Of a stretch of 64,000 bases of DNA, positions 1 to 64,000 are shown piece after piece. The first letter of the stretch is position 1. The number at the start of each line of letters is the position of its first letter. Below the pieces are notes generated by a model, which was given only the letters and a program-made list of their open reading frames with translations, had not been told where the DNA came from and searched no databases. Origin of the DNA: Pelagibius sp. Alg239-R121 (GTDB lineage Bacteria > Pseudomonadota > Alphaproteobacteria > Kiloniellales > Kiloniellaceae); NCBI RefSeq assembly GCF_947331435.1, contig NZ_CAMZOF010000001.1:1116001-1180000 (forward strand). The letters run 5' to 3'. The translations under genes and the position numbers were made by a program.

Positions 1-486
1 TGAGGGTTCGTCCAGCATAATCATTTTGGGCTTTGCCATCAGGCCCCGGCCGACCACCAGCATCTGCACCTGACCGCCTGACAACAGGCCCGAGAGCTGT
101 TTGCGCCGCTCCTTCAGGATTGGGAAGAAGCCGTAGACCTTTTCCAGATCCGCGCGTACGCCGGCCCGGTCCGATCGCGAAAAGGCGCCGAGCATCAGGT
201 TCTCTTCGACCGTCATACCGGGATAGGAATCCTTGCCCTGGGTGACCTGCACCAGTCCTGCACGCACGATTTCATGGGGCCGTTTATTGTGGATGGGTTC
301 GCCATCAAACAGGATTTCGCCGCTCCAGACAGGAAGCAGTCCGGAGATCGCCTTCAATAGTGTCGATTTGCCGGTGCCGTTGCCGCCAAGCAGCGCAATG
401 ATCGCGCCGTCGGGGACGGTCATATCAATACCGCGCAGAATTTTCAGTTTACCGTATCCGGCTTCGACGCCTTTAAGGGCGAGCAT
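1..486 (-). CDS. livF: Branched-chain amino acid ABC transporter ATP-binding protein, LivF type (partial, C-terminus off window)
   Basis: The gene starts at an ATG complementary to 484-486, preceded by GGAGGAATTG, and runs off the left edge after 162 codons. The visible protein is the nucleotide-binding domain of a cytoplasmic ABC ATPase: Walker A GGNGTGKST at residues 34-42, signature LSGGQ at 135-139 and Walker B MIMLDEPS at the edge. Segments such as VTQGKDSYPGMTVEENLMLGA are typical of LivF/UrtE, the smaller of two ATPases energising uptake of branched-chain amino acids or related amides. Only about two thirds of the usual 235 residues are present, and no partner permease or binding protein is in the window. 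The substrate therefore cannot be fixed; the family assignment is firm, the gene symbol less so. Confidence 0.85.
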   Translation of the reverse strand, partial: MLALKGVEAGYGKLKILRGIDMTVPDGAIIALLGGNGTGKSTLLKAISGLLPVWSGEILFDGEPIHNKRPHEIVRAGLVQVTQGKDSYPGMTVEENLMLGAFSRSDRAGVRADLEKVYGFFPILKERRKQLSGLLSGGQVQMLVVGRGLMAKPKMIMLDEPS

Positions 487-878
487 CCAATTCCTCCCGA
501 GAGTCCGATCGTTTTCTCTGAACCAGGCGAAAACGCGACCCAGATCCTTCACCATAATTCTCTACAGGGTGATTCGAGCCTCCGGACGCCTTGATCCGGA
601 AGAGCCACGCTCAATGCCTGCTTAGTGCAGATCGTTCCAATGATCTTCGGGAGGCACAAAATTGGAGTCAACGCCAAAGCAGGTCGCGGTGGCTGACCAA
701 AAGCCGAAACAACGCAGTTAGGGCCTTTGGTGGGATAATGATGCGTCAAATGGCTCAAAAACTAGGTGAATTGCATCATTCCTACACCAGTTGATGCATT
801 TCACTCTGTTTTGAGGTTGGCATTTGCCGATTGAGGCGTTCACATTTAAGGGCGTGTCACTCACTGGAGTTTGCCATT
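487..878. other. Intergenic region between divergent genes, no gene seen
   Basis: About 390 bases separate the divergent LivF-type and PhyH-type genes. Short reading frames here lack a ribosome binding site and recognisable similarity. The region must hold at least one promoter for each direction, but I see no convincing -35/-10 pair, palindrome or terminator. Confidence 0.5.
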
Positions 879-1877
879 ATGTCGGCCCGCGAAACCTTCC
901 AAGATCAGGGTTATTTTCTGGCTGAAAACCTGCTCGACCCAGGTGCTGATCTGACGCCAGTGATGTCAGACTATGCGAGGATACTTGAGACACTGTTGCT
1001 CGAGTTACAAAAGGTCGGGCGAGTGGACGAGGGCTGGCATCGGATGGACTTCGATGCACGAGTCAAGTTCCTTTACCACGAAGCCGGCGGGCTGTATGCG
1101 CAGAACTTCGATATCTGCGTGCCGCCTCAGGCCGGCTTGCCCAGCGACATTCCCATTTGCCTGAGCGACGCGATTTTCGGGCTCTTGACCCATAACCGGC
1201 TGCTCGATTTCGTCGAGGATCTGATCGGACCTGAGATCCGTGTTAATCCGGTTCAGCACGTCCGGATCAAGCCGCCGGAAAACCTTCTGGAAAATGCGTC
1301 GGACGACGGTGACTTTCATGCTGCGTTGCGGGTCACCAATAAGAACGGCCTGATGGCGCAGACGCCCTGGCATCAGGACAATGCAGTTCTGACAGAAGAT
1401 GCCGACGAGACCGAGATGATTACGGTCTGGTTTCCCTTGACGCCAGCACCGGAAAACATGGGGTGCCTGACGGTTGTTCCCGGCAGCCACAAAGAAGGCT
1501 TGCGCACCCACTGTCCGGGGGAAACAACCGATCTGAGCGTTCCAGCTTCGCTGGTTCCAGTGGAGCGGGCGGTATCGCTGCCGATGGAACGGGGCGATGT
1601 CCTATTCCTGCACCGGCGGATGCTGCATGCCTCGCTCACCAACAGTTCCGACCGGGTGCGCTTCAGTTTCGACTTGCGCTACCAGCCCGATGGCAAACCT
1701 ACTGGTCGCGCGCTTCTGCCGAGTTTTCTGGCGCGCTCTCACACTCAGCCGTCGGAAGTAGTGCGCGATCCAGAGGTTTGGCGCTCCTGCTGGTACGCCG
1801 CTATTCAAGCGCTGTCACAGGCGCCGGAAGTCCCGGCTTCCAATCGTTGGTCGGCGGAGGCGAGCCTTTGCGCCTGA
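879..1877 (+). CDS. Phytanoyl-CoA dioxygenase (PhyH) family protein
   Basis: A 332-residue Fe(II)/2-oxoglutarate-dependent oxygenase of the PhyH fold. I chose the ATG at 879 because GGAG lies about nine bases upstream and the protein then begins with the usual short helix (MSARETFQDQGYF); an in-frame upstream ATG at 831 has no such site. The iron-binding H-x-D appears as PWHQDNAV near residue 164, and the distal histidine and 2-oxoglutarate-binding arginine fit the GDVLFLHRRMLHAS ... RVRFSFDLRYQP region near the end. Family members hydroxylate varied small molecules, and neighbours give no substrate clue. It stands alone on the plus strand; the substrate is unknown. Confidence 0.85.
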   Translation: MSARETFQDQGYFLAENLLDPGADLTPVMSDYARILETLLLELQKVGRVDEGWHRMDFDARVKFLYHEAGGLYAQNFDICVPPQAGLPSDIPICLSDAIFGLLTHNRLLDFVEDLIGPEIRVNPVQHVRIKPPENLLENASDDGDFHAALRVTNKNGLMAQTPWHQDNAVLTEDADETEMITVWFPLTPAPENMGCLTVVPGSHKEGLRTHCPGETTDLSVPASLVPVERAVSLPMERGDVLFLHRRMLHASLTNSSDRVRFSFDLRYQPDGKPTGRALLPSFLARSHTQPSEVVRDPEVWRSCWYAAIQALSQAPEVPASNRWSAEASLCA

Positions 1878-2011
1878 GCGAAAGTGCGATCGATTTACCA
1901 GTGTTCAGGTTGAGCCGAGTTCTGGGTTTTCGATTGACGAAATTCGACCCAGTAGAGTCGTTACAAAAACAGAAATGGCGTTTGCAGTCGCATTGGTTGT
2001 ATCTATGCGTC

Positions 2012-2500
2012 ATGCCCAATCTTCTCCAAAACCTGCAAATAGCCAAAGCTACTATCGTCGAAAAACCGGCGGTCGCTCGCATGCTACAGCTTTACCTGCA
2101 CGACTTCTCCGAATTTGCCAAAGTTGGAGAGCCATACGGGGAAATCGGAAACGATGGAACCTTTCAATACGAACACTTCGATAGCTATTGGAATGAAGCT
2201 GAACGTGAAGCGTTGTTACTACGAGTGAACGGTCATATCGCTGGCTTCGTCTTAGTCAACCAATGGTCCGCGTCGAGTCTTGGCACGGATAATTCGATGG
2301 CAGAATTCTTTGTGTTGCGGAAGTACAGACGAAGCGGGATAGGAAAACTTGTGGCTTCGAAAATCATTCGGCAGCGATCAGGAAAGTGGGAAATACCGGT
2401 TGCTGATTACAATCAGCCAGCCCTTGCATTTTGGCGTTCCGTTGTCTCATCGTTGGAACATTATTCGCATGAGGAAATCCCCGGCGATGGCCGGCGGTAG
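2012..2500 (+). CDS. GNAT-family acetyltransferase, C-terminus probably cut by an amber stop
   Basis: The 162-residue reading frame from ATG 2012 has a GNAT fold resembling predicted acetyltransferases of the COG5628 type: LLQLYLHDFSEF near the start, MAEFFVLRKYRRSGIGK as the acetyl-CoA-binding motif A, and WEIPVADYNQPALAFWR as the closing motif. It probably N-acetylates a small molecule or peptide. The frame stops at TAG 2498-2500 after GDGRR, but continues in frame with YGTIWRL and further codons to TAA 2567-2569. In this family a tryptophan normally occurs at that point before a short last strand, so the TAG looks like a mutated TGG. The product may be slightly truncated yet folded, or inactive. 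A longer in-frame extension upstream of 2012 is the shadow of the PhyH gene. Confidence 0.7.
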   Translation: MPNLLQNLQIAKATIVEKPAVARMLQLYLHDFSEFAKVGEPYGEIGNDGTFQYEHFDSYWNEAEREALLLRVNGHIAGFVLVNQWSASSLGTDNSMAEFFVLRKYRRSGIGKLVASKIIRQRSGKWEIPVADYNQPALAFWRSVVSSLEHYSHEEIPGDGRR

Positions 2501-2647
2501 TATGGAACGATTTGGCGGTTGGTCCCAAACTCTGTTGAACATAACCAACGTATCGGGCAGCGCTGTTAACTCGCTAAACAATCATCTTAGAATGCATCTT
2601 GACCGAATACATTGGGTTTGCGCCATAAATCAGAAAGGTCATCGCTG

Positions 2648-3022
2648 ATGACATCGGGAAGACATATCGATCACTGGCGGGATAAGTTGGATCAAAACCT
2701 TACACCCCCTAAGGAGTTCAAAGTTTCCAGATCGCGGATCATGTATATCGAGAACAAATCTGAGGGGCTGGAAGGGCCTGCGCGCAAAGGGCGGGTCTAT
2801 TTTTCGAAATCAGGCAAGTCACTCTATTATTGTGGATTGATGTTTCAAAGCCTCAGTGGTGCAGGGATCAAGGCCAACTATTTTGAGGTTGAGTCCGGAG
2901 AGCACTATTGGATTTCCGGTCCACGCAAAGATCAAAACGACCGTTTGTATGGCGGCAACAAAGGTGTAGTCGTCGACTCTGACGTCCTCGATGAATATGA
3001 CGCTTTGATCCGATCTGCCTAA
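2648..3022 (+). CDS. Small conserved protein of unknown function
   Basis: A 124-residue protein; ATG 2648 is preceded by AGAAAGG about ten bases upstream, which decides against an in-frame start at 2612. The core RIMYIENKSEGLEGPAR ... GRVYFSKSGKSLYY ... GEHYWISGPRKD ... DRLYGG is a recognisable small soluble family found in many bacteria. Database copies are sometimes labelled 1-deoxy-D-xylulose-5-phosphate synthase, which I regard as a misannotation: it is far too short and has no thiamine-diphosphate motif. No signal peptide, membrane segment or cofactor motif is visible. It stands alone, and its function is unknown. Confidence 0.7.
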   Translation: MTSGRHIDHWRDKLDQNLTPPKEFKVSRSRIMYIENKSEGLEGPARKGRVYFSKSGKSLYYCGLMFQSLSGAGIKANYFEVESGEHYWISGPRKDQNDRLYGGNKGVVVDSDVLDEYDALIRSA

Positions 3023-3353
3023 TATCCCCATTGTGTGGGAATGATGAGGGCGAAATTTAAATTGTGTGACCAAGTGAGAGTTAACCGTTACCGACTCTCC
3101 TAGATGTGGACGCAAGGCTTTCCGCTTCACGTCTCGGCAGTGAAACTCCTGATATTGCGGCCTTAGATGTTTCTACGCGCCAAGTGGCGCGGGTTTTGCT
3201 GTCCATGGCCTTTTCGGGGCTATCATATCGCGCGGATTCTTATGCGACTCACCTTCAAAAGACTAACCGCCGCCGGTAAGATTTACGGTAATGGCGCGGA
3301 ACTCTTGTCTTTGTTGGAAGGGCGCGTTGAGGTTTAGGCCAAACTGCCTTTAA
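3023..3353. other. Intergenic region, no gene seen
   Basis: This stretch between convergent genes holds no convincing gene. A 31-codon frame from ATG 3241 has no ribosome binding site or similarity. The right end abuts the hairpin described separately. Confidence 0.5.
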
Positions 3354-3401
3354 GTCGAAAAGACCTTCCGCAACGCCGATAGCCAGCCCGGCGGAAGGTC
3401 T
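3354..3401 (-). terminator. Rho-independent terminator of the GST gene
   Basis: Perfect 11-base arms AGACCTTCCGC (3361-3371) and GCGGAAGGTCT (3391-3401) form a GC-rich stem with a 19-base loop. Read on the minus strand the stem is followed directly by TTTTC, and it begins 12 bases after the stop codon of the gene ending at 3414. Position and orientation fit termination of that transcript. Confidence 0.75.
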
Positions 3402-3413
3402 GCAATTGAACGG

Positions 3414-4292
3414 TTAGCTCGCAGCCTCGAGCTTATCCTGCGTTTTGGTGTCGAAGTCGCCGGCGTCGTGGCGTTCGTGGAGCTGCTCTTCCGGAGGGCC
3501 GGAAATACGATTGACCATGCGGCCGCGCTGGACCGCTGGACGCTCGGCGATTTCCTGGGTCCATCGTTGGACGTGCTTGTAGGATTTCACATCGAGGAAT
3601 TCACCGGCATCGTCGTAAATCCGATTCAATGCCAGCGCGCCGTACCAGGGCCAGATGGCGATGTCGGCAATGGAGTACTCGTCGCCAGCAAAGTATCGAT
3701 AGTCCGCCAGGTGGCGGTCGAGCACGTCCATCTGGCGCTTGGTTTCCATGGCGAAGCGGTCGATCGGATATTGGAATTTTTCCGGCGCGTAGGCGTAGAA
3801 ATGGCCGAAGCCGCCACCCAAATAGGGCGCGCTGCCCATCTGCCAGAACAGCCAGTTCAGGGCTTCCGTCCGTTTTGCCGGATCGGTCGGCAGCAAGGCG
3901 CCGAACTTTTCCGCCAAATACAGCAGGATCGCACCTGACTCGAAAACCCGCGTCGGTGTTGGGGTGCTGTGGTCCAGCAGCGCAGGAATCTTAGAGTTGG
4001 GATTGATATCGACGAAGCCGCTACCGAATTGTTCGCCGTCACCGATCTTGATTACATAGGCGTCGTACTCGGCACCGCTGTGTCCGAGCGCCAACAGTTC
4101 CTCCAGCATTACCGTGACCTTTACCCCATTTGGTGTGGCCAGGGAGTAGAGCTGCAGGGGATGCTTTCCGACGGGAAGCTCTTTGTCATGTGTGGAGCCT
4201 GCGTTCGGGCGATTGGTCTTTGCAAAGGTGCCCCCGTTTTCGGTTTCCCATTTCCAGACTTTCGGCGGTTCATAGGGAGAAGCATCATTCAT
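3414..4292 (-). CDS. yghU: Glutathione S-transferase family protein, YghU-like disulfide-bond oxidoreductase
   Basis: A 292-residue cytosolic GST of the nu/YghU class, using glutathione to reduce organic hydroperoxides or disulfides. The N-terminal extension (YEPPKVWKWETENGG) before the thioredoxin-like domain, the SLATPNGVKVTVMLEE segment, NPNSKIPAL and the ESGAILLYLAEKFG motif that binds the glutathione gamma-glutamyl group are hallmarks. The helical C-terminal domain (YSIADIAIWPWYG) completes the expected length of about 290. The start MNDASPYEP at 4292 fits the family; in-frame sequence further upstream belongs to the neighbouring SDR gene. It follows that SDR by 43 bases on the same strand and ends at a clear terminator, so the two may be co-transcribed. 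Confidence 0.88.
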   Translation of the reverse strand: MNDASPYEPPKVWKWETENGGTFAKTNRPNAGSTHDKELPVGKHPLQLYSLATPNGVKVTVMLEELLALGHSGAEYDAYVIKIGDGEQFGSGFVDINPNSKIPALLDHSTPTPTRVFESGAILLYLAEKFGALLPTDPAKRTEALNWLFWQMGSAPYLGGGFGHFYAYAPEKFQYPIDRFAMETKRQMDVLDRHLADYRYFAGDEYSIADIAIWPWYGALALNRIYDDAGEFLDVKSYKHVQRWTQEIAERPAVQRGRMVNRISGPPEEQLHERHDAGDFDTKTQDKLEAAS

Positions 4293-4335
4293 GTGTCGAA
4301 TTCCAATTTTTTGCAGTGATGTGTTTGAGAGATGT

Positions 4336-5031
4336 TCAGAAGTTTTCGACCCAGGGCCGGAGTTCGATTTCCCAGGCCCAGCTGGAGCGGGGCTGATCGA
4401 GAAAGTGCAGATAACTCTCGGCAATTGCGTCTGGATCCAGCATGGAGTCCGGATTGTCTGCGGCGTCAATGCGTTCCGGGCGACTGGCATTACGGATCCC
4501 ACCGTCGATGACGAAGTGGCCGATATGGATGCCCTGCGGATGGAGTTCGCGTGCCAGACTTTGGGCCAGCCCGCGCAACGCAAACTTACCCATCGCAAAG
4601 GTGGAGGACTTGGGATAACCCTTCACGCCGGCCGACGCGCCGGTGAAGAGGATGTTGCCATTACCATTCGGAATCATGCGTTTCGCGGCTTGCTGTGCCA
4701 TTAAAAAGGCACCGTAACTCGTGGTCAGGACGGCTGACTTCACGGTTTCGGGATCGAGCTCTGTGATGGCACCCCGTACTCGGGCGGAGGGATTGTAGAT
4801 CGCAATTTCCAACGGCTCTTCTATACCATCGGCTGCGGCAAAGACGTTTTCCATGTCTGCGGCGTCGGCGGCATCGCAGGATACCAGCGTGGCACCGATG
4901 TCTTTTTGCAGGCCAGCGAGTTTGTCGATATTGCGGGCCGCCAGCAGCAGCTTGTGCCCGCGCGTATGCAGCTTGCGCGCGAGGGACGCCGACAATCCTT
5001 CGCCCGCGCCGATGATGATGGCCGTTCCCAT
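4336..5031 (-). CDS. SDR-family protein with a non-canonical active site
   Basis: A 231-residue short-chain dehydrogenase/reductase. The Rossmann dinucleotide motif is GAGEGLSAS near residue 8. The serine is present in LFTGASAG, but where the usual YxxxK is expected the sequence reads STFAMGKFALRG, so the catalytic tyrosine is replaced by phenylalanine while lysine remains. A subset of SDRs shares this FxMGK pattern, so catalysis may differ or be absent. The C-terminus (SSWAWEIELRPWVENF) matches small uncharacterised bacterial SDRs. It lies upstream of the GST gene and probably shares its transcript. The substrate is unknown. Confidence 0.8.
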   Translation of the reverse strand: MGTAIIIGAGEGLSASLARKLHTRGHKLLLAARNIDKLAGLQKDIGATLVSCDAADAADMENVFAAADGIEEPLEIAIYNPSARVRGAITELDPETVKSAVLTTSYGAFLMAQQAAKRMIPNGNGNILFTGASAGVKGYPKSSTFAMGKFALRGLAQSLARELHPQGIHIGHFVIDGGIRNASRPERIDAADNPDSMLDPDAIAESYLHFLDQPRSSWAWEIELRPWVENF

Positions 5032-5197
5032 TCTTTAACATCCTCTTGTGTTGGCGACTCAAGCTTGACGCAAAAGGCCTGTGCGAACCAGATGAGTCAG
5101 ATCAAATCTTCGATAGTAAATTGGCTATTGGCTGCGTATTTCGCTCTTAAGCTTTTCTCCTCGCCGAATTCAGGGGCGAGGGGGAAGTGCGGGTAAA

Positions 5198-5938
5198 TCA
5201 AACCGGCAACATTTCGCCAACCTGCTTCTCGACAGCTTTGGGGTCGCCGAGCAGGCCTGTGTGCATTTCCTTTGCTGCGGAGTCCGGATAGACGTCTTCG
5301 TCACCCGATTCGATTGCGGCTAAAATGATCTGAACAACAGTATTGGGTGATGCCTTATCCATAGGAAGGTTGGCGGCCATGTCTGTATCCACGGGGCCAG
5401 GATAGACTCCGACCACAAGCGTTCCCTGTGCGGCCAACTCAGCCCTTACACCTTGAGTCAAGGAATGCACCGCTGCCTTTGAGGCGCTGTAGGAACCAAT
5501 CATCGGAAAGTTCACCTGCCCCGCAATGGAACTCATGTTAACGATAGCGCCGCCGTCGTTTTGGGCGAGGATGGGTGCGAATGCGCGTGTCATGTTGAGG
5601 ACGCCGAAATAGTTGATTTCCATCTCATTTCGTGCCGGATCGGTGTTGTCCGCGGAAATCAGGCCTTCGAAGGCGGCGACACCCGCATTGTTGACCAAAA
5701 TTGCAACGTCTTGATGGGCGGTTGCGGCTGCCTTGATGGTGTCCGCTTTGGTTACATCAAGCGCGACCGGCACGACGCGCCCATCCGATTTCTCTATCAG
5801 GTCGGCAAGAGAGTCCGGATTGCGGGCGCCGGCATAGACCTTTACTGCTCCAGCCGCCAAAAGCTCTTCGACAAAGGCTCGGCCGATGCCGCGGTTGGCG
5901 CCTGTGACGAGCGCGGCTTTTCCATCGATTCTGCTCAT
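5198..5938 (-). CDS. SDR-family oxidoreductase
   Basis: A 246-residue classical SDR that should oxidise or reduce an alcohol/carbonyl with NAD(P). The start at 5938 is fixed by CAGGAG about nine bases upstream and by the MSRIDGKAALVTG opening; a longer frame to 6037 crosses the operator region. TGANRGIG binds the nucleotide; NNAG, the serine in NMSSIAG and YSASK form the complete catalytic set. VYPGPVDTDMA follows as usual. It is divergent from a TetR gene across 213 bases holding overlapping palindromes, the standard arrangement for a TetR-repressed SDR responding to a toxic electrophile or quinone-like compound. The substrate is not known. Confidence 0.85.
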   Translation of the reverse strand: MSRIDGKAALVTGANRGIGRAFVEELLAAGAVKVYAGARNPDSLADLIEKSDGRVVPVALDVTKADTIKAAATAHQDVAILVNNAGVAAFEGLISADNTDPARNEMEINYFGVLNMTRAFAPILAQNDGGAIVNMSSIAGQVNFPMIGSYSASKAAVHSLTQGVRAELAAQGTLVVGVYPGPVDTDMAANLPMDKASPNTVVQIILAAIESGDEDVYPDSAAKEMHTGLLGDPKAVEKQVGEMLPV

Positions 5939-6037
5939 TCGGGGTCTCCTGAAGACTGACTGACGCTCGCCTGTCGGCAGCGTGGGTTGTTTTAAATAAC
6001 GAATGGTACTAAATGAGAGCTTGCACAAAGATGTCAA

Positions 6038-6064
6038 GGTATTAAAATACCAATCGGTATATTA
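6038..6064. promoter_or_regulatory. Probable TetR operator, two overlapping palindromes
   Basis: GGTATTAAAATACC (6038-6051) is a perfect 14-base palindrome. It overlaps ATACCAATCGGTAT (6047-6060), an imperfect dyad extending through 6043-6064. ACCAATCGGT-type sequences are common operators of TetR repressors that control adjacent SDR genes. The site lies midway between the divergent SDR and TetR genes, so it could control both. Confidence 0.6.
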
Positions 6065-6151
6065 ACGTCGAAAGTCTTGGTAAAAACCTGACTGGGTCAT
6101 TATCTCAGCGACTTGAATTTGATTCTTGGAAGCGCGCAGGAGTACAGGAAA

Positions 6152-6748
6152 ATGGCACGCGGCCGACCTCGCAAAACGGATCCGGATGCTGTTCTGGATA
6201 AAGCCGCCAAATTGTTCTGGCAGCAGGGTTTCGAGGGAACCTCCATGAACGATCTCGCATCTGCTACGGATATGGCCAAGCCCGGGCTTTATGCGACTTT
6301 CGGAGACAAGGAAGCGCTCTACGCGAAGGCGTTGGTACGCTATTTCGAAACTACTTTGCCTGTCTTCGACGAAGTCTTTGATTATCCTGGATCGCTTGAG
6401 AGCTTTGTGCGTCGCTATTTAGAAACCGTCGCTGAAGCGCTCACAGACAAGACCACTCCGCGGGGCTGTTTTATCGTCAACTCCATGGTGGACTGTGCGA
6501 ACCAACCCTCTTTGTTGGAGACCCTTGGCCGTGACTTGCACAAGAAGAGGCGCGCCGCCATTGCCAGGCGATTCCGTGGCGCCCAGAAACTGGGTGAACT
6601 GCCACCAGATGCGGATCCTAAGGCTTTGGCCGAATTTTTCTCTGGGCAAGCCTTGGCTTTAGCCGTCATGGCCCGCAGCGGTGCAGGCCGGAAAACGCTG
6701 CGCCAATTCATCGATGTTGCCATGACGGCGCTTCCGAATGCCAGTTAA
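6152..6748 (+). CDS. TetR/AcrR-family transcriptional repressor
   Basis: A 198-residue one-component regulator. ATG 6152 is chosen because AGGAG lies upstream and the protein then starts MARGRPRKTD, the usual basic leader; an in-frame ATG at 6113 has weaker support. The N-terminal helix-turn-helix (GTSMNDLASATDMAKPGLYATFGDK) is clear, and the C-terminal ligand domain includes GCFIVNSMVDC. It is divergent from the SDR at 5198-5938 and probably represses that gene and itself through the palindromes between them. The inducer is unknown. Confidence 0.88.
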   Translation: MARGRPRKTDPDAVLDKAAKLFWQQGFEGTSMNDLASATDMAKPGLYATFGDKEALYAKALVRYFETTLPVFDEVFDYPGSLESFVRRYLETVAEALTDKTTPRGCFIVNSMVDCANQPSLLETLGRDLHKKRRAAIARRFRGAQKLGELPPDADPKALAEFFSGQALALAVMARSGAGRKTLRQFIDVAMTALPNAS

Positions 6749-6768
6749 AGTCCGATCTACGACAGACC

Positions 6769-7206
6769 TTATCCAGCCTTAAGGCAGGTTCTTCTGTCCA
6801 GGTATTCTTTCAATGGGTTTGGCGGATAGAGACTGCAGTAGCGCTTGATCATTAAGTTCGCTCGACAGTGGATGATCATCACCGCTCTAATGCTGCCACC
6901 GGAGAACAACTCATTGAGGTAGTCGTTGCACTCAGCGTTTAAGTAGGTTTCCCAGGCGTTTTGTGAACGCTGCAGAGCGAGCCAGACGGGATCTTCCGGC
7001 CGGACGACGTAGGAGAGGGCAATGGCAGCCCAAACTCGATCCAGTTTTACCTTTGCTTTTTCTTCGCTCTCCTGCGCACAGGCAATCATAGCGTAGGTAT
7101 TCCCGTTGCCTTCGTCGCATGCTTGCGTGTCGACCGGGAAACTCAGCGACAAAAAAAGTGCAACGAACATTTCTTTGCTGCACGACAGCGGCATACCCAA
7201 CTCCAT
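6769..7206 (-). CDS. LprI-like (DUF1311) secreted protein
   Basis: Up to 145 residues with an N-terminal hydrophobic segment (MFVALFLSLSF) ending in a plausible cleavage region PVDTQA-CD, suggesting export to the periplasm. After it, several cysteines and the pattern LQRSQNAWETYLNAEC match the LprI/DUF1311 family, some members of which inhibit lysozyme. ATG codons at 7206 and 7194, and one directly before MFVALFL, are all possible starts; I list the longest. It converges on the TetR gene with 20 bases between them. Functional assignment rests on the family pattern alone. Confidence 0.65.
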   Translation of the reverse strand: MELGMPLSCSKEMFVALFLSLSFPVDTQACDEGNGNTYAMIACAQESEEKAKVKLDRVWAAIALSYVVRPEDPVWLALQRSQNAWETYLNAECNDYLNELFSGGSIRAVMIIHCRANLMIKRYCSLYPPNPLKEYLDRRTCLKAG

Positions 7207-7451
7207 CTTGGCTATCTGTTCCTCAACTATTTTCGCGATATCTGGGCATTCGCGGAAATAGCGATAAGCAGAGAGAGGCTATCGTCTGGCCATGAAAACG
7301 ACCGCTTCGTGGTTATTCTGCGGCAGTTGATTTTTCGCGAAGTTAGAATCTGATCGATTAGCACTGATTCAGTAAAAAGTGAAAATCAGTCTAAATTTTA
7401 CATAACGTGAGTAAGGTCGTCGCTTGAGAGCGATACCGGTTAACTGCGCTC

Positions 7452-8486
7452 TCAGGCAATCTGTGGCCGCAACGCGATGACGCCTTCCGTCCGCGCGCGC
7501 ACTTCGGGCGAAGCCAGGCAGCTGGCAACAGCTTCAAAGCCGGGCGCGCCCGGATAGGGGGCTACAAGGGTTGGAGGGCTGTGGTTCGCGGGGCAGTGGA
7601 TGATCGATTCGGCCGGGCCGACCGCGGTCAAGTCCAGGATCGCGCTGGATCGCGTAAGTATGAAGAGTGACCGGGCATCGGATCCGCGATGACGCAGGTA
7701 CGCGGCGACGGCTTCTTGAGAGTCCTGATCCAACCCCGCCTCAACCATATCGATAACCAGAGCTACTGATTTTGAGGACTCCAGTGTGACGATGAGCGCG
7801 AGTAACGCGGGGGACGTGGTTGCTCCTTCTTCGGTGAACCACCGAACAGTCTCCGCCACGCGTGATTTGAGTGACGAATCCCTATCCATCCGCCCTAGCG
7901 CCACCGCGCCTTCATCGTTCAATCGGTCCAGGCCTACAAAGCTGGTGTCCGGAAGGGTTTCAGCGATGGTTTGAGCCAAGCGTGTCTTGCCGCTCCCCAA
8001 AGGCCCGATAATGTAGTTAAGAGGTCGAACATTTTGCAGCTCGAACCTTTCGCCACCCCAGGGCCAAGGTAGATCAAAGGCGACGCTGACTTCGGTGGCC
8101 GGTTGCACCAGACGTGCAAGCTCGCTGATGGCCGGTGGTCGGCCTTGAGTGAGATCTGCCCGAACTGTGCGAAGCGTTTTGAGAGAATCGGTCAACTGGC
8201 GAATCCGGCCTTCAAGTGTTGCCTCATGTGCGGCCAGAGCCGGTTCAAGGAACTTCGGATCTCCCTTTAACACTTTAGCTACCTGGGTAAGGCTGAGGCC
8301 AAGTGCGCGCAAGGCCGCAACTTCGCCGGCTTGGGACATTTCAGCCGGACCATAGGCGCGCCAACCTGCTTCGGTGCGGAGCGGAGCGACCAAACCACGC
8401 TGTTCATAAAGACGCAGAGCCTTTGTCGAAACACCGAGCTGCGCGGCGGCTTCGGATGGACTCAGGTATCGTTCTGGATAGCTCAT
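7452..8486 (-). CDS. MerR-type regulator fused to a P-loop ATPase-like domain
   Basis: A 344-residue protein, more than twice the length of typical MerR regulators. Residues 1-75 are a MerR winged helix (YLSPSEAAAQLGVSTKALRLYEQRGLV ... GWRAYG) followed by a dimerisation helix to about 130. The rest resembles an ATP-binding domain: NYIIGPLGSGKTRLA is a Walker A P-loop near residue 160, and SVALVIDMVEAGLDQ looks like a Walker B. No ABC signature motif is obvious. MerR proteins that bind small molecules twist a promoter with an over-long spacer; such a promoter is visible 30 bases upstream. The gene is divergent from a Bcr/CflA exporter, suggesting drug sensing. The role of nucleotide binding is unknown. 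Confidence 0.75.
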   Translation of the reverse strand: MSYPERYLSPSEAAAQLGVSTKALRLYEQRGLVAPLRTEAGWRAYGPAEMSQAGEVAALRALGLSLTQVAKVLKGDPKFLEPALAAHEATLEGRIRQLTDSLKTLRTVRADLTQGRPPAISELARLVQPATEVSVAFDLPWPWGGERFELQNVRPLNYIIGPLGSGKTRLAQTIAETLPDTSFVGLDRLNDEGAVALGRMDRDSSLKSRVAETVRWFTEEGATTSPALLALIVTLESSKSVALVIDMVEAGLDQDSQEAVAAYLRHRGSDARSLFILTRSSAILDLTAVGPAESIIHCPANHSPPTLVAPYPGAPGFEAVASCLASPEVRARTEGVIALRPQIA

Positions 8487-8514
8487 GAAGCACCTCGATG
8501 TTTCTTAACTGCCA

Positions 8515-8547
8515 TCTTTATCGGGGCAGCCCCAAGGGCTGGGTCAA
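8515..8547 (-). promoter_or_regulatory. MerR-type promoter with 19-base spacer and central palindrome
   Basis: On the minus strand a -35 element TTGACC (8547-8542) is followed after 19 bases by GATAAA (8522-8517) as a -10. The spacer holds the perfect palindrome CAGCCC-TTG-GGGCTG (8541-8527). A 19-base spacer with a central dyad is the signature of MerR-controlled promoters, and this one lies just upstream of the MerR-fusion start at 8486, indicating autoregulation. Confidence 0.65.
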
Positions 8548-8727
8548 TAGTAAAATTGAAGGATTCGCGCGTTTCTTAACAGTCGATTTGGGGTCTCCGA
8601 ATGGCGTGATCCGATTCTAGGCCAAATGAGCCTCCCGTGCCCATCAAACTGATCTCCTGCGATCGGAATATGCACTAATTTCATCAAAGAACTTGCTCGA
8701 ATTAAGCCGATCCCCTAGTGCCTGTAT

Positions 8728-9936
8728 ATGGCTGCGGCATCAAAACCCTTAGGTATCCCCGAATTTGTAAGCATGCTCGCTTTGATGGTGTCACTTTTGG
8801 CACTTTCGATCGATGGCATGTTGCCGGCGCTTGGCGAAATTGCCCAGGACCTTAGGCTTAGCGATCCTAACGATGCGCAACTGGTCGTAACGGCAATGTT
8901 TTTTGGATTTGCTGCCGGTCAGATAGTGGCAGGCCCGCTATCGGATAACCTTGGACGCAAACCCGTGATCTATGGTGGGTACGTCATCTTCATCGCCGGA
9001 TGCTTGTTGTCTATTGCCGCCGACAGTTTTGCGATGATGCTGGCGGGACGGGTTTTGCAAGGCCTCGGTGCCGCTGCGCCCCGCATTGTCAGCATTGCGT
9101 TGGTGCGCGACGGCTACGAGGGCCGGGCGATGGCACGGATCATGTCGATCGTTATGGCCATTTTCATTCTCGTGCCCGCGATTGCACCGGCGATTGGACA
9201 GGTTGTGATGCTGATCTTGGATTGGCGCGCGATCTTCTGGTTGTTTCTTGCGATTGCTATAATCGCCTTTGCTTGGTTTGCCATTCGTCAGCCGGAAACT
9301 TTGGCGTCGGCAGCAAGACGACGCTTCTCGTTCAATCAAATCGCGGTTGGCATTAAAGAGGCCCTCGGGTATCGCGCGATGACCGGCTATACTCTGGCAG
9401 CAGGCATCATTTTCGGCGCGTTTGTAGGATACCTCAGCTCTGCACAGCAGTTGTTTCAATCTGCGTACCAGACCGGTGACTGGTTTTCAGTTTATTTCGG
9501 TTGTGCAGCTCTCTCCATCGGCGCGGCCAGCATCGTCAATTCAAAGCTCGTCATTGGATTGGGGATGCGATATTTGACCTGGCGGGCGTTGATCGGTTTG
9601 ACCGCTCTCTCCTGCCTGTTCGTGCCTGCTGTGTTGGCTGGCGATGGATTACCGCCCCTATGGGCATTCATGGTCTGGCTATTGCTGGCATTCTTTTGCA
9701 CCGGAATATTGTTTGGCAACTTCAACGCATTGGCCATGGAGCCTGTCGGTCATATGGCGGGACTGGGTGCTGCTGTTATTGGCTCGGTTTCCACCTTGGT
9801 CTCCTTGCCGCTGGGATGGGCGATCGGTGCGGCATTCGACGGAACGGTTGTGCCGCTTGTCGTCGGTTTTGCCGTGCTGGGAGGAGCATCGCTAATTGTG
9901 ATGTGGTGGACTGAACGTGGCGCGATCCCGGCATAA
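8728..9936 (+). CDS. Bcr/CflA-family multidrug MFS transporter
   Basis: A 402-residue inner-membrane drug:proton antiporter of the 12-helix DHA1 class. The opening (PEFVSMLALMVSLLALSIDGMLPAL) and the MFS motif A region GPLSDNLGRKPVIYGG after helix 2 are characteristic, as is GRVLQGLGAAAPRI in helix 4. Start ATG 8728 has no strong ribosome binding site; an internal ATG at 8773 would remove the short cytoplasmic lead. It is divergent from the MerR-ATPase fusion and is the natural target for that regulator, though no second MerR-type promoter is evident on this side. The transported compound is unknown. Confidence 0.85.
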   Translation: MAAASKPLGIPEFVSMLALMVSLLALSIDGMLPALGEIAQDLRLSDPNDAQLVVTAMFFGFAAGQIVAGPLSDNLGRKPVIYGGYVIFIAGCLLSIAADSFAMMLAGRVLQGLGAAAPRIVSIALVRDGYEGRAMARIMSIVMAIFILVPAIAPAIGQVVMLILDWRAIFWLFLAIAIIAFAWFAIRQPETLASAARRRFSFNQIAVGIKEALGYRAMTGYTLAAGIIFGAFVGYLSSAQQLFQSAYQTGDWFSVYFGCAALSIGAASIVNSKLVIGLGMRYLTWRALIGLTALSCLFVPAVLAGDGLPPLWAFMVWLLLAFFCTGILFGNFNALAMEPVGHMAGLGAAVIGSVSTLVSLPLGWAIGAAFDGTVVPLVVGFAVLGGASLIVMWWTERGAIPA

Positions 9937-10041
9937 TCACAGACATTGAAACGGCGCGTACCAGAGCATGATCGTTCTGGACTGAGGCGAACGAGACCGT
10001 GGTTCAGAATCTAACACATACAGATAGAGCGTAAGTCACTG

Positions 10042-10566
10042 TCAGGATGTAACCATCCCCCGTGCCGGGCGGTCGTTCTGAATAGTGAAGATCATCCCGT
10101 CCAGCAGCTCTGCCAAATCGGGACGCGCGGCGGGACCATTAGAGATGGCGACAATCTGATTGGTGCCGTCCGGGCGGACGCAAAAGATTCCTGGTTCGGC
10201 AAATCTGCGGTCTGTTTCCGCGGCAGACAACGGATCCGAGATATAGACACCTAGTTCATTCATCTGGGCTTCGGTCAGGCCGTGCCCGATATCAAAGGAC
10301 CATCCGAATTCAGTGATGTCCGCGCGCGCTTTCTCTTCGCTGTCGGCCGACACGACAACAATATCGAAACCCGCATTCTCCCACCCGCTTTTCATCCCTT
10401 CCAGCGCGTTGAGATATTTCTTGCAGCGCCCGCAGTGCTTACCACGATAGACGATGAACAAAGTCCAACGATCACGTTGACCGCCAACGGTCAGCGAGCC
10501 GCCACCAACCTTCGGAAACGACAAAACGGGGAGGGCGCCGCCAGCGGCGGGTTTCGTAGATGCCAT
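10042..10566 (-). CDS. AhpC/TSA-type redoxin
   Basis: A 174-residue thioredoxin-fold protein. The active-site region FIVYRGKHCGRCKKYL has two cysteines spaced CxxC, matching the peroxiredoxin-like family whose usual form is RGxxCPxCxxYL. A later segment ADSEEKARADITEFGW and the FCVRPDG strand also match. Such proteins reduce peroxides or disulfides in the cytosol. No signal peptide is present. The gene stands alone between divergent or convergent transporters, so its reductant and target are unknown. Confidence 0.78.
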   Translation of the reverse strand: MASTKPAAGGALPVLSFPKVGGGSLTVGGQRDRWTLFIVYRGKHCGRCKKYLNALEGMKSGWENAGFDIVVVSADSEEKARADITEFGWSFDIGHGLTEAQMNELGVYISDPLSAAETDRRFAEPGIFCVRPDGTNQIVAISNGPAARPDLAELLDGMIFTIQNDRPARGMVTS

Positions 10567-10975
10567 GTCTCTTTGCAGCCTTTCTGGGTTGGAATAGTTA
10601 GGCAGGCATTAGCCGGCAAGAGGCCGGCGAAGTCAATCTCACGCGCGAAGTTAGCTCTTGGTGTCCATGCCGTTCGGTAAATCTTAGAAGCGCTCACTCT
10701 TTTGCCTGTTTGTTTTATGACCAAGCGTTAGCTCGAACAAAACGGCAGAAATTGACTAACGGCAGTCATCGATTCTATTGGAGGCACAGGGCAGCCATAT
10801 TGAGAGGCGCTATGGCTGGAGCGTTCGTCACGCAGGGCTGCAAACTCAGATTGACTGGTGTCTTGCCCGCAAAGTTAAGTATAAAAAACGGACCAAGTTT
10901 TCCTGCCCTCCAACTTCTCCTGTTTCTTTGGGCAAAGCTCCAGGTTCCACAGCCACATTCAAGGACTAATACAGC
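10567..10975. other. Intergenic region, no gene seen
   Basis: About 409 bases between divergent redoxin and MATE genes. Frames here are short, lack a ribosome binding site and overlap no known family. A small GCCGGC-AAGAG-GCCGGC hairpin near 10610-10630 is too short to interpret. Confidence 0.5.
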
Positions 10976-12325
10976 TTGTCAGGTACGCACGCCCTTGGCA
11001 CTCAACAGATACTGGACGCACCCGTTGCAAAGGTGCTTTGGCGTCTGGCGACGCCAAACGTCGTCGCAGTTGCAATGTGGACAGCAGTGACTTTTGCCGA
11101 TGCCTGGTATGTGGGGCAACTGGGAACCGCTGCCTTGGCAAGTCTGGCATTGGCCTTTCCCTTTTTAAGCTTAATGCAAATGATGGCTGGCGGTGCCATC
11201 GGTGGCGGCATAACGTCGGCAGTGGCGCGCGCCCTTGGCGCAGGGGACGCCGAAACAGCCGAAAGCACAGCCTGGCACGCGGTGCTGATCGCCATCAGCA
11301 TGTCTTTGGGATTCATGATCTTGCTGGGCTTGTTTGCACGGCCGATATTCGAACTTTTGGGAGGTGAAGGGAACGCACTTGACGGCGCTGTTGCCTACGC
11401 CCGGGTCGCATTTGGTGGGGCGGCGGCCATATGGTTTATCTTTGTTTTGTCTGCGATCCATAGGGGGACCGGCGATACCGCAACGCCGGCCCGCGCTATC
11501 GCCACCGCCAGCATCCTACAGGTTCTTTTATCCGGCGCCCTGACGCTGGGCTGGTTCGGCTTTCCAGCCTTGGGGGTACCGGGTACCGCAACCGCGCTGA
11601 TCATCTGCCAAGGGTGTGCGGCGGCCTATCTCGCCATACACTTGTTTCGCGGCAAAGGACGTTTGCGGTTACGCCCGCATGTCCTGCAATGGGCACCTAT
11701 TCAAGACATCATGCGTGTTGGTGGTCTTGGCCTCGTCAATAGTGCCTGTATGGCTATGACCGTAGTGGCGGTCACCGGGTATGTTGGCCGCTACGGTACC
11801 GAGGCGCTGGCCGGTTACGGCCTGGGGGCGAGACTGGAATTGATGCTGGTGCCGATTGCTTTTGGGGTAGGCGCTGCTTTGACAGCGGCGGTCGGCATCA
11901 ATGTGGGCGCCGGCCAGTATGCCCGCGCGCGCCGCTTCGCATTTGCCGGTGCCGGTGTAACCCTGGCCCTGACCGGCACACTGGGAATCTGTGTTGCTAT
12001 GATGCCTAGCCTATGGCTCGACCTGTTTACCACGGACCCCGATGCTTATGCCTATGGTGTCTCCTACCTCTCTATCGCGGCACCTTTTTACGGCCTGTTT
12101 GGCGCAGGTCAGGCGTTTTATTTTGCCAGTCAGGGAACTGGCCGGATGATTCTGCCGGTTGGCGTAACAGTCGCCCGGTTCCTGACGGTCGCAAGCATCG
12201 GAGCATTGGCCATTTCATTTACCTGGAATATTACCGTGCTCTTCATCGCCGTTGCAGTCGGCTTGACAATCATGGGAGTCGGGCAGGCGCTTTGCGTTCT
12301 GGGGCCGGGTTGGCGCGCGGCGTAG
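10976..12325 (+). CDS. MATE-family efflux transporter
   Basis: A 449-residue, 12-helix multidrug and toxin extrusion pump of the inner membrane, driven by Na+ or H+. The frame opens at TTG 10976 after AAGGA, giving MSGTHALG. Family signatures include PNVVAVAMWTAVTFADAWYVGQLGTAALAS in helix 1, the MMAGGAIGGGITSAVARALGAG motif after helix 2, and an internally repeated second half beginning near GGLGLVNSACMAMTVVAV. Length is as expected. It is followed convergently by a LysR gene after 112 bases, and nothing nearby indicates the substrate. Confidence 0.88.
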   Translation: MSGTHALGTQQILDAPVAKVLWRLATPNVVAVAMWTAVTFADAWYVGQLGTAALASLALAFPFLSLMQMMAGGAIGGGITSAVARALGAGDAETAESTAWHAVLIAISMSLGFMILLGLFARPIFELLGGEGNALDGAVAYARVAFGGAAAIWFIFVLSAIHRGTGDTATPARAIATASILQVLLSGALTLGWFGFPALGVPGTATALIICQGCAAAYLAIHLFRGKGRLRLRPHVLQWAPIQDIMRVGGLGLVNSACMAMTVVAVTGYVGRYGTEALAGYGLGARLELMLVPIAFGVGAALTAAVGINVGAGQYARARRFAFAGAGVTLALTGTLGICVAMMPSLWLDLFTTDPDAYAYGVSYLSIAAPFYGLFGAGQAFYFASQGTGRMILPVGVTVARFLTVASIGALAISFTWNITVLFIAVAVGLTIMGVGQALCVLGPGWRAA

Positions 12326-12437
12326 GTCCACCAAGACTGTGGAAGTTTTCATTCCTGCGTTATATGTCGGCAGATGAACCTAGTGCCGGTGTTCCAGGCG
12401 AAACAAAAAACGATCCTTCCCGCCGACGACAGGGGTC

Positions 12438-13370
12438 TTAGTCGAAACTTTCCATGCGGCCTGCCGAAGGATCCGGGAGTTGCCCTGTGCAAACCTCCCG
12501 AATGCAACCACGTAGCCAGCGATGCACAGGATCTGCATCCAGTCGCGGGTGCCAAAACAGGGATATGGTGAAGCCCGGCGGCCGGACTGGAAGGGAAAAG
12601 CTGTGCAGCCCGGCGCGCAGATTTCCGGTATAGCGTTCGGGAACTGTGGCAATCAGATCAGAGGCTCGGGCAAGTGCAAGCGCGGTTGAAAAGCCACCGA
12701 CGATCGTGATGATCTGTCGTTCCAGTCCCAGGGGCTCCAGGGATTGATCAACCAGATCTTTCTTGAGGCCCAGCCGCGAGACGCTGATGTGTTCGCCGGC
12801 CGCATATTTGGCAGGCGTGACCTTGCTCTGGCTCAGGGTGTGCCCCGGCCGCACGACGCCAATGAAGCGGTCTTGAAACAAGGCCTGCATACGCACTTCC
12901 GGGCCGGTCGTGGTTCCCAGGACGCCGGTTTCCAGATCAACGCTCCCATCGCGGAGAGGTGTGCTGTCCTTATTTGTCTTCTGCACAAAGCAGAGTCGCA
13001 CACCCGGCGCTTCCTCCCTGATTCGGGCAATGAGACCCAGTCCGAAGTTTTCCACAAAGCCCTCGCGAGTCCGCAGCGTGAAGCTTCGGACCAACTGTTT
13101 GAAGTTCGGTCTCTCCGCGGGACGTAAAACCGCATTGGCATCTTGGACGAGTTGGCCGACCTGTTCGCGAAGTTCGAGCGCACGTGGCGTGGGAACAAGT
13201 CCGCGCCCAGCTCTGACCAGCAGTGGATCGCCCGTCGTATCGCGCAAGCGCGCCAGCGCCCGACTCATCGCCGATGGACTCAGTCGTAAGCGTTTTGCCG
13301 CCCGCGCTACGCTGCCTTCCGCGAGCAGTACGTCGAGGGTGACAAGCAGATTGAGATCAGGTGTTGGCAT
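12438..13370 (-). CDS. LysR-family transcriptional regulator
   Basis: A 310-residue LysR regulator: N-terminal winged helix (PDLNLLVTLDVLLAEGSVARAAKRLRLSPSAMSRAL) and a periplasmic-binding-protein-like effector domain from about residue 90. The DPLLVRAGRGLVPTPRA stretch places it in the subgroup that pairs with MFS exporters. It is divergent from the DHA2 transporter, with 145 bases between the start codons and a dyad in that gap, so it likely controls that exporter. The effector is unknown. Confidence 0.87.
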   Translation of the reverse strand: MPTPDLNLLVTLDVLLAEGSVARAAKRLRLSPSAMSRALARLRDTTGDPLLVRAGRGLVPTPRALELREQVGQLVQDANAVLRPAERPNFKQLVRSFTLRTREGFVENFGLGLIARIREEAPGVRLCFVQKTNKDSTPLRDGSVDLETGVLGTTTGPEVRMQALFQDRFIGVVRPGHTLSQSKVTPAKYAAGEHISVSRLGLKKDLVDQSLEPLGLERQIITIVGGFSTALALARASDLIATVPERYTGNLRAGLHSFSLPVRPPGFTISLFWHPRLDADPVHRWLRGCIREVCTGQLPDPSAGRMESFD

Positions 13371-13412
13371 GGGCTGAACATACCACAGGGTTTCAGATTA
13401 GATATAGCGTTA

Positions 13413-13442
13413 CATGCATCAATTAAGTGCAATTACTGCATG
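13413..13442. promoter_or_regulatory. Probable LysR-binding dyad
   Basis: CATGCA (13413-13418) and TGCATG (13437-13442) are exact inverted arms, and an inner AATT pair (13421-13424, 13431-13434) shares the same centre at 13427.5. The site lies between the divergent LysR and MFS start codons, where LysR proteins bind. The full 30-base dyad has several mismatches, so confidence is moderate. Confidence 0.5.
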
Positions 13443-13515
13443 TTCCGCCATACGAGGGGAGATACTAAGTTCCTGACAGCTCCAGTTCCAGAGCCGACAG
13501 AAGACGGAGTTCACG

Positions 13516-14976
13516 TTGAAGCCACAAACTCATGAAGAAGGCGAGGCGACAGAGGAAAAGCTGGGCACGACACCTTCGGTTCGCTGGGCGCTCTGCAGCC
13601 TTGCGCTTTCGATGCTGCTGTCGTCACTCGGCATCAGCATCGCCAATGTTGCCTTGCCGACTTTGGCTCGAGCCTTCACAGCCTCTTTCCAGGAGGTCCA
13701 ATGGGTCGTTCTCGCCTACCTTCTGACCATCACAGTTGTAATTGTCAGCGTTGGACGACTTGGCGATGTCGTAGGGCGACGGCGGGTGTTGTTGGCTGCA
13801 ATCCTGTTGTTCACCTTGGCCTCGATCTTCTGTGCTGCTGCCCCGACTCTCTGGATGCTTATCCTCGCCCGGGCACTTCAGGGCCTCGGAGCAGCCATCA
13901 TGATGGCTCTCACGGTGGCGTTCGTCCGCGAGGTCGTTCCGAAGGAAAAAACCGGTAGCGCCATGGGGCTGCTTGGAACGATGTCTGCAGTTGGCACCGC
14001 GCTCGGGCCCTCGCTCGGCGGGGTTTTGATCGCCGGGTCTGGCTGGCGGGCAATCTTTCTCATCATGATCCCAATGGGGATTCTGAATTTCATTCTGGCA
14101 CAGCGCACCCTGCCACCTGATGGAAGGGCAGCGAAGATGGGCTGGAAGGACTTCGACTCTTTAGGCACTCTTCTGCTCGGCCTGACGCTCGCAGTCTATA
14201 CGCTTGCAGTGACGTTGGGAGGAGGTCGTTTCGATCGACTCAACATGGCCTTGTTGTTGGCTGCTGCCCTAGGAACCGGTCTCTTCCTGTTTGTGCAGGC
14301 CAGTGTCGTATCACCGTTGATCCGATTGACGGCGTTTCGCGATGTGCTGTTCAGTGCCGGCCTCGTCATGAATACACTTGTTTCCACGGTGATGATGGCG
14401 ACGTTGGTGGTCGGGCCATTCTTCCTTTCTCACGCGCTTGGGCTAAAAGAAGCTCTTGTTGGGTTCGTTATGTCCATAGGCCCGATTATCTCCGCCCTGA
14501 GCGGTGTTCCCTCGGGGCGCATTGTCGACCGATTGGGCGCGCCACCCATTATCGTGGTTGGATTGATGGCTATGGCGGTTGGTTCCTTTGCGCTTTCTCT
14601 ACTTCCGTCGATGTTTGGTGTTGCGGGCTACATTGCCGCTGTTGCCATTTTGACTCCCGGCTATCAACTCTTTCAGGCCGCCAATAACACAGCGGTCATG
14701 ATGGAAGTGCCCCCGAATCAGCGGGGCGTATTTTCGGGCATGCTCAGCTTGTCGCGTAATCTTGGGCTCATCACCGGCGCGTCCGTCATGGGGGCTGTGT
14801 TTGCCTTCGCGTCGGGGGTGAGCGTTACCACCGCATCCGCTCCCGACGCAGTTGCCAACGGGATGCGGATCACCTTTTCTGTTGCCGGGAGTCTGATTGT
14901 CCTTGCGTTCATTATTGCGGTTGGATGTCGCGTATTCACAACGCGCCGCCGCACAGCGTTCGCTGACGACTCCTAA
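13516..14976 (+). CDS. DHA2-family MFS drug exporter
   Basis: A 486-residue, 14-helix inner-membrane exporter of the EmrB/QacA class. TTG 13516 is preceded by GGAG with suitable spacing. ANVALPTLARAFTASFQEVQWVVLAYLL is the DHA2 first-helix pattern, GRLGDVVGRRRVL is MFS motif A, and RALQGLGAAIMMAL plus GPSLGGVLI (motif C of antiporters) follow. It is divergent from a LysR regulator, its likely activator or repressor. No membrane-fusion partner is adjacent, so it probably acts as a single component. The substrate is unknown. Confidence 0.87.
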   Translation: MKPQTHEEGEATEEKLGTTPSVRWALCSLALSMLLSSLGISIANVALPTLARAFTASFQEVQWVVLAYLLTITVVIVSVGRLGDVVGRRRVLLAAILLFTLASIFCAAAPTLWMLILARALQGLGAAIMMALTVAFVREVVPKEKTGSAMGLLGTMSAVGTALGPSLGGVLIAGSGWRAIFLIMIPMGILNFILAQRTLPPDGRAAKMGWKDFDSLGTLLLGLTLAVYTLAVTLGGGRFDRLNMALLLAAALGTGLFLFVQASVVSPLIRLTAFRDVLFSAGLVMNTLVSTVMMATLVVGPFFLSHALGLKEALVGFVMSIGPIISALSGVPSGRIVDRLGAPPIIVVGLMAMAVGSFALSLLPSMFGVAGYIAAVAILTPGYQLFQAANNTAVMMEVPPNQRGVFSGMLSLSRNLGLITGASVMGAVFAFASGVSVTTASAPDAVANGMRITFSVAGSLIVLAFIIAVGCRVFTTRRRTAFADDS

Positions 14977-14993
14977 CACCTAGTCTGACCCAA

Positions 14994-15947
14994 TCACGTC
15001 ATACTGGTATTTTTGACTGATGCCTTTTTCGAAGATGGTGCTGCGACGAGTAGTCCGGCCAACGTAATCAAGAGCATTCCGCTAATTGTTAACGTGCCAG
15101 GCTTCTCGGAGAAGAATACAAAGCCCCATAAGGCCGCGGAGACTAAATAGACATAGTCAAAGGTGGCGACGATCTGTGGAGCGGCGATTTGATAGGCGCG
15201 TGCGACGCCAACGAAGAATGCGGCCGAAAGAGCACCAAGCAGTGCCATCAAACCCCATTCCCGTACTCCCATCGCGGCCCAATCGCCTATCAGGAACGGG
15301 AAGGTCGCCTTGGTATCGCTGCCAAGACCAATGACAGAGAGCAGGACTGTGGCGGTCAGGCCCGCAACAAGAAACGAGCTGTGAAGGGCGAGTGCCAAGG
15401 TCAAAGGCGCCTCTTTCTGACATTTTGCCCGGGTGAGAACCATCGCCAGTGAATAGAAGGCAGCTGCCAGGAGCGGCAAAACCGTGAACCATGAAAAGGC
15501 ATCGGTGCCGGGCCTAAGGATCGCGACCACACCTAGAAAACCCAACAGGACTCCGGCCCATTGACGCCCGGTAACACGTTCACCAATCAATGCAGCGGAC
15601 AGCAATGCAGTCATGATAGGGTTGGTGTAGACGGCGACCGCCGCCACAGACAGGCTGAGTATGGGAAGCGCAGCGTAAAATGCTAGCCACGTGAGGACTA
15701 AGAGCAAGCTCCGAACGATTGTTCACCTCGGTACTTGCAGTTTCATGCCGACGCCGGTTGCCCGTGACAGTCCGATCAAAATGGGGATTGCAAAAAGCGA
15801 GCGGGCGAAGAAGATTTGCCACACTGTCAGGTCCGCACTTACGAGCTTCACAACGGCATCTGCGAAGGCCATCGTTAGAACCGACATCAAGATGATGCCA
15901 ATACCCAGAGCCGTCTGATCGGTCCTTTCCGCGTCCCCCTGCGTCAT
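14994..15947 (-). pseudogene. EamA/DMT-family permease interrupted by an in-frame TGA
   Basis: Two pieces in the same reading frame form one drug/metabolite transporter. The N-terminal 74 codons (15947-15726) encode ILMSVLTMAFADAVVKL and a second helix, ending MKLQVPR before TGA 15725-15723. Immediately downstream, still in frame, TIVRSLLLVLTWLAFYAALP continues the normal EamA sequence to 14994. Family members usually have tryptophan at the position of the stop, so a single TGG to TGA change explains the break. Together the pieces are about 317 residues, the usual ten-helix size. A TTG at 15707 could restart the downstream part, but that would lack the first two helices. The gene is either recently inactivated, read through, or affected by a base error. 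Confidence 0.75.
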
Positions 15948-16154
15948 TATCTGTCCCTTTGCGACCGTCCTGCCGATTGCACTGTCAAACCGCTGCGTTG
16001 TCAGGACAGCAGTTCCAATACGCCGCTATCTTAATCGGGGTTTGCAACGTAACTCGGAGGATGGTTTCCAAGTCTGCATTTGGCCGTCTGGTCTTCCAAC
16101 TCCACAAAATCCTCGGTTGAATGCGGCCGATATACCAAACGAAAGTCCGACGAT

Positions 16155-17009
16155 CTATATAGCCGTCGCACAGCGCTCCTTGATCACTTTCAGCACTTCA
16201 TTCGGATCACGTAGCCACCAATTGCGCTCTGAAAAGATCTCCACCTCAACTGGACCATTGTAGCCTTGCGCTTCGATCCATTGCCGAATCCGCAGATTGT
16301 CGATCCCACCATCGCCCGGCATACCGCGGTCGAGGCGCAGATCGCAGGTGTCGGGCAACCAGTCGCTGACGTGGAAATTGATAATGCGTTGACCCGCCCG
16401 TTCGATCTGTGCTTCCAGATCGGCCTCCCACCAGAGCGCGTAGCTGTCGAGCGCGATGCCCAGGACTTCGCGCGCCATTGCTGAGTCAGACTCCAACTGG
16501 TCGAGCCAGTCGTTGGCTTCGCGCAGGCTGGACAGGACCGAGCGGAAACCGCAGACCATTGGGTGCAGGGGCTCCAGAGCCAGGCGGATTCCCGCTGCGC
16601 GGGCTTCTGGGATCAACTGAGAGAAACCTTCGAGAGCCCGTTTTCGCGCGCCCGCCAGATCCCGGTCGCCTTCGTCCAGACCGCCAGTGATGACCACTAA
16701 CGAGGCGGCGCCGATCGCGGCAGCCTGTTCGATCCAGCGGCGGTTATCGTCGAGCGAAGACTGAAAGTTTGCCGGATCGCGGGAAGTCAGGAAACCGCCT
16801 GCGCAGAGTGACACCGCGTCGACGCCGCTATCCTTCAACAATCTCGAGCCTTCCTGAGTGCCGATCGCGTCAAGCTTCTCCCGCCAGACGGCAGTCTTGA
16901 AGATACCGTTGCGGACGAAGGCGTCGAGCGACTGCGCGAAGTCGCATTGCTTCATCAAGGTGACCTGATGAACGCAGAGGCGGTCCGGATCGAGTGTCAT
17001 CGACGGCAT
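16155..17009 (-). CDS. Sugar phosphate isomerase/epimerase family TIM-barrel protein
   Basis: About 284 residues with the AP-endonuclease-2-like TIM barrel of the IolE/hydroxypyruvate-isomerase group. Metal-site segments include RLALEPLHPM, GIALDSYALWW, INFHVSDWLPD and VEVEIFSERNWWL, which carry the expected acidic and histidine ligands. The start is uncertain: I use ATG 17009 (MPSMTLDPDRL); a TTG at 17052-17054 and ATG 17000 are alternatives, none with a clear ribosome binding site. Members isomerise or epimerise keto sugars or related hydroxyacids in the cytosol. It stands alone, so the substrate cannot be assigned. Confidence 0.75.
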   Translation of the reverse strand: MPSMTLDPDRLCVHQVTLMKQCDFAQSLDAFVRNGIFKTAVWREKLDAIGTQEGSRLLKDSGVDAVSLCAGGFLTSRDPANFQSSLDDNRRWIEQAAAIGAASLVVITGGLDEGDRDLAGARKRALEGFSQLIPEARAAGIRLALEPLHPMVCGFRSVLSSLREANDWLDQLESDSAMAREVLGIALDSYALWWEADLEAQIERAGQRIINFHVSDWLPDTCDLRLDRGMPGDGGIDNLRIRQWIEAQGYNGPVEVEIFSERNWWLRDPNEVLKVIKERCATAI

Positions 17010-17353
17010 GTTGGACGAGTTCGGCCGGGAAACGACGACGGCAATAGCTGACAATTTTTATTGAAACAGATTATTAGCCGCAACAGTCAACACCGTAAAC
17101 AATTCGCAACAATGGGCTCCAGGCTCAGGATATCATGGATTTTTGTTTTGAAGACCCGGTTGTTAAAAATGATACATCGGACTTTGCGGTACCTTCTTGG
17201 ATGAGTTGTTGCATATCGCCGCATCTCGGGAGGCCGAACGGCTCGAGAGTGCTCATGACGAGTTCTTCTCGTTGCGCACGGACTTGAAACGCCGCAGATA
17301 GCGCCGATTGTGTCGGCTCTGCGGCCCCCTTTTGATGTTCTTTGGTGCAGAAA

Positions 17354-17525
17354 TGTGTTTCGACTCTCCCTGCTGGCGAGATCTTCCTGGTCATGGGCTT
17401 CGTCGGTGCGGGCGAGTCGACTTGCGTGCGATGCCAGTCTTGTCTTATTGAAGCGGCGGCGTAGAAATTTTGGGTTCGGTGACGAAAACGCAACTGCTTT
17501 GGTTGATTACCGTTCCGACTGTTAG
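17354..17525 (+). pseudogene. Decayed fragment of a ProV/ChoV-type betaine or choline ABC ATPase
   Basis: Read from 17363, codons give TLPAGEIFLVMGFVGAGEST followed by CVRCQSCLIEAAA and TAG at 17462-17464. Glycine-betaine/choline importer ATPases have GEIFxxMGLSGSGKSTLVRCxNRLIEP at this point. The P-loop lysine is changed to glutamate, a stop follows, and a shift to another frame gives [15 protein letters not shown], like the next DGEDITAL segment. This is a relic covering only the Walker A region, with no start, signature motif or C-terminus. It sits 40 bases before the choline dehydrogenase gene, where functional cho/bet loci often carry the transporter. Confidence 0.6.
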
Positions 17526-17566
17526 GCGGTCTATCTTGCGACCGGTACGATGGAGGCTCCATAGAT

Positions 17567-19240
17567 ATGAACGCTGATTTCGTGATCATCGGATCGGGCT
17601 CGGCTGGCTCCGCCATGGCCTACCGTTTGTCGCAGGACGGAAAGTACTCGGTTCTGGTTCTGGAGTTTGGCGGATCGGATATCGGCCCTTTCATCCAGAT
17701 GCCCGCGGCCCTCAGCTATCCGATGAATATGCCGACCTACGACTGGGGGTTTCAATCGGAACCCGAACCTCATTTGGGCGGGCGCCGTCTCGCGACGCCG
17801 CGGGGCAAGGTCATCGGCGGTTCGTCCTCGATCAACGGCATGGTTTATGTCCGAGGCCATCCGATGGACTTCGACCATTGGGAAGACAGCGGTGCTGTCG
17901 GTTGGGGTTACAAGAACGTCTTGCCTTACTTCAAGCGCATGGAGAACTGGCACAGTGGCGGACACGGGGGCGATCCGGCCTGGCGTGGGTCCGGCGGCCC
18001 GCTCCACGTAACAAGAGGGCCGCGCGAAAACCCGCTCTTTCAGGCATTCGTCGATGCGGGCCGCCAGGCGGGCTTTGAGGTCACCGACGACTACAATGGC
18101 GAGAAGCAGGAGGGCTTCGGCCCCATGGAGCAGACGGTCTGGAAGGGCCGCCGCTGGTCCACCGCGAATGCATATCTCAAGCCCGCATTAAAGCGGCCGA
18201 ATTGCGACCTGCTACGCTGCTACGTGCGCCGTGTCATCATCGAGAACGGCCGGGCCACGGGTGTTGAAATCAGCCGTGGTGAGCGGATCGAAACCGTAAA
18301 GGCCAATCGCGAGGTGGTCATCGCCGCCTCGTCCATCAATTCGCCCAAGATTCTGATGCTCTCCGGGATCGGGCCTGCCGCCCATTTGAAGGACACGGGC
18401 ATCGAACCCGTGGCGGACCGGCCGGGCGTCGGTAAGAATCTGCAGGACCACCTTGAACTCTACATTCAGCAGCAATGTATCCAGCCCATCACGCTCTACA
18501 AGTACTGGAACCTGATCGGCAAAGGCCTGATCGGTGCCCAGTGGCTCTTCACCAAGACGGGACTCGGCGCCTCGAACCAATTCGAATCCGCTGCCTTTCT
18601 GCGCTCGAAACCCGGCGTGAAGTACCCCGATATTCAGTATCATTTCCTGCCAATTGCCGTGCGCTACGACGGCAAGGCCGCCAGCGAAGGACATGGCTTT
18701 CAGGCGCATGTCGGTCCGATGCGCTCTCCGTCGCGGGGAGAAGTTACGCTGGCCTCCCCCGATCCCGCTGTTCCGCCGCGAATCCTGTTCAACTATATGT
18801 CCCATCCCCAGGACTGGGAGGATTTCCGCCGCTGCATCCGGCTGACCCGGGAAGTCTTCGCGCAACAGGCCTTCGATGCCTATCGCGGCCGGGAAATTCA
18901 GCCGGGAGAGGCGCTCCAGAGCGACGATGAACTCGACGCCTTCATCCGCGAACATGCCGAGAGCGCCTATCACCCTTGCGGCACCTGCCGAATGGGCGAC
19001 CCCGACGATCCCATGTCCGTGGTGGACCCCGAATGCCGTGTGATCGGTGTGGATGGCCTGCGCCTCGCCGACAGCTCGATCTTTCCACGGATTCCCAACG
19101 GCAATCTGAATGCACCCTCGATCATGACGGGTGAGAAGGCGTCCGATCATATACTGGGTGGCGGGATGCTGCCGGCCTCGAATCAGCAGCCCTGGCAAAA
19201 CCCCGATTGGCAAACATCCATACACGCAGCCGGGCGTTAG
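17567..19240 (+). CDS. betA: GMC-family choline dehydrogenase
   Basis: A 557-residue FAD-dependent GMC oxidoreductase, the usual BetA length. Residues 3-16 carry the FAD-binding Rossmann motif ([15 protein letters not shown]); [20 protein letters not shown] and [18 protein letters not shown] are the two GMC signatures. The C-terminal [12 protein letters not shown] and the [19 protein letters not shown] end match choline dehydrogenases closely, with the catalytic histidine in the former. It oxidises choline to betaine aldehyde, and probably the aldehyde to glycine betaine, for osmoprotection or catabolism. No betB or betI is in the window; upstream lies only a degraded transporter fragment. 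Other GMC alcohol substrates are possible. Confidence 0.82.
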
Positions 19241-19777
19241 GCACTTGTTAGGGCATTCCCATGACCGAAACACGTGGGCCGAGTAAAGAGGCCAGCCTCG
19301 TCGCTGATTAAATGTCAAGCTTAGGTCCTAACGATGGCAACGCATCTGATATCCAGGGAATCTGTGCGGTCTGGATCTTGAGTTCGCGCCACGCTCGCAA
19401 ACACCAGTCTGCCGTATCCCGTACGTGTTCGGTGACGGATACATCTCGGACTCTCCGGAAATCGATCTGCCGTTCACTGCTCCAATCGCCGATTTTTGGC
19501 CTGCGGAGATCCTTGCACCCCGATTCTACATCGCGCCCGAAGTACGCTACCCAACAGTGCTAGACAAGATCATTCAAGTCCACGACCCACTCTCGTGCCA
19601 GGGCCGCTTGCCCTGGCTGGGAGTTCGGCTATGCCGACTTTGCCTTCACGATCGTCCTGTGCATCATTTGGAATAGTATGATGAGGTGCCCGAAGCGCAA
19701 AGTTCACTGAAGGGGCATGTGACTTCGTTCGAAGGCAGTGTCACGGATCAATTGAAGAAGGGTATCGGATTGACCGT
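19241..19777. other. Region without an intact gene, possible gene relic
   Basis: About 540 bases between betA and the RND gene. One plus-strand stretch (19425-19600) has protein-like composition, reading ISDSPEIDLPFTAPIADF and then APRFYIAPEVRYPTVLDK, but it has no start with a ribosome binding site. After a frame change near 19610 another membrane-like stretch (FGYADFAFTIVLCIIWN) follows. I do not recognise either piece. Together they suggest a frameshifted relic rather than a working gene. Confidence 0.35.
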
Positions 19778-22700
19778 TTATTTCGCATGGCCCTCAACAA
19801 ACAATACATGCCTGGCGCCGAACCTGATATCCCCGACAATGGCTATGAGTACCGGTACCAGAATGAGCATCAGCAGAGTTGCAAAAACCTCTCCATAGGC
19901 AAGAGAGATTGCGGCGGGGATGAGATATTGAGCCTGTTCAGAGGTTTCCATCAACAAGGGCGCCAGACCGATAACCGTCGTTGCTGTTGTGAGGAAAATC
20001 GCCCGAAACCTGCCAACGCCAGCTTTTTTAAGTGCCTGGTCAATTGGCATGCCCGCCTTGAGGGCATCATTGTACCGCGTCATCATCACCAGACTGTCGT
20101 TGACCACGACGCCTGCCAGCGCAAGCATTCCGAAGAATGATAGGATCGACAGGGGAACGTCCATGATCAGATGGCCAATGGCGGCTCCAACGAACCCAAA
20201 AGGAATAATTGCGAGAATGATAAAGGGTTGCCAGTAGGATTTCAGCGGAACAGCCATCAGTACGTAAATAGCCACAGCTGCGAGGATCAAAGCGCGTAAG
20301 AGTCCTCCTTTGATCTCGCCGATTTCTTCTATCTCGCCACCCAGCTCCACGAAAACACTGGGATACTGCTCCCACAAAATCGGCATCAGCTCTTCCTGCA
20401 CTGCCTGCCCGACTTCTTCGGGTGCGACAATCGATCGATCTATTGATGCAGCCACGCTGTTCGCCTGATTTCCGTCCAGGCGCAGCACGGAACCGGAGAC
20501 ATATCCGCCCTCTATCTTCGCCACGGTCGGCAAGGGCACCCAGGCGCCCGTGCTGCTGCGCAGCCGGGTGCGCAGCAGATCGGCAATTGTATCCCGCGCC
20601 TGACGGCTGTTCAGGACAATAACTTTTGCCTCGCTGCTACCGCGCCGGATTTTCTGAATTTCGGATCCGCCGAATGACAGGCCAATCTGACTGGCCAGGC
20701 TTTCCGCCGTAAACCCAAGGTTTCGGGCCTCAGGGCGCAGGCGCAGTCTCAGCTCCGGCTGGCCGCCTTTCAAGGAATCCCGGACATTGCTGACTCCTTC
20801 GATCTGCGCCAGGAAATCCCGAACTTCCTTGCTGGCAAGTCGCAGGAGTTCTGTGTCTTTCGACATAAGTTCGACGACAAAACCACCCGCGAAGGATTCG
20901 GATCCGGTGAACTGAAGCTGGCTCGAGCCTTCAACCTGGCCGGTACGCGCGCGCCACTGACGAATGACATCCAGTATCTCGATACCTGACCTGTCCTTGA
21001 CCGGGGTAAGTTCCGCATAGATCTGGCCGCCTTCACCGCCATCCACCTGAACAAAAACCGTGCGGATCGGTGGCTTATCAAGCCCAGCGTTTTGCTGCAG
21101 TTCCAGATTGAGGTCTTCGCCGATTTTCTGAATGTTCAGGATGTTCTTTCGGGTCAGGCGAAACGGCGCGCGGGCGTCCATTTCAAGTGTCACCGTGATC
21201 ACCTGTCCGGGCACATCCGGGAAAAACACAGTTTTAATTTTACCCAACCCGATCTGACCGATGCCCATGGAACCAGCGGCCAGAAACAGAACTAAAACGG
21301 TATAGCGGTGATGGATCGACCACACCAGGATCGGCAAATAAACCCGGTCCCGGAACCACATCAATCCTCCCGTTGCACCCTGCTGAACACGCCCCCACAG
21401 GCGGCCAGGCAAACTGCGCGGAGGCTGACCAATGGAAAGGTGCGCCAGATGCGCGGGCAAGATGAATTTGCTTTCGAGCAGAGAAAACAGGAGGGCAAAG
21501 ATAACAATTCCGGAAAATCCGGCCAAAACTTTACCAAGGGGATTGTCCAGTACGAACATCGGGAAAAGGGCTGCAATCGTGGTCAGCACGCCGAACACCG
21601 TCGCAATGGCCACTTTGTTAACGCCCTCTTCGGTCCCCCTGATGGAATCTTTATTGTTCTGGCGTTCCTCAAACACGCTTTCGCCGACGACCACGGCATC
21701 ATCGACAAGGATTCCGAGTGCGATTATGAGGCCGAAGGTCGTGACATCGTTAAGCGAATAATCCACCCAACGGGAACCTGCAACCGCGACCGCACCCAGA
21801 ACCGAAACCGGGATGCCCATGGCAACCCAAAAGGCCAAGCGCACATTCAAAAACAACGACAGCATCAAGATGACGAGCAACAGACCCTGAACGCCGTTCG
21901 AGCGTAAGAGCTGAAGGCGATCTGAAATGAACCCGGCTGAATCTCCCCAGACCGTGACCGAAATTCCGGGCGGCAAGAGATACTCGTAATCCGCAACTGC
22001 GGCATTCACCACCCGCGAAATTTCCAGCAGGTTTTCTTTTTGCCCGACCAGAACCACCATCCCAACGGTTGGTTTTCCGTTCAGCCGAAACAGATAATCA
22101 CCCTCTGCAAAGGTGTCCCGCACGCTGGTGATGTCACCCAGCTTAACAACGGAGCCGTCGGGTCTTTCCACAACAGGGACGGCAGCAAAATCAGCGGCAA
22201 ATCGCGCCCGGTTGTCGGCCCGCAACGATATGCTGCCTCCAGCGGTGTTCAGTTTCCCGCTTTGGAAATCGATTGAGTTCTTTCGAATGGCGTCGGATAG
22301 GTCAGAGATCGTCAAGTTGAGCTGGCGCAGGCGCTCGGGATCGACCTCAATGCGCATCTCCTGCGGAACGATGCCCCAGATCTTCAGGCGGGACAGTTCC
22401 GGCTTTGACAACAGATCTTCTTTGAGCCTTCGAGCAAGAGTCTGTAGCGTCGCCGGGTCTGTTTCTCCCACGACATTCACGTAGAGGGCGGGAATATCAA
22501 AACCGTTGGTCTCGATGACCGGACGTTTGGCCGCTTCGGGGAAATCAATGATCCCATCGATTTTCAGACGAACTTTATCGAGGAGCCTTTGCAGATCCTG
22601 CCCACCCCTACGCCGGACTGACACCGTGGAAGATTCATTTGAAGACTCGGACGTAATACTGCGCACGCCCGGCAAACCCTCAAGCGCCTGTTCGATTTTT

Positions 22701-22897
22701 TGGGTGACCAGCTCGTCGACTTGCTGTGCTGTGGCGCCTTCAAAGATTGTCGTTATTTCAACACTTTCCGGCGGAACACGCGGAAACCCCTCGATCCGGA
22801 TGGACACAAGTGTCAGCACTCCTAGAAGGAGGATGAACCCCATCAGCAGATTGGCGCCAACTGGGTTCCGGATAAACCAGGCTGTCAGAGAATGCAT
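19778..22897 (-). CDS. RND-family efflux permease
   Basis: A 1039-residue inner-membrane RND pump, the full AcrB-like length. The first helix WFIRNPVGANLLMGFILLLGV is followed by a large periplasmic loop; GIPVSVLGAVAVAG and FGLIIALGILVDDAVVVGE in helix 4 carry the paired aspartates of the proton relay. The second half repeats the fold, with a matching helix near ILSFFGMLALAGVVVNDSLV. It begins three bases after the fusion protein ends and is the last gene of the agmatine-deiminase-like, MFP, RND run. No outer-membrane channel gene is adjacent, so one encoded elsewhere must serve. The substrate is unknown. Confidence 0.9.
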   Translation of the reverse strand: MHSLTAWFIRNPVGANLLMGFILLLGVLTLVSIRIEGFPRVPPESVEITTIFEGATAQQVDELVTQKIEQALEGLPGVRSITSESSNESSTVSVRRRGGQDLQRLLDKVRLKIDGIIDFPEAAKRPVIETNGFDIPALYVNVVGETDPATLQTLARRLKEDLLSKPELSRLKIWGIVPQEMRIEVDPERLRQLNLTISDLSDAIRKNSIDFQSGKLNTAGGSISLRADNRARFAADFAAVPVVERPDGSVVKLGDITSVRDTFAEGDYLFRLNGKPTVGMVVLVGQKENLLEISRVVNAAVADYEYLLPPGISVTVWGDSAGFISDRLQLLRSNGVQGLLLVILMLSLFLNVRLAFWVAMGIPVSVLGAVAVAGSRWVDYSLNDVTTFGLIIALGILVDDAVVVGESVFEERQNNKDSIRGTEEGVNKVAIATVFGVLTTIAALFPMFVLDNPLGKVLAGFSGIVIFALLFSLLESKFILPAHLAHLSIGQPPRSLPGRLWGRVQQGATGGLMWFRDRVYLPILVWSIHHRYTVLVLFLAAGSMGIGQIGLGKIKTVFFPDVPGQVITVTLEMDARAPFRLTRKNILNIQKIGEDLNLELQQNAGLDKPPIRTVFVQVDGGEGGQIYAELTPVKDRSGIEILDVIRQWRARTGQVEGSSQLQFTGSESFAGGFVVELMSKDTELLRLASKEVRDFLAQIEGVSNVRDSLKGGQPELRLRLRPEARNLGFTAESLASQIGLSFGGSEIQKIRRGSSEAKVIVLNSRQARDTIADLLRTRLRSSTGAWVPLPTVAKIEGGYVSGSVLRLDGNQANSVAASIDRSIVAPEEVGQAVQEELMPILWEQYPSVFVELGGEIEEIGEIKGGLLRALILAAVAIYVLMAVPLKSYWQPFIILAIIPFGFVGAAIGHLIMDVPLSILSFFGMLALAGVVVNDSLVMMTRYNDALKAGMPIDQALKKAGVGRFRAIFLTTATTVIGLAPLLMETSEQAQYLIPAAISLAYGEVFATLLMLILVPVLIAIVGDIRFGARHVLFVEGHAK

Positions 22898-22900
22898 GAT

Positions 22901-24076
22901 TTACTCCCCGGCTTCCAAAGGCTGGACCCATTGTTTCGGCAAAAACGAAGCCAATGGCGTGATCGCAACCCGATAAACTGGCTCGCCTTTTGGTGCGGCG
23001 ATGACAATGCGGTTTTCGTTCCGGAACAAGATATTTGGAATGTGACGCCGCAATTGTTCTTCGCTATCAACAAACCAGATATAGCCTTCGCGGGTCAGAG
23101 CGGTTTCCGGGATACTGATCGTCGCGTCCAGTTTCCGCCCCGGTAAAACAACCCGTACAAAGTCGCCGGACAGTACGGATCCATTTTCAGCAGCCGTCAG
23201 ATCCAAAAACACCCGAAACTGGCGCGTCCTCTGATCAAGAAATCCGCCGCCCTGGCGTGCTGTGGCAACGGCGATAGGCTTTCCTTTTTGATCGAAAATT
23301 TCTGCGGTCTGTCCCGAAACCGGTTGCTGCATCAGATCCCAATTTTCTCGACTCACCTCGACGGCAAGTTCGAATCTCCTGTCGTCCACGAGTCTCGCCA
23401 GCCGGTCACCGGCCGTAACGGACTGACCCAGGCTGACGAACCGTTCCGTGACAATCCCCGAAAAGGGTGCTGTCACAACCGTGTTCGAATAGTGCTTTTG
23501 CGCTGCTGTCAGCTTCCTTTCAGCAGAGGCAACTGAGAACTCGGCAACACGAAGCTGTGGCAGACGCAAAGCAAAGTGATGGGGCGGGTCGGTGCCGTCT
23601 CGTCGAAATTGACGCCGGGCCAGTTCCGTTTTGAGCTGAGCCTGCAAAAGAGCGAGCTTTGCCTGCTCCAATTCCAACTCGGCGGTGGCAACGTCGGCTT
23701 CGTATTGTGTTTTCTCGATTTCAAAAAGGGCCTGGCCCGCTGACACCCGCCCGCCGGCCAGCGCCCTGTTCTTCACCTCTGTCACACGGCCTGAAACCGC
23801 AGCCCGGATCTCTGCGGACCAACGGGGCTTAACTTCTCCGAATACCTCGATCCGCGCGGTTTCCGGTTTTACAAAAACCTGCGCCACAGAGACGAGCGGA
23901 GCGGGCGCAGGCTCGGCGTTTTGTGAAACGTCAACCGTGTCATCCGCGGTCCAGAGAAAACCGGCCACCGCCCCCAAGACCGTGAGTGAGATCAAGAACC
24001 AAACCCACCGTCTTGGAGACAGATTGACCGCGGCCTCGGTGTTTCCATCAACCTGGTTCATCCCGGTAACTCTCAT
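22901..24076 (-). CDS. RND efflux periplasmic adaptor (membrane fusion protein)
   Basis: A 391-residue HlyD/AcrA-type adaptor. A single N-terminal membrane anchor (about residues 25-45, VWFLISLTVLGAVAGFLW) precedes periplasmic lipoyl half-motifs: EVKPRWSAEIRAAVSGRVTEV and then TVVTAPFSGIVTERFVSLG. Between them is a coiled-coil hairpin rich in Ala, Glu, Leu and Gln (YEADVATAELELEQAKLALL). Beta-barrel and membrane-proximal domains follow. It bridges the RND pump to an outer-membrane channel. The gene lies 47 bases after the agmatine-deiminase-like gene and three bases before the pump, indicating one transcript. Confidence 0.88.
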   Translation of the reverse strand: MRVTGMNQVDGNTEAAVNLSPRRWVWFLISLTVLGAVAGFLWTADDTVDVSQNAEPAPAPLVSVAQVFVKPETARIEVFGEVKPRWSAEIRAAVSGRVTEVKNRALAGGRVSAGQALFEIEKTQYEADVATAELELEQAKLALLQAQLKTELARRQFRRDGTDPPHHFALRLPQLRVAEFSVASAERKLTAAQKHYSNTVVTAPFSGIVTERFVSLGQSVTAGDRLARLVDDRRFELAVEVSRENWDLMQQPVSGQTAEIFDQKGKPIAVATARQGGGFLDQRTRQFRVFLDLTAAENGSVLSGDFVRVVLPGRKLDATISIPETALTREGYIWFVDSEEQLRRHIPNILFRNENRIVIAAPKGEPVYRVAITPLASFLPKQWVQPLEAGE

Positions 24077-24123
24077 TCTGCCCGATCGGCCAATCCAAAT
24101 CGGGATGACTCCCCAGGGGGTGT

Positions 24124-25296
24124 TTAGTTGCGCCCCGCGCGCGCGGGCAGATTTTGGCTTATGCAGTGAAAGTTGCCGCCATGGAGCAGAATCTCCCGGC
24201 CTTCCACCCCGAACACCTCGCGGTCCGGAAAGGCGCGCTCCAAAGTCTCTCTGGCGCCAGGATCGGTTTCGGGATCCAGGAGAGGAAAAACGACACGCCG
24301 GTTCGTGATGATGTAGTTCACGTACGAGCCTGCCAGCCGGTCTTCGATTTCGTCAATGCGCGAGTCCGGCATAGAGTCGGCCTCTTCGTCCGTAATGAAG
24401 AGCGGACCCGGTTGATGCAGCTTGTGAACCTTGAACTTATTGCCATCCGCGTCAGTGCTGGTCTCCAGGACTTCCAACGCCAGTTGCGAACGTTCGTATT
24501 GCGCGTCGCTTAGGTCGTCTGTCCAGGTCAGGATCACTTCGGAGGGGCGCGCAAAACAGCACATGTTATCGACGTGACCACTCGTGCTGTCTTCGAAGAC
24601 CCCAAAAGGAAGCCAGATGACTTTTCGAGCGCCCAGATAAATCTTCAGGTACTCCTCGATCTCTTCTCTGCTCAAGTCCGGATTGCGGTTCGGGTTAAGC
24701 AGGCATTCCTCGGTTGTAATAATGGTTCCGCGACCGTCGGAATGGATCGATCCTCCCTCCAGCACGAGCGGAGCACGGTAGCGGTGGGCCTCTTCATGTT
24801 TAAGCAACTTCCGTGCGGTCTTGTTGGTATCCCAGAAGTCCTCCGGATATCCCCAGCCGTTGAAAACCCAATCAACGCCGCGGCGGCCATTTTTGTCATC
24901 GATCAGAAAAGTCGGACCATCGTCGCGAACCCAATTCGTACCGGCGTTCATTTCCACGACTTCGACGGCTTCCGGGACGAGCGACCGCACTCTCGCGGCC
25001 TGGCGCGAAGTCGCCGCCAGACGGACCGGAATATCGCTGGCAATCGCTGCTGCAAGCTTCGCGATGACGCCCTCGGCAAGTTCGCCCTTTAATCTCCATT
25101 CGGGTGCTTCAGGCCAAACCAGCCAAATGGCTTCATGATTCTCAAACTCGCCTGGCATCCGAAATCCGTCGGCAAGCGGCGTGGATTTTAGGCGGGATGA
25201 AGATTTCTGGCTTTGGGCCAACCCCATGCCAGCAAAGCCAGTTATGCCAAAGGCAGCGGCAGAGGCGCCCAACAGTGTTCGACGATTAATGTTCAT
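24124..25296 (-). CDS. Exported agmatine deiminase-like (PAD family) enzyme
   Basis: A 390-residue guanidine-modifying enzyme of the agmatine deiminase/peptidyl-arginine deiminase family. The first 28 residues are a Tat signal: NRRTLLGASAAAFGITGFAG with twin arginines and a following AQS. The mature part carries NAGTNWVRDDGPTF, LEGGSIHSDG, SGHVDNMC and the nucleophile region LHGGNFHCISQN, so the Asp, Glu, His and Cys residues are all present. Cytosolic agmatine deiminases convert agmatine to N-carbamoylputrescine; a periplasmic version is unusual. It heads an operon with an RND pump and is divergent from a two-component system. The substrate could be agmatine or another guanidino compound. 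Confidence 0.82.
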   Translation of the reverse strand: MNINRRTLLGASAAAFGITGFAGMGLAQSQKSSSRLKSTPLADGFRMPGEFENHEAIWLVWPEAPEWRLKGELAEGVIAKLAAAIASDIPVRLAATSRQAARVRSLVPEAVEVVEMNAGTNWVRDDGPTFLIDDKNGRRGVDWVFNGWGYPEDFWDTNKTARKLLKHEEAHRYRAPLVLEGGSIHSDGRGTIITTEECLLNPNRNPDLSREEIEEYLKIYLGARKVIWLPFGVFEDSTSGHVDNMCCFARPSEVILTWTDDLSDAQYERSQLALEVLETSTDADGNKFKVHKLHQPGPLFITDEEADSMPDSRIDEIEDRLAGSYVNYIITNRRVVFPLLDPETDPGARETLERAFPDREVFGVEGREILLHGGNFHCISQNLPARAGRN

Positions 25297-25363
25297 TTAG
25301 ATTTCTCCGCTTCTCATCCTGTCGTTGCGTTCGTGTTTCGATGAGACGGATATGCAGAGCAAT

Positions 25364-25415
25364 TGTCGCAAAAGAATATCGGCGGCAGGGCGAGTTTGTC
25401 GCAAACTGTCGCAAA
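25364..25415. promoter_or_regulatory. Direct repeats TGTCGCAAA, probable OmpR-family binding sites
   Basis: TGTCGCAAA occurs exactly at 25364-25372, 25397-25405 and 25407-25415. The last two are ten bases apart, one helical turn, as in tandem sites for OmpR/PhoB-type dimers; the first is 33 bases, three turns, away. They lie in the gap between the response regulator and the divergent agmatine-deiminase-like gene, so they could control both. Confidence 0.6.
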
Positions 25416-25519
25416 ACCCGGCCCTTGCGAATGGTGGCGACAACTTTCTGGCTGCAGATGGGCGACGACTTCGCATTCATTCTGTAAAACATGGTTTACG
25501 AGAAAACAGGGATAAGCAG

Positions 25520-26251
25520 ATGCTTCAGGAACCCAACATCGCTGAGCCGCATATTCTGGTCGTAGATGATCGCCGCGACATCCGTGACCCTTTGCGCCAG
25601 TTTCTGCAGAAACAGGGAATGCGGGTCAGCCTGGCCGCCAGTGCCTCGGAAGCACGCAAACTGCTGCCCGATGCCGCGATCGACCTGATTGTGCTTGATA
25701 TCATGATGCCTGGTGAAGACGGCCTTTCGCTTTGCCGGCACATCCGCACAAAGTCGGCGTTGCCGATCATCTTGCTCACGGCCCTGGCCGATGACACCGA
25801 CCGTATCGTCGGCCTGGAACTAGGGGCTGATGATTATCTGGTGAAGCCTTTCAATCCCCGTGAGCTTCTGGCCCGCATCAGGGCGGTTCTGCGACGCAGT
25901 CAGATTGAGCAGCCTGCTATTGTTGACTCTACGGCGAACTGGCAGATCGGGCCTTGGCAGTTTGATGCCGGCGCACAGCTTTTGCGTCATGAAAACGGCG
26001 CAGATGTTTCCCTGAGCAATGGCGAGTCAAAATTGCTGGAGGTCATGGTGGCCCGCGCCGGCCGTGTCTTATCACGCGCGCAGTTGCTCGACCTCACACA
26101 GGGACGCGAGGGCGGCCCCTTCGACCGGGCCATCGACAATCACATCAGCCGGCTTCGCAAGAAAATTGAGTCACCCGACAACCCGGATCGCGTTTTTCAG
26201 ACTGTCTGGGGCGGCGGGTACAAGCTCGTAGCAGAGGTCAAGAAGCGGTGA
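25520..26251 (+). CDS. OmpR-family response regulator
   Basis: A 243-residue two-component regulator. I place the start at ATG 25520 (MLQEPNIAEPHILVVDD); the long in-frame extension to 25325 would cross the repeat region. The receiver domain has the acidic pair VVDD, the phospho-acceptor aspartate at about residue 60 in LIVLDIMMPGEDG, and the conserved lysine in DYLVKPFNPREL. A C-terminal winged helix (LSNGESKLLEVMVARAGRVLSRAQLLD ... DRAIDNHISRLRKKIE) binds DNA. It overlaps the kinase gene by four bases, so they act as a pair. The probable targets are the divergent operon and its own promoter. Confidence 0.9.
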   Translation: MLQEPNIAEPHILVVDDRRDIRDPLRQFLQKQGMRVSLAASASEARKLLPDAAIDLIVLDIMMPGEDGLSLCRHIRTKSALPIILLTALADDTDRIVGLELGADDYLVKPFNPRELLARIRAVLRRSQIEQPAIVDSTANWQIGPWQFDAGAQLLRHENGADVSLSNGESKLLEVMVARAGRVLSRAQLLDLTQGREGGPFDRAIDNHISRLRKKIESPDNPDRVFQTVWGGGYKLVAEVKKR

Positions 26252-27654
26252 TACATCTTTGGCCCGACCGCATGGCGGGGCGTATCATCCTGCCTGTAAT
26301 TATTATCGTGATCGGCGCGCAGTTCGCGCTGAGCTGGTTCTTTTTTTCCGCTTTCGAAGAAGATTACTGGCCAGAGGAGCAGGCTCTGTATGCTGAACAG
26401 CAGCGCGACCGGCTGCGTAGCCTGATCGTGACCCTGCGCAATAGCCCGAAAAATCAGACAGGCGATATTCTTAAGGTTGCTAACGGAAAGGATTTCCATG
26501 CCTGGCTCGCATCCGACACGGCAGCCTTCGAAGATAAACAATCTCTTCAGGCCGTGGAGGCGAAGCATGCATGGGCCGCAGAACTTCAGTCCGCAGATGC
26601 CGTTAAAATCATTGTCTCCTCCTTTGACTTTGATGATCTTGAAACGCTTCATAGCGCGCTCGCTCTGCCTGATGCTTTGATCGTTAACTATGGTGGGCAT
26701 CCGCCGGATTTGCTGATCGAGGCGGAAATCCGACCGCGGGTCTGGCTGCGCGTTCTTTCTGTCTCGTCTGAATTTGATAGCGAAATCGCGGACTGGTTCG
26801 ACATATACGACCTGATTTATCTGTGCCTGATTATCGTCAGTGTGGTGCCGATACTCATTTTCGTCGTGCGCCGCGCGGCTCAACCCATTCATGCCCTGGC
26901 CGGTTTTGCCGAACGGATCGGTCACGGAGGCTGGCGTCATGAGGAAATCCCAGAAACGGGCCCGCTGGAAACCCGTCAAGCCGCACGCGCCCTGAACGTA
27001 ATGGCCCAGCGCATTCACGATTTTGTCGAAGACAGAACCCGGATGCTGGCCGCCATCTCACATGATATCGCCAGCCCGCTGACGGGTATGCGGCTGCAGG
27101 CGGAAATGGTAGAGGACGCTGAAATTCGGGAATCCCTGATCCGGGGGATCGAAGAAATCAGCGATATGAGCCGGTCAACGCTGGCCTTTGCCCGTCTTGA
27201 TACGTCTGATGAAAAATCGCAGCCAATGCATTTTGCAGAATTTGTCGCCGATCTTCTGAAGGATTACGAGCACGAAACCATCGCATTCGACGCTTCAACA
27301 GCGGCCGGTTCGCTGGTTGTTCCGATTCGACGGACTCTTATGCGACGGGCCCTCCGCAATATCGTGGATAATGCTCTGAAACACGGTGGCTCTGCGACCT
27401 TCCATCTTGCAAGCCACGATGGTGAAATCCGGCTTGATATAAGCGACACAGGCCCTGGCCTTCCTGAATCCCTTCTTGAAAAGGTATTTGAACCCTTTTA
27501 CCGGTTCGATTATTCCCGCAATCCTGACTCCGGCGGCACCGGCCTTGGCCTCTCAATTGCGCGTAATCTCATCCGGCTCCACGGAGGCGATATCCAGCTC
27601 TGCAATCGGGCCGGCGGCGGCCTCACAGCCCGGATAACTCTGCCAACCGGCTAG
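26248..27654 (+). CDS. HisKA-type sensor histidine kinase
   Basis: A 468-residue membrane kinase starting at GTG 26248, overlapping the response regulator by four bases (GTGA). An N-terminal helix (RIILPVIIIVIGAQFALSWFFF) and a second helix near residues 190-210 enclose a periplasmic sensing domain of about 165 residues with no recognised fold. A HAMP-like segment leads to the phospho-acceptor motif AAISHDIASPLTG (His about residue 272) and to the ATP-binding N, G1 and G2 boxes (NIVDNALKHG, DISDTGPGLP, GGTGLGLSIARNL). The signal is unknown, though the linked operon suggests an external amine or toxic compound. Confidence 0.9.
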   Translation: MIHLWPDRMAGRIILPVIIIVIGAQFALSWFFFSAFEEDYWPEEQALYAEQQRDRLRSLIVTLRNSPKNQTGDILKVANGKDFHAWLASDTAAFEDKQSLQAVEAKHAWAAELQSADAVKIIVSSFDFDDLETLHSALALPDALIVNYGGHPPDLLIEAEIRPRVWLRVLSVSSEFDSEIADWFDIYDLIYLCLIIVSVVPILIFVVRRAAQPIHALAGFAERIGHGGWRHEEIPETGPLETRQAARALNVMAQRIHDFVEDRTRMLAAISHDIASPLTGMRLQAEMVEDAEIRESLIRGIEEISDMSRSTLAFARLDTSDEKSQPMHFAEFVADLLKDYEHETIAFDASTAAGSLVVPIRRTLMRRALRNIVDNALKHGGSATFHLASHDGEIRLDISDTGPGLPESLLEKVFEPFYRFDYSRNPDSGGTGLGLSIARNLIRLHGGDIQLCNRAGGGLTARITLPTG

Positions 27655-27815
27655 CTGAGGAGCTGGAAAAATTGGATTGAGGCGTACGCGGTACTGACAT
27701 TTTTAAGCAGGGTCAGGCGAAGGAAATCAGCCAAACCATGCCATTTTCAGGTTGCCGTTCCTGTTAAGTCTTGGACACCTCGTTTAACCAGCTTACGACC
27801 TGATAGGCTGCGCAT

Positions 27816-28547
27816 TTAGTATGTCGCGCGGCCCCCGGTGACGTCGAAGACCTGGCCGGTGGTGAAGGAACAGCGCGGGCTGGCGGCCCAGGCGACCATG
27901 TCGGCTATTTCTTCTTGCGAACAAAAGCGGCCCATGGGGATACGCGACTTCTTGTCGGCGATGTAGGCCTCATCCATTTCCTGGAAGAGGTCTGTTTCGG
28001 TGATCGCGGGCGCGACGCAATTCACCGTCACGTTGGAGGGTTGCAGCTCGCGCGCCAGCCCCTTGGCGTAGCCAATGACTCCGGCCTTGGCGGCGCCGTA
28101 GGCACAGGCGCTTGGATTGCCTTCCTTGCCGGCCACTGAAGCCACGATCACCAGCCGACCATAGTCTCTCTCGCGCATATGTCCGACCGCGGCGCGGGTC
28201 GAAAGAAAGACACCGGTCAGATCCACTGCGAGCACCTGGTTCCATTCTGCCAGAGTGTAATCCCATGCGGCTTTTGTCGGGCCATTAATACCGGCGTTGG
28301 CGACCATGACGGTCACCGAACCTAGAGCCTTAAGGCTCTCGTTGAAGGCCTGCTCCACCGAAGTCTCGTTGGTCACGTCGACGGAGGTGCAATGGGCAAA
28401 TGCAGGATCCGCAACGATCGGCGCGCAGTCCAGATCCCAGCCCGACACCTGTGCGCCGAGAGCCGTAAAACGACGGGCGATGGTCAGCCCGATGCCTCTT
28501 GCGGCGCCGGTGACGATAATCCGGTGATTTTCCAGATCGAAACTCAT
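27816..28547 (-). CDS. SDR-family oxidoreductase (FabG-like)
   Basis: A 243-residue classical SDR. IIVTGAARGIG binds NAD(P), NAGINGP lies at the usual place, and the catalytic serine (VIVASVAG) and YGAAK motif are complete; the C-terminus FTTGQVFDVTGGRATY is typical. It would oxidise or reduce a hydroxyacyl or sugar-derived alcohol. It is divergent from a MaoC-type hydratase 81 bases away, so the two could act on the same hydroxyacyl/enoyl intermediates. Its relation to the nine-gene operon beyond 29068 is inferred from proximity only. Confidence 0.83.
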   Translation of the reverse strand: MSFDLENHRIIVTGAARGIGLTIARRFTALGAQVSGWDLDCAPIVADPAFAHCTSVDVTNETSVEQAFNESLKALGSVTVMVANAGINGPTKAAWDYTLAEWNQVLAVDLTGVFLSTRAAVGHMRERDYGRLVIVASVAGKEGNPSACAYGAAKAGVIGYAKGLARELQPSNVTVNCVAPAITETDLFQEMDEAYIADKKSRIPMGRFCSQEEIADMVAWAASPRCSFTTGQVFDVTGGRATY

Positions 28548-28628
28548 GGTTCAGCGGTCTTTCTCGTTGACCCCAATCGCCCGGTCTCTAGGCTTTTCGA
28601 GGAAAGAGTTTTCTATCAAGAGGGAAGC

Positions 28629-29063
28629 ATGCCGGGGTTTCACGTTGAAGTTGGTCACAGCGTTGCTTTTACCAAAACCGTGTCTGAAAGCGATGTCTAT
28701 ATGTTTGCCGGAATCACCGGCGATTTCTCGCCGAACCACGTCAACAAAGCCTACATGGAAAAGTCCAAGTACGGGAAACTGATGGCCCATGGCGCGCTGA
28801 TGGTGGGCTTTATGTCGACCGCTTCGACCATGGCAATCGCGCACACGCGCGAGGCTTCCGAGACGCCGGTCTCGTTGGGTTACGACCGCATTCGGTTTCT
28901 CAAACCTGTATTCCTCGGCGATACCATCACCGTGACTTATGAATTCGTTGAGACCAACGCTGAAACCAAGCGTTCGACTGCCGACATCAAGCTGACCAAC
29001 CAGGACGGCGAGCTCGTCACCGTCGGCCAGCATATCCTGAAATGGGTGCCGAACGAGAGCTAG
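28629..29063 (+). CDS. MaoC-family (R)-specific enoyl-CoA hydratase-like protein
   Basis: A 144-residue hot-dog fold protein. The start at ATG 28629 follows AGAGGG with good spacing; longer in-frame sequence overlaps the divergent SDR. The MaoC catalytic motif is FAGITGDFSPNHVNKAYMEKS, containing the Asp and His of the hydratase dyad, followed by KLMAHGALMVGFMS. Such enzymes hydrate 2-enoyl-CoA to (R)-3-hydroxyacyl-CoA or act as dehydratases. It converges on the enoyl-CoA hydratase gene with four bases between stops. Confidence 0.85.
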   Translation: MPGFHVEVGHSVAFTKTVSESDVYMFAGITGDFSPNHVNKAYMEKSKYGKLMAHGALMVGFMSTASTMAIAHTREASETPVSLGYDRIRFLKPVFLGDTITVTYEFVETNAETKRSTADIKLTNQDGELVTVGQHILKWVPNES

Positions 29064-29067
29064 CATC

Positions 29068-29844
29068 TTATTTGCCCAGCCATTGCGGCTTTCGCTTCTC
29101 GGAGAAAGCGCGCGGACCTTCTTTCGCATCGATGCTCTTCAGCATGGCTTCGTATTCGGGATAACGCGTAGTGAACGCAGCCGCCACGGTTGGCGCGTCC
29201 AATCCTTTCAGCATCATCTGCTTTGTCGCCCTCAGTGACAGTGGCGCGTTCTCAAGCAACCGATTCGTCCAGAGTTTCGTTTCAGCTGCCAGCTTGCTGC
29301 GTGGTACGACGGAGTTGATTAGCCCATAGGTAATGGCCTCTTCCGAAGAGAACAGACGACCGGTCAACGCAATCTCCATCGCCTGTTTCAGCGGAATCTG
29401 ACGGGCTAGTCTATGCAGCCCGCCGCTGGCCGCCAATCCGACCTTGGGCTCGGGAAGTCCAAACTTTGCATCCTCCACCGCGATCACTAGATCGCACGCC
29501 AGCAGGACTTCCAGACCGCCACCGATGGCATGACCATTGACTGCTGCGATGACTGGCTTGGTCAGATCGAAACGTTCCGTCAAACCCGCGAACCCGGACG
29601 TCGGCATATCGTCGGCACCCGTCTCCGCGCGAACTTTCAAGTCGGAGCCGGTGCAAAATGCTCGATCACCCGAACCGGTGATCACCGCGAGGCGAAGGTC
29701 ATCGTCCCTGGCAAAGTCGTCGAAGATCGATGCCAGCTCGGCATGGGCCTCCGGGTGAAGCGCATTCATCACTTCCGGTCGATTAAGGATCACCGTCAGG
29801 ACGGCTCCCCTTTTCTCGATCAGACTGTGGCGAATGTCTGTCAT
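29068..29844 (-). CDS. Enoyl-CoA hydratase/isomerase family protein
   Basis: A 258-residue crotonase. The CoA-binding opening LNRPEVMNALHPEAHAEL, oxyanion-hole AFCTGSDLKVRAE and second oxyanion region AVNGHAIGGGLEVLLACDL are typical. Acidic catalytic residues fall in FGLPEPKVGLAASGG, where one of the usual two glutamates is visible. It probably hydrates or isomerises an enoyl-CoA made by the acyl-CoA dehydrogenase upstream. It is the last gene of the tightly packed minus-strand operon and overlaps the Gfo/Idh/MocA gene by four bases. Confidence 0.85.
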   Translation of the reverse strand: MTDIRHSLIEKRGAVLTVILNRPEVMNALHPEAHAELASIFDDFARDDDLRLAVITGSGDRAFCTGSDLKVRAETGADDMPTSGFAGLTERFDLTKPVIAAVNGHAIGGGLEVLLACDLVIAVEDAKFGLPEPKVGLAASGGLHRLARQIPLKQAMEIALTGRLFSSEEAITYGLINSVVPRSKLAAETKLWTNRLLENAPLSLRATKQMMLKGLDAPTVAAAFTTRYPEYEAMLKSIDAKEGPRAFSEKRKPQWLGK

Positions 29845-30875
29845 AACGTAATGCGTTGACCGCTTTCCGCCGCGTCGAATACCGCAAGAGTTGCTTGTAA
29901 GCTGCGGGTCGCATCCTCCGCTGTGATACGTGGCGCCTCCTCACCTTGTATTACCCGGCAAAAATGCTTGCACTGATTGATATAAGCATCCTCCGGGGTG
30001 CAGGATTTATCTTCTGATCGTAGCGGCGTGTTCCAGCCCCGCGCGGTATCATCGTGGCGCCAGAGTTTCAGATTAGGAAACTCCAGTGAGGCGGAGTCTC
30101 CGACAAAACGGGAAGCGTTTTGGTGGGCCGGGGGAAACTCCGGATTTTCATGGAAACCGAACTCCCAGGCCCAAGGTGAAGCCGCCGAATCGGAAAGTAG
30201 AAAGGTACCCAGTGCGCCATTTTCGAAGCGCAGGATGATCGCGGCAGTCTCTTCCTTTTCATGCCCTCGCACGGTGCTCGCCAGCTCCGCGCTCAAGCTG
30301 GTGATTTCTCCGCAGACATAACGCAGACAATCGAACTCATGAATGAGGTTGATGAGAATTGGGCCTGCTTCGCGTTTTTGCCGCCAGACCTGGTCGAAAT
30401 AGCTGTCCGCCTTGCGCAGCGTCCATTGCCCGTTGACCGCCACCAGTTGCCCAAGCCCACCGCTTCTCACGATTTCCCGTGCTTTGTGCACAAAGGGATA
30501 GTAACGCCGGTGGTGCCCAACCAATACCTCACGCTGAGTGGCGCGCGATTTTTCGATGAGAATTTGGGCTTCGCCGAGGGTTCCCGTAATCGGCTTTTCG
30601 ATCAAGACATGTGCGCCGTTCTCTAGCGCCGCCAAAGCGGGTGCCAGGTGCAGTTCGGTCGGGGTCGCAACAATTACACCGTCCGGTTTGACTTCTGCCA
30701 GCATGGCTTTGTAGTTGTCGTAGAAGGTCACGCCATAACGCTCGGCAATACCTTTGACTGTCGGCGAGGCATCGGCGACCGCCACCAGATCTGCTTCCTC
30801 GACCTGAGCGATAGTCTCAAGGTGGCGCACCCCGATACGCCCGGCCCCGATTAAGGCAAGCCGAACTGAAGTCAT
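29841..30875 (-). CDS. Gfo/Idh/MocA-family oxidoreductase
   Basis: A 344-residue NAD(P)-dependent dehydrogenase. The Rossmann domain opens LALIGAGRIGVRHLETI; the family motif EKPITGTLGEAQILI (normally EKP) lies near residue 95, and a substrate domain contains GGLGQLVAVNGQWTLRK and NLIHEFDCLRYVCGE, where the catalytic His/Asp residues usually sit. Members oxidise cyclitols, sugars or their acids. It overlaps both neighbours by four bases, fixing it within the operon. A sugar- or cyclitol-derived substrate would fit the adjacent isomerase and the LacI regulator; this is inference. Confidence 0.85.
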   Translation of the reverse strand: MTSVRLALIGAGRIGVRHLETIAQVEEADLVAVADASPTVKGIAERYGVTFYDNYKAMLAEVKPDGVIVATPTELHLAPALAALENGAHVLIEKPITGTLGEAQILIEKSRATQREVLVGHHRRYYPFVHKAREIVRSGGLGQLVAVNGQWTLRKADSYFDQVWRQKREAGPILINLIHEFDCLRYVCGEITSLSAELASTVRGHEKEETAAIILRFENGALGTFLLSDSAASPWAWEFGFHENPEFPPAHQNASRFVGDSASLEFPNLKLWRHDDTARGWNTPLRSEDKSCTPEDAYINQCKHFCRVIQGEEAPRITAEDATRSLQATLAVFDAAESGQRITL

Positions 30876-32410
30876 TGAGCTGTATCCATAAAGTAAGTCT
30901 GATTTATTGGTTCAGGGGGCGTGTCCATGAGCGGTATAAAACTCATCTTGTCCAGGATGTCGCGCTGCAGGTCCACACCCGGCGCAATCTCAATTAGTTT
31001 GACGCCGTCCTTGGCCAGGCGGAAGACGGCGCGTTCGGTGACATAAATCACCTCCTGCGCCTGAAGGTTCGCCTGCCGGCCCGAGAAAGTGATTTGATCG
31101 ACTTTATCGACCAGCTTCCGCACTTCACCGTGGCGGTGAATGGTGAGCACGCCGTTCCCCGACTCGATCGAGGCGCCTTTGGCGTCGAAAGTTCCGCAGA
31201 AGACGACTTTGCGTGCGTTCTGTGCGATATCGATGAACCCGCCGGGCCCGACCGTCAGGCCGCCGAGCCTCGAGACGTTGACATTGCCTTCTATATCCAA
31301 CTCGCCAAAGCCCAGGAACGCAATATCCAGTCCGCCACCGGAATAGAAGTCGAACTGGGAGGGGCCGTCGATCATGCAGCTTGGATTGCGTGCATAACCG
31401 AATAGTGTCCCGGTAAGAAGTGTGCCGCCGTAGGTGCCGTGTTCGATGGTCTGGTAATAGCGATGCTGTTCGCCCTTCGCAGCGACGATGCTCGCCACTT
31501 CGTCGGGAACGCCGAAGCCGTAGTTGATGACCGCACCTTCGCGCAGCTCTTCGTGAGCGCGGCGTGCTACGACCTGGCGGATCGAGAAGGGCGGCATGGG
31601 CGGGATCGGATCGTCGGCCTGTTTCTCGCCGGAGATGGCTGGATCATAGATCAAATCGTAGCCTTGCCGTTGCGCCGGGTCGACCACGATGGCATCGACC
31701 AGCGCGCCCGGAATGCGGACCGCACGGGCAGGAAGAATGCCGTTCCGAACCCGCTCGCGCACCTGCACGATGACCTTGCCGCCAGAATTATGCGCGGCCG
31801 CCGCCATGGCGTATATGTCCACGTTGGCCGGCTCCTGATCGAGGCTGATGTTACCGTCGTCGTCGGCGAAAGAGCCTTTGAGCAGGGCAATGTCGACCGG
31901 GAAGGGGCGGTAGCGCAGGAACTCGCGACCGTCGATCTCCATCACATCTACCAGGTCTTGCTGCGCAGCCTCGTTCATCTTTCCGCCGCCGAATCGCGGG
32001 TCGACGAAGGTGCCGAGACCGACGTGAGTCATCAGGCCTGGGCGCTTGGCTGCGACCTCGCGCATCAACTGCATTACGACGCCGCCGGGCAAGACATAGG
32101 CCTCGATCTTGTTTTCCCGGGCGAGCGCCTGCATCCGTGGCGACCAGACCCAATGACCGCCGATCACCCGCTTAACCATGCCTTCGTGAGCGAAGCGGTT
32201 CATGCCGTGCGTCTTGCGGTCGCCGATGCCTAATGCGTGTACGCAGGTCAGATTCTTCGGATGGCCTTCATTAAGGAAACGCTGCTCGACGGATTTATGC
32301 AGCAGCGTGGCTTCGACCAGGCCGCCGCCACCTCCGATCAGACCGATTGTGTCGCCATCGCGAATGAGAGCTGCTGCGTCTTCGGCGTCTACGAATTTGT
32401 TGCGGTTCAT
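30872..32410 (-). CDS. Fused acyl-CoA:acetate/3-ketoacid CoA-transferase (class I)
   Basis: A 512-residue CoA-transferase containing both alpha and beta domains in one chain, as in YdiF/propionate CoA-transferase. The N-terminal half begins DAEDAAALIRDGDTIGLIGGGGG; the second half carries the catalytic-glutamate motif QTIEHGTYGG and the SENG-like FGFARNPS region, then GPGGFIDIAQNARKVVFCGTF. It transfers CoA between carboxylic acids, activating a substrate for the acyl-CoA dehydrogenase and hydratase next to it. It overlaps the downstream gene by four bases and is one base from the acyl-CoA dehydrogenase stop. Confidence 0.87.
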   Translation of the reverse strand: MNRNKFVDAEDAAALIRDGDTIGLIGGGGGLVEATLLHKSVEQRFLNEGHPKNLTCVHALGIGDRKTHGMNRFAHEGMVKRVIGGHWVWSPRMQALARENKIEAYVLPGGVVMQLMREVAAKRPGLMTHVGLGTFVDPRFGGGKMNEAAQQDLVDVMEIDGREFLRYRPFPVDIALLKGSFADDDGNISLDQEPANVDIYAMAAAAHNSGGKVIVQVRERVRNGILPARAVRIPGALVDAIVVDPAQRQGYDLIYDPAISGEKQADDPIPPMPPFSIRQVVARRAHEELREGAVINYGFGVPDEVASIVAAKGEQHRYYQTIEHGTYGGTLLTGTLFGYARNPSCMIDGPSQFDFYSGGGLDIAFLGFGELDIEGNVNVSRLGGLTVGPGGFIDIAQNARKVVFCGTFDAKGASIESGNGVLTIHRHGEVRKLVDKVDQITFSGRQANLQAQEVIYVTERAVFRLAKDGVKLIEIAPGVDLQRDILDKMSFIPLMDTPPEPINQTYFMDTAQ

Positions 32411-32411
32411 G

Positions 32412-33584
32412 TCACGTCGTCATTTGGTAGAGGCTAGTGTCACCCTTCATGAGCGCGCGGGCAATCACCGAGCGGTGAATTTCGGAGGTTCCGTCATAGA
32501 TGCGGTAAATGCGGGCATCACGATAATAACGTTCGATCGGCAGGTCCTTGCAGTAGCCCATTCCGCCGAAGATCTGCACTGCCCGGTCTGCGACGCGGTT
32601 CAGGGTTTCCGACGCTTGCACTTTGACCACTGAGATTTGGTTGCGGGCGTCGAGACCCTGGTCGATTTCCCAGGCTGTCCGGTGCAGAGCAAGACGGGCC
32701 GCGTTGATCTCGACCGCGCTGTCAGCGAGCATCTGCTGGATCATCTGGAAGTCGCCGATAGATTTGCCAAACTGCTTCCGCTCGCCCGCATGCGCCAGGG
32801 AGAGGTCCAGAATTCGTGTTGCCTTACCTATCGAGCGGGCACCGATCTGGGCCAGGCGGATGCGACCCAGGGTCTCCAGAGCCAGCTTCAAGCCTTTTCC
32901 TTCGGCGCCTAGGAGATGTTCCTGCTTCAGGTGAACTTGATCGAAGAACAGCTCGACATGTGACGTACCGCGCAGACCCATCATTGGCTGATCCCGGCCA
33001 ATCGAAACACCCTCCATCGCCTTGTCGACGATGAAGGTGGAGATGCCGTGCTTGCCGGCGTCAGGATTCGTCACTGCAGTCACGACGAAAAAATCGGAAA
33101 AGAGGCCGTCAGAGATGAAGTGCTTATAACCGTTTAGCAGCCAACCATCGTTCGTGCGGATCGCTCGTGTGCGGATTCCGGCAGCATCCGATCCGGCCTC
33201 AGGTTCGGTAAAGGCTACTGAGAAGGTTCGTTCGCCGCGCACGGAAGGCAGCAGCCAGCGTTCCCTTTGTGCCTCGTCACCTGCAAGCAGAATTTCGTAG
33301 ATATTGCCGAAGGCACGGCGCACCAGGATGTCCGTGGTATGGCCGAACTGTTCCTCGGCAAGCATCCAGTCCAGAGTTGAGAGGCCACCGCCACCGAAGT
33401 CTTCAGCGATGTTCATGGCATATAGGCCAAGGGTCTTCGACTTTTCGAGAATGTCCCGTGCCTTTTCCGGCGCCAGAGCTCCGTCCAGTTCGACCTCTTC
33501 TTCAAGCGGGCGCAGTTCAGATGTGATAAAACGGCGCACCGTATCGATCAGCATCCTCTGTTCGCTGGAAAGGCCAAAATCCAT
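32412..33584 (-). CDS. Acyl-CoA dehydrogenase
   Basis: A 390-residue FAD enzyme that desaturates acyl-CoA. I use ATG 33584, which overlaps the preceding stop as TGATG. Signatures include FSVAFTEPEAGSDAAGIRT (FAD/substrate), the FISDG loop, GERKQFGKSIGDFQMIQQMLAD and the C-terminal IYDGTSEIHRSVIAR, where the glutamate after TS is at the usual catalytic-base neighbourhood. It probably acts after the CoA-transferase and before the enoyl-CoA hydratase in the same operon. Chain length and substrate cannot be judged from sequence. Confidence 0.88.
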   Translation of the reverse strand: MDFGLSSEQRMLIDTVRRFITSELRPLEEEVELDGALAPEKARDILEKSKTLGLYAMNIAEDFGGGGLSTLDWMLAEEQFGHTTDILVRRAFGNIYEILLAGDEAQRERWLLPSVRGERTFSVAFTEPEAGSDAAGIRTRAIRTNDGWLLNGYKHFISDGLFSDFFVVTAVTNPDAGKHGISTFIVDKAMEGVSIGRDQPMMGLRGTSHVELFFDQVHLKQEHLLGAEGKGLKLALETLGRIRLAQIGARSIGKATRILDLSLAHAGERKQFGKSIGDFQMIQQMLADSAVEINAARLALHRTAWEIDQGLDARNQISVVKVQASETLNRVADRAVQIFGGMGYCKDLPIERYYRDARIYRIYDGTSEIHRSVIARALMKGDTSLYQMTT

Positions 33585-34375
33585 CAATAGTAACCCTTTG
33601 CTCCACCGCCATCGATCGGAATGCCTGCACCATGAATATGTCGCGCTGCCGGTGAGCAGAGAAAGGCGACCAGGTTCGACACATCGTCCGGCTGTCCCAA
33701 ACGGCGCAGGCCTTCTGCAGCAACCGACTCGCGTTCTATTTGATCGCGGGTCTTGTCCTGCTGTTTGGCGCGGTCGGCGAAGATGGTCTCCAGCCGTTCG
33801 GTGACGGTCAGGCCTGGATGGATCCAGTTTACATTAACGTCGTCGCGCAGGCCTTGCGCAGCCAGTGCTTTGGAAAAGTTGGCGAGAGCGGCGTTGACGG
33901 CACCACCGACCATAAAATCTGCCGCAGGAGTTCGTGCGAAGCCGCCGACGATATTAATGACGCAGCCGCTTGCCTCCTTCAGCTGAGGCCAGAACAGTCG
34001 ACTCAGCCTGACAGCGCCGTGAAACTTCAAGGCAAAGCCGTCGAGCATCTCTTCGTCAGGCTGCTCGGGGAATGTTCCACCCTTGGTGGCGCCAGCGGCA
34101 TTGATGAGTATATCGCAGCAGCCGAAGCGATCGGCAGCGGCTTGATAGCTCTCTCTACAGCCTTCAAGGGTACGAAGATCGGCGGCGTGAAAAGCCGCGC
34201 TTTGGCCCGTTGCCGCTTCAATGGTTTCCCGGGCAGCTTTAAGACGTCCGGCGTTGGAGGCCGCGAGAAAGATATCTGCACCATCTTCAGCCAGGCGTTT
34301 GGCGACGGCCAGCCCAATTCCTTTCGAACCGCCGCTGACGATGGCGACTTTACCGGAAAGAATTTTCTTCGTCAT
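33584..34375 (-). CDS. SDR-family protein with unusual active site
   Basis: A 263-residue SDR beginning at ATG 34375, which follows GGAGG. The nucleotide motif VSGGSKGIG and the INAAGATKGG segment are normal. Where YxxxK is expected the sequence reads ADFMVGGAVNAALANFSKA, so tyrosine is replaced by phenylalanine and lysine is missing; a related subgroup with GNAAL at this place exists. The enzyme may use a different mechanism or be non-catalytic. It overlaps the acyl-CoA dehydrogenase by one base (TGATG) and lies 41 bases after the PanE-like gene. Confidence 0.8.
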   Translation of the reverse strand: MTKKILSGKVAIVSGGSKGIGLAVAKRLAEDGADIFLAASNAGRLKAARETIEAATGQSAAFHAADLRTLEGCRESYQAAADRFGCCDILINAAGATKGGTFPEQPDEEMLDGFALKFHGAVRLSRLFWPQLKEASGCVINIVGGFARTPAADFMVGGAVNAALANFSKALAAQGLRDDVNVNWIHPGLTVTERLETIFADRAKQQDKTRDQIERESVAAEGLRRLGQPDDVSNLVAFLCSPAARHIHGAGIPIDGGGAKGYY

Positions 34376-34416
34376 GGCGGTGCCTCCTGCTAGTTCACGA
34401 GAGTCTGCTCGTTGGG

Positions 34417-35370
34417 TTAGAGCGCGCGTGAGCCGCAATAGCGGCTTTCCAGGCCTTTCACGATTGCGGCAAGCGCATTCAGCGTTGGTGTCGGCACTCC
34501 TGTCTGGACGCCCTTCGAAATAACGCTGCCGTAGATGAAGTCAACTTCGGTTGGACGGCCGTTGAGAATATCGACGCAGAGTGATGACTTGTTGTCGCCT
34601 GTTCCACCCGGCGCCGAAATCAATTCCATACCCTGTAGAACAGCCTCACGGTCCAGTGCAATCCCCAGCGCGCCGGCAACGGCGAACGCTTCATCGATGG
34701 CCTGCAGGCTGACCGTCTTAAGAGCCGGTATGCGCAGGATCTCGGCAGAGGTGAGATCGGTCGCGCCGGAAATCGCACTAAGCGAGATATTGCCAAGCAG
34801 CTTTTTCCAGATCTCCTGGACGATGTCTCCACTGACATGGGTTTCTAAACCTGCTGCGGACAAGGCGCCGGCGATCCGCTCGGCACGCTTGCTTTTCCCG
34901 CCATCCATTTCACCAATGTACGAGGGAACACGGGAAAAATCGACGATGGAGCCCGGGCCCAGCATACAGCCTGCCATGGCGGTCAAACCTCCCAAGACGG
35001 AGGCTTTTCCAAGCTCTTCGGCAATGAGCTCTTCGTTGCCAAGGCCGTTCTGGAAACTCACCGCAATGGCGCCCAGATCGACCAGGTGCCTGACGGCGCG
35101 TGCCGCGTCGCGCGTGCCGTGGGCTTTGCATTGAAACAGAATGACATCAGCATGGTCGATGTCGCTCGCATCTGTAGTCGCTGTAATCTCGACGGTCCGA
35201 TCTCCGCCAAAACCACTGATTTTCAATCCATCATTCCGAATGGCCGAAACATGATCGCTGTTCGTATCGACCAGCGTGACGTCGAGCCCGCCATCTTGCA
35301 GGATTGCGCCGAACAGTGCACCCATACCTCCAGCACCTGCGACAACGATTTTCGGTTTCCAGTCGGACAT
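34417..35370 (-). CDS. 2-dehydropantoate 2-reductase (PanE/ApbA) family protein
   Basis: A 317-residue NAD(P)-dependent ketoacid reductase. Residues 8-18 hold the Rossmann motif VVAGAGGMGALFG; SFQNGLGNEELIAE and the lysine of EIWKKLLGNISLSAIS match PanE catalytic residues, and the C-terminal helices include DKSSLCVDILNGRPTEVDFIYG. In this catabolic operon it more likely reduces a branched or sugar-derived 2-keto acid than makes pantoate. Adjacent genes are a 2-keto-4-pentenoate-hydratase-like enzyme and an SDR. Confidence 0.83.
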   Translation of the reverse strand: MSDWKPKIVVAGAGGMGALFGAILQDGGLDVTLVDTNSDHVSAIRNDGLKISGFGGDRTVEITATTDASDIDHADVILFQCKAHGTRDAARAVRHLVDLGAIAVSFQNGLGNEELIAEELGKASVLGGLTAMAGCMLGPGSIVDFSRVPSYIGEMDGGKSKRAERIAGALSAAGLETHVSGDIVQEIWKKLLGNISLSAISGATDLTSAEILRIPALKTVSLQAIDEAFAVAGALGIALDREAVLQGMELISAPGGTGDNKSSLCVDILNGRPTEVDFIYGSVISKGVQTGVPTPTLNALAAIVKGLESRYCGSRAL

Positions 35371-35399
35371 TTCTGTTACTCGATTTTATAAATTCCGAT

Positions 35400-36224
35400 T
35401 CACGCGAACTGAAGTTCAATCTTACCTATGGACCCGAAGTCCGCGACGACATGGCTGCCGGCCTTGACGGGTTGAGGGACTGTGGCGGCGCCTGTCGATA
35501 CAAAATCACCGGCCTTCAGGCCGATACCCCGCGACGCCAGATGATTGATTAGGGCGGCGAGGGCGTCGATGGGAATACATCGCATATCGCCGAGGAAATT
35601 TTCCGCCTCCGCGCTATCATCCACTTTCAAGGATATGACATGGTTCTGAAAGTCGATTGCCTGCCACTCGGTGACCGGATTGCCGAACACGAAACCAATC
35701 CCGCCACCGTTGTCCGCGATAGTCAGCAGCGTGCCAACTTTGGGGGCGCGCTCACCCGTGGGATAGCGATGTCCGATGATCTCGATAGCAGGATGCAATG
35801 TGGCGAGAGGAGCTATTTCTTCCGCACTCCAAGGCTTGCCGCGCAATGGCAGGTCGGCGCTTAGCCGAAAGGCGAATTCGGTCTCAGCTCGTGCGTTCGG
35901 GAAGCGCGAAATCGGCAGGCTGTGACTATTACCGACAAACGTGGTCGGGTCGAGAATCCTACCTGGGATCACATCGTCGTGGCCATCCAGCTCGCGCATC
36001 TTGATGCTGGTGGCGCCGACTTTCCAACCGGTAATACCGTGACCAAGCTCTTCAGCCATGCGGTTCTGAACAAAGTAGGCTTCGGTCCGGTCTTGCGGCT
36101 GTTCGGCAACCTGTACTCTATCGATGGCCTCGGCCAGATCCCAGGCCGCCGCAAGCTTTGCGGCAAGGCCTGAGAGAGGAGCAACCCTTTCCTGCGATAT
36201 GTTCATGCTGAGCGCGTTCGGCAT
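35400..36224 (-). CDS. 2-keto-4-pentenoate hydratase-like protein (FAH superfamily)
   Basis: A 274-residue MhpD/HpcG-like protein. ITGWKVGATSIKMRELDG, PNARAETEFAFRLSADLP and LHPAIEIIGHRY carry the metal-binding glutamates of the FAH fold; VSTGAATVPQPVKAG near the end is typical. Such enzymes hydrate 2-hydroxypenta-2,4-dienoate-type compounds or decarboxylate oxo-acids in meta-cleavage routes, and related proteins dehydrate sugar acids. The neighbours are sugar-type enzymes rather than ring-cleavage dioxygenases, so a sugar-acid or 2-oxo-acid role is at least as likely. Confidence 0.82.
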   Translation of the reverse strand: MPNALSMNISQERVAPLSGLAAKLAAAWDLAEAIDRVQVAEQPQDRTEAYFVQNRMAEELGHGITGWKVGATSIKMRELDGHDDVIPGRILDPTTFVGNSHSLPISRFPNARAETEFAFRLSADLPLRGKPWSAEEIAPLATLHPAIEIIGHRYPTGERAPKVGTLLTIADNGGGIGFVFGNPVTEWQAIDFQNHVISLKVDDSAEAENFLGDMRCIPIDALAALINHLASRGIGLKAGDFVSTGAATVPQPVKAGSHVVADFGSIGKIELQFA

Positions 36225-36227
36225 AGC

Positions 36228-37091
36228 CTAGCCGTAGATTTCCATGAAGGTTTTGATGCATTGGCGGAACCCGGCTTCAAAGTCGCCGTTACCCGGGTGA
36301 TAGACGCTCTCGTAGGAGATTACGCCGTCATAACCATCGGCACGCATGGCATCCGCCATGGGTTGGAACTGATCAGCAAGCTGACCCTCGAGCATCGGCC
36401 GCACCTCTAACGTTGCTTTAGGCGTGTCGGCGAAGACGTCTTTGATGTGCACATGGCCCAGGTAGCCGCCCTTCATGGTTTCATAGCCATCTGGCCAGGC
36501 GGTTTCGTGTGCCCAGCAGTTGTTGGCTGGATCCCACAGAATCTTCAGCGTGTTCTTGGCGTCCAGGTCGTCAATCAGCTTGCGGCCGGTCCAGCAAGAA
36601 TTGATCATGGTGCCGTTGCCGGTCTCGACGACCAAAGTCACACCCTCAGCCTTCGCCAGTTCGACCGCAGGCGCGATCAAAGGCGGTAAGGCATCCCATG
36701 CGCCTTTCGCTACATTCCATTGCTCTGCACCGTTCAGGCCCCAGAGGATCATTTCCTTCTTGCCCGACATGATGCGCACGGTCTTGCAATCAAATTCATG
36801 CGCCATATCGATGCAGCGCTTCAGGCCATCCATATGTTTGGTATGCAGCGCGTCGCCGGCTTTGGTGGTCATGGGCATGCCGGCAAAAACGTGGCGCGAA
36901 ATACAAGACACGGTTTTGTTGTGCTTCTTAACGAGTTCCAGAGCCTTTCTGCGTTCGTCGGTGTTAAGGCCGCCGACCTCTTTATCCCAAAGGAACTGCA
37001 GCTCAGCGTATTCAAGGCCGTATTCGTCCATCACAGATAACGCGTGAGCAAAATCGCGGCTGATTCCGTCGGTGATGACTCCAAGTTTCAT
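36228..37091 (-). CDS. Sugar phosphate isomerase/epimerase family TIM-barrel protein
   Basis: A 287-residue AP-endonuclease-2-like barrel. Metal and substrate segments include LEYAELQFLWDKE, VTLVVETGNGTM, ILWDPANNCWAHETAW, GYLGHVHIKDVFAD and YDGVISYESVYHPG, with acidic and histidine ligands in the expected order. It lies three bases before the hydratase-like gene and 28 bases after the beta-hydroxyacid dehydrogenase, so it is part of the operon. It probably isomerises or epimerises a keto-sugar or hydroxy-keto acid. The substrate is unknown. Confidence 0.83.
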   Translation of the reverse strand: MKLGVITDGISRDFAHALSVMDEYGLEYAELQFLWDKEVGGLNTDERRKALELVKKHNKTVSCISRHVFAGMPMTTKAGDALHTKHMDGLKRCIDMAHEFDCKTVRIMSGKKEMILWGLNGAEQWNVAKGAWDALPPLIAPAVELAKAEGVTLVVETGNGTMINSCWTGRKLIDDLDAKNTLKILWDPANNCWAHETAWPDGYETMKGGYLGHVHIKDVFADTPKATLEVRPMLEGQLADQFQPMADAMRADGYDGVISYESVYHPGNGDFEAGFRQCIKTFMEIYG

Positions 37092-37119
37092 GTACCGGTC
37101 TCCGGTTTTGAGGTTCAGT

Positions 37120-38007
37120 TTATCGGTTGAGTTCAGCGCCGACGATGTCTTCCATGACCCGCGTCACCACCCAATTATCGCCCGAGGGATGCTTGGTTTT
37201 TCCGGCCTGGAACAGCTGCATTGCGGTTCCGGCGGTAAAGAGCGGTACGCCCAGCTCCCGCGCCATATCCATGGCGATGGTCAGGTCCTTGTACATCGTA
37301 TTAATGTGGCTGCCCGTCCCCTCAAACTTGCGGTCGATGATGTTCTCCAGAGCGGTGTTTGTGATCCCGCATCCCGCGCCGGAAGTGCTGAAAACTTTGA
37401 AGAGGGTCTCTCCCGTCACGCCGGCTTTCGCGGCAAGAGTGGAGGCTTCGAATGTTGCCGAGAAGATCGAGCCGATCAATGATTGCAGACAGGCCTTTAC
37501 GGTCTGTCCCATGCCGGCGTCATCGCCAACCCGGTGGATGACTTTGCTGACGGCTTCCATCACCTGTTTGCTGCGTTCCATCGCGTCATCGGAGCCTGCC
37601 GCCATCATGGTCAAGGTGCCGGTTTGTGCGCCGGGGAAGCCGCCGCTGACCGGAGAATCGATGATATCGATGCCGGTGCCATCCAGGCCTGCGCCAATGT
37701 CGCGTGCTTCTGAAGCTTTGATCGTTGCGGTCAAGAGTACGACGCCGCCTTGTTTCATGGTCGACGCCAGACCGTCACCGAGAATGACCGCTTTTGCCTG
37801 ATCGCCGTTCATCACCATTACATAGACTGCATCCGAGCCCTCCCCGACCTCAGCGACCGAGGCCGCAGGCAGACCTCCCATTTCCTGGAAAGCGGTCATC
37901 CGGACCTGACTAAGGTCGAAGCCGGTGACCTCGAAGCCGCTTTTAATGAGGTTCTTGGCGAGGCCGGAGCCCATGTCGCCTAATCCGATAACGCCAACCC
38001 GCGTCAT
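37120..38007 (-). CDS. Beta-hydroxyacid dehydrogenase (3-hydroxyisobutyrate/tartronate-semialdehyde reductase family)
   Basis: A 295-residue NAD-dependent enzyme and the first gene of the operon. RVGVIGLGDMGSGLAKNLI binds the dinucleotide, DSPVSGGFPGAQTGTLTMMAAG is the substrate motif, and the catalytic lysine lies in GMGQTVKACLQSL. Relatives oxidise 3-hydroxyisobutyrate or reduce tartronate semialdehyde, or act on related sugar acids. It is divergent from the LacI regulator across 238 bases with palindromes near the LacI start. The substrate is not set by the sequence. Confidence 0.86.
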   Translation of the reverse strand: MTRVGVIGLGDMGSGLAKNLIKSGFEVTGFDLSQVRMTAFQEMGGLPAASVAEVGEGSDAVYVMVMNGDQAKAVILGDGLASTMKQGGVVLLTATIKASEARDIGAGLDGTGIDIIDSPVSGGFPGAQTGTLTMMAAGSDDAMERSKQVMEAVSKVIHRVGDDAGMGQTVKACLQSLIGSIFSATFEASTLAAKAGVTGETLFKVFSTSGAGCGITNTALENIIDRKFEGTGSHINTMYKDLTIAMDMARELGVPLFTAGTAMQLFQAGKTKHPSGDNWVVTRVMEDIVGAELNR

Positions 38008-38202
38008 AGTTCCTCCAGACCTTACAGAGTGTGTTGTTTGCTTCGCGCGTGTTTTCTCTGCGCTTGGCGCGTTGATAAAGAGCGGTCGAAAGCAATGCCT
38101 CTAACCTTGTCTCCCGTCACGGTATCTTCCCAAACCAGGCATGTGATGGACATCGCTTTCTTGACGATGATGCCTATTCAAATCATAATTTGCGGCAAGA
38201 AA

Positions 38203-38231
38203 AACATCATTTCTTGATGTTGATGCATCAA
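38203..38231. promoter_or_regulatory. Overlapping palindromes, probable LacI operator
   Basis: AACATCA-TTTCT-TGATGTT (38203-38221) has exact seven-base arms, and TTGATGCATCAA (38220-38231) is a perfect 12-base palindrome beginning at its end. Both contain TGATG/CATCA half-sites and lie 15-43 bases upstream of the LacI start, next to the divergent operon promoter region. LacI proteins bind such dyads, so autoregulation and control of the nine-gene operon are likely. Confidence 0.6.
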
Positions 38232-38245
38232 AGAAGCGAATTTCA

Positions 38246-39271
38246 ATGGACACACAGACCAAGAACAAAGCTCGAATTATAGACATCGCGCTTCAGGCCG
38301 GTGTGAGCACCGCAACAGTCGACCGTGTACTGAATAGCCGTCCGGGGGTTCGGCAGAAAACCGTTGATCGCGTTATGGATGCTGTACGATTGCTGGAAAA
38401 GGCACTGGTACGCCCGGCCATCATTCCATCCATTGCCGCGGATCTGGTGATTGACGTGGTCATTGCGGGGAGCGCTGGATTCGCCAATGAGATTCTGGCT
38501 AAGGACCTGCGGCGTATCGCTAAGCAGAAAGGTGTCGAGTTGCGGGCCACCTATCCCCAGCGCATGAAGCCTCTAGCACAGGTCGATGCGCTGGAGAGCT
38601 GCCTGGAATTTGGCAGTTCAGGCGTGATCGTGCAGCCGCTGGAGCATCCAGCTGTGCGGGAGGCCGTTGCCAGGTTCACAGGCCAGGGGGTTCCTGTAGT
38701 CAATGTACTGACGGATCTGCCAGGTGCGGATGCCCTTGGTTACGCAGGGCTCGACAATCGCGCTGCCGGCCGCACAGCTGGATTGCTGATGGGGCGTCTC
38801 TGCCGCAAAGCCGGCAAAATTGCCGTCTTCTGGGGTGGCCAGCTCTATCGTTGCCATGAAGAGCGGGAAATCGGTTTTCGGACGATTCTGCGAGATGAGT
38901 ATCCCGACCTCTCGGTTCTTGAAGTGTTTCTGGGCCAGGACGACCCGGAAAAGAACTATCGAATGGCCAAACGTCTGCTGACAACGCATAGAGACCTCTG
39001 TGGGATCTATTCCATTGGCAGCGGCAATCGTGGGATCGAAAAGGCGATGTTGGAGAGTGGGCGCAAGGACGAGATTACCTTCGTCGCTCAGAACCTCACC
39101 CCATTGACCAAGCAGTGCCTCTTGAGCGGTGTGATGGATGCGGTGGTGCATCAGGATATGGCGCGAGTAGCAGACATTGCGATTTCCGCGATCATCGATC
39201 ACTCGGTCGGACGGCCGGTGTCAATCGAGCGCGTGCCGGTCGAAATCATCATGCGGGAAAACGTGCGCTGA
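38246..39271 (+). CDS. LacI-family transcriptional regulator
   Basis: A 341-residue regulator. The N-terminal helix-turn-helix (ARIIDIALQAGVSTATVDRVLNSRPGVRQKTVDRV) is clear and is followed by a periplasmic-binding-protein-like ligand domain (DLVIDVVIAGSAGFANEILA ... SSGVIVQPLEHPAVREAV ... GYAGLDNRAAGRTAGLLMGR) resembling sugar-sensing members that bind DNA until an inducer appears. It is divergent from the nine-gene operon and 31 bases upstream of the dehydratase fusion, so it probably controls both. The ligand is likely a sugar or cyclitol-type compound; this is inference. Confidence 0.88.
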   Translation: MDTQTKNKARIIDIALQAGVSTATVDRVLNSRPGVRQKTVDRVMDAVRLLEKALVRPAIIPSIAADLVIDVVIAGSAGFANEILAKDLRRIAKQKGVELRATYPQRMKPLAQVDALESCLEFGSSGVIVQPLEHPAVREAVARFTGQGVPVVNVLTDLPGADALGYAGLDNRAAGRTAGLLMGRLCRKAGKIAVFWGGQLYRCHEEREIGFRTILRDEYPDLSVLEVFLGQDDPEKNYRMAKRLLTTHRDLCGIYSIGSGNRGIEKAMLESGRKDEITFVAQNLTPLTKQCLLSGVMDAVVHQDMARVADIAISAIIDHSVGRPVSIERVPVEIIMRENVR

Positions 39272-39302
39272 TCTCGGCGGTGACAAAAACCTTGGAGACC
39301 GG

Positions 39303-41207
39303 ATGATGAGAACCTCTATTGCGACTGTGTCGATCAGTGGGGATCTGCGTGAAAAGCTGCAGGCGATCGCAGGGGCTGGATTCGACGGCATTGAGATCTT
39401 TGAGAACGACTTTCTAGCCTTCGACGGTTCGCCCCAAACCGTGGGGCGAATGGTGCGCGATGCCGGTCTTGAGATTACATTGTTTCAGCCCTTCCGGGAT
39501 TTCGAAGGTATGCCCGAGCCACAGCGTGCACGGGCCTTTGATCGGGCGGAACGCAAGTTCGACGTGATGCAGGAACTGGGCACCGACCTGATGTTGATCT
39601 GCTCGAACACCGCACCCCTGTCGCTTGGTGGCGTCGATCGTGCGGCCGCGGATCTATGCGAGCTCGGTGAACGCGCTGCGAAACGTGGCCTACGGGTCGG
39701 CTATGAGGCGTTGGCCTGGGGTCGCCATGTGAACGACCACCGCGATGCCTGGGAAATCGTGCGTCGGGCCGATCATCCGAACATCGGAATAATTCTCGAT
39801 TCCTTTCACACGCTTTCGCGCAAGATCGATGTGAACTCGATTCGTTCGATCCCCAGTGACAAGATCTTTATTGTCCAACTGGCAGATGCGCCAATGATCG
39901 ACATGGATCTTTTTTACTGGAGCCGTCATTTCCGCAATATGCCGGGTGAAGGGGATCTGCCGGTCACCGAATTTATGCGAGCCGTGGCAGCGACCGGCTA
40001 CGACGGCGTCCTGTCTCTCGAGATTTTTAACGATCAATTCCGGGGTGGATCCCCCAAGACCGTTGCTGTCGATGGTTGCCGCTCCCTGAAATATCTCATG
40101 GACCAGGTCTCGCGGGCGGAACCGGATATCGCCATGTCTGTGCCTGGGATGCCGCCTCGGATCGAAGCAGAGGGCGTCGAATTTATTGAATTCACGGCGG
40201 ACGAGGCCGAGGCAGAAGATCTCACGGCCCAGCTTGAAACTCTTGGATTCAAAAAATCCGGTGTTCACAAATCAAAGGACGTGACGCTCTTCAGGCAAGG
40301 CGGGATAAATATCGTTGTCAACAGAGAGAAAGAAGGCTTTGCGCATTCTTCCTATCTTATGCACGGCACGTCCGTTTGCGCGATCGGTCTGAAGGTCGAG
40401 GATGCGGCAGCAACCGTCGAACGGGCCAAGGTACTGGGGGCGGATACCTTCGGTCAGCCGGTGGGGCCGGGCGAATTGACGATTCCTGCAATTCGCGGTG
40501 TCGGTGGAGGCGTCATCTACTTTATCGATCAGAAGAGCGGACTGTCGAAAGTCTGGGAAATCGAATTCGACTCCGTTGATGACGATCAACGGGTGGATAC
40601 TGGTGAAATCGGACTTATATCGATCGACCATATTGCCCAGACTATGAACTACGAAGAGATGCTGACCTGGTTGTTGTTCTATACATCGATCTTTCGGACC
40701 AAGAAAACGCCGATGGTCGACATCGTCGATCCGTCAGGATTGATACGTAGTCAGGTGATCGAAAATGATGCGGGAAGTCTTCGCATCACCTTGAATGGAG
40801 CCGAGAACCGGCGGACCCTGGCCGGACGTTTTATTGCCGAATCTTTCGGGTCAAGCGTGCAGCATGTAGCCTTTTCGAGCGATGACATAATGGCCACAGC
40901 CATAGCGCTGAAACGTAATGGGCTTGTGCCGCTTCCCATTTCACCGAACTATTACGAAGATCTCTTGTCGCGGTTCGATCTATCGCCGGAATTGGCCGGG
41001 CAGTTGGAAACCAACAATATCCTCTACGATCGCGACGATGAGGGCGAGTATCTTCAACTTTACTGCCCGAGCTACGGTGAAGGTTTTTTCTTTGAGATTG
41101 TTGAACGCCGGAGTTACAGCGGCTATGGCGCAACCAACGCGCCGTTCAGGATCGCTGCTCAGAAACGCAGCCTGGAGCCGTCGGTTCGTCAGATTGTCTC
41201 GGCTTGA
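39303..41207 (+). CDS. 3-dehydroshikimate dehydratase-like TIM barrel fused to a 4-hydroxyphenylpyruvate dioxygenase-like domain
   Basis: A 634-residue two-domain protein. ATG 39303 (MMRTSIATVSISGDLREKL) follows GGAG by six bases. Residues 1-280 are an AP-endonuclease-2-like barrel (GFDGIEIFENDFLAF ... GYEALAWGRHVNDHRDAWE ... GIILDSFHTLSR ... GVLSLEIFNDQFRGG) as in QuiC/AsbF dehydratases. Residues 290-620 are two VOC repeats of an HPPD-like domain (ISIDHIAQTMNYEEMLTWLLFYTSIF, VQHVAFSSDDIMATA, DRDDEGEYLQLYCPSYGEGFFFEIVERR). Known fusions of this form dehydrate 3-dehydroshikimate to protocatechuate during quinate/shikimate catabolism. No protocatechuate genes are in the window, so the downstream route is not shown. 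Confidence 0.83.
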   Translation: MMRTSIATVSISGDLREKLQAIAGAGFDGIEIFENDFLAFDGSPQTVGRMVRDAGLEITLFQPFRDFEGMPEPQRARAFDRAERKFDVMQELGTDLMLICSNTAPLSLGGVDRAAADLCELGERAAKRGLRVGYEALAWGRHVNDHRDAWEIVRRADHPNIGIILDSFHTLSRKIDVNSIRSIPSDKIFIVQLADAPMIDMDLFYWSRHFRNMPGEGDLPVTEFMRAVAATGYDGVLSLEIFNDQFRGGSPKTVAVDGCRSLKYLMDQVSRAEPDIAMSVPGMPPRIEAEGVEFIEFTADEAEAEDLTAQLETLGFKKSGVHKSKDVTLFRQGGINIVVNREKEGFAHSSYLMHGTSVCAIGLKVEDAAATVERAKVLGADTFGQPVGPGELTIPAIRGVGGGVIYFIDQKSGLSKVWEIEFDSVDDDQRVDTGEIGLISIDHIAQTMNYEEMLTWLLFYTSIFRTKKTPMVDIVDPSGLIRSQVIENDAGSLRITLNGAENRRTLAGRFIAESFGSSVQHVAFSSDDIMATAIALKRNGLVPLPISPNYYEDLLSRFDLSPELAGQLETNNILYDRDDEGEYLQLYCPSYGEGFFFEIVERRSYSGYGATNAPFRIAAQKRSLEPSVRQIVSA

Positions 41208-41222
41208 TCTGCCTGAAACATA

Positions 41223-42611
41223 TCAACACTCGGGCAGATTGACAGACAGGCCGCCGGTGCTGGTTTCTTTGTATCTGGTCGACATATCGATACCGGTTTG
41301 ACGCATGGCCTCGATACAATTATCGAGCGGCATAAAGTGCGTTCCGTCGCCCCGCAGGGCAAGGGCTGCGGCTGTCACCGCCTTGACCGCACCGAGGCCG
41401 TTACGTTCGATGCAGGGAACCTGAACCAAGCCTTTGACCGGGTCACAAGTCATTCCCAGATGGTGTTCCATGGCGATTTCCGCGGCGTTTTCGATCTGCT
41501 CGTTGGTGCCGCCCCGGACCGCGCAGAGTCCGGCCGCAGCCATTGCGGCCGCAGAGCCGACTTCACCTTGGCATCCGACCTCCGCTCCAGAGATGGAAGC
41601 GTTCTTTTTGATGATTCCGCCGATCCCCGAAGCGGTCAGCAGGAAGATCCGGATATCTTCGGAATCAGCGCCTGGATAGAAGTCCAGATAATAGCGCAAC
41701 ACAGCCGGGATGACACCTGCAGCGCCATTGGTTGGTGCAGTAACCACTTGGCCTCCGGCGGCATTTTCTTCGTTCACCGCCATGGCATAGACAGCCAGCC
41801 ATTCGTTGGCTGACTCGAAAGGTGCTGAATTCGATTTGCGTTCGCAATCCAGCTGGCTCTTCAGGTTGGCAGCCCGGCGTTTGACTTTCAAACCGCCCGG
41901 CAGTTCGCCTTCTGACGCGAGTCCACGCTCGATGCAGCTGTTCATGATACTCCAGATCTGATCGAGCCGGCTGTCCAGTTCGGGCTCGTCCATGGTCTGC
42001 AGTTCGTTTGCGCGCTTCATTTCAGCGAGGGAGAGTTTGCTGCTCGCGCCCATTTCGAGCATCTGCTTTGCGGTGGCAAAGGGGTAGGGGGCGCCGCTGG
42101 GGGCCTCGTCGTCGGCGCCGCTTTGGTTCATGGCTTCGAGTTCTGCTTCTTCTACAACGAAACCGCCGCCGATCGAATAGTAGATCCGTTCCAAAAGCGT
42201 TTCGCCTTCTTCGTCCAAGGCGACAAACTTGAGGCCATTGGCGTGACCCTCGAGTGGAGGTCCGTAGTTGTAGATAAGATCGGTCTCAGGGTCGAAGACA
42301 AAGACGGGCAATCCGACGGGCGCAATACACTTGTCACGCCAAAGGTCCGCCTCGCACTTTTCGGCCAGATCGGCATCCAGAGTGTCCGGTGTGAAGCCCA
42401 ACAGCCCGAGGAACACCGCGCGGTCAGTGGCGTGACCTTTCCCGGTGAAGGCGAGGGAACCATAAAGGCTGGCGCGCACGCGCGTGACGTTTTTCTCAGA
42501 ACGGTCTCTCAACTCGCTTAGAAACTGGCTGGCTGCCACCATCGGTCCCATTGTGTGTGAACTCGATGGCCCGATGCCGATTTTAAAAACGTCGAAAACG
42601 CTAATGAACAT
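41223..42611 (-). CDS. sdaA: L-serine ammonia-lyase (single-chain, iron-sulfur)
   Basis: A 462-residue SdaA-type L-serine dehydratase that makes pyruvate and ammonia. The start at 42611 gives [20 protein letters not shown], the family N-terminus; an in-frame codon at 42632 adds only seven residues. The [4Fe-4S] cysteines occur in the C-terminal alpha domain around [19 protein letters not shown] and [19 protein letters not shown]. Beta and alpha domains are fused in the usual order. It lies downstream of an XRE-cupin regulator with a dyad in the leader, suggesting local control. It converges on the dehydratase fusion with 15 bases between stops. Confidence 0.92.
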
Positions 42612-42630
42612 GACGCGATCCCGTGCCTGC

Positions 42631-42660
42631 AAATTCCGAACAGCGGAATTTCCTATAGGA
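42631..42660. promoter_or_regulatory. Dyads between XRE-cupin and sdaA genes
   Basis: AAATTCCG-AACAG-CGGAATTT (42631-42651) has exact eight-base arms, and TCCTATAGGA (42651-42660) is a perfect palindrome directly beside it. Both are 20-50 bases upstream of the sdaA start and 70-100 bases after the XRE gene. They are good candidates for the binding site of the adjacent XRE-cupin protein. Confidence 0.55.
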
Positions 42661-42733
42661 GAATGTTTCTTATAGTGGAAATCAGAAATCGTCTACCGCA
42701 TTTGCGACATGATTCAGCGCAGAAGACCGGAAG

Positions 42734-43303
42734 TTATCTTTCCAGCGAGACCCAAAGGACGACGGCATCTTCTTTACTGGTCGAAATGCAGAGGTGTCCC
42801 ATGCCGCTGTCGTAGTAAACAGAATCGCCTGCTGCCATGGCCAACGGCCGATAATGTTCGCTGTGCAGCTCCAGTTCACCGCTGACGACGTAGAGAAATT
42901 CCTCGCCGCGGTGACGTATCCAGTCGTCGAATTCCGATGCCGCCCGCGCCTTTATCCTGCTGACATAAGGCAGCATGCCTTTGTTGACCAATTCGGTGCA
43001 GAGGAGTTCGTGGCTGTATGTCGCAGTGGACCTAAGTTCGCCGTTGCCGGCACGAGTCACATCTCTTCGACCTGACATAGAATTATGATTTGATTGAAGA
43101 AAAAGCTGAGGCAGATCAATTTCAAGCGCGCCGGTCAACCGATGAACGATGTCGAAGCCCGGCGTCGTCTGATTGTTTTCGATCTTAGAGAGGGTCGATC
43201 GCCCAACCCCCGCCCGGCGGCCGGTTTCCTCCAGCGTCCAGCCCTTCTTCCGACGGGCCTCCTTCACCATTACGCCAAGCGCGGTTGTCTGAGGGTTTTT
43301 CAA
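42734..43303 (-). CDS. XRE-family regulator with cupin domain
   Basis: A 189-residue regulator: residues 8-65 are an XRE helix-turn-helix (MVKEARRKKGWTLEETGRRAGVGRSTLSKIENNQTTP with its flanks), and residues 105-185 a cupin barrel (EFLYVVSGELELHSEHYRPLAMAAGD). The start codon is TTG 43303; GGAG lies seven bases upstream and the TTGA overlaps the TGA of a 21-codon frame. Proteins of this build often sense amino acids or amines. It is upstream of, and co-directional with, sdaA, whose leader holds a dyad, so regulation of serine breakdown is likely but unproven. Confidence 0.85.
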   Translation of the reverse strand: MKNPQTTALGVMVKEARRKKGWTLEETGRRAGVGRSTLSKIENNQTTPGFDIVHRLTGALEIDLPQLFLQSNHNSMSGRRDVTRAGNGELRSTATYSHELLCTELVNKGMLPYVSRIKARAASEFDDWIRHRGEEFLYVVSGELELHSEHYRPLAMAAGDSVYYDSGMGHLCISTSKEDAVVLWVSLER

Positions 43304-43365
43304 ATCATCTCCAGAGACTTCGGTGTGCCGGGCATCAGCTCTGCGAGCGTTTCGATTGCCGCCAT
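43300..43365 (-). CDS. Possible 21-residue leader peptide before the XRE-cupin gene
   Basis: A short frame from ATG 43365 reads MAAIETLAELMPGTPKSLEMI and stops at TGA 43302-43300, so its stop overlaps the TTG start of the XRE gene by four bases (TTGA), as in translationally coupled genes. Its own ribosome binding site is weak, and I recognise no similarity. It may be a coupling peptide, the tail of a degraded gene, or chance. Confidence 0.3.
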   Translation of the reverse strand: MAAIETLAELMPGTPKSLEMI

Positions 43366-43570
43366 GATGCTTTCAGGTCCATCGGCGCTTCATGTTGCTT
43401 CAAAGATTTGCGGATACGCATAATTCCCCAATAATGGATATATGCTACGAAAGTAGAAGAAAATTGCAATAGTGATGCAGTGAATTTGCACGAAGACCGG
43501 GTTCAACATATTGGGAACCCTTCGGCAAAAAAGGGGTATTTCGATCCGGCTCCAGCCGTCCGGACCAGCG

Positions 43571-44005
43571 TCATCCGTCCAGATAGGCGTAAGCGCAGGT
43601 CGCGCCGGCGCAGATCTTTTCTTTCCCTGCTTGCCGGAAGTCGACCCTCAGGGTCGCCATGCGTCTGCCGTTCGAAAGGATCGTAACCTCTGCCTCTACA
43701 GACCCCTTCATCAGGGGGCGCATGAAGTGAGTCGTCATGTCAACGGTGGTGACCTGCCGGAAGCGGCCATTGTGGGCGGAAAGGCTCAAAACCCCAACCG
43801 TGTCGGCAACTGCCGCAATGGCTTGGCCGCAGATGATGCCGCCTTCGCGGGAGAGGTCGGCGTTTTCCGGCAGTTCGAAGCGACCGCCTTGGTGTGTGAC
43901 TTCCACGGCCACAATCTTCAGTTCCTGGATCCAAGGTGCAAAGACATCTTCCAGCAATGCCTGCATTTCCAAAACGCCGAAGGTTCCTTCATCCATGGCG
44001 GTCAT
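43571..44005 (-). CDS. PaaI-type hot-dog thioesterase
   Basis: A 144-residue hot-dog protein. The start at ATG 44005 follows GAGGGAGC; longer in-frame sequence overlaps the TRAP permease gene. LSREGGIICGQAIAAVADTVGVLS is the central helix with the acidic catalytic residue, and TTVDMTTHFMRPLMKGSVEAEVTI is the PaaI pattern. Such enzymes hydrolyse stalled aryl-CoA or acyl-CoA esters, releasing CoA, and often accompany phenylacetate-type pathways. It lies ten bases after the large TRAP permease gene, so it probably belongs to that operon and guards the CoA pathway encoded on the other strand. Confidence 0.82.
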   Translation of the reverse strand: MTAMDEGTFGVLEMQALLEDVFAPWIQELKIVAVEVTHQGGRFELPENADLSREGGIICGQAIAAVADTVGVLSLSAHNGRFRQVTTVDMTTHFMRPLMKGSVEAEVTILSNGRRMATLRVDFRQAGKEKICAGATCAYAYLDG

Positions 44006-44015
44006 GGCCGCTCCC

Positions 44016-45329
44016 TCACATTGAGTTGGGTAGAACGAGGACCAGCCAGGGCACGAAAACCAATAAGGCGAGACGCAAAATGTCAACGATCCAGAACGGA
44101 GTCACCCCGGCAAAGATAGTTGCGGTCGAAACGTCCTGGACGACACCCTTGAGGACAAAGACGTTGAGGCCGACTGGTGGGGTGATGAGGCTGATCTCAG
44201 TCACCACGACGACGACGATACCGAACCAGACCGGGTCGAAGCCGAGACTGGTCACCAGAGGAAAGAACACCGGCACCGTCAGCAGCAACATCGAGAGGCT
44301 CTCGAACACACATCCCAGCACGATGTATATTCCCAGGATCATCAACATGACAAGCATGGGACTGACGCCCCAGCCGGTCACCATGGCGATCAACCCTTCG
44401 GGCAGGCCGACGCGGTTCACGAAGTTGGAAAAGATCCAGGCCCCGATCAGGACGGCAAAGAGACTTGCCGCAGTGTGTGCGGTCTCAAAGAGAACTTCAC
44501 GAACCGCCGCGAAGGTGAGGGCTCTTCTGGAAAGCGCAATCAAAAAGGCGCCGGTTGCGCCCATGCCCGCGGCTTCGGTCGGCGAGAAAGTGAGGTTCAG
44601 CGGCGCAAAGTCAAAAAGACCGTAAAGTCCGCCGATCACCAGTACAAAGAGTGCCAAGACGGCCCAGACATCTTTCAGAGCGGCCAGTCGAGCACGCCAG
44701 TCGGAGCGTTCGCCAGCCGGTCCGGAAGCCGGATTCCGGAACACGGTGTAGCGTACAGCCGCGAGATAGAACAGGATGCCGATAATCCCTGGAACGACGC
44801 CCGCTATGAACAGCTTGCCGATGCTGGTCTCTGTCAGGAGGCCGTAAATGACCAAAATGACGCTCGGCGGAATCAGGATGCCAAGGGTGCCGCCGGCCGC
44901 GATCGACGCGGTGGAGAGGCCGTCCGAGTAACCGAATTTGCGCATCTGCGGCATCGCGACTTTCGACATGGTCGCGGCGGTCGCCAGTGAGGAGCCGCAG
45001 ATGGCGGAGAAGCCGCCGCAGGCGACGATCGTCGCCATGGCAAGGCCACCCCGCAAATGACCGAGAAAGACGTATGAAACCTGGTAGAGCTCGCGTGATA
45101 GTCCGCCCTTGTTGACGAAAAGCCCCATCAGAATGAAGAGGGGCACCACGGAGAGACCATAGTCCTGGGCTGTGTCGATAATCAGACGGCCACCCATGGA
45201 GACGGCTGCGCGCGGCGAGGTTTCCAAGGCGTAGCCGACGATGCCCACCAAACCCATCGCAAAGGCGATCGGCATGCGCAGGAAAACGAGGAGCAAAACG
45301 GCGGCAAAGCCAATAGATGCGGTCAGCAT
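44016..45329 (-). CDS. TRAP transporter large permease subunit (DctM)
   Basis: A 437-residue, 12-helix membrane protein. ATG 45329 is preceded by AGGA; an in-frame extension to 45434 overlaps the small subunit gene. LVGIVGYALETSPRAAVS, GGFSAICGSSLATAATMSKVAMPQM, GTLGILIPPSVILVIYGLLT and EISLITPPVGLNVFVLKGV are characteristic DctM segments. It forms the Na+-driven channel for a solute brought by the periplasmic DctP. It is preceded by the DctQ and DctP genes on the same strand; the thioesterase follows. Substrates are usually organic acids. Confidence 0.92.
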   Translation of the reverse strand: MLTASIGFAAVLLLVFLRMPIAFAMGLVGIVGYALETSPRAAVSMGGRLIIDTAQDYGLSVVPLFILMGLFVNKGGLSRELYQVSYVFLGHLRGGLAMATIVACGGFSAICGSSLATAATMSKVAMPQMRKFGYSDGLSTASIAAGGTLGILIPPSVILVIYGLLTETSIGKLFIAGVVPGIIGILFYLAAVRYTVFRNPASGPAGERSDWRARLAALKDVWAVLALFVLVIGGLYGLFDFAPLNLTFSPTEAAGMGATGAFLIALSRRALTFAAVREVLFETAHTAASLFAVLIGAWIFSNFVNRVGLPEGLIAMVTGWGVSPMLVMLMILGIYIVLGCVFESLSMLLLTVPVFFPLVTSLGFDPVWFGIVVVVVTEISLITPPVGLNVFVLKGVVQDVSTATIFAGVTPFWIVDILRLALLVFVPWLVLVLPNSM

Positions 45330-45396
45330 GAAGGAGTCCTCATGGATTCTGGCTTGCCGCTCAGATCTTGCACCTGAAGCGCTTGGGTGGAGAAGT

Positions 45397-45921
45397 TCAT
45401 GCTTTTTCGGCTGTTGCCAGATAATCCGGCGCAAAGATGCGCAAGATCGCGCGTAACACCAGAATTAAAGCGGTGACGCAGGCACTTAAGGCAATGAAGT
45501 AAGCGATATAGAACTGCGGTATGTGAAGATACTCGGTTGTGTCGCCGTATTCCTTGGCCCGCCCGGCGAGCTCATAGACCCGGATGGCTGGCCAAATGAC
45601 AACCACCCCGGCCAGTCCATCAACGAAGACGTCGCGGATCTGGGCAGCCCTGCCCTTAAAAAAGGGATCGAGCAAATCGACGACCACATGTTCGTTGCGC
45701 CAGGTAATGACCGGGAGGGACGCAAAGACGACGATCGCCATGAAGAGGCGCGTCAGCTCTGTCGCCGCCGATATCGGGCTGTTGATGGTGCTGCGCAGAA
45801 TCACATCAGCGAAGGTCATGACCATCAGCGCGAACAGCGCTGTGGCAGCAAGATAAGAAGGCGCATGGGTCAACACATGGCGAACCCAGGCGCCTTCTTT
45901 TGATCGAGGTGTTTCATTCAT
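45397..45921 (-). CDS. TRAP transporter small permease subunit (DctQ)
   Basis: A 174-residue four-helix membrane protein. Helix 1 (YLAATALFALMVMTFADVILRS) is followed by the family pattern ISAATELTRLFMAIVVFASLPVITWRNEHVVVDLL. It supports the DctM subunit in the solute/sodium symporter. It lies 38 bases after the binding-protein gene and 67 bases before the DctM start. The spacing and order match the common DctP-DctQ-DctM layout. Confidence 0.9.
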   Translation of the reverse strand: MNETPRSKEGAWVRHVLTHAPSYLAATALFALMVMTFADVILRSTINSPISAATELTRLFMAIVVFASLPVITWRNEHVVVDLLDPFFKGRAAQIRDVFVDGLAGVVVIWPAIRVYELAGRAKEYGDTTEYLHIPQFYIAYFIALSACVTALILVLRAILRIFAPDYLATAEKA

Positions 45922-45959
45922 AGCGAAACGAACCTGGATAACCCTGTAATTCTGGGACC

Positions 45960-46982
45960 CTAGTTCGCCGCCATGTCCTTGGCAATGAACTCGATCGCCG
46001 CCTTGGCATCGATACCTTTGGCCGTGACCGCGGAAATCGTTGCTTCGATAATTGGCTTGGCGATCTCGCCGTATGCCTTTTGATCGGCATCGCTGGCCGA
46101 GTTAAGCGAATTGTCGGCGGTAGAATTGGTTGCGTCCACGCCAATGGTATCGATCTGATCCCAGACCTGTCCCGCCATACGTGAGGCCGGCTCGCCGAAG
46201 ACCGTCATGAGAGCGTCCTGGTCAGCTTTCGAGAGCGAATCGAACTTCTCCTGGTTCATGATCGACGCAAAGGAGCCGCGATAGAAACCCCCCGGCATGG
46301 TGTAGCTGTGCTGGGCCACTTCGGTCAGCTTGAAGCCTTTTTTACCTTCCATCGGCATCATCACGCCGTCAGCGGCGTTGGAGGCAAGGGTTTCGTATAC
46401 TTTGGGTGCGGGCACTCGAATGCCTGTCGCGCCGAGCGCGTCGCCGACCGCGCCGGATACACCGCCGCCGAGCCGGAGCTTCATGCCCTTGATCTGATCG
46501 AGCTTGGTGACCTTGGTCGCACTGTGCAGTTGACCCGGGCCGTGGGTATGCAGCGCAATCAGTTTTACGCCCTTATGCTCGTCTGCCGATTTGAGGAATT
46601 TCTCGTAGGCACGCCAGTAGGTGACGGAAGCAGCTTCTGCGGAACCTTCGTACCCCGGCAGTTCAATCAGCTGTGTGGCGACGAAGCGTCCTGGATTGTA
46701 GCCATGGAAGATCCAAGAGATGTCAGCGGCACCGTCCTGAACCAGATCGAACTGTGCCGGCGGGGAACCGAGCTTGTATTTGATCTGGGCCGTGACCCTT
46801 CCATCCGTTGCCTCTTCGATCATCTTAATGAGCTTCGGCCACATCATGGCGTTCATGCCATGGGTCGGCGGCGCCCAGCTGGAAATGACCAGTGTCGTTT
46901 CTGCGGCGAAGGTGGTGAGTGCTGTTGATGCCGAGAGGGCTGCGCCGAGAGCTATGGCCGCAACCGGTTTAAAGAAATTCAT
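45960..46982 (-). CDS. TRAP transporter solute-binding protein (DctP)
   Basis: A 340-residue secreted binding protein. Residues 1-26 form a Sec signal (AAIALGAALSASTALTTFAA). The mature protein has the DctP layout: SWAPPTHGMNAMMWPKLIKMIEEATDGRV, then LDQIKGMKLRLGGGVSGAVGDALGAT with the arginine that pairs with a carboxylate ligand, suggesting an acidic solute. The start codon has AGGGAGA at good distance. It is the first gene of the transporter operon, and its upstream region contains two palindromes, one of them matching the MarR site found at the catabolic promoters. Its substrate probably feeds the aromatic-acid operons. Confidence 0.9.
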   Translation of the reverse strand: MNFFKPVAAIALGAALSASTALTTFAAETTLVISSWAPPTHGMNAMMWPKLIKMIEEATDGRVTAQIKYKLGSPPAQFDLVQDGAADISWIFHGYNPGRFVATQLIELPGYEGSAEAASVTYWRAYEKFLKSADEHKGVKLIALHTHGPGQLHSATKVTKLDQIKGMKLRLGGGVSGAVGDALGATGIRVPAPKVYETLASNAADGVMMPMEGKKGFKLTEVAQHSYTMPGGFYRGSFASIMNQEKFDSLSKADQDALMTVFGEPASRMAGQVWDQIDTIGVDATNSTADNSLNSASDADQKAYGEIAKPIIEATISAVTAKGIDAKAAIEFIAKDMAAN

Positions 46983-47127
46983 GATTTATCTCCCTATCGT
47001 TTGCCGTTTGCGCCCATTTTTCTAGGGCGTTTTTATATCGAAGCCAGTTATCTACCCAACGCAAACATGAAACATACTGTTGGGTGCCTCTAGAGTCTGG
47101 TTAGAGGGTAGAGTCACGCTAATTAAA

Positions 47128-47141
47128 ACCGACCAGTCGGT
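47128..47141. promoter_or_regulatory. Palindrome ACCGACCAGTCGGT
   Basis: A perfect palindrome with arms ACCGAC/GTCGGT and a two-base centre lies 146 bases upstream of the TRAP binding-protein start. The pattern is like TetR-family operators, but the nearest recognised regulator is a MarR protein and no TetR gene is adjacent. Its partner is therefore unknown. Confidence 0.4.
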
Positions 47142-47525
47142 CAATCATTATTCATATGTCTTTTGCGGACTCTATGTCGCGTCGTGTTTCCGGCTCTTTC
47201 TCCGCGCCATCCCGTCCTTCGAGCTGCTGTCAAAATGGTTTCATATGAAACTATTGTCAAGCGACCAGTTGATGGAGCAGGCCGAAGTGGCTTGGATCGC
47301 AGATGTTGCTGCGGTCCAAAGTTCCAATGCGCCTTAGGTAAGGTGGACATTGCCTGACGCTTCCTATGGGTTGGTTTGTGTCGAATCGCCGTTCAGCTCT
47401 TTTCCTCGTTCCTGATTAAATTCACGATTGCCGATATTATTTCGGATCCTATTGCAGTCTCTGGCACGGTGGCGGCTTTTTGTCAGTCTGTCCGGAGACC
47501 GGACAATCAACTGGCCTCTTCCTCC
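47142..47525. other. Intergenic region between TRAP operon and MarR gene
   Basis: Outside the two palindromes, this stretch upstream of the TRAP operon shows no gene; short frames here lack support. It probably contains the transporter promoter, but I see no strong -35/-10 pair. Confidence 0.4.
47234..47255. promoter_or_regulatory. Palindrome with TTTCATATGAAA core, probable MarR site
   Basis: GTTTCATATGAAAC (47238-47251) is a perfect palindrome, extended with one mismatch per side to ATT/AAT ends (47234-47255). The same TTTCATAT half-site occurs at the promoters of the two catabolic operons. It lies between the TRAP operon and the MarR gene, making it a good MarR operator candidate. Confidence 0.6.
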
Positions 47526-48077
47526 TCACGATCCATGCCCAGGCTTTCTCTTCACGCTTGGTGCAGTCAGAGCCGGCCTCGTTGCCTCTTCCTCGAGAGA
47601 GTGGTTCCCGGTCTCGCGTTGCTCCCGAATCAGTTTGTGCAGGATTGTTTTCAGGCTCTTTTCTTCGTCGCGGGACAAGATTGCGGTCGCCTGCTGCTCA
47701 TGGGTTTTGGCCGCGGCGATAAGCGGCTCGACCAACTCACGTCCGCGGTCGGTAATATAGATCTGAATCTTGCGCCGGTCCGCCGTATCGAGATGTTTTT
47801 CCACAAGTCCGTCGGCTTGAAGCTGATCGATGATCTTGGTCAGGTGAGATTGCTCCAGCAGAACGAACTGAGCCAGCTCGGTGAGCATCAAACCCGGACG
47901 GTCAATCAGACATGCAAGGACGCGCCAGTTCTGGACTTTGACCCCCTGTGCCTTGACTTGGAGGTGAAATTTGCTGGAAAGCGCGTGACTGGTCGCGGCC
48001 AGGAGGTACAGCAGATAGCCGTCGACAAAAGGGGAGGCGTCATCCTCGGTCAGTTTGATCTGGCGCAGGCTAGTCAT
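47526..48077 (-). CDS. MarR-family transcriptional regulator
   Basis: A 183-residue winged-helix protein. MLTELAQFVLLEQSHLTKIIDQLQADGLVEK is the recognition region and TADRRKIQIYITDRGRELV the beta-wing; the helical ends mediate dimerisation. MarR members that control aromatic catabolism commonly bind a CoA thioester or phenolic ligand. It is divergent from the IorA-like gene, with 179 bases between start codons, and near inverted TTTTCATATA repeats around a promoter. It probably represses that operon, the TRAP operon and the downstream acyl-CoA dehydrogenase operon until an intermediate accumulates. Confidence 0.88.
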   Translation of the reverse strand: MTSLRQIKLTEDDASPFVDGYLLYLLAATSHALSSKFHLQVKAQGVKVQNWRVLACLIDRPGLMLTELAQFVLLEQSHLTKIIDQLQADGLVEKHLDTADRRKIQIYITDRGRELVEPLIAAAKTHEQQATAILSRDEEKSLKTILHKLIREQRETGNHSLEEEATRPALTAPSVKRKPGHGS

Positions 48078-48136
48078 GGGGGAATGTGATCACATCTCGC
48101 TTCAGGAATCAATCGTTTCAAGCTTAAAAAATCGCA

Positions 48137-48189
48137 TTTTCATATAAATCACGTTGACAAAAAATGCTTTAAGAATGAATATATGAAAA
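48137..48189 (+). promoter_or_regulatory. Promoter of the IorA-like operon with flanking MarR half-sites
   Basis: TTGACA (48154-48159) is followed after 17-18 bases by a weak -10 near 48177-48183. TTTTCATATA (48137-48146) and its exact complement TATATGAAAA (48180-48189) flank the -35 and cover the -10. The left arm shares TTTTCATATAA with the promoter at 61298. The layout suits repression by the adjacent MarR protein. Confidence 0.6.
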
Positions 48190-48256
48190 AGAATATAATT
48201 ATCGACTCGCTTGATCGCGGTATGCTTTTCCGCGTGGGTCGAAGGGAAGGTGAGCG

Positions 48257-50416
48257 TTGGCTGAGCGGTCTTTTGTTCAGGAGGTGCAGGCGCTGCGGCT
48301 GGGGGCAGGAGAAACCTTTCGCGGAGAGGGAATTCTTGCTGTCACCAAGGCCTTGCTTGAGTCAGGCGTCGGCTATGTCGGCGGCTATCAGGGGGCGCCC
48401 ATCTCTCACTTGATGGATGTGCTAGCGGATGCCAAGGATATCCTGGACGAATTGGGTGTGCATTTCGAGGCCAGCGCCAGTGAGGCCGCCGCCGCCGCCA
48501 TGCTTTCCGCTTCAATGCATTATCCGATCCGCGGTGCTGCGACCTGGAAGTCGACGGTCGGCACCAACGTGGCCTCAGACGCACTCGCCAACCTCTCTTC
48601 CGGTGGCGTTACGGGCGGTGCGCTGATCATCGTGGGCGAAGACTACGGCGAAGGCTCTTCCATCATGCAGGAGCGGTCTCATGCCTTTGCCATGAAATCG
48701 CAGATCTGGCTGCTGGATCCGCGCCCAAACGCGGAATCGATCGTCAAAGCGGTTCGTGACGGGTTCGAGCTGTCGGAGGCGAGCAACACGCCTGTTATGC
48801 TGGAACTCCGGATCCGTGCCTGCCACGTTCATGGTTCTTTTGAGACACGCGACAACGTCCGCCCGGACTTCACGCTGGAGCAAGCGCGTAATCATCCGAG
48901 GCGTGAGACTGACCGGATCGTGCTCCCGCCGGCATCGTTCGCCCATGAACAAGAGAAGGTTACCAAGAGGTGGCCGGCGGCGGTCGAGTTTATTAAGTCA
49001 CGCAAGTTGAACGAGTTCTTCGACGGGGATATCACGGATATCGGGATCGTTCTTCAGGGCGGCCACTACAACGGCGTCATCGCGGCATTGCGGCAACTGG
49101 GGCTGGCAGATGTTTACGGCAAGACGCGAGTACCCCTCTATGTGATGAATGTGACCTACCCTCTGATCGATGATGAGGTCGTCTCTTTTTGCGCCGACAA
49201 ACGTGCCGTTTTAATGGTCGAGGAAGGACAGCCGGATCATCTGGAGCAGGCGGTAAGCACCATCCTGCGCCGGGCAGGTGTCACGACACCGCTACATGGC
49301 AAGGATTTCCTGCCCAAGGCTGGGGAATATACCAATAAAGCGCTCATCGAGGGCATTCGCGGTTTCCTGGATCTACAAGCAGAAAAACCTGCCGCATTGG
49401 CCGGATCGAAGACGGCTGCACCACTGCCCGACGACGTTGCCAATGCTCTGAACAAAGCAGTGCCGCCCCGTCCCGCCGGCTTTTGCACGGGCTGTCCGGA
49501 GCGCCCGATCTTTTCGGCCCTGACCCTGGCCCAGCAGGACGTCGGTGAGCGCCATATCGCCTGTGATATCGGCTGCCATCTCTTTTCCATCCTGCCACCC
49601 TTTAACGTGGGTGCCAGCACCATGGGGTATGGCTTGGGTGCGGCCTCGGCCTCCGGCCTGAACATCGGCAAGGGTAAACGCTCGATTTCGATCATGGGTG
49701 ATGGCGGTTTCTGGCATAACGGACTGGCCAGCGGGATCGGCAATGCGGTCTTCAATCAAAGCGACGATGTGGTTCTGATCGTCGACAACTTTTACGCAGC
49801 GGCAACCGGCGGGCAGGACATTCTTTCGTCGCGCGCGAGCAATCGAGACCGTTCGACCCGGCACCCGATTGAGGATGCGGTCAAGGGCGTTGGTGTCACC
49901 TGGGTCCGGAGGATCGATCATACCTACGATGTCGGAGCCATGCGTCGAGTCATCGAGGAAGCGCTGACTACTGATGCCAGTGGTCCAAAGGTCGTGATTG
50001 CCTCCAGCGAGTGCATGCTCAACCGCCAGCGCCGGGAGCGCCCGATCCGGCGCAAAGCGCTGGGCGAGGGGCAGCGCGTGGTTGCGCAGAAATTCGGCGT
50101 GGATGAAGACATTTGTACCGGAGATCATGCCTGCACCCGCATCTCCGGTTGCCCGTCCCTGACCCTGAAGGAAACCGACGATCCCTTGCGCGACGATCCG
50201 GTCGCTTTCGTCGACAACTCCTGTGTTGCCTGTGGTCACTGTGGTGAGGTCGCCGATGCCGCCGTGCTGTGCCCGTCCTTTTACCGGGCCGACGCGGTAC
50301 ATAATCCGACATTCTGGGATCGCACTCTCGCTAGGCTGCGTAAGGGTGTGACGGCGAAACTTCAGCAGCGCCGCGATGCGCAGCGTCTGCAGGAACCGGT
50401 GGGGGAGCAGCCTTGA
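48257..50416 (+). CDS. Indolepyruvate ferredoxin oxidoreductase alpha subunit-like (IorA)
   Basis: A 719-residue thiamine-diphosphate enzyme subunit starting at TTG 48257 after AAGGTG. The N-terminal pyrimidine-binding domain includes GGYQGAPISHLMDVL and EASASEAAAAAML; the C-terminal domain contains the cofactor motif SIMGDGGFWHNG with FCTGCPERP before it. The C-terminal tail holds two iron-sulfur clusters: CTGDHACTRISGCP and SCVACGHCGEVADAAVLCP. Such proteins oxidatively decarboxylate arylpyruvates to aryl-acetyl-CoA, reducing ferredoxin. The IorB-like gene follows with a one-base overlap. An arylpyruvate or related 2-oxo acid is the likely substrate; specificity is not shown. Confidence 0.85.
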   Translation: MAERSFVQEVQALRLGAGETFRGEGILAVTKALLESGVGYVGGYQGAPISHLMDVLADAKDILDELGVHFEASASEAAAAAMLSASMHYPIRGAATWKSTVGTNVASDALANLSSGGVTGGALIIVGEDYGEGSSIMQERSHAFAMKSQIWLLDPRPNAESIVKAVRDGFELSEASNTPVMLELRIRACHVHGSFETRDNVRPDFTLEQARNHPRRETDRIVLPPASFAHEQEKVTKRWPAAVEFIKSRKLNEFFDGDITDIGIVLQGGHYNGVIAALRQLGLADVYGKTRVPLYVMNVTYPLIDDEVVSFCADKRAVLMVEEGQPDHLEQAVSTILRRAGVTTPLHGKDFLPKAGEYTNKALIEGIRGFLDLQAEKPAALAGSKTAAPLPDDVANALNKAVPPRPAGFCTGCPERPIFSALTLAQQDVGERHIACDIGCHLFSILPPFNVGASTMGYGLGAASASGLNIGKGKRSISIMGDGGFWHNGLASGIGNAVFNQSDDVVLIVDNFYAAATGGQDILSSRASNRDRSTRHPIEDAVKGVGVTWVRRIDHTYDVGAMRRVIEEALTTDASGPKVVIASSECMLNRQRRERPIRRKALGEGQRVVAQKFGVDEDICTGDHACTRISGCPSLTLKETDDPLRDDPVAFVDNSCVACGHCGEVADAAVLCPSFYRADAVHNPTFWDRTLARLRKGVTAKLQQRRDAQRLQEPVGEQP

Positions 50417-51966
50417 TGGCGGATGAACTCTCCCGGGACCGGCCTATCTGCGTTGCCGTACTTGCCATCGGCGGTCAGGGCGGAGGTGTCGTCACCGACT
50501 GGCTGGTTGCCTTGGCGGAATCGCGGGGCTGGGTCGCGCAGTCAACCAGTGTGCCGGGTGTGGCGCAGCGGACCGGCGCGACCGTCTATTATGTCGAAAT
50601 GATCGAAGCGGGCGGGCAGACTCCGATTCTCGCCCTGATGCCGACGCCCGGCGATGTGGATCTGGTGGTTGCGGCGGAGTGGATGGAGGCCGGGCGTGCA
50701 ATCCAGCGTGGGTTGGTGTCACCGGATCGGACGACCTTGATTGCCTCGACCCATCGCTCTTTAGCCGTATCCGAGAAATCGGTGCCCGGCGATGGCGTGA
50801 ATGATCCCCAAGCTGTTGAGATGGCTGCGGCGCTCACGGCGAAGCGCTTTTTGCGCGCCGATTTGTCTGCCATCGCCCAGGCAAACGGCAGCGTGATCTC
50901 AGCGAGTCTGTTCGGTTCAATCGCAGGCTCCGGCGCTTTACCCTTCCCGCGAAGTGCTTTCGAAGAGGCGGTCCGTGCCGGCGGATTAGGGGTCGAGGCA
51001 AGCCTGCGCGCGTTCGATGCGGCTTACGATTGTCTCGATGAATCCGCGCCGGAGCAGGCTGATGCGAATGAAGCGCCTCTGCCGGTCCTGTCGGGTGGAA
51101 CGCCGGCCGAACGCCAGAAATATCACGCGCTCTGTGAGCGTGCCGGTGCCTACTTTCCGGACTCCATGAAAGCGATCCTCAGGGCCGGGCTTAATCGCGT
51201 GGTGGATTATCAGGATGCCGCCTACGGTGAGGACTATCTCGACCGGCTGGAGGAGATTATAGATCTGGATAAACGGGTCGGTGGCAATGACAAAGAACAC
51301 GCGCTGACGGCCTTTGTGGCGAAGTATCTTGCCTCGGCTATGAGTTATCAGGACGTCATCCGGGTGGCCGACCTGAAATCTCGGAGCAGCCGCTTTGCGC
51401 GGGTTCGCGGTGATATCGCGGCGGACGAAGAGCAGGTTGTCGCCATCACCGAATTTATGCATCCCCGTGTTCAGGAGATTTGCGGTCTGCTGCCGGCTTC
51501 TCTGGGCCGTGGTGCCGAGGAAAATCGCTTCGTTCGGTGGCTGCTGTCGCTTTTTACCGGAAGCAAGCGGGTGCGGAGCGATAGTCTCCGAGGTTTCTTA
51601 TCTCTCTACGTTCTGTCGGCTCTGCGCCGTTGGCGGCGCAAACTGTTGCGCCACGAAATCGAGATGGCGCACATCAGTCGCTGGCTCGCAAATGTCACGC
51701 GTACGGCAAACGATGACTACGACCTCGCGGTCGAGATTGTGAGGTGCCGCCGTATGATCAAAGGCTACAGCGACACTCACGAACGCTCGATGAGCAAGTA
51801 CGATCAGGTATTGCAGGGTATCGATCTGGTGCGGGGCCGAGCCGATGCGGCGGATTGGGCGCAGCGTTTGCACGAAGCCGCATTGCAGGACCCTGACGGT
51901 GTTGCCCTCGCTGGTGCACTGAAAACCATCGAGAGCTTTTCCGGTCCCAAGTCGGAGGTCGCCTGA
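50416..51966 (+). CDS. Indolepyruvate oxidoreductase beta subunit-like (IorB) with DUF6537-type C-terminal domain
   Basis: A 516-residue protein from ATG 50416, overlapping the IorA-like stop by one base. Residues 8-190 form the gamma-type domain (AVLAIGGQGGGVVTDWLVALAESRG ... STSVPGVAQRTGATVYYVEM). The remainder, from about residue 230 (GGTPAERQKYHALCERAGAYFPDSMKAIL) onward, is a helical DUF6537-like region, longer than classical IorB (about 200 residues). It forms the second half of the 2-oxoacid oxidoreductase. It directly abuts the reductase gene at 51967, so electron transfer partners are co-expressed. Confidence 0.83.
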   Translation: MADELSRDRPICVAVLAIGGQGGGVVTDWLVALAESRGWVAQSTSVPGVAQRTGATVYYVEMIEAGGQTPILALMPTPGDVDLVVAAEWMEAGRAIQRGLVSPDRTTLIASTHRSLAVSEKSVPGDGVNDPQAVEMAAALTAKRFLRADLSAIAQANGSVISASLFGSIAGSGALPFPRSAFEEAVRAGGLGVEASLRAFDAAYDCLDESAPEQADANEAPLPVLSGGTPAERQKYHALCERAGAYFPDSMKAILRAGLNRVVDYQDAAYGEDYLDRLEEIIDLDKRVGGNDKEHALTAFVAKYLASAMSYQDVIRVADLKSRSSRFARVRGDIAADEEQVVAITEFMHPRVQEICGLLPASLGRGAEENRFVRWLLSLFTGSKRVRSDSLRGFLSLYVLSALRRWRRKLLRHEIEMAHISRWLANVTRTANDDYDLAVEIVRCRRMIKGYSDTHERSMSKYDQVLQGIDLVRGRADAADWAQRLHEAALQDPDGVALAGALKTIESFSGPKSEVA

Positions 51967-52932
51967 ATGTCGGAATTGGAACTCACGGTCATCGGGGTGG
52001 CCGAAGAAGCGCCTTTGGTCCGGGCCTTTCATTTGGAGGCGGTCTCGGGCGGCCAGCTACCCGGCTATAGCCCCGGGTCTCACATCAGGGTGCAGCTGCC
52101 CAATGGCGACGATCGGCCTTATTCGCTGGTCAATCTCGACCCCTCGATTGAGACCGAAAAAGGTGTGAAGCACTATCGACTTGGCGTGCGTCTGGAAGAA
52201 AACTCCCTAGGCGGATCGTCGTTTATGCACGGCCTCTCGCCCGGCGACCGGATTTTGACAACGCCACCGAAGAACGAGTTTGCCCTGGCTGGCGATGCCG
52301 GTCCGGCTGTCCTGGTCGCCGGCGGCATCGGAATTACGCCGATTGCCTCAATGGCCGCCGAACTGCTGCGCAACAATTGCGACTTTCTTTTGCACTACTC
52401 CGGTCGGGCGCAGGGGAGTCTTGCCTTCATCGGGCCTCTCAGGGACTTGCTCGGAGAAAGGCTCATCGAGCACTACGACGATCTGACGGGCGGACCCCTC
52501 GACATCGACGCCGTCTTATCGGCGTCCGATGCCAGCCAGCATCTCTACGTCTGCGGGCCCAAAGGCATGATCGAGGCAATGCAGATTGCGGCGCGGGCCC
52601 GTGACTGGCCGGAGGCGCGCATTCATTTCGAGCTCTTCACGCCGCCGGTACCCCAAACGGGTGACAGGCCCTTCGAAATAGAAGTCGCGTCGACGGGTGA
52701 AAGCTACACCATTCCGGTGGGCGAAAGTATCATTCAGGTGCTGGAGGCCGCCGGGCACGACCTGATCTACGACTGCCAGCGCGGCGATTGCGGGATTTGC
52801 CAGACCGATGTGATTTCCGGTGAGCCGGATCATCGCGATCTGGTTTTAACGGATAGCGAAAAAGCCGAAGGCAAGGTGATGCAGATCTGCGTATCGCGGG
52901 CGCGTTCCGTGAAACTCGTTCTGGACCTTTAG
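51967..52932 (+). CDS. Ferredoxin-type oxygenase reductase (VanB/PDR family)
   Basis: A 321-residue flavoprotein reductase. N-terminal FMN-binding domain (PGSHIRVQLPNGDDRPYSLVN), a NAD-binding domain (GGIGITPIASMAAELL ... YVCGPKGMIEAM) and a C-terminal plant-type [2Fe-2S] domain with CQRGDCGIC and a last cysteine in MQICVSR. Such single-chain reductases transfer electrons from NADH to the Rieske centre of the partner oxygenase, here the genes beginning 20 bases downstream. It starts at ATG 51967 right after the IorB-like stop. It may also draw on ferredoxin from the 2-oxoacid oxidoreductase; that is speculative. Confidence 0.88.
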   Translation: MSELELTVIGVAEEAPLVRAFHLEAVSGGQLPGYSPGSHIRVQLPNGDDRPYSLVNLDPSIETEKGVKHYRLGVRLEENSLGGSSFMHGLSPGDRILTTPPKNEFALAGDAGPAVLVAGGIGITPIASMAAELLRNNCDFLLHYSGRAQGSLAFIGPLRDLLGERLIEHYDDLTGGPLDIDAVLSASDASQHLYVCGPKGMIEAMQIAARARDWPEARIHFELFTPPVPQTGDRPFEIEVASTGESYTIPVGESIIQVLEAAGHDLIYDCQRGDCGICQTDVISGEPDHRDLVLTDSEKAEGKVMQICVSRARSVKLVLDL

Positions 52933-52951
52933 CGGGTCAGAGGAGGTAACA

Positions 52952-54280
52952 ATGATGAACGATGGAATGGTTATCGAGACGATCCGCGGTCTTATCCGTG
53001 ACGGTGAGGTACACCGGGATCTCTATTGCAGCCAGGAGGTCTTTTCGCTGGAGATGGAGCATTTGTTCCGCAATGCCTGGGTTTACATCGGCCACGAGAG
53101 CCAGGTGCCGAACAAGGGCGACTATTTTGCGACGGAGCTCGGTACTCAGCCTGTCTTGATGGTTCGCCACAGCGACAATTCTATCCGCGCCCTGTTCAAC
53201 CGCTGCCCTCATAAGGGCACACAGGTGGTGATCGATCGGAAGGGAAACACTGGAAAGTTTTTTCGTTGCCCCTACCACGCCTGGTCTTTTAAGACGGACG
53301 GCAGCCTTCTGGCCGTGCCTTTGAAGAAGGGGTATGAGAATACCGGCATGCCCGAATCCTGTGCTTCGAAGGGCATGACACCTTTGGCCCATGTCGAAAA
53401 CTATCGCGGGTTCATCTTCGCCAAGATCAACGATGCCGGTCCCGACTTCGACGGCTTTTTCGGCGAATCCCTCTCCAGTCTCGACAACATGATCGACCGC
53501 TCGCCGGAGGGACGGTTGGAAGTGGTCGGCAGTCCGCTGCGATATCTGCATCACTGCAATTGGAAGATGCTGGTCGAAAATCAGACCGACACCTGTCATC
53601 CGATGGTCGCGCATGAATCCTCGGCGGGGACCGTAAAGCAGATCTGGGAACAGGAAGGCGGCGACGGCCCCAAGCCTATGGCGGTCGAGTGTATCCTGCC
53701 CTTCATGTCGTCCTACGAATTCTTTGAAAACATGGGGATCCGGACCTGGGACAACGGTCACGGCCACACTGGTGTCCATCACTCGATCCATTCCGATTAC
53801 TCTGCGATCGAGGGTTACTTCGAGCGGATGGTGACAGCCTATGGTGAAGACCGGGCAAAGCAGATTCTCGACGAAAACCGGCACAACACGGTCTACTTCC
53901 CAAACATGATGATCAAGGGGCCGATCCAGTCTCTGCGGCTTTTTAAGCCGATTGCCGCCAACAAGACGCTGGTGGAGTCCTGGATTTTCCGGCTGGTGGG
54001 TGCTCCGGACAAACTGCTCGAGCGCACGGCCATGTACAATCGGCTTATCAACGCACCGACCTCCATTGTCGGACACGACGATCTTGAGATGTACGAGCGT
54101 GCGCAGTCGGGCCTGATGAGCGACGGCAACCAGTGGGTCAATATGCAAAGACTCTACGATCCGGCCGAAGACGACTCGCCGAACGCGACGTACAATGGCA
54201 CCACCGAGGCACAGATGCGTAACCAGTTCCGGGCCTGGGAGAAATTCATGACACTCGGCATTGAAGAGGCCGCGTCATGA
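52952..54280 (+). CDS. Rieske non-heme iron ring-hydroxylating oxygenase, alpha subunit
   Basis: A 442-residue alpha subunit. The Rieske [2Fe-2S] ligands are C85, H87 (CPH) and C106, H109 (CPYH). The mononuclear iron site is ENQTDTCHPMVAH, carrying the bridging Asp and the two His. AGGAGGT lies ten bases upstream of ATG 52952, the strongest ribosome binding site in the operon. It inserts oxygen into an aromatic ring, probably with the beta subunit next door. Substrate is unknown; the neighbours suggest an aryl acid or indole-type compound. Confidence 0.9.
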   Translation: MMNDGMVIETIRGLIRDGEVHRDLYCSQEVFSLEMEHLFRNAWVYIGHESQVPNKGDYFATELGTQPVLMVRHSDNSIRALFNRCPHKGTQVVIDRKGNTGKFFRCPYHAWSFKTDGSLLAVPLKKGYENTGMPESCASKGMTPLAHVENYRGFIFAKINDAGPDFDGFFGESLSSLDNMIDRSPEGRLEVVGSPLRYLHHCNWKMLVENQTDTCHPMVAHESSAGTVKQIWEQEGGDGPKPMAVECILPFMSSYEFFENMGIRTWDNGHGHTGVHHSIHSDYSAIEGYFERMVTAYGEDRAKQILDENRHNTVYFPNMMIKGPIQSLRLFKPIAANKTLVESWIFRLVGAPDKLLERTAMYNRLINAPTSIVGHDDLEMYERAQSGLMSDGNQWVNMQRLYDPAEDDSPNATYNGTTEAQMRNQFRAWEKFMTLGIEEAAS

Positions 54281-54756
54281 CGCCGGCGGCTCAGGATCTT
54301 ATTGATTTCGTCGTTGCCGAAGCACGGCTGATCGACGAGCGCCGTTTTCCCGAATGGCTGGAACTCTTCAGCGAGGACGGTATCTACTGGATGCCGTTGG
54401 AGCCGGATCAGGAGGAGGAGCACCTGACCACCTCCCTGATGTATGAGGACATGCTGTTGTTGCGTACCCGGGTCCAGCGGCTGGAAGGGCAGCGGACCTT
54501 TTCCCAGAAACCAAAAAGCCGCTGCCAGCATTTACTTCAAGTCCCCAGTGTCGATGAAATTAATCATGATGAAAATCTCTACCGGACCTACACGCCTTTC
54601 CACTATGTCGAAACCCGCTTCGATGAGCAGACTCTGCTGGCAGGCTGGGCACGCCACCGTCTTTGCGTCATAGAGGGCAATCTCAAGATCAAGTGCAAGC
54701 GGGTCGACCTGGTCAACTGCGACGCGCCTCACCGCAACATTCAGCTATTTGTGTAG
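54277..54756 (+). CDS. Ring-hydroxylating oxygenase beta subunit
   Basis: A 159-residue small subunit of the cystatin-like fold. AEARLIDERRFPEWLELFSEDGIYWMPLE and YRTYTPFHYVETR match beta subunits of aromatic dioxygenases, which stabilise the alpha3beta3 assembly. It overlaps the alpha subunit stop by four bases (ATGA) and its own stop overlaps a possible GTG start of the next gene. Length and partner are as expected. Confidence 0.85.
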   Translation: MTPAAQDLIDFVVAEARLIDERRFPEWLELFSEDGIYWMPLEPDQEEEHLTTSLMYEDMLLLRTRVQRLEGQRTFSQKPKSRCQHLLQVPSVDEINHDENLYRTYTPFHYVETRFDEQTLLAGWARHRLCVIEGNLKIKCKRVDLVNCDAPHRNIQLFV

Positions 54757-54764
54757 TGAACTCT

Positions 54765-56405
54765 ATGTCGTTTGAACCAAAAGACCCGGCCAGTTTCGAG
54801 AACGTCTTTGCGTTTTTTGCGGCGACGGCGGCGGCAGTTTCCGAACGGCCCTGCTTCAATGTCTTGCCTGAAACGGCCGAGATCTACGGTATCGCCTCGG
54901 GCGAACTGAGTTATGGCGGCCTGGCCCTGGAGGCAGACGCCAAATTCGTGGCCTACCGGGAGGCTGGGTATGGCCAGGGGCACCGGGTTGGCCTGTTGTT
55001 GGAAAACCGCCCGGCTTTTCTCGTGCATTGGCTGGCACTGAACCGGCTGGGCGCTTCCATCGTGCCGATTAATCCGGACCTTCGTGCCGCCGAGCTAGCA
55101 TATCTGGTCAGCCATTCGGAAATGGATCTGGCAGTTGTCCTCAAGGCTCGGCAGGAAGACCTCAAACGGGCAGGAGCAGACGGCGGCTTGGCCGTCATCG
55201 GACCCGACGCTAACGTGCCCATTGTGGCAGAGCATGCAAAACAACAAACCGGTGGCTTCGATGACGAAGCAGCCTTGCTTTACACCTCCGGAACCACGGG
55301 TCTGCCAAAAGGCTGTGTGCTGAACAACAGTTACTTCCTCAACTGCGGTCATTGGTATCGCTTTGTCGGTGGTCACTGTGCGCTAAATCTCGATGGTGAG
55401 CGGATGATTACGCCCTTGCCGTTGTTCCATATGAATGCGTTGGCCTGCTCGACCATGGCGATGATTGCCGTGGGTGGTTGCCTGACAGTGCTGGATCGCT
55501 TTCATCCCACAAGCTGGTGGGAGTCAGTGCGGTCTTCCAAGGCCACAGTGATGCACTATCTTGGCGTGATGCCGGCTATGCTGATGTCCGCGGCAGATTC
55601 CGGTGAGGATCGCAACCATTTCCTGCGCTTCGGCTTCGGGGCCGGCGTTGAGGAACGGCTGCATGCCCCCTTTGAGGCACGTTTCGGTGTACCGCTGATC
55701 GAGGCCTGGGCCATGACCGAGACCGGCAACGGCGCGGTTGTAGCCGCGTCGCAAGACCCCCGCCATATCGGTACCCGCTGTTTTGGCAGGCCGCAGAACG
55801 AAATTGCGGTTCGAATTGAGGGAGACGACGGCAAGGAGGCCGAATTTGATGTGCCTGGCGAACTGCTTGTGCGGCGCAAAGGTGAGAACCCCCGCTATGG
55901 CTTTTTCGACCGGTATCTGAAGGATCCTGAAGCGACCGCTGAAGCTTGGCGGGACAACTGGTTCCACACCGGTGACATCGTAAAGCGCAACGAAGACGGC
56001 AGCCTGGCTTTCGTTGACCGCAAGAAGAACGTTATCCGGCGCTCCGGTGAAAACATCGCGGCCATAGAAGTCGAAGGCGTGCTACTGCGTCATCCCGAGG
56101 TTGCGGCGGTTGCCGTTGCCGCAACACCCGATCCTGTCCGAGGAGATGAGGTCTTTGTCTGTATCGTGCCGGCGGAGGGTTTTCAAAACGCGCGCGCGCA
56201 GGACCTGGCAGAGAATATTACGCGCTGGTCGTTGGAGCAGCTCGCTTACTATAAGGCGCCCGGTTATATTGCCTTCGTCGAGAACCTGCCGTTGACCTCG
56301 ACCAATAAGGTTCAACGCGGTGAACTGAAAACGCTGGTCGAGGACTTGCGTGCGCGGGAAAATACTCTCGATCTTCGGCATTTGAAAAAACGGGCAGTGG
56401 CCTGA
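54765..56405 (+). CDS. AMP-forming acyl-CoA synthetase
   Basis: A 546-residue adenylate-forming enzyme. The start is ATG 54765 or GTG 54756, which overlaps the previous stop as TAGTG; neither has a strong ribosome binding site. Core motifs are LLYTSGTTGLPKGCV (A3), the GAGVEERLHAPFEARFGVPLIEAWAMTET (A5) segment, GDIVKRNEDGSLAFVDRKKNVIRRSGENIAAIEVE (A7-A8) and TSTNKVQRGEL near the end with the catalytic lysine. It makes an acyl- or aryl-CoA ester for the CoA-dependent genes downstream. The 2-oxoacid oxidoreductase gives another entry to a CoA ester, so two substrates may converge. Confidence 0.87.
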   Translation: MSFEPKDPASFENVFAFFAATAAAVSERPCFNVLPETAEIYGIASGELSYGGLALEADAKFVAYREAGYGQGHRVGLLLENRPAFLVHWLALNRLGASIVPINPDLRAAELAYLVSHSEMDLAVVLKARQEDLKRAGADGGLAVIGPDANVPIVAEHAKQQTGGFDDEAALLYTSGTTGLPKGCVLNNSYFLNCGHWYRFVGGHCALNLDGERMITPLPLFHMNALACSTMAMIAVGGCLTVLDRFHPTSWWESVRSSKATVMHYLGVMPAMLMSAADSGEDRNHFLRFGFGAGVEERLHAPFEARFGVPLIEAWAMTETGNGAVVAASQDPRHIGTRCFGRPQNEIAVRIEGDDGKEAEFDVPGELLVRRKGENPRYGFFDRYLKDPEATAEAWRDNWFHTGDIVKRNEDGSLAFVDRKKNVIRRSGENIAAIEVEGVLLRHPEVAAVAVAATPDPVRGDEVFVCIVPAEGFQNARAQDLAENITRWSLEQLAYYKAPGYIAFVENLPLTSTNKVQRGELKTLVEDLRARENTLDLRHLKKRAVA

Positions 56406-57592
56406 TGACGCGTCGGGGCAAGGCAGCTCGGCAGGGCTATGACGGCGTTGTGGCGGCGGTGCCTATCACCATTCCGTACCAGCGCTATTCACCTGAACCA
56501 GCGCACTGGTGGATCGCGCGGGCGCTCGGTGATCTGGTGCGCACCGCAGGCATCACACCGCAGGATGTCGATGGCTTCTGCGTCTCCTCTTTTACCCTGT
56601 TTCCCGATACGGCCGTGGGACTCACTCAGCATCTGGGGCTCACGCCACGCTGGCTCGATCATATTCCCATGGGTGGAGCTTCGGGCGTGGTCAGCTTGCG
56701 CCGGGCTGCGCGCGCGGTTCAGGCCGGCGATGCGGAGATGGTCGCCTGTGTTTCTGGTGATGCAAATCACGTGGATTCGTTCCGGCGGATGCTTTCGAGC
56801 TTCAGCCGTTTTGCACAGGACGCTTCTTACCCCTACGGTTCGGGCGGCCCCAACGCCAGCTTTGGTCTCATGACCGACCACTATATGAAGACCTATGGCG
56901 TGACGCGGGAGGATTTTGGCAGGATCTGCGTGGCGCAGCGGGAAAACGCGCTTAGCTTTCCCCACGCGCTGATGAAAAAGCCATTGAGTCTCGAACAGTA
57001 CATAGCGGCCCGGCCGATTTCCGATCCCATTGCCCTGTTCGATTGCGTAATGCCTTGTGCTGGAGCCGAGGCATTTCTGGTCATGAGCGAAACGGCAGCC
57101 AGGGATCTCGATCTGCCTGCCGTGCGCATTCTTTCGACTATCGAACGACATAATGCTTTTCCGGACGACCCGATCCAGATGCGCGGTGGTTGGGAGATGG
57201 ACCGCGAGGAATTCTGGGCCTTGGCGGAGGTGACGCCTGGCGACGTCGACCTGCTGGAAACTTATGACGACTATCCGGTCATTTCGATGATGCAGTTCGA
57301 GGATCTCGGGTTTTGCAAAAAAGGTGAGAGCGCCGACTTCGTGCGGAGCCACGATCTGACCAACGGCGGCAGCTTTCCCCATAATACTTCCGGCGGCCAG
57401 CTGTCGGTCGGACAGGCCGGAGCAGCGGGCGGTTATCTGGGAATGGTCGAGGCTTTGCGGCAAGTGACCGGGACCGCGTTGGGTAATCAGGTTGAAGACG
57501 CTAACCTCGCCATTGTTTCGGGCTTTGGCATGATTAACTACGATCGAGGCCTTTGTTCCGGCGCGGCGATTCTCGCGGGGCCGGGCGCATGA
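56405..57592 (+). CDS. Thiolase-like (SCP2/BbsB-type) protein lacking the usual nucleophile
   Basis: A 395-residue thiolase-fold protein overlapping the synthetase stop by one base. The fold is visible in SGGPNASFGLMTDHYMKTYGV and CVMPCAGAEAFLVMSE. At the nucleophile position, normally CASG, it reads MGGASG (residues 89-94), and the histidine loop usually GHP reads GGQLSVGQAGAAGG. Both catalytic groups are therefore replaced, as in some DUF35-associated thiolase-like proteins. It is followed by a DUF35-containing protein, the arrangement in benzoylsuccinyl-CoA thiolase (BbsAB), which suggests a carbon-carbon cleavage of a 3-ketoacyl-CoA or a structural role. Confidence 0.8.
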   Translation: MTRRGKAARQGYDGVVAAVPITIPYQRYSPEPAHWWIARALGDLVRTAGITPQDVDGFCVSSFTLFPDTAVGLTQHLGLTPRWLDHIPMGGASGVVSLRRAARAVQAGDAEMVACVSGDANHVDSFRRMLSSFSRFAQDASYPYGSGGPNASFGLMTDHYMKTYGVTREDFGRICVAQRENALSFPHALMKKPLSLEQYIAARPISDPIALFDCVMPCAGAEAFLVMSETAARDLDLPAVRILSTIERHNAFPDDPIQMRGGWEMDREEFWALAEVTPGDVDLLETYDDYPVISMMQFEDLGFCKKGESADFVRSHDLTNGGSFPHNTSGGQLSVGQAGAAGGYLGMVEALRQVTGTALGNQVEDANLAIVSGFGMINYDRGLCSGAAILAGPGA

Positions 57593-58842
57593 CCGAAGCG
57601 ATCCAACGTCCGCGGCGGAAGGATCCACAGAAACGCACTGTTCTGCCGACCTTGCCGCCGACCTCGCGTAGCCGGAAAGCCTTGGGCTTTACCGCGGCGG
57701 CGGCGGCGGGGCGATTTGTTCTGCAGAAATGCGATGACTGCGGTGCGGTGACCTATCCGCCGCGGGAGGCCTGTCCCAAATGTCTTTCTATGGCGTTAAA
57801 TTGGCGAGACATGCCGGATGGCGGGCGCCTGATCGCGGAAACCACGATCCAGACCAGCACCAACGTTTATTTCCGGGAACGCACGCCCTGGCGCACCGGC
57901 ACGATCGAGCTGGACGCCGGAATCACTGTGTTGGCCCACATTCATGGCGATGTGGCGCAGAGCGGACGGGTGCGCATGATCGCGCGCACTGATAAATCGG
58001 GCCAGGGAGTTCTCATGGCTCTGCCGGAACAGGAGACGGCAAATATGGCGGATGACAAGCAATTGCGGGAATTGACCTGCGATCCGAAACATCGCCGGGT
58101 GTTGGTCACCGACGGCCGCACAGCACTTGGGCAGGCGATGGCAAACGCGGTTTCTGCAGCAGGGGCATCGACCGTCTTTGTCGGAATTGCAGAAACCTGG
58201 CGACCCTATGCGGGTGCCGATGAGCTGGCAGCCATTCCCAATGTAGAGGTCATGGCGCTTGATGTGACGGATTCGATTTCCGTCAAGGAGCTGGCGAGCG
58301 AGATTGGCGGCAAGGTCGATATCCTGATCAATACTGCAGAGCATATCCGCGCGGGCGGCGCGATGGACCGGGACGGGATCGTGACCGCGCGGGATGAAAT
58401 GGAAGTGAATTACTTCGGGCCGCTGCGGCTGATCCAGGCCTTCGGTCCCGGGATGAGATTCAGGGGCGCCGACGGAGTGAACTCTGCCTGCGCCTGGGTC
58501 AATCTGTTGTCCGTCTATGCGCTGTCCAACTGGCCGGCCTATGGTTCGACTTCTGCCAGCCAGGCCGCGGCCTATTCGCTCAGCCAGTGTCTTCGCGGTG
58601 AGTTCAGAGGCTCGGGTGTGAAAGTTCTGAATGCGCTCTTTGGGCCGCTGGAGGAAGACTGGCGTCAGCATTTACCGCCACCCAAAGTGACACCGGAAGG
58701 TTTGGCGAAAGCCGTGGTTGGCGCCTTGCAGCAGGGCCTGGAAGAGCTCGCGGTTGGCGCTGTCGCCGAAGATTTTCTGGTCCGCTGGAAAGAAGACCCC
58801 CGCGTTCTGGAGCGCGAACTGACCCAGCCGGAAGGAGCCTGA
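57589..58842 (+). CDS. Fusion of DUF35 (Zn-ribbon/OB-fold) and degenerate SDR domain
   Basis: A 417-residue fusion overlapping the thiolase-like gene by four bases (ATGA). Residues 40-150 are DUF35: a zinc ribbon with C48, C51, C62 and C65 followed by an OB fold (GGRLIAETTIQTSTNVYF). Residues 168-415 are an SDR fold (RVLVTDGRTALGQAMA ... VEVMALDVTD ... VDILIN). At the active site, normally YxxxK, it reads TSASQAAA with T320 and Q324 in place of tyrosine and lysine. The SDR half therefore probably binds substrate or structure only, like the inactive BbsC partner of BbsD in benzylsuccinate beta-oxidation. No typical protein carries both domains, so this fusion stands out. Confidence 0.78.
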   Translation: MTEAIQRPRRKDPQKRTVLPTLPPTSRSRKALGFTAAAAAGRFVLQKCDDCGAVTYPPREACPKCLSMALNWRDMPDGGRLIAETTIQTSTNVYFRERTPWRTGTIELDAGITVLAHIHGDVAQSGRVRMIARTDKSGQGVLMALPEQETANMADDKQLRELTCDPKHRRVLVTDGRTALGQAMANAVSAAGASTVFVGIAETWRPYAGADELAAIPNVEVMALDVTDSISVKELASEIGGKVDILINTAEHIRAGGAMDRDGIVTARDEMEVNYFGPLRLIQAFGPGMRFRGADGVNSACAWVNLLSVYALSNWPAYGSTSASQAAAYSLSQCLRGEFRGSGVKVLNALFGPLEEDWRQHLPPPKVTPEGLAKAVVGALQQGLEELAVGAVAEDFLVRWKEDPRVLERELTQPEGA

Positions 58843-58846
58843 GATC

Positions 58847-59644
58847 ATGAGCACAAACGGCACCACAGCTCTGTCGGCACTTGCAGAAGCTCTGTCGAAG
58901 GGCTCGGTCCGCACGGTCGATCTGACTCACACGCTCGATCCGGATTTTCCAGTCATCATTTTGCCGCCGGAGTTCGGACAGTGCGCGCGCTTCCGGGTCG
59001 AAGAAGTCTCCCGCTATGACGATCGCGGGCCCGCCTGGTACTGGCGCAACTTCAGTTGCAGCGAACACACCGGCACGCATTTCGATGCGCCGGTGCATTG
59101 GGTCTCGGGTAAGGATCTGCCCAACGCCAGTGTCGATTCCATTCCGGTTGAGGGCTTCGTGCGCCCGGTCTGTGTGGTCGACTGCTCGAAGCAGTCGGCG
59201 GAGGACGAAGATTTTCTGATGACGAAGGACTTCCTGCTGGCCTGGGAAGAGGAGCACGGACGCATTCCCGAAGGCTGCTGGGTGCTGATGCGCACCGACT
59301 GGTCGAAGCGCAACCCCGCCGCATATCTCAATATGCGCGAAGATGGAGCCCATTCTCCCGGACCGGACGGCGGTGCGATCACCTTTCTGATCGAGGAGCG
59401 TAACGTGGTTGGTTTCGGCACTGAATGCGTGGGGACCGATGCCGGGCAGGGCGCACATCTCTCGCCGCCCTATCCGGCGCACTTTCTGTTGCATGGTGCC
59501 GGACGCTACGGGTTACAGTGTCTCGCGAACCTGGATCTGCTGCCACCGACCGGCGCTATGCTGATCTGTCCGCCGCTGAAGATCAAACATGGCTCCGGCA
59601 GTCCTTTGCGCGTGCTGGCGCTCGTCGAAGAGACAAGCTCGTGA
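58847..59644 (+). CDS. Cyclase-family metal-dependent hydrolase (kynurenine formamidase/isatin hydrolase-like)
   Basis: A 265-residue metal hydrolase. SEHTGTHFDAPVHWVSGKD is the metal-binding HxGTHxDxPxH motif, and GFGTECVGTDAGQG and HFLLHGAG support the fold. The ATG at 58847 lies four bases after the previous stop region. Family members open cyclic amides or N-formyl bonds, including kynurenine formamidase and isatin hydrolase. Near Rieske and arylpyruvate genes, a hydrolase that opens an oxidised indole-type ring would be logical; this is inference only. Confidence 0.83.
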   Translation: MSTNGTTALSALAEALSKGSVRTVDLTHTLDPDFPVIILPPEFGQCARFRVEEVSRYDDRGPAWYWRNFSCSEHTGTHFDAPVHWVSGKDLPNASVDSIPVEGFVRPVCVVDCSKQSAEDEDFLMTKDFLLAWEEEHGRIPEGCWVLMRTDWSKRNPAAYLNMREDGAHSPGPDGGAITFLIEERNVVGFGTECVGTDAGQGAHLSPPYPAHFLLHGAGRYGLQCLANLDLLPPTGAMLICPPLKIKHGSGSPLRVLALVEETSS

Positions 59645-60372
59645 ATGGTGTAGATCATCTGGCCGTTGTGACCGGCGGCTCAGCGGGGATCGGCGAACGG
59701 CTTTGCCGGGATCTTCTGGAACTGGGCTATGAAGTGGTTTCCGTCGCCCGTCGCGCGCCGGACTGGTCCAATGACCGGCTTCGGGTTGTGAAGGCGGATC
59801 TGACCGACCCGCTTGAAACTCAGCAGGCAGCCGAGGAGATCGCAACGTCGGGCGGGGTCACGCACTTCATCCACAACGCCGGGATTATTTTACCCAATTT
59901 GTTGGAAGATGCCGAACCCGGCGATCTGCTGAAACTGACCCAACTGCATGCAGGTGCAGCGCTCACCTTCGTAAAGGCCTTTCTGCCCGCGATGAAAACG
60001 CATGGCTTCGGGCGAATCATCTTTAACTCCTCGCGGGCGGCCATGGGGGCGCCGACGCGCACGGCCTATTCTTATTCCAAGGCTGGTCTGCACGGTATGG
60101 CACGCACCTGGGCACTGGAACTGGGGCCCCATGGCATCACCGTGAACGTTGTCGCGCCGGGGCCGGTGCTGACGGAAAATTTCTGGGGCATCATCGAAAA
60201 AGACAGCGAACGGCAGCAGAAATTGGCTGACGGTCTTCCGGTGCGCCGGATTGGAACCGTGGAGGATGTCGCGCGCGCAATTTTGTTCTTCGCCGATCCG
60301 TTGAACGGCTATGTCACTGGTCAGACCCTTTATGTTTGCGGTGGCGCCAGCATTGGCGGAGTTACGCTTTAA
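59641..60372 (+). CDS. SDR-family oxidoreductase (BbsD-like position)
   Basis: A 243-residue SDR starting at GTG 59641, overlapping the cyclase stop by four bases (GTGA). It carries TGGSAGIG, the catalytic serine in IFNSSRAAMG and the complete YSYSK motif, so unlike the SDR half of the DUF35 fusion it should be active. FADPLNGYVTGQTLYVCGG closes the fold. It probably oxidises a 3-hydroxyacyl-CoA before thiolytic cleavage. Its end overlaps the convergent LysR gene by four bases. Confidence 0.84.
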   Translation: MNGVDHLAVVTGGSAGIGERLCRDLLELGYEVVSVARRAPDWSNDRLRVVKADLTDPLETQQAAEEIATSGGVTHFIHNAGIILPNLLEDAEPGDLLKLTQLHAGAALTFVKAFLPAMKTHGFGRIIFNSSRAAMGAPTRTAYSYSKAGLHGMARTWALELGPHGITVNVVAPGPVLTENFWGIIEKDSERQQKLADGLPVRRIGTVEDVARAILFFADPLNGYVTGQTLYVCGGASIGGVTL

Positions 60373-61256
60373 GCTACATTGATGATTTCAGCCTGTAGCC
60401 ACTGGCAGAACTGTATTACCTTCTCCAGCCCCTCTTTCTTTTCAGGCAGCGTCAGAAAATATTTCGGCGTGCGCGGTTTTAGCTGATCGGGAATATCGAA
60501 GGGGATCATCAGAGATCCTTCGTCGATGAAGCGCTGCGCGTTATAACGATTGCCGAGCGCGACACCCATCCCGAGGCGGGCGGCTTCAAAGGCATGTAGC
60601 GAGTAACTGACCGATAGGAAACGCTGCGCATCGAGTGATGGCGACTCACGTAGAATGGCGCGCCAGGAAATCAGCCGGCGTTCGGTCTCTATCAGGGTGA
60701 CGCGCTTTAGATCCCCGAGGTTATTCATCGGGTAGCGGGTTGCCAGGTCAGGTGCGGCAAGAGGTACGACCTCGTCGGACAGGATCTGGACCGCATTCGA
60801 CTTGCTTTCCGGAGCGAGGCGATACTCGATCGCGCAGTCGATGCTTTCCTCTTCGGGTGTGAAGGTCATACGTTCGAGCAGGCGCAGGTCCAAGCTGTCG
60901 TGGACCGCTGAAAACTTCCCGATCCGGGGCAGCAGCCACATGGCCAGGAAGCTGGGCGGTGCCGAGACGGTCAGGGTTTCAACGCGCGAGTAGTTGGCGG
61001 CTTCGAAGGTTGCTTCTTCCAGGTGATCCAGGGCTGGACTGATCCGATTGAGGAAGTCGCGGCCGGTGTCGGTGAGGATCAGGCGCTTGCCCTGGCGATG
61101 GAACAGCGGGGTGCGCAGATGACTTTCCAGATTGGCGAGCTGGTGGCTGACCGCCGATTGAGTGACCGACAATTCGTTTGCGGCAGTCCGAACGCCGCCC
61201 AGACGGGCCACAGCCTCGAAGGCGCTCAGGGCTTTGAAGGATGGAAGATTTCGCAT
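60369..61256 (-). CDS. LysR-family regulator (GcvA type)
   Basis: A 295-residue regulator. FEAVARLGGVRTAANELSVTQSAVSHQLANLESHLRTPLF is the helix-turn-helix of the GcvA subgroup, and SYSLHAFEAARLGMGVALGNRYNAQRFIDEGSLM is its conserved C-terminal segment. It is convergent with the SDR gene and divergent from the acyl-CoA dehydrogenase, with 94 bases between starts. It probably controls that second operon in addition to the MarR protein. The effector is unknown. Confidence 0.87.
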   Translation of the reverse strand: MRNLPSFKALSAFEAVARLGGVRTAANELSVTQSAVSHQLANLESHLRTPLFHRQGKRLILTDTGRDFLNRISPALDHLEEATFEAANYSRVETLTVSAPPSFLAMWLLPRIGKFSAVHDSLDLRLLERMTFTPEEESIDCAIEYRLAPESKSNAVQILSDEVVPLAAPDLATRYPMNNLGDLKRVTLIETERRLISWRAILRESPSLDAQRFLSVSYSLHAFEAARLGMGVALGNRYNAQRFIDEGSLMIPFDIPDQLKPRTPKYFLTLPEKKEGLEKVIQFCQWLQAEIINVA

Positions 61257-61280
61257 TGTTCGAAAATACTATTCAAAAAT

Positions 61281-61309
61281 CTGAAAATAAATCATTTTTT
61301 TCATATAAT
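61281..61309 (+). promoter_or_regulatory. Promoter of the acyl-CoA dehydrogenase operon with MarR-like half-site
   Basis: A consensus -10 TATAAT (61304-61309) lies 17 bases after CTGAAA (61281-61286), a four-of-six -35. TTTTCATATAA (61298-61308) overlaps the -10 and is identical to the 11-mer at 48137-48147 beside the IorA-like operon promoter. Binding of the same MarR protein would block this promoter. Confidence 0.6.
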
Positions 61310-61350
61310 GTGTTTCGGTACCTTGAGCTCAAAGATACGAGGGCAAGGCA

Positions 61351-62526
61351 ATGACTCTGGGAAATTTGGACGAACGGCGGGAGGCGATCACGGAGATCCG
61401 CAGTGCAGTTGCCGCGCTCTGCGCCGGCTATGGCGAGGACTATTGGCGCCGGCTGGATGCCGACAAGGGTTATCCCACTGAATTCGTCACAGAGATGACC
61501 GAAGCCGGGTTCCTGACAGCGTTGATCCCGGAGGGTTACGGCGGTTCGGGGCTGGGCCTTTTTGAAGCCTGCGCTATTCTGGAAGAGATCAGCCGCCGGG
61601 GTGCCCATGCGGGGGCCTGTCATGCACAGATGTATGTCATGGGTTCGGTTTTGCGCCATGGGTCTGACGAACAGAAGCAGGCCTATTTACCCAAGATCGC
61701 CAGGGGTGAGCTACGCCTTCAAAGCTTCGGCGTCACGGAGCCTACCACCGGCACGGATACGACCAGCCTGAAGACCATGGCGCGGCGGGATGGCGACGTT
61801 TACAGAATCAACGGCCAGAAGGTCTGGATCAGCCGGGTCGAACACTCCGACCTTATGGTGTTGCTGGCCCGAACGACACCGCGTGAAGACTGCAAGAAAA
61901 AGACCGAAGGCCTCTCGGCCTTCATCGTCGATCTGCGCCATGCCAAAGGCAACGGACTGACCATCCAACCCATTGACGCCATGATCAACCACCACGCCTG
62001 TGAACTGTTTTTTGACGACCTGCAAGTGCCTGCGGAAAACCTTCTCGGCGAGGAAGGCAAGGGCTTCCGGGTCATCCTGGACGGCATGAACGCAGAGCGG
62101 ATTTTGATCGCCTCGGAATGTATCGGCGACGCCCGGTATTTTCTGGACAAAGCGACAGCGTATGCCCGCGAACGCGAAGTCTTCGGTCGGCCGATCGGCG
62201 CCAACCAGGGGATCCAGTTTCCGCTGGCGAAGTGCTATGCCGAAATGGAAGCGGCGGCCCTGATGGTTGAGCGGGCAGCTCTGCTGTTCGATGCTAAGGT
62301 ATCCTGCGGTGCCGAGGCCAATATGGCCAAGATGCTGGCCGCGGAAGCCTCATGGAAGGCAGGTGATGCCGCCATGCAGACGCACGGCGGTTTCGCCTTC
62401 AGCAGGGAATACAACATCGAACGCAAGTTCCGAGAGACGCGCCTTTATCAGATCGCTCCGATCTCGACCAATCTTATCCTCAGCTACATCGCCGAGCATG
62501 TGCTCGAGCTGCCTAGAAGCTTTTAG
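61351..62526 (+). CDS. Acyl-CoA dehydrogenase
   Basis: A 391-residue FAD enzyme. LRLQSFGVTEPTTGTDTTSLKTMA contains the FAD-binding segment, and EREVFGRPIGANQGIQFPLAKCYAEM is the second dehydrogenase signature. The C-terminus reads FRETRLYQIAPISTNLILSYIAEH, so the glutamate usually found in YEGTSE-type ends is not at that place; the base may lie elsewhere. It is the first gene of a new operon with a good promoter and is followed by a class III CoA-transferase. A substituted succinyl-CoA or similar short branched acid is a plausible substrate. Confidence 0.86.
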   Translation: MTLGNLDERREAITEIRSAVAALCAGYGEDYWRRLDADKGYPTEFVTEMTEAGFLTALIPEGYGGSGLGLFEACAILEEISRRGAHAGACHAQMYVMGSVLRHGSDEQKQAYLPKIARGELRLQSFGVTEPTTGTDTTSLKTMARRDGDVYRINGQKVWISRVEHSDLMVLLARTTPREDCKKKTEGLSAFIVDLRHAKGNGLTIQPIDAMINHHACELFFDDLQVPAENLLGEEGKGFRVILDGMNAERILIASECIGDARYFLDKATAYAREREVFGRPIGANQGIQFPLAKCYAEMEAAALMVERAALLFDAKVSCGAEANMAKMLAAEASWKAGDAAMQTHGGFAFSREYNIERKFRETRLYQIAPISTNLILSYIAEHVLELPRSF

Positions 62527-62539
62527 GGACTCTGTAAAA

Positions 62540-63694
62540 ATGAAACCGTTGGAAGGATGCCTCATTGTCGCGGTCGAACAGGCCGTTGCTGCTCCTCTCT
62601 GTACTGCGCGTCTGGCCGAAGCCGGCGCCAGGGTGATCAAAATAGAACGCCCAGATGGGGATTTCGCGCGTGGTTACGATACCGCTGCAAAAGGCGAGAG
62701 CTCCTATTTCGTCTGGGTAAATCAAGGCAAGGAGTCGGTCGTCCTTGATTTCAAGAAACCTGAAGATGCGGTCTTATTGGAAGCGATGATCGCGAAGGCT
62801 GATGTCTTCGTGCAGAATCTAGCTCCCGGGGCGCTTAAGCGCGCCGGGTTCGGCAGCGAGCGCCTACGCAAAGACTATCCCGGCCTGATTACCTGCGACA
62901 TATCGGGTTACGGCGAGAGCGAAGCCATGGCGGGCATGAAGGCTTATGACCTTCTGGTTCAGGCAGAAAGCGGTCTGGTCGGGATCTCCGGTGGCCCAGG
63001 CGAAATGGGTCGGATCGGTGTCTCGGTCTGCGATGTCGGCGCGGGAATGACGGCGCATGCCGCTGTTCTGGAAGCGCTCTATGGAAAAGCGCGCAGCGGC
63101 GAAGGTGCGGCCTTGAAAATTTCGCTGTTCGATGTGGCGGCGGAATGGATGACCGTGCCGCTGATTCATAACGACTTTGGTGCAGGCGCACCGACACGTC
63201 AGGGGTTGCGGCATCCTTCAATTGCACCTTATGGGGCTTATCGGACAGTGGATGGTATTGAGACGCTGGTCTCGATCCAGAACGAGCGGGAATGGCACAG
63301 GCTCTGTGCGCAGGTCTTCGAGCGTCCGGAGATGGCGACGGATCCACGGTATGAGAACAATAACCTTAGGGTGATCAATCGAGATGCCATGGATTCCGAT
63401 ATCCTGGCGGTGGTTGGCGAACTTAGTGTCGACACTTTCCGGTCACGACTCTTAGAGGCGGGGATCGCCTTTGCCGGCGTGAATTCGGTCGAACAGCTTT
63501 CGGTCCATCGCGCGCTTCGGCGCCGCTCGGTCGCGACCTGCGAGGGCACACTGCTTGATCTGCCTGCACCGCCCGTCCAGTGGATGGAGAGACCTGTCGA
63601 GAACGCGCCGGGAACGCCGCAGATCGGGGCACAGTCGGACGCACTGCGTTCGGAATTCCTGGCGCAAGCCGGGGAGATGACCGCACATGTCTGA
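62540..63694 (+). CDS. Class III CoA-transferase (CaiB/BaiF family)
   Basis: A 384-residue protein from ATG 62540. EQAVAAPLCTARLAEAGARVIKIERPDGDFARGYD opens the fold, and the catalytic aspartate lies in MKAYDLLVQAESGLVGISGG, as in formyl-CoA, benzylsuccinate and itaconate CoA-transferases. DVGAGMTAHAAVLEALYGK and LDLPAPPVQWMER close the domain. It moves CoA from a donor such as succinyl-CoA to a dicarboxylic or aryl acid. It is 13 bases after the dehydrogenase and overlaps the next gene by eight bases. Confidence 0.87.
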   Translation: MKPLEGCLIVAVEQAVAAPLCTARLAEAGARVIKIERPDGDFARGYDTAAKGESSYFVWVNQGKESVVLDFKKPEDAVLLEAMIAKADVFVQNLAPGALKRAGFGSERLRKDYPGLITCDISGYGESEAMAGMKAYDLLVQAESGLVGISGGPGEMGRIGVSVCDVGAGMTAHAAVLEALYGKARSGEGAALKISLFDVAAEWMTVPLIHNDFGAGAPTRQGLRHPSIAPYGAYRTVDGIETLVSIQNEREWHRLCAQVFERPEMATDPRYENNNLRVINRDAMDSDILAVVGELSVDTFRSRLLEAGIAFAGVNSVEQLSVHRALRRRSVATCEGTLLDLPAPPVQWMERPVENAPGTPQIGAQSDALRSEFLAQAGEMTAHV

Positions 63695-64000
63695 ACCGAC
63701 GCTTGATCAAGACATCTTGGCAAGCTGGATCGGTAAGCAGGAAGAGCAGGCTGATGTCATTGAGTCGCGGACCGCGCGTCTGATGCAAGCGACCCTTGAC
63801 CGAGATCAGACTCTACAAAGTGGTGATGCCCTGCCGCCCCTGTGGCACTGGCTCTATTTTCCGATTGTGTTGCCGCAAAAGGACCTAGGCCGTGATGGCC
63901 ATCCCAAGCTGGGTGGATTCCTGCCGCCTGTCGCGCTGCCTCGGCGCATGTGGGCCGGCGGGCGCTTCGGATTCGAGCGGGCTCTGCGCATTGGCGAAGC
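63687..64000 (+). CDS. FAS1-like/MaoC-type dehydratase (partial, C-terminus off window)
   Basis: The first 104 codons are visible, from ATG 63687 overlapping the CoA-transferase stop by eight bases. The opening (DQDILASWIGKQEEQADVIESRTARLMQATLD ... PPLWHWLYFP ... DGHPKLGGFLPPVALPRRMWAGG) matches itaconyl-CoA/mesaconyl-C4-CoA hydratases and related proteins that hydrate unsaturated dicarboxylic CoA esters. Order with the dehydrogenase and class III transferase suits a short dicarboxylate route. The rest of the gene, and a possible lyase beyond it, are outside the window. Confidence 0.72.
   Translation, partial: MSEPTLDQDILASWIGKQEEQADVIESRTARLMQATLDRDQTLQSGDALPPLWHWLYFPIVLPQKDLGRDGHPKLGGFLPPVALPRRMWAGGRFGFERALRIGE

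Follow-up and report, generated by a model that had tools for sequence, protein, structure and literature searches.

In the window analysed here, a stretch of 64,000 nucleotides of Pelagibius sp. Alg239-R121, one gene encodes a single polypeptide in which a DUF35 module is joined to an SDR domain that has lost key residues of both its cofactor loop and its active site. Judged from its sequence and its neighbours, this gene is the iadH of an iad locus for the degradation of auxin (indole-3-acetic acid). We consider it likely that IadG, the thiolase-fold protein encoded next to it, and IadH together constitute a DUF35-dependent retro-aldolase, which would convert dioxindole-3-acetyl-CoA to isatin and acetyl-CoA, and in which the SDR half would serve as a structural pseudoenzyme.

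The Fused Gene

The iadH orthologue is a single open frame of 417 codons at positions 57589-58842 of the forward strand, and its 417-residue product consists of DUF35 (residues 36-125), an ordered linker (136-168) and a pseudo-SDR (169-412). Pfam places zf-ChsH2 at residues 36-67, OB_ChsH2_C at 72-125 and adh_short at 170-359, all three scoring higher than their curated cut-offs, and in the structure model (pLDDT 88.2, pTM 0.89) the linker blocks score 89-95. The fusion in one chain, proposed in the initial annotation, is borne out by the same domain order in further genomes. A frameshift or misassembly is rejected: the homologues are single open frames, the shortest measuring 379 (a contig-end fragment) and the next 418 and up. 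The fusion is neither a chance event nor an assembly error.

Whole-length matches to IadH occur in three further genomes of the genus (91-92% identity), and 34 plasmid records match over at least 80% of its length. Within the phylum, IadH is matched in 8 of 398 genomes, its own counted, and another family of the phylum yields matches in 23 of 299; the only hit in viral contigs is weak and covers no more than 86 residues, at 32%. At one of the eight places in the phylum (L015) the matched stretch contains a TGA, and the frame there is still at least 418. The fused form is present in all of the best 80 loci from the genome collection (L029 ends at a contig edge, at residue 39), a list that was ranked by whole-protein similarity and is therefore biased toward fused copies. 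No unfused version of iadH turned up when 398 genomes were searched with IadG and 289 with the SDR half. Eight of the ten genomes matched by IadG (61-100% identical, the source genome among them) are those in which the fused IadH was matched too, and the remaining two (37-39%) have a stand-alone DUF35 of 140 residues without the full cysteine set, as seen by Pfam in one case. In the search with the SDR half, fused matches lay at 52% or above and unfused ones at 38% or below, the lowest fused SDR half across 89 loci being at 45.5% (L021).

The Degenerate SDR Half

The SDR half retains the fold of its family (adh_short; Z 31.9 to 5u4s over 235 residues) and lacks both TGxxxGxG and YxxxK. Translation and alignment place TSASQ (residues 321-325; 58549-58563, forward strand) at the site of YxxxK, with Thr321 at the Tyr position and Gln325 at the Lys position, and the alignment places TDGRTALG (residues 174-181; 58108-58131, forward strand) at that of the cofactor loop. 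The first Gly of TGxxxGxG is lost in 90 of 90 sequences, and Tyr and Lys are kept together in only one of them. The decay is not uniform, since Lys persists in 9 and Tyr in 28 of the 90 pseudo-SDRs. The SDR half is thus non-catalytic as far as its residues tell, which confirms at the sequence level what the initial annotation had concluded from TSASQ. Neither the ruined cofactor loop nor membership in an iad locus figured in that annotation.

PRK08264-type SDRs, such as 5u4s, which was solved with NADP, share the fold of the SDR half. Unlike IadH, however, all 19 unfused SDR relatives keep the Lys, and the 16 whose alignment covers the glycine loop keep that as well. The fused SDR halves form one group in the tree, with a support of 100/100. 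For the SDR half of the window's IadH, the best NCBIfam model, NF006118, stays below its cut-off (160 of 279 bits). An origin of the SDR half by duplication of iadJ is unsupported, as the half matches the PRK08264 group. IadJ itself sits on a very long branch of the SDR tree, and its placement is unsure. Conserved SDR dimer helices were also rejected as an argument for a role in oligomerisation, because these helices are no more conserved than the rest of the domain or random windows (fraction 0.17).

The iad Locus

The locus contains genes for a MarR regulator, IorA and IorB, followed by iadC-D-E-F-G-H-I-J, the order published for V. paradoxus CL014 (PMC12633357). The MarR-family gene (47526-48077, reverse strand) is divergent and likely iadR. 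All others lie on the forward strand: two genes for an IorA/IorB-like 2-oxoacid:ferredoxin oxidoreductase (48257-51966), proposed to act on isatinate; iadC, a ferredoxin-NAD reductase (51967-52932); iadD and iadE, the large (52952-54280) and small (54277-54756) subunits of a Rieske oxygenase; and iadF, an AMP-forming acyl-CoA ligase (54765-56405, start codon picked by eye). IadD matches 9o71_A with 630 bits, whereas the highest-scoring oxygenase other than 9o71 and 7yls/8h2t reaches 148, and the best solved match of IadE is the chain common to 7yls, 8h2t and 9o71 (156 bits versus 37). The entry 9o71 is IadDE of V. paradoxus CL014 (PDB code in PMC12633357). One genome of the phylum whose IadD reaches 961 bits to 9o71 shares this operon, and its IadH is likewise fused.

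Downstream of iadH, iadI (58847-59644) encodes an isatin hydrolase, its best match being 5nna (isatin hydrolase A, 444 bits), followed by the isatin hydrolase entries 5nmp (364) and 4j0n (284), an unspecified cyclase (125) and kynurenine formamidase (29). IadI is closely related to isatin hydrolase A from Labrenzia aggregata (PMC6117287). IadI is encoded in 80 of 80 loci; as a query it matched 9 of 289 genomes, three of which (G885, G708 and G105; 48-55% identical) had no fused IadH in the parallel search. The last gene, iadJ (59641-60372), reads as an SDR with intact TGGSAGIG and YSYSK.

IadH is likened to its CL014 counterpart by gene position, as both lie between iadG and iadI. The latter is called an alcohol dehydrogenase, and DUF35 goes unmentioned in the passages on it in PMC12633357, PMC10374108 and PMC9613470. 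We would also like to point out that the name iad has been given to an iac-like cluster as well, in which iadH is another gene (PMC8383072).

IadG and Its Probable DUF35 Partner

The iadG orthologue (56405-57592, forward strand) is a predicted retro-aldolase. Its stop overlaps the start of iadH by 4 bases, an overlap found in 80 of 88 loci; in 87 of the 88 the two genes are within 30 bases of each other, the exception (L075) being at 400. Of the 80 loci, 79 encode IadG, and the remaining one (L029) is cut at a contig end. Pfam gives it only a C-terminal thiolase hit. The position of the nucleophilic thiolase Cys is occupied by Gly91 in 88 of 89 IadG rows (L080 has a gap) and by Cys in none of them, although four rows carry a Cys at 93, two residues past it. 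The motif Y287-D-D-Y is present in 88 of 89 rows (gap in L066), and both active-site Gln in all 89.

By sequence, the closest solved relative of IadG is Sal (9myr_A, 157 bits), and the second is 4u4e, a "putative thiolase" (149 bits). Sal is also the closest fold (Z 47.2), followed by a near tie between Ltp2 (44.1), a DUF35-bound archaeal acetoacetyl-CoA thiolase (43.8) and a trypanosome thiolase-like protein (43.7). Sal-Shy is the bile acid aldolase complex of Comamonas testosteroni (9myr; PMC12329534, PMC11321319), and both it and IadG-IadH have a thiolase fold with Gly at the thiolase Cys, a Tyr base, two Gln and a DUF35 partner fused to another enzyme fold. They differ in that IadG has YDDY where Sal has YDCY, the IadH DUF35 has four Cys where Shy has Cys3His1, an inactive SDR takes the place of the active MaoC hydratase in the fusion, and the predicted linker is ordered, whereas Shy has a 26-residue disordered tether. 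The equivalent of Sal Tyr302 is Tyr287, and that of Sal Cys304 is Asp289, each in 88 of 89 rows with one gap. Cys304 is essential in Sal, its Ala, Ser and His variants having no detectable activity, and Asp is not among the variants in the section devoted to it (PMC12329534). Because of Asp289, IadG is described as Sal-like in its action rather than as a Sal itself; from these residues it is probably no thiolase and resembles a retro-aldolase.

Ltp2-ChsH2, which with ChsH1 belongs to actinobacterial cholesterol degradation (6ok1), is likewise a retro-aldolase with DUF35, and ChsH2, like IadH, fuses DUF35 to a catalytically inert domain. In ChsH2 this domain has a MaoC-like fold and associates with the active ChsH1, whereas that of IadH is an SDR, and the second catalytic Tyr344 of Ltp2, a Gln in Sal, falls in a gapped stretch at GQAG of IadG. 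BbsAB, the benzoylsuccinyl-CoA thiolase (7pxp), also combines DUF35 with a thiolase fold, and its BbsB matches IadG more weakly than Sal does (88 bits, Z 42.5). BbsA and BbsB are encoded by separate genes and carry out true thiolase chemistry.

Membership of the first half of IadH in DUF35 is clear from the zinc ribbon (50.8 bits, cut-off 23.2) and the OB fold (35.9 bits, cut-off 27.1), the fold being assigned from Pfam and sequence, as VIA-align rows for IadH mostly cover residues 159-415. The zinc-ribbon cysteines C48, C51, C62 and C65 (57730-57783, forward strand) are intact, as first annotated, and kept in 90 of 90 sequences. The best solved DUF35 match is a weak one, to Shy-DUF35 (9myr_B, 26 bits). 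Because of this match and of iadG lying just upstream with its 4-base overlap, the DUF35 half very probably partners IadG. The link to a thiolase partner made in the initial annotation thus stands as a tie to a thiolase-family protein, but probably not to a thiolase, since the nucleophilic Cys is missing. Its premise that DUF35 proteins normally stand alone does not survive the published fusions of DUF35 to MaoC-fold domains in ChsH2 and Shy (PMC11321319).

The Proposed Side-Chain Cleavage

A tertiary alcohol cannot form a beta-ketone, and thiolysis is therefore unavailable to such a substrate. We propose that IadG-IadH would instead split the auxin side chain in an aldol-type reaction, rather than by thiolase or dehydrogenase chemistry. 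Isatin would then be hydrolysed to isatinate by IadI, and isatinate converted to anthranilate or anthraniloyl-CoA by the linked IorA/IorB-like enzyme or by another one. The SDR half would perform no redox chemistry and would probably not bind NAD; it would instead be a structural part permanently added to the DUF35 subunit, contributing to complex assembly, to the substrate cleft or to docking on the product side. Deletion of either iadG or iadH lowers anthranilate and leads to accumulation of C10H9NO4 (PMC12633357), and IadH is thus needed at or after the side-chain step.

The main and direct evidence against the retro-aldolase reading is the accumulation of C8H7NO2, the formula of dioxindole, whereas a retro-aldol reaction gives isatin. 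Cells reduce isatin, and this account of the dioxindole is a repair of the retro-aldol hypothesis, not a test of it. C8H7NO2 accumulates without iadI and in a strain expressing iadCDEFGH_JK2; the product is not isatin (C8H5NO2), and the side-chain step has been read as reductive (PMC12633357). Both isatin and dioxindole have been seen in CL14 cultures (PMC9613470). In a word search, "aldol" was absent from the 2025 preprint (PMC12633357).

Alternative Explanations

The inactive SDR half may be one subunit of an SDR hetero-oligomer with active IadJ, which would tie IadJ to IadG. We regard this as unlikely. A heteromer with an inert SDR chain exists in the anaerobic toluene degradation pathway (BbsC with BbsD). 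Of the 80 loci, 53 include an iadJ homologue, and ChsH2 is a published pairing of DUF35 and inert domain with an active partner (PMC11321319). However, in 13 of 51 full-flank loci (12 Bradyrhizobium and one Rhodopseudomonas) IadG, H and I occur as a trio, and a stretch of about 10 kb around it encodes no IadJ and no IadD, although IadJ may lie elsewhere in these genomes; the best models of the SDR half come from another SDR group than those of IadJ. IadJ moreover works on the free acid, before CoA activation (PMC12633357), and therefore no SDR-made CoA ester would be available to IadG. The suggestion in the initial annotation that the fusion channels a CoA ester between thiolase and SDR is unsupported for the same reason, given also the 13 trio loci and the outcome in Sal-Shy, the closest studied DUF35 complex, where channelling was tested and not found (PMC12329534).

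An improbable variant would have the pseudo-SDR keep a binding pocket and pass isatin from IadG to IadI. The genes G, H and I form the core of the loci, and most intermediates of IadF-G-H-I are undetected and thought to be quickly channelled (PMC12633357). Against this, 93% of the intermediate escaped in Sal-Shy, though at another interface (PMC12329534), and the spacing between iadH and iadI varies, iadI being 0.7-3 kb off in L055 and L077.

In the published scheme, a ketothiolase (IadG) and an alcohol dehydrogenase (IadH) act with IadF to remove the acetyl group reductively, which gives C8H7NO2 (dioxindole), and IadI then attacks this product as an amidase (PMC12633357). We find this scheme quite improbable, even though it accounts for the build-up of C8H7NO2 both in the iadI mutant and in an expression strain that has no iadI, and although one homologue in 90 retains both Tyr and Lys. 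It conflicts with the loss of the cofactor-loop Gly in all 90 sequences and of the Tyr/Lys pair in 89, with the absence of the nucleophilic Cys from all 89 IadG rows, with the proximity of IadI to hydrolases whose substrate is isatin, and with the tertiary beta-alcohol carried by the substrate.

That the SDR half is a merely attached neutral relic, as its lineage-dependent decay might suggest, is very unlikely, since it is about as conserved as DUF35 (mean commonest-residue share 0.70, versus 0.64-0.76 in other parts) and has 23 fully invariant positions in 60 thinned rows, its full length in the studied rows being partly owed to how these were chosen.

Implications for Auxin Degradation

Root bacteria are being equipped with the iad pathway so that auxin is kept in balance, yet the assignment of the side-chain removal step comes from annotations (PMC12633357). 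A broader and doubtful extension of the retro-aldolase reading would make IadG-IadH a new type of DUF35-dependent aldolase with a Tyr/Asp pair, its dead SDR a docking domain for handover of reactive isatin to IadI, and IadG-H-I a small transferable metabolon into which different first-step oxidation systems could plug, namely the Rieske enzyme in iad loci and possibly, in Bradyrhizobium (BTAi1 for example), a molybdenum enzyme. The redox-neutral retro-aldolase reading itself would give one common explanation for the presence of a CoA ligase and an isatin hydrolase, for the loss of the thiolase Cys and for the inactive dehydrogenase, and two proteins with a single substrate would suffice to test the side-chain step. 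The pseudo-SDR is a second fold fused to DUF35, beside the known MaoC-type, and as such bears on the purpose of DUF35 fusions.

The IadH Fusion Protein and Its Operon

The iadH orthologue (window 57589-58842, plus strand) is a single 417-aa frame in which Pfam recognizes, all above the curated cut-offs, a DUF35 zinc ribbon (residues 36-67), an OB fold (72-125) and a short-chain dehydrogenase (SDR) domain (170-359). The initial annotation had placed the zinc cysteines at positions 48, 51, 62 and 65 and read TSASQ at the SDR active site, both correctly; its view that DUF35 proteins normally stand alone was too broad, as DUF35 fusions are already known (ChsH2, PMC11321319). The cofactor loop (residues 174-181) reads TDGRTALG, the first Gly of TGxxxGxG being lost. 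The structure prediction has high confidence (pLDDT 88.2, pTM 0.89) and an ordered linker; 235 residues of the SDR half overlay 5u4s, a structure solved with NADP, at 1.8 Å (Z 31.9). Elsewhere in the window (5198-6037, minus strand) is an unfused, intact SDR that belongs to the group of the dead half and is 33% identical to it.

The gene order is MarR (minus strand), IorA, IorB, reductase, Rieske large and small subunits, AMP-ligase, thiolase-fold protein, iadH, cyclase and SDR. This operon is iadC-D-E-F-G-H-I-J, the auxin-degradation locus as in Variovorax paradoxus CL014 (PMC12633357; PMC10374108; PMC9613470). Its Rieske large subunit scores 630 bits against 9o71, the CL014 IadD structure, and 628 against the 7yls/8h2t chain, the remaining oxygenases among the matches listed reaching at most 148 bits. 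Downstream follow a LysR gene (minus strand), an acyl-CoA dehydrogenase, a CaiB-type CoA-transferase and one further gene (60369-63998); an acyl-CoA dehydrogenase at least 64% identical occurs near iad in 4/80 loci, two of the four from the genus of the window.

In print, IadH is "annotated as an alcohol dehydrogenase" (PMC12633357). Another genome of the phylum, G401, encodes an IadD that aligns with 9o71 over 426 aa (961 bits), a score suggesting that G401 is Variovorax or a near relative. Its locus (L134) has the complete order from IorA to J with H fused, and therefore the published IadH is a DUF35-SDR fusion. DUF35 does not appear in the accessible text of the iad papers, nor "aldol" in that of the 2025 preprint (PMC12633357), and among literature titles and abstract openings we found none describing this fusion.

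Different Constraint on the Two Halves

Residues were counted in the window plus 89 loci (L013-L101), giving 90 rows, or 60 after thinning near-copies at ≥85%. The DUF35 sites and the SDR catalytic sites are under different constraint: each zinc Cys is kept in 90/90 rows, whereas the first cofactor-loop Gly is absent from all 90 (Asp 70, Asn 17, Glu, Ala and Ser one each), the active-site Tyr is present in 28, the Lys in nine, and both together in one (L060), the loop of which reads TDGKSPLG. A catalytic-type Ser remains in 85/90. As a control, 19 unfused relatives found by searching with the SDR half alone have Lys in 19/19, Tyr in 14/19 and the glycine loop in 16/16 of those aligned there; Tyr alone is thus a weak marker, because the other 5/19 carry Leu at this position.

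In the same search fused matches were at least 52% and unfused ones at most 38% identical, and across all 89 loci the lowest identity of any fused SDR half was 45.5%. When 24 fused halves were placed in a tree with IadJ and 19 unfused relatives from the same class, the fused sequences formed one fully supported group (100/100), which is consistent with a single fusion event.

IadG-IadH as a Putative Retro-Aldolase

The end of iadG overlaps iadH by 4 bases in 80/88 loci, and the two lie at most 30 bases apart in 87/88. At the thiolase nucleophile position 91, IadG has Gly in 88/89 rows, one gap and no Cys; four rows have Cys at position 93, two residues further on. Among solved structures, the best sequence match to IadG is Sal (9myr_A, 157 bits), a bile acid retro-aldolase; the putative thiolase 4u4e (149) and Ltp2 (140) come next. 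Fold comparison likewise places Sal-Shy(DUF35) on top (Z 47.2), followed by tied rows for Ltp2-ChsH2(DUF35) (44.1), an archaeal acetoacetyl-CoA thiolase (43.8) and TbSLP (43.7), then BbsB (42.5) and ordinary thiolases (~33-34).

Sal has Gly in place of the thiolase Cys; its YDCY motif supplies the essential Tyr302 and Cys304, and Gln347 and Gln352 are proposed assistants (PMC12329534). Like Sal, IadG has Tyr287 (88/89) at the Tyr302 position and Gln332 and Gln337 (89/89) for the two glutamines; unlike Sal, it has Asp289 (88/89) in place of Cys304. IadG is most likely an aldolase rather than a thiolase, and to judge from these residues would work like Sal yet not be a Sal, because one defining residue differs. 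The proposed tie between a thiolase-family partner and a non-catalytic SDR holds, with this partner most likely acting as an aldolase. At L110 (1459-3050) and L111 (1063-2655), IadG paralogues (37-39%) whose motif is YDDF stand beside a stand-alone DUF35 protein without the full cysteine set and are possibly further unrecognised DUF35 aldolases.

The CoA ester of dioxindole-3-acetic acid is a tertiary beta-alcohol, which cannot be oxidised to a ketone and hence cannot undergo thiolysis; a retro-aldol split of such an ester yields isatin and acetyl-CoA with no redox step. Since ketone formation is blocked, retro-aldol cleavage fits and thiolysis does not. The suggested channelling of a CoA ester between SDR and thiolase lacks a substrate. 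Dioxindole-3-acetic acid (C10H9NO4) is the intermediate ahead of the CoA steps (PMC12633357), and IadG-IadH would split dioxindole-3-acetyl-CoA directly to isatin and acetyl-CoA. IadI scores 444 bits against the characterised isatin hydrolase A of Labrenzia aggregata (PMC6117287) and 29 against kynurenine formamidase; an iad operon was found on a plasmid of a Labrenzia strain. However, 3/9 genomes having an IadI relative lack fused IadH, and therefore an isatin hydrolase by itself is no proof of the IadG-IadH step.

Isatin is easily reduced in cells, which bears on the published evidence against a retro-aldol split. In PMC12633357 side-chain removal is concluded to be reductive, giving C8H7NO2 (the dioxindole formula), and this formula was found without iadI, whereas isatin would be C8H5NO2. 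The putative retro-aldol route and the observed C8H7NO2 could be reconciled, because of the reducibility just noted and because dioxindole and isatin are both present in CL14 cultures (PMC9613470).

IorA/IorB-like 2-oxoacid:ferredoxin oxidoreductase genes (48257-51966) start the operon immediately before iadC; they occur in 21/80 loci, in L033, L040, L045 and L048 behind iadC on the opposite strand. Their product could oxidatively decarboxylate isatinate, a 2-oxoacid, and is a candidate for the step to anthraniloyl-CoA. Neither indolepyruvate nor 2-oxoacid occurs as a word in the accessible text of the 2025 preprint (PMC12633357).

Variant Loci and the Role of the SDR Half

The SDR half is conserved to about the same degree as the DUF35 half and is rigidly attached to it in the predicted model. 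Catalysis by this half is unlikely, and its role is left as structural. It might instead dock the active SDR IadJ: in ChsH2, too, DUF35 is joined to an inert domain, which has an active mate (PMC11321319). Such pairing is not general, as in 13/51 full-flank loci G-H-I has no IadD and no IadJ within ~10 kb (35 have both, two IadD alone, one IadJ alone). The SDR dimer helices of IadH show no special conservation in the 60 thinned rows. Docking to IadI is a further rival to a structural role.

Behind G-H-I at L083 of Bradyrhizobium sp. BTAi1 (8820-18520) come genes for an AMP-ligase, a [2Fe-2S] protein and a molybdopterin-binding subunit, so that a molybdenum enzyme may provide an alternative first step there; 12 other loci have G-H-I but no iadD or iadJ. 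In each of the five loci taken from the family of G401 (L134, L135, L136, L137, L138), another Rieske large/small pair lies 1.2-2.7 kb past iadJ; its subunits are 48-52% and 45-48% identical to those of the window. A divergent pair (43-46% to IadD) stands after iadJ, not before iadF, in L025, L026, L029, L031, L037 and L053.

Distribution of the Fusion

The DUF35-SDR fusion is not chance. Full-length IadH matches occur in 4/23 family genomes (own included, all one genus), 8/398 genomes of the phylum (own included) and 23/299 genomes of G401's family. From the genome collection the best 80 of 531 candidates, which encode some relative that is not necessarily fused, were kept as loci, and these 80 match the full-length protein as well; being ranked by similarity, they are biased towards fused copies. 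In 34 plasmid records the match covers 80% or more of the query, the 20 listed being from Labrenzia, Roseibium and Sulfitobacter. In marine Labrenzia and Sulfitobacter the iad operon is carried by large plasmids (NZ_CP045345, NZ_CP083566, NZ_CP020695), with TRAP transporters close by, and therefore iad-type auxin degradation is perhaps not limited to soil bacteria.
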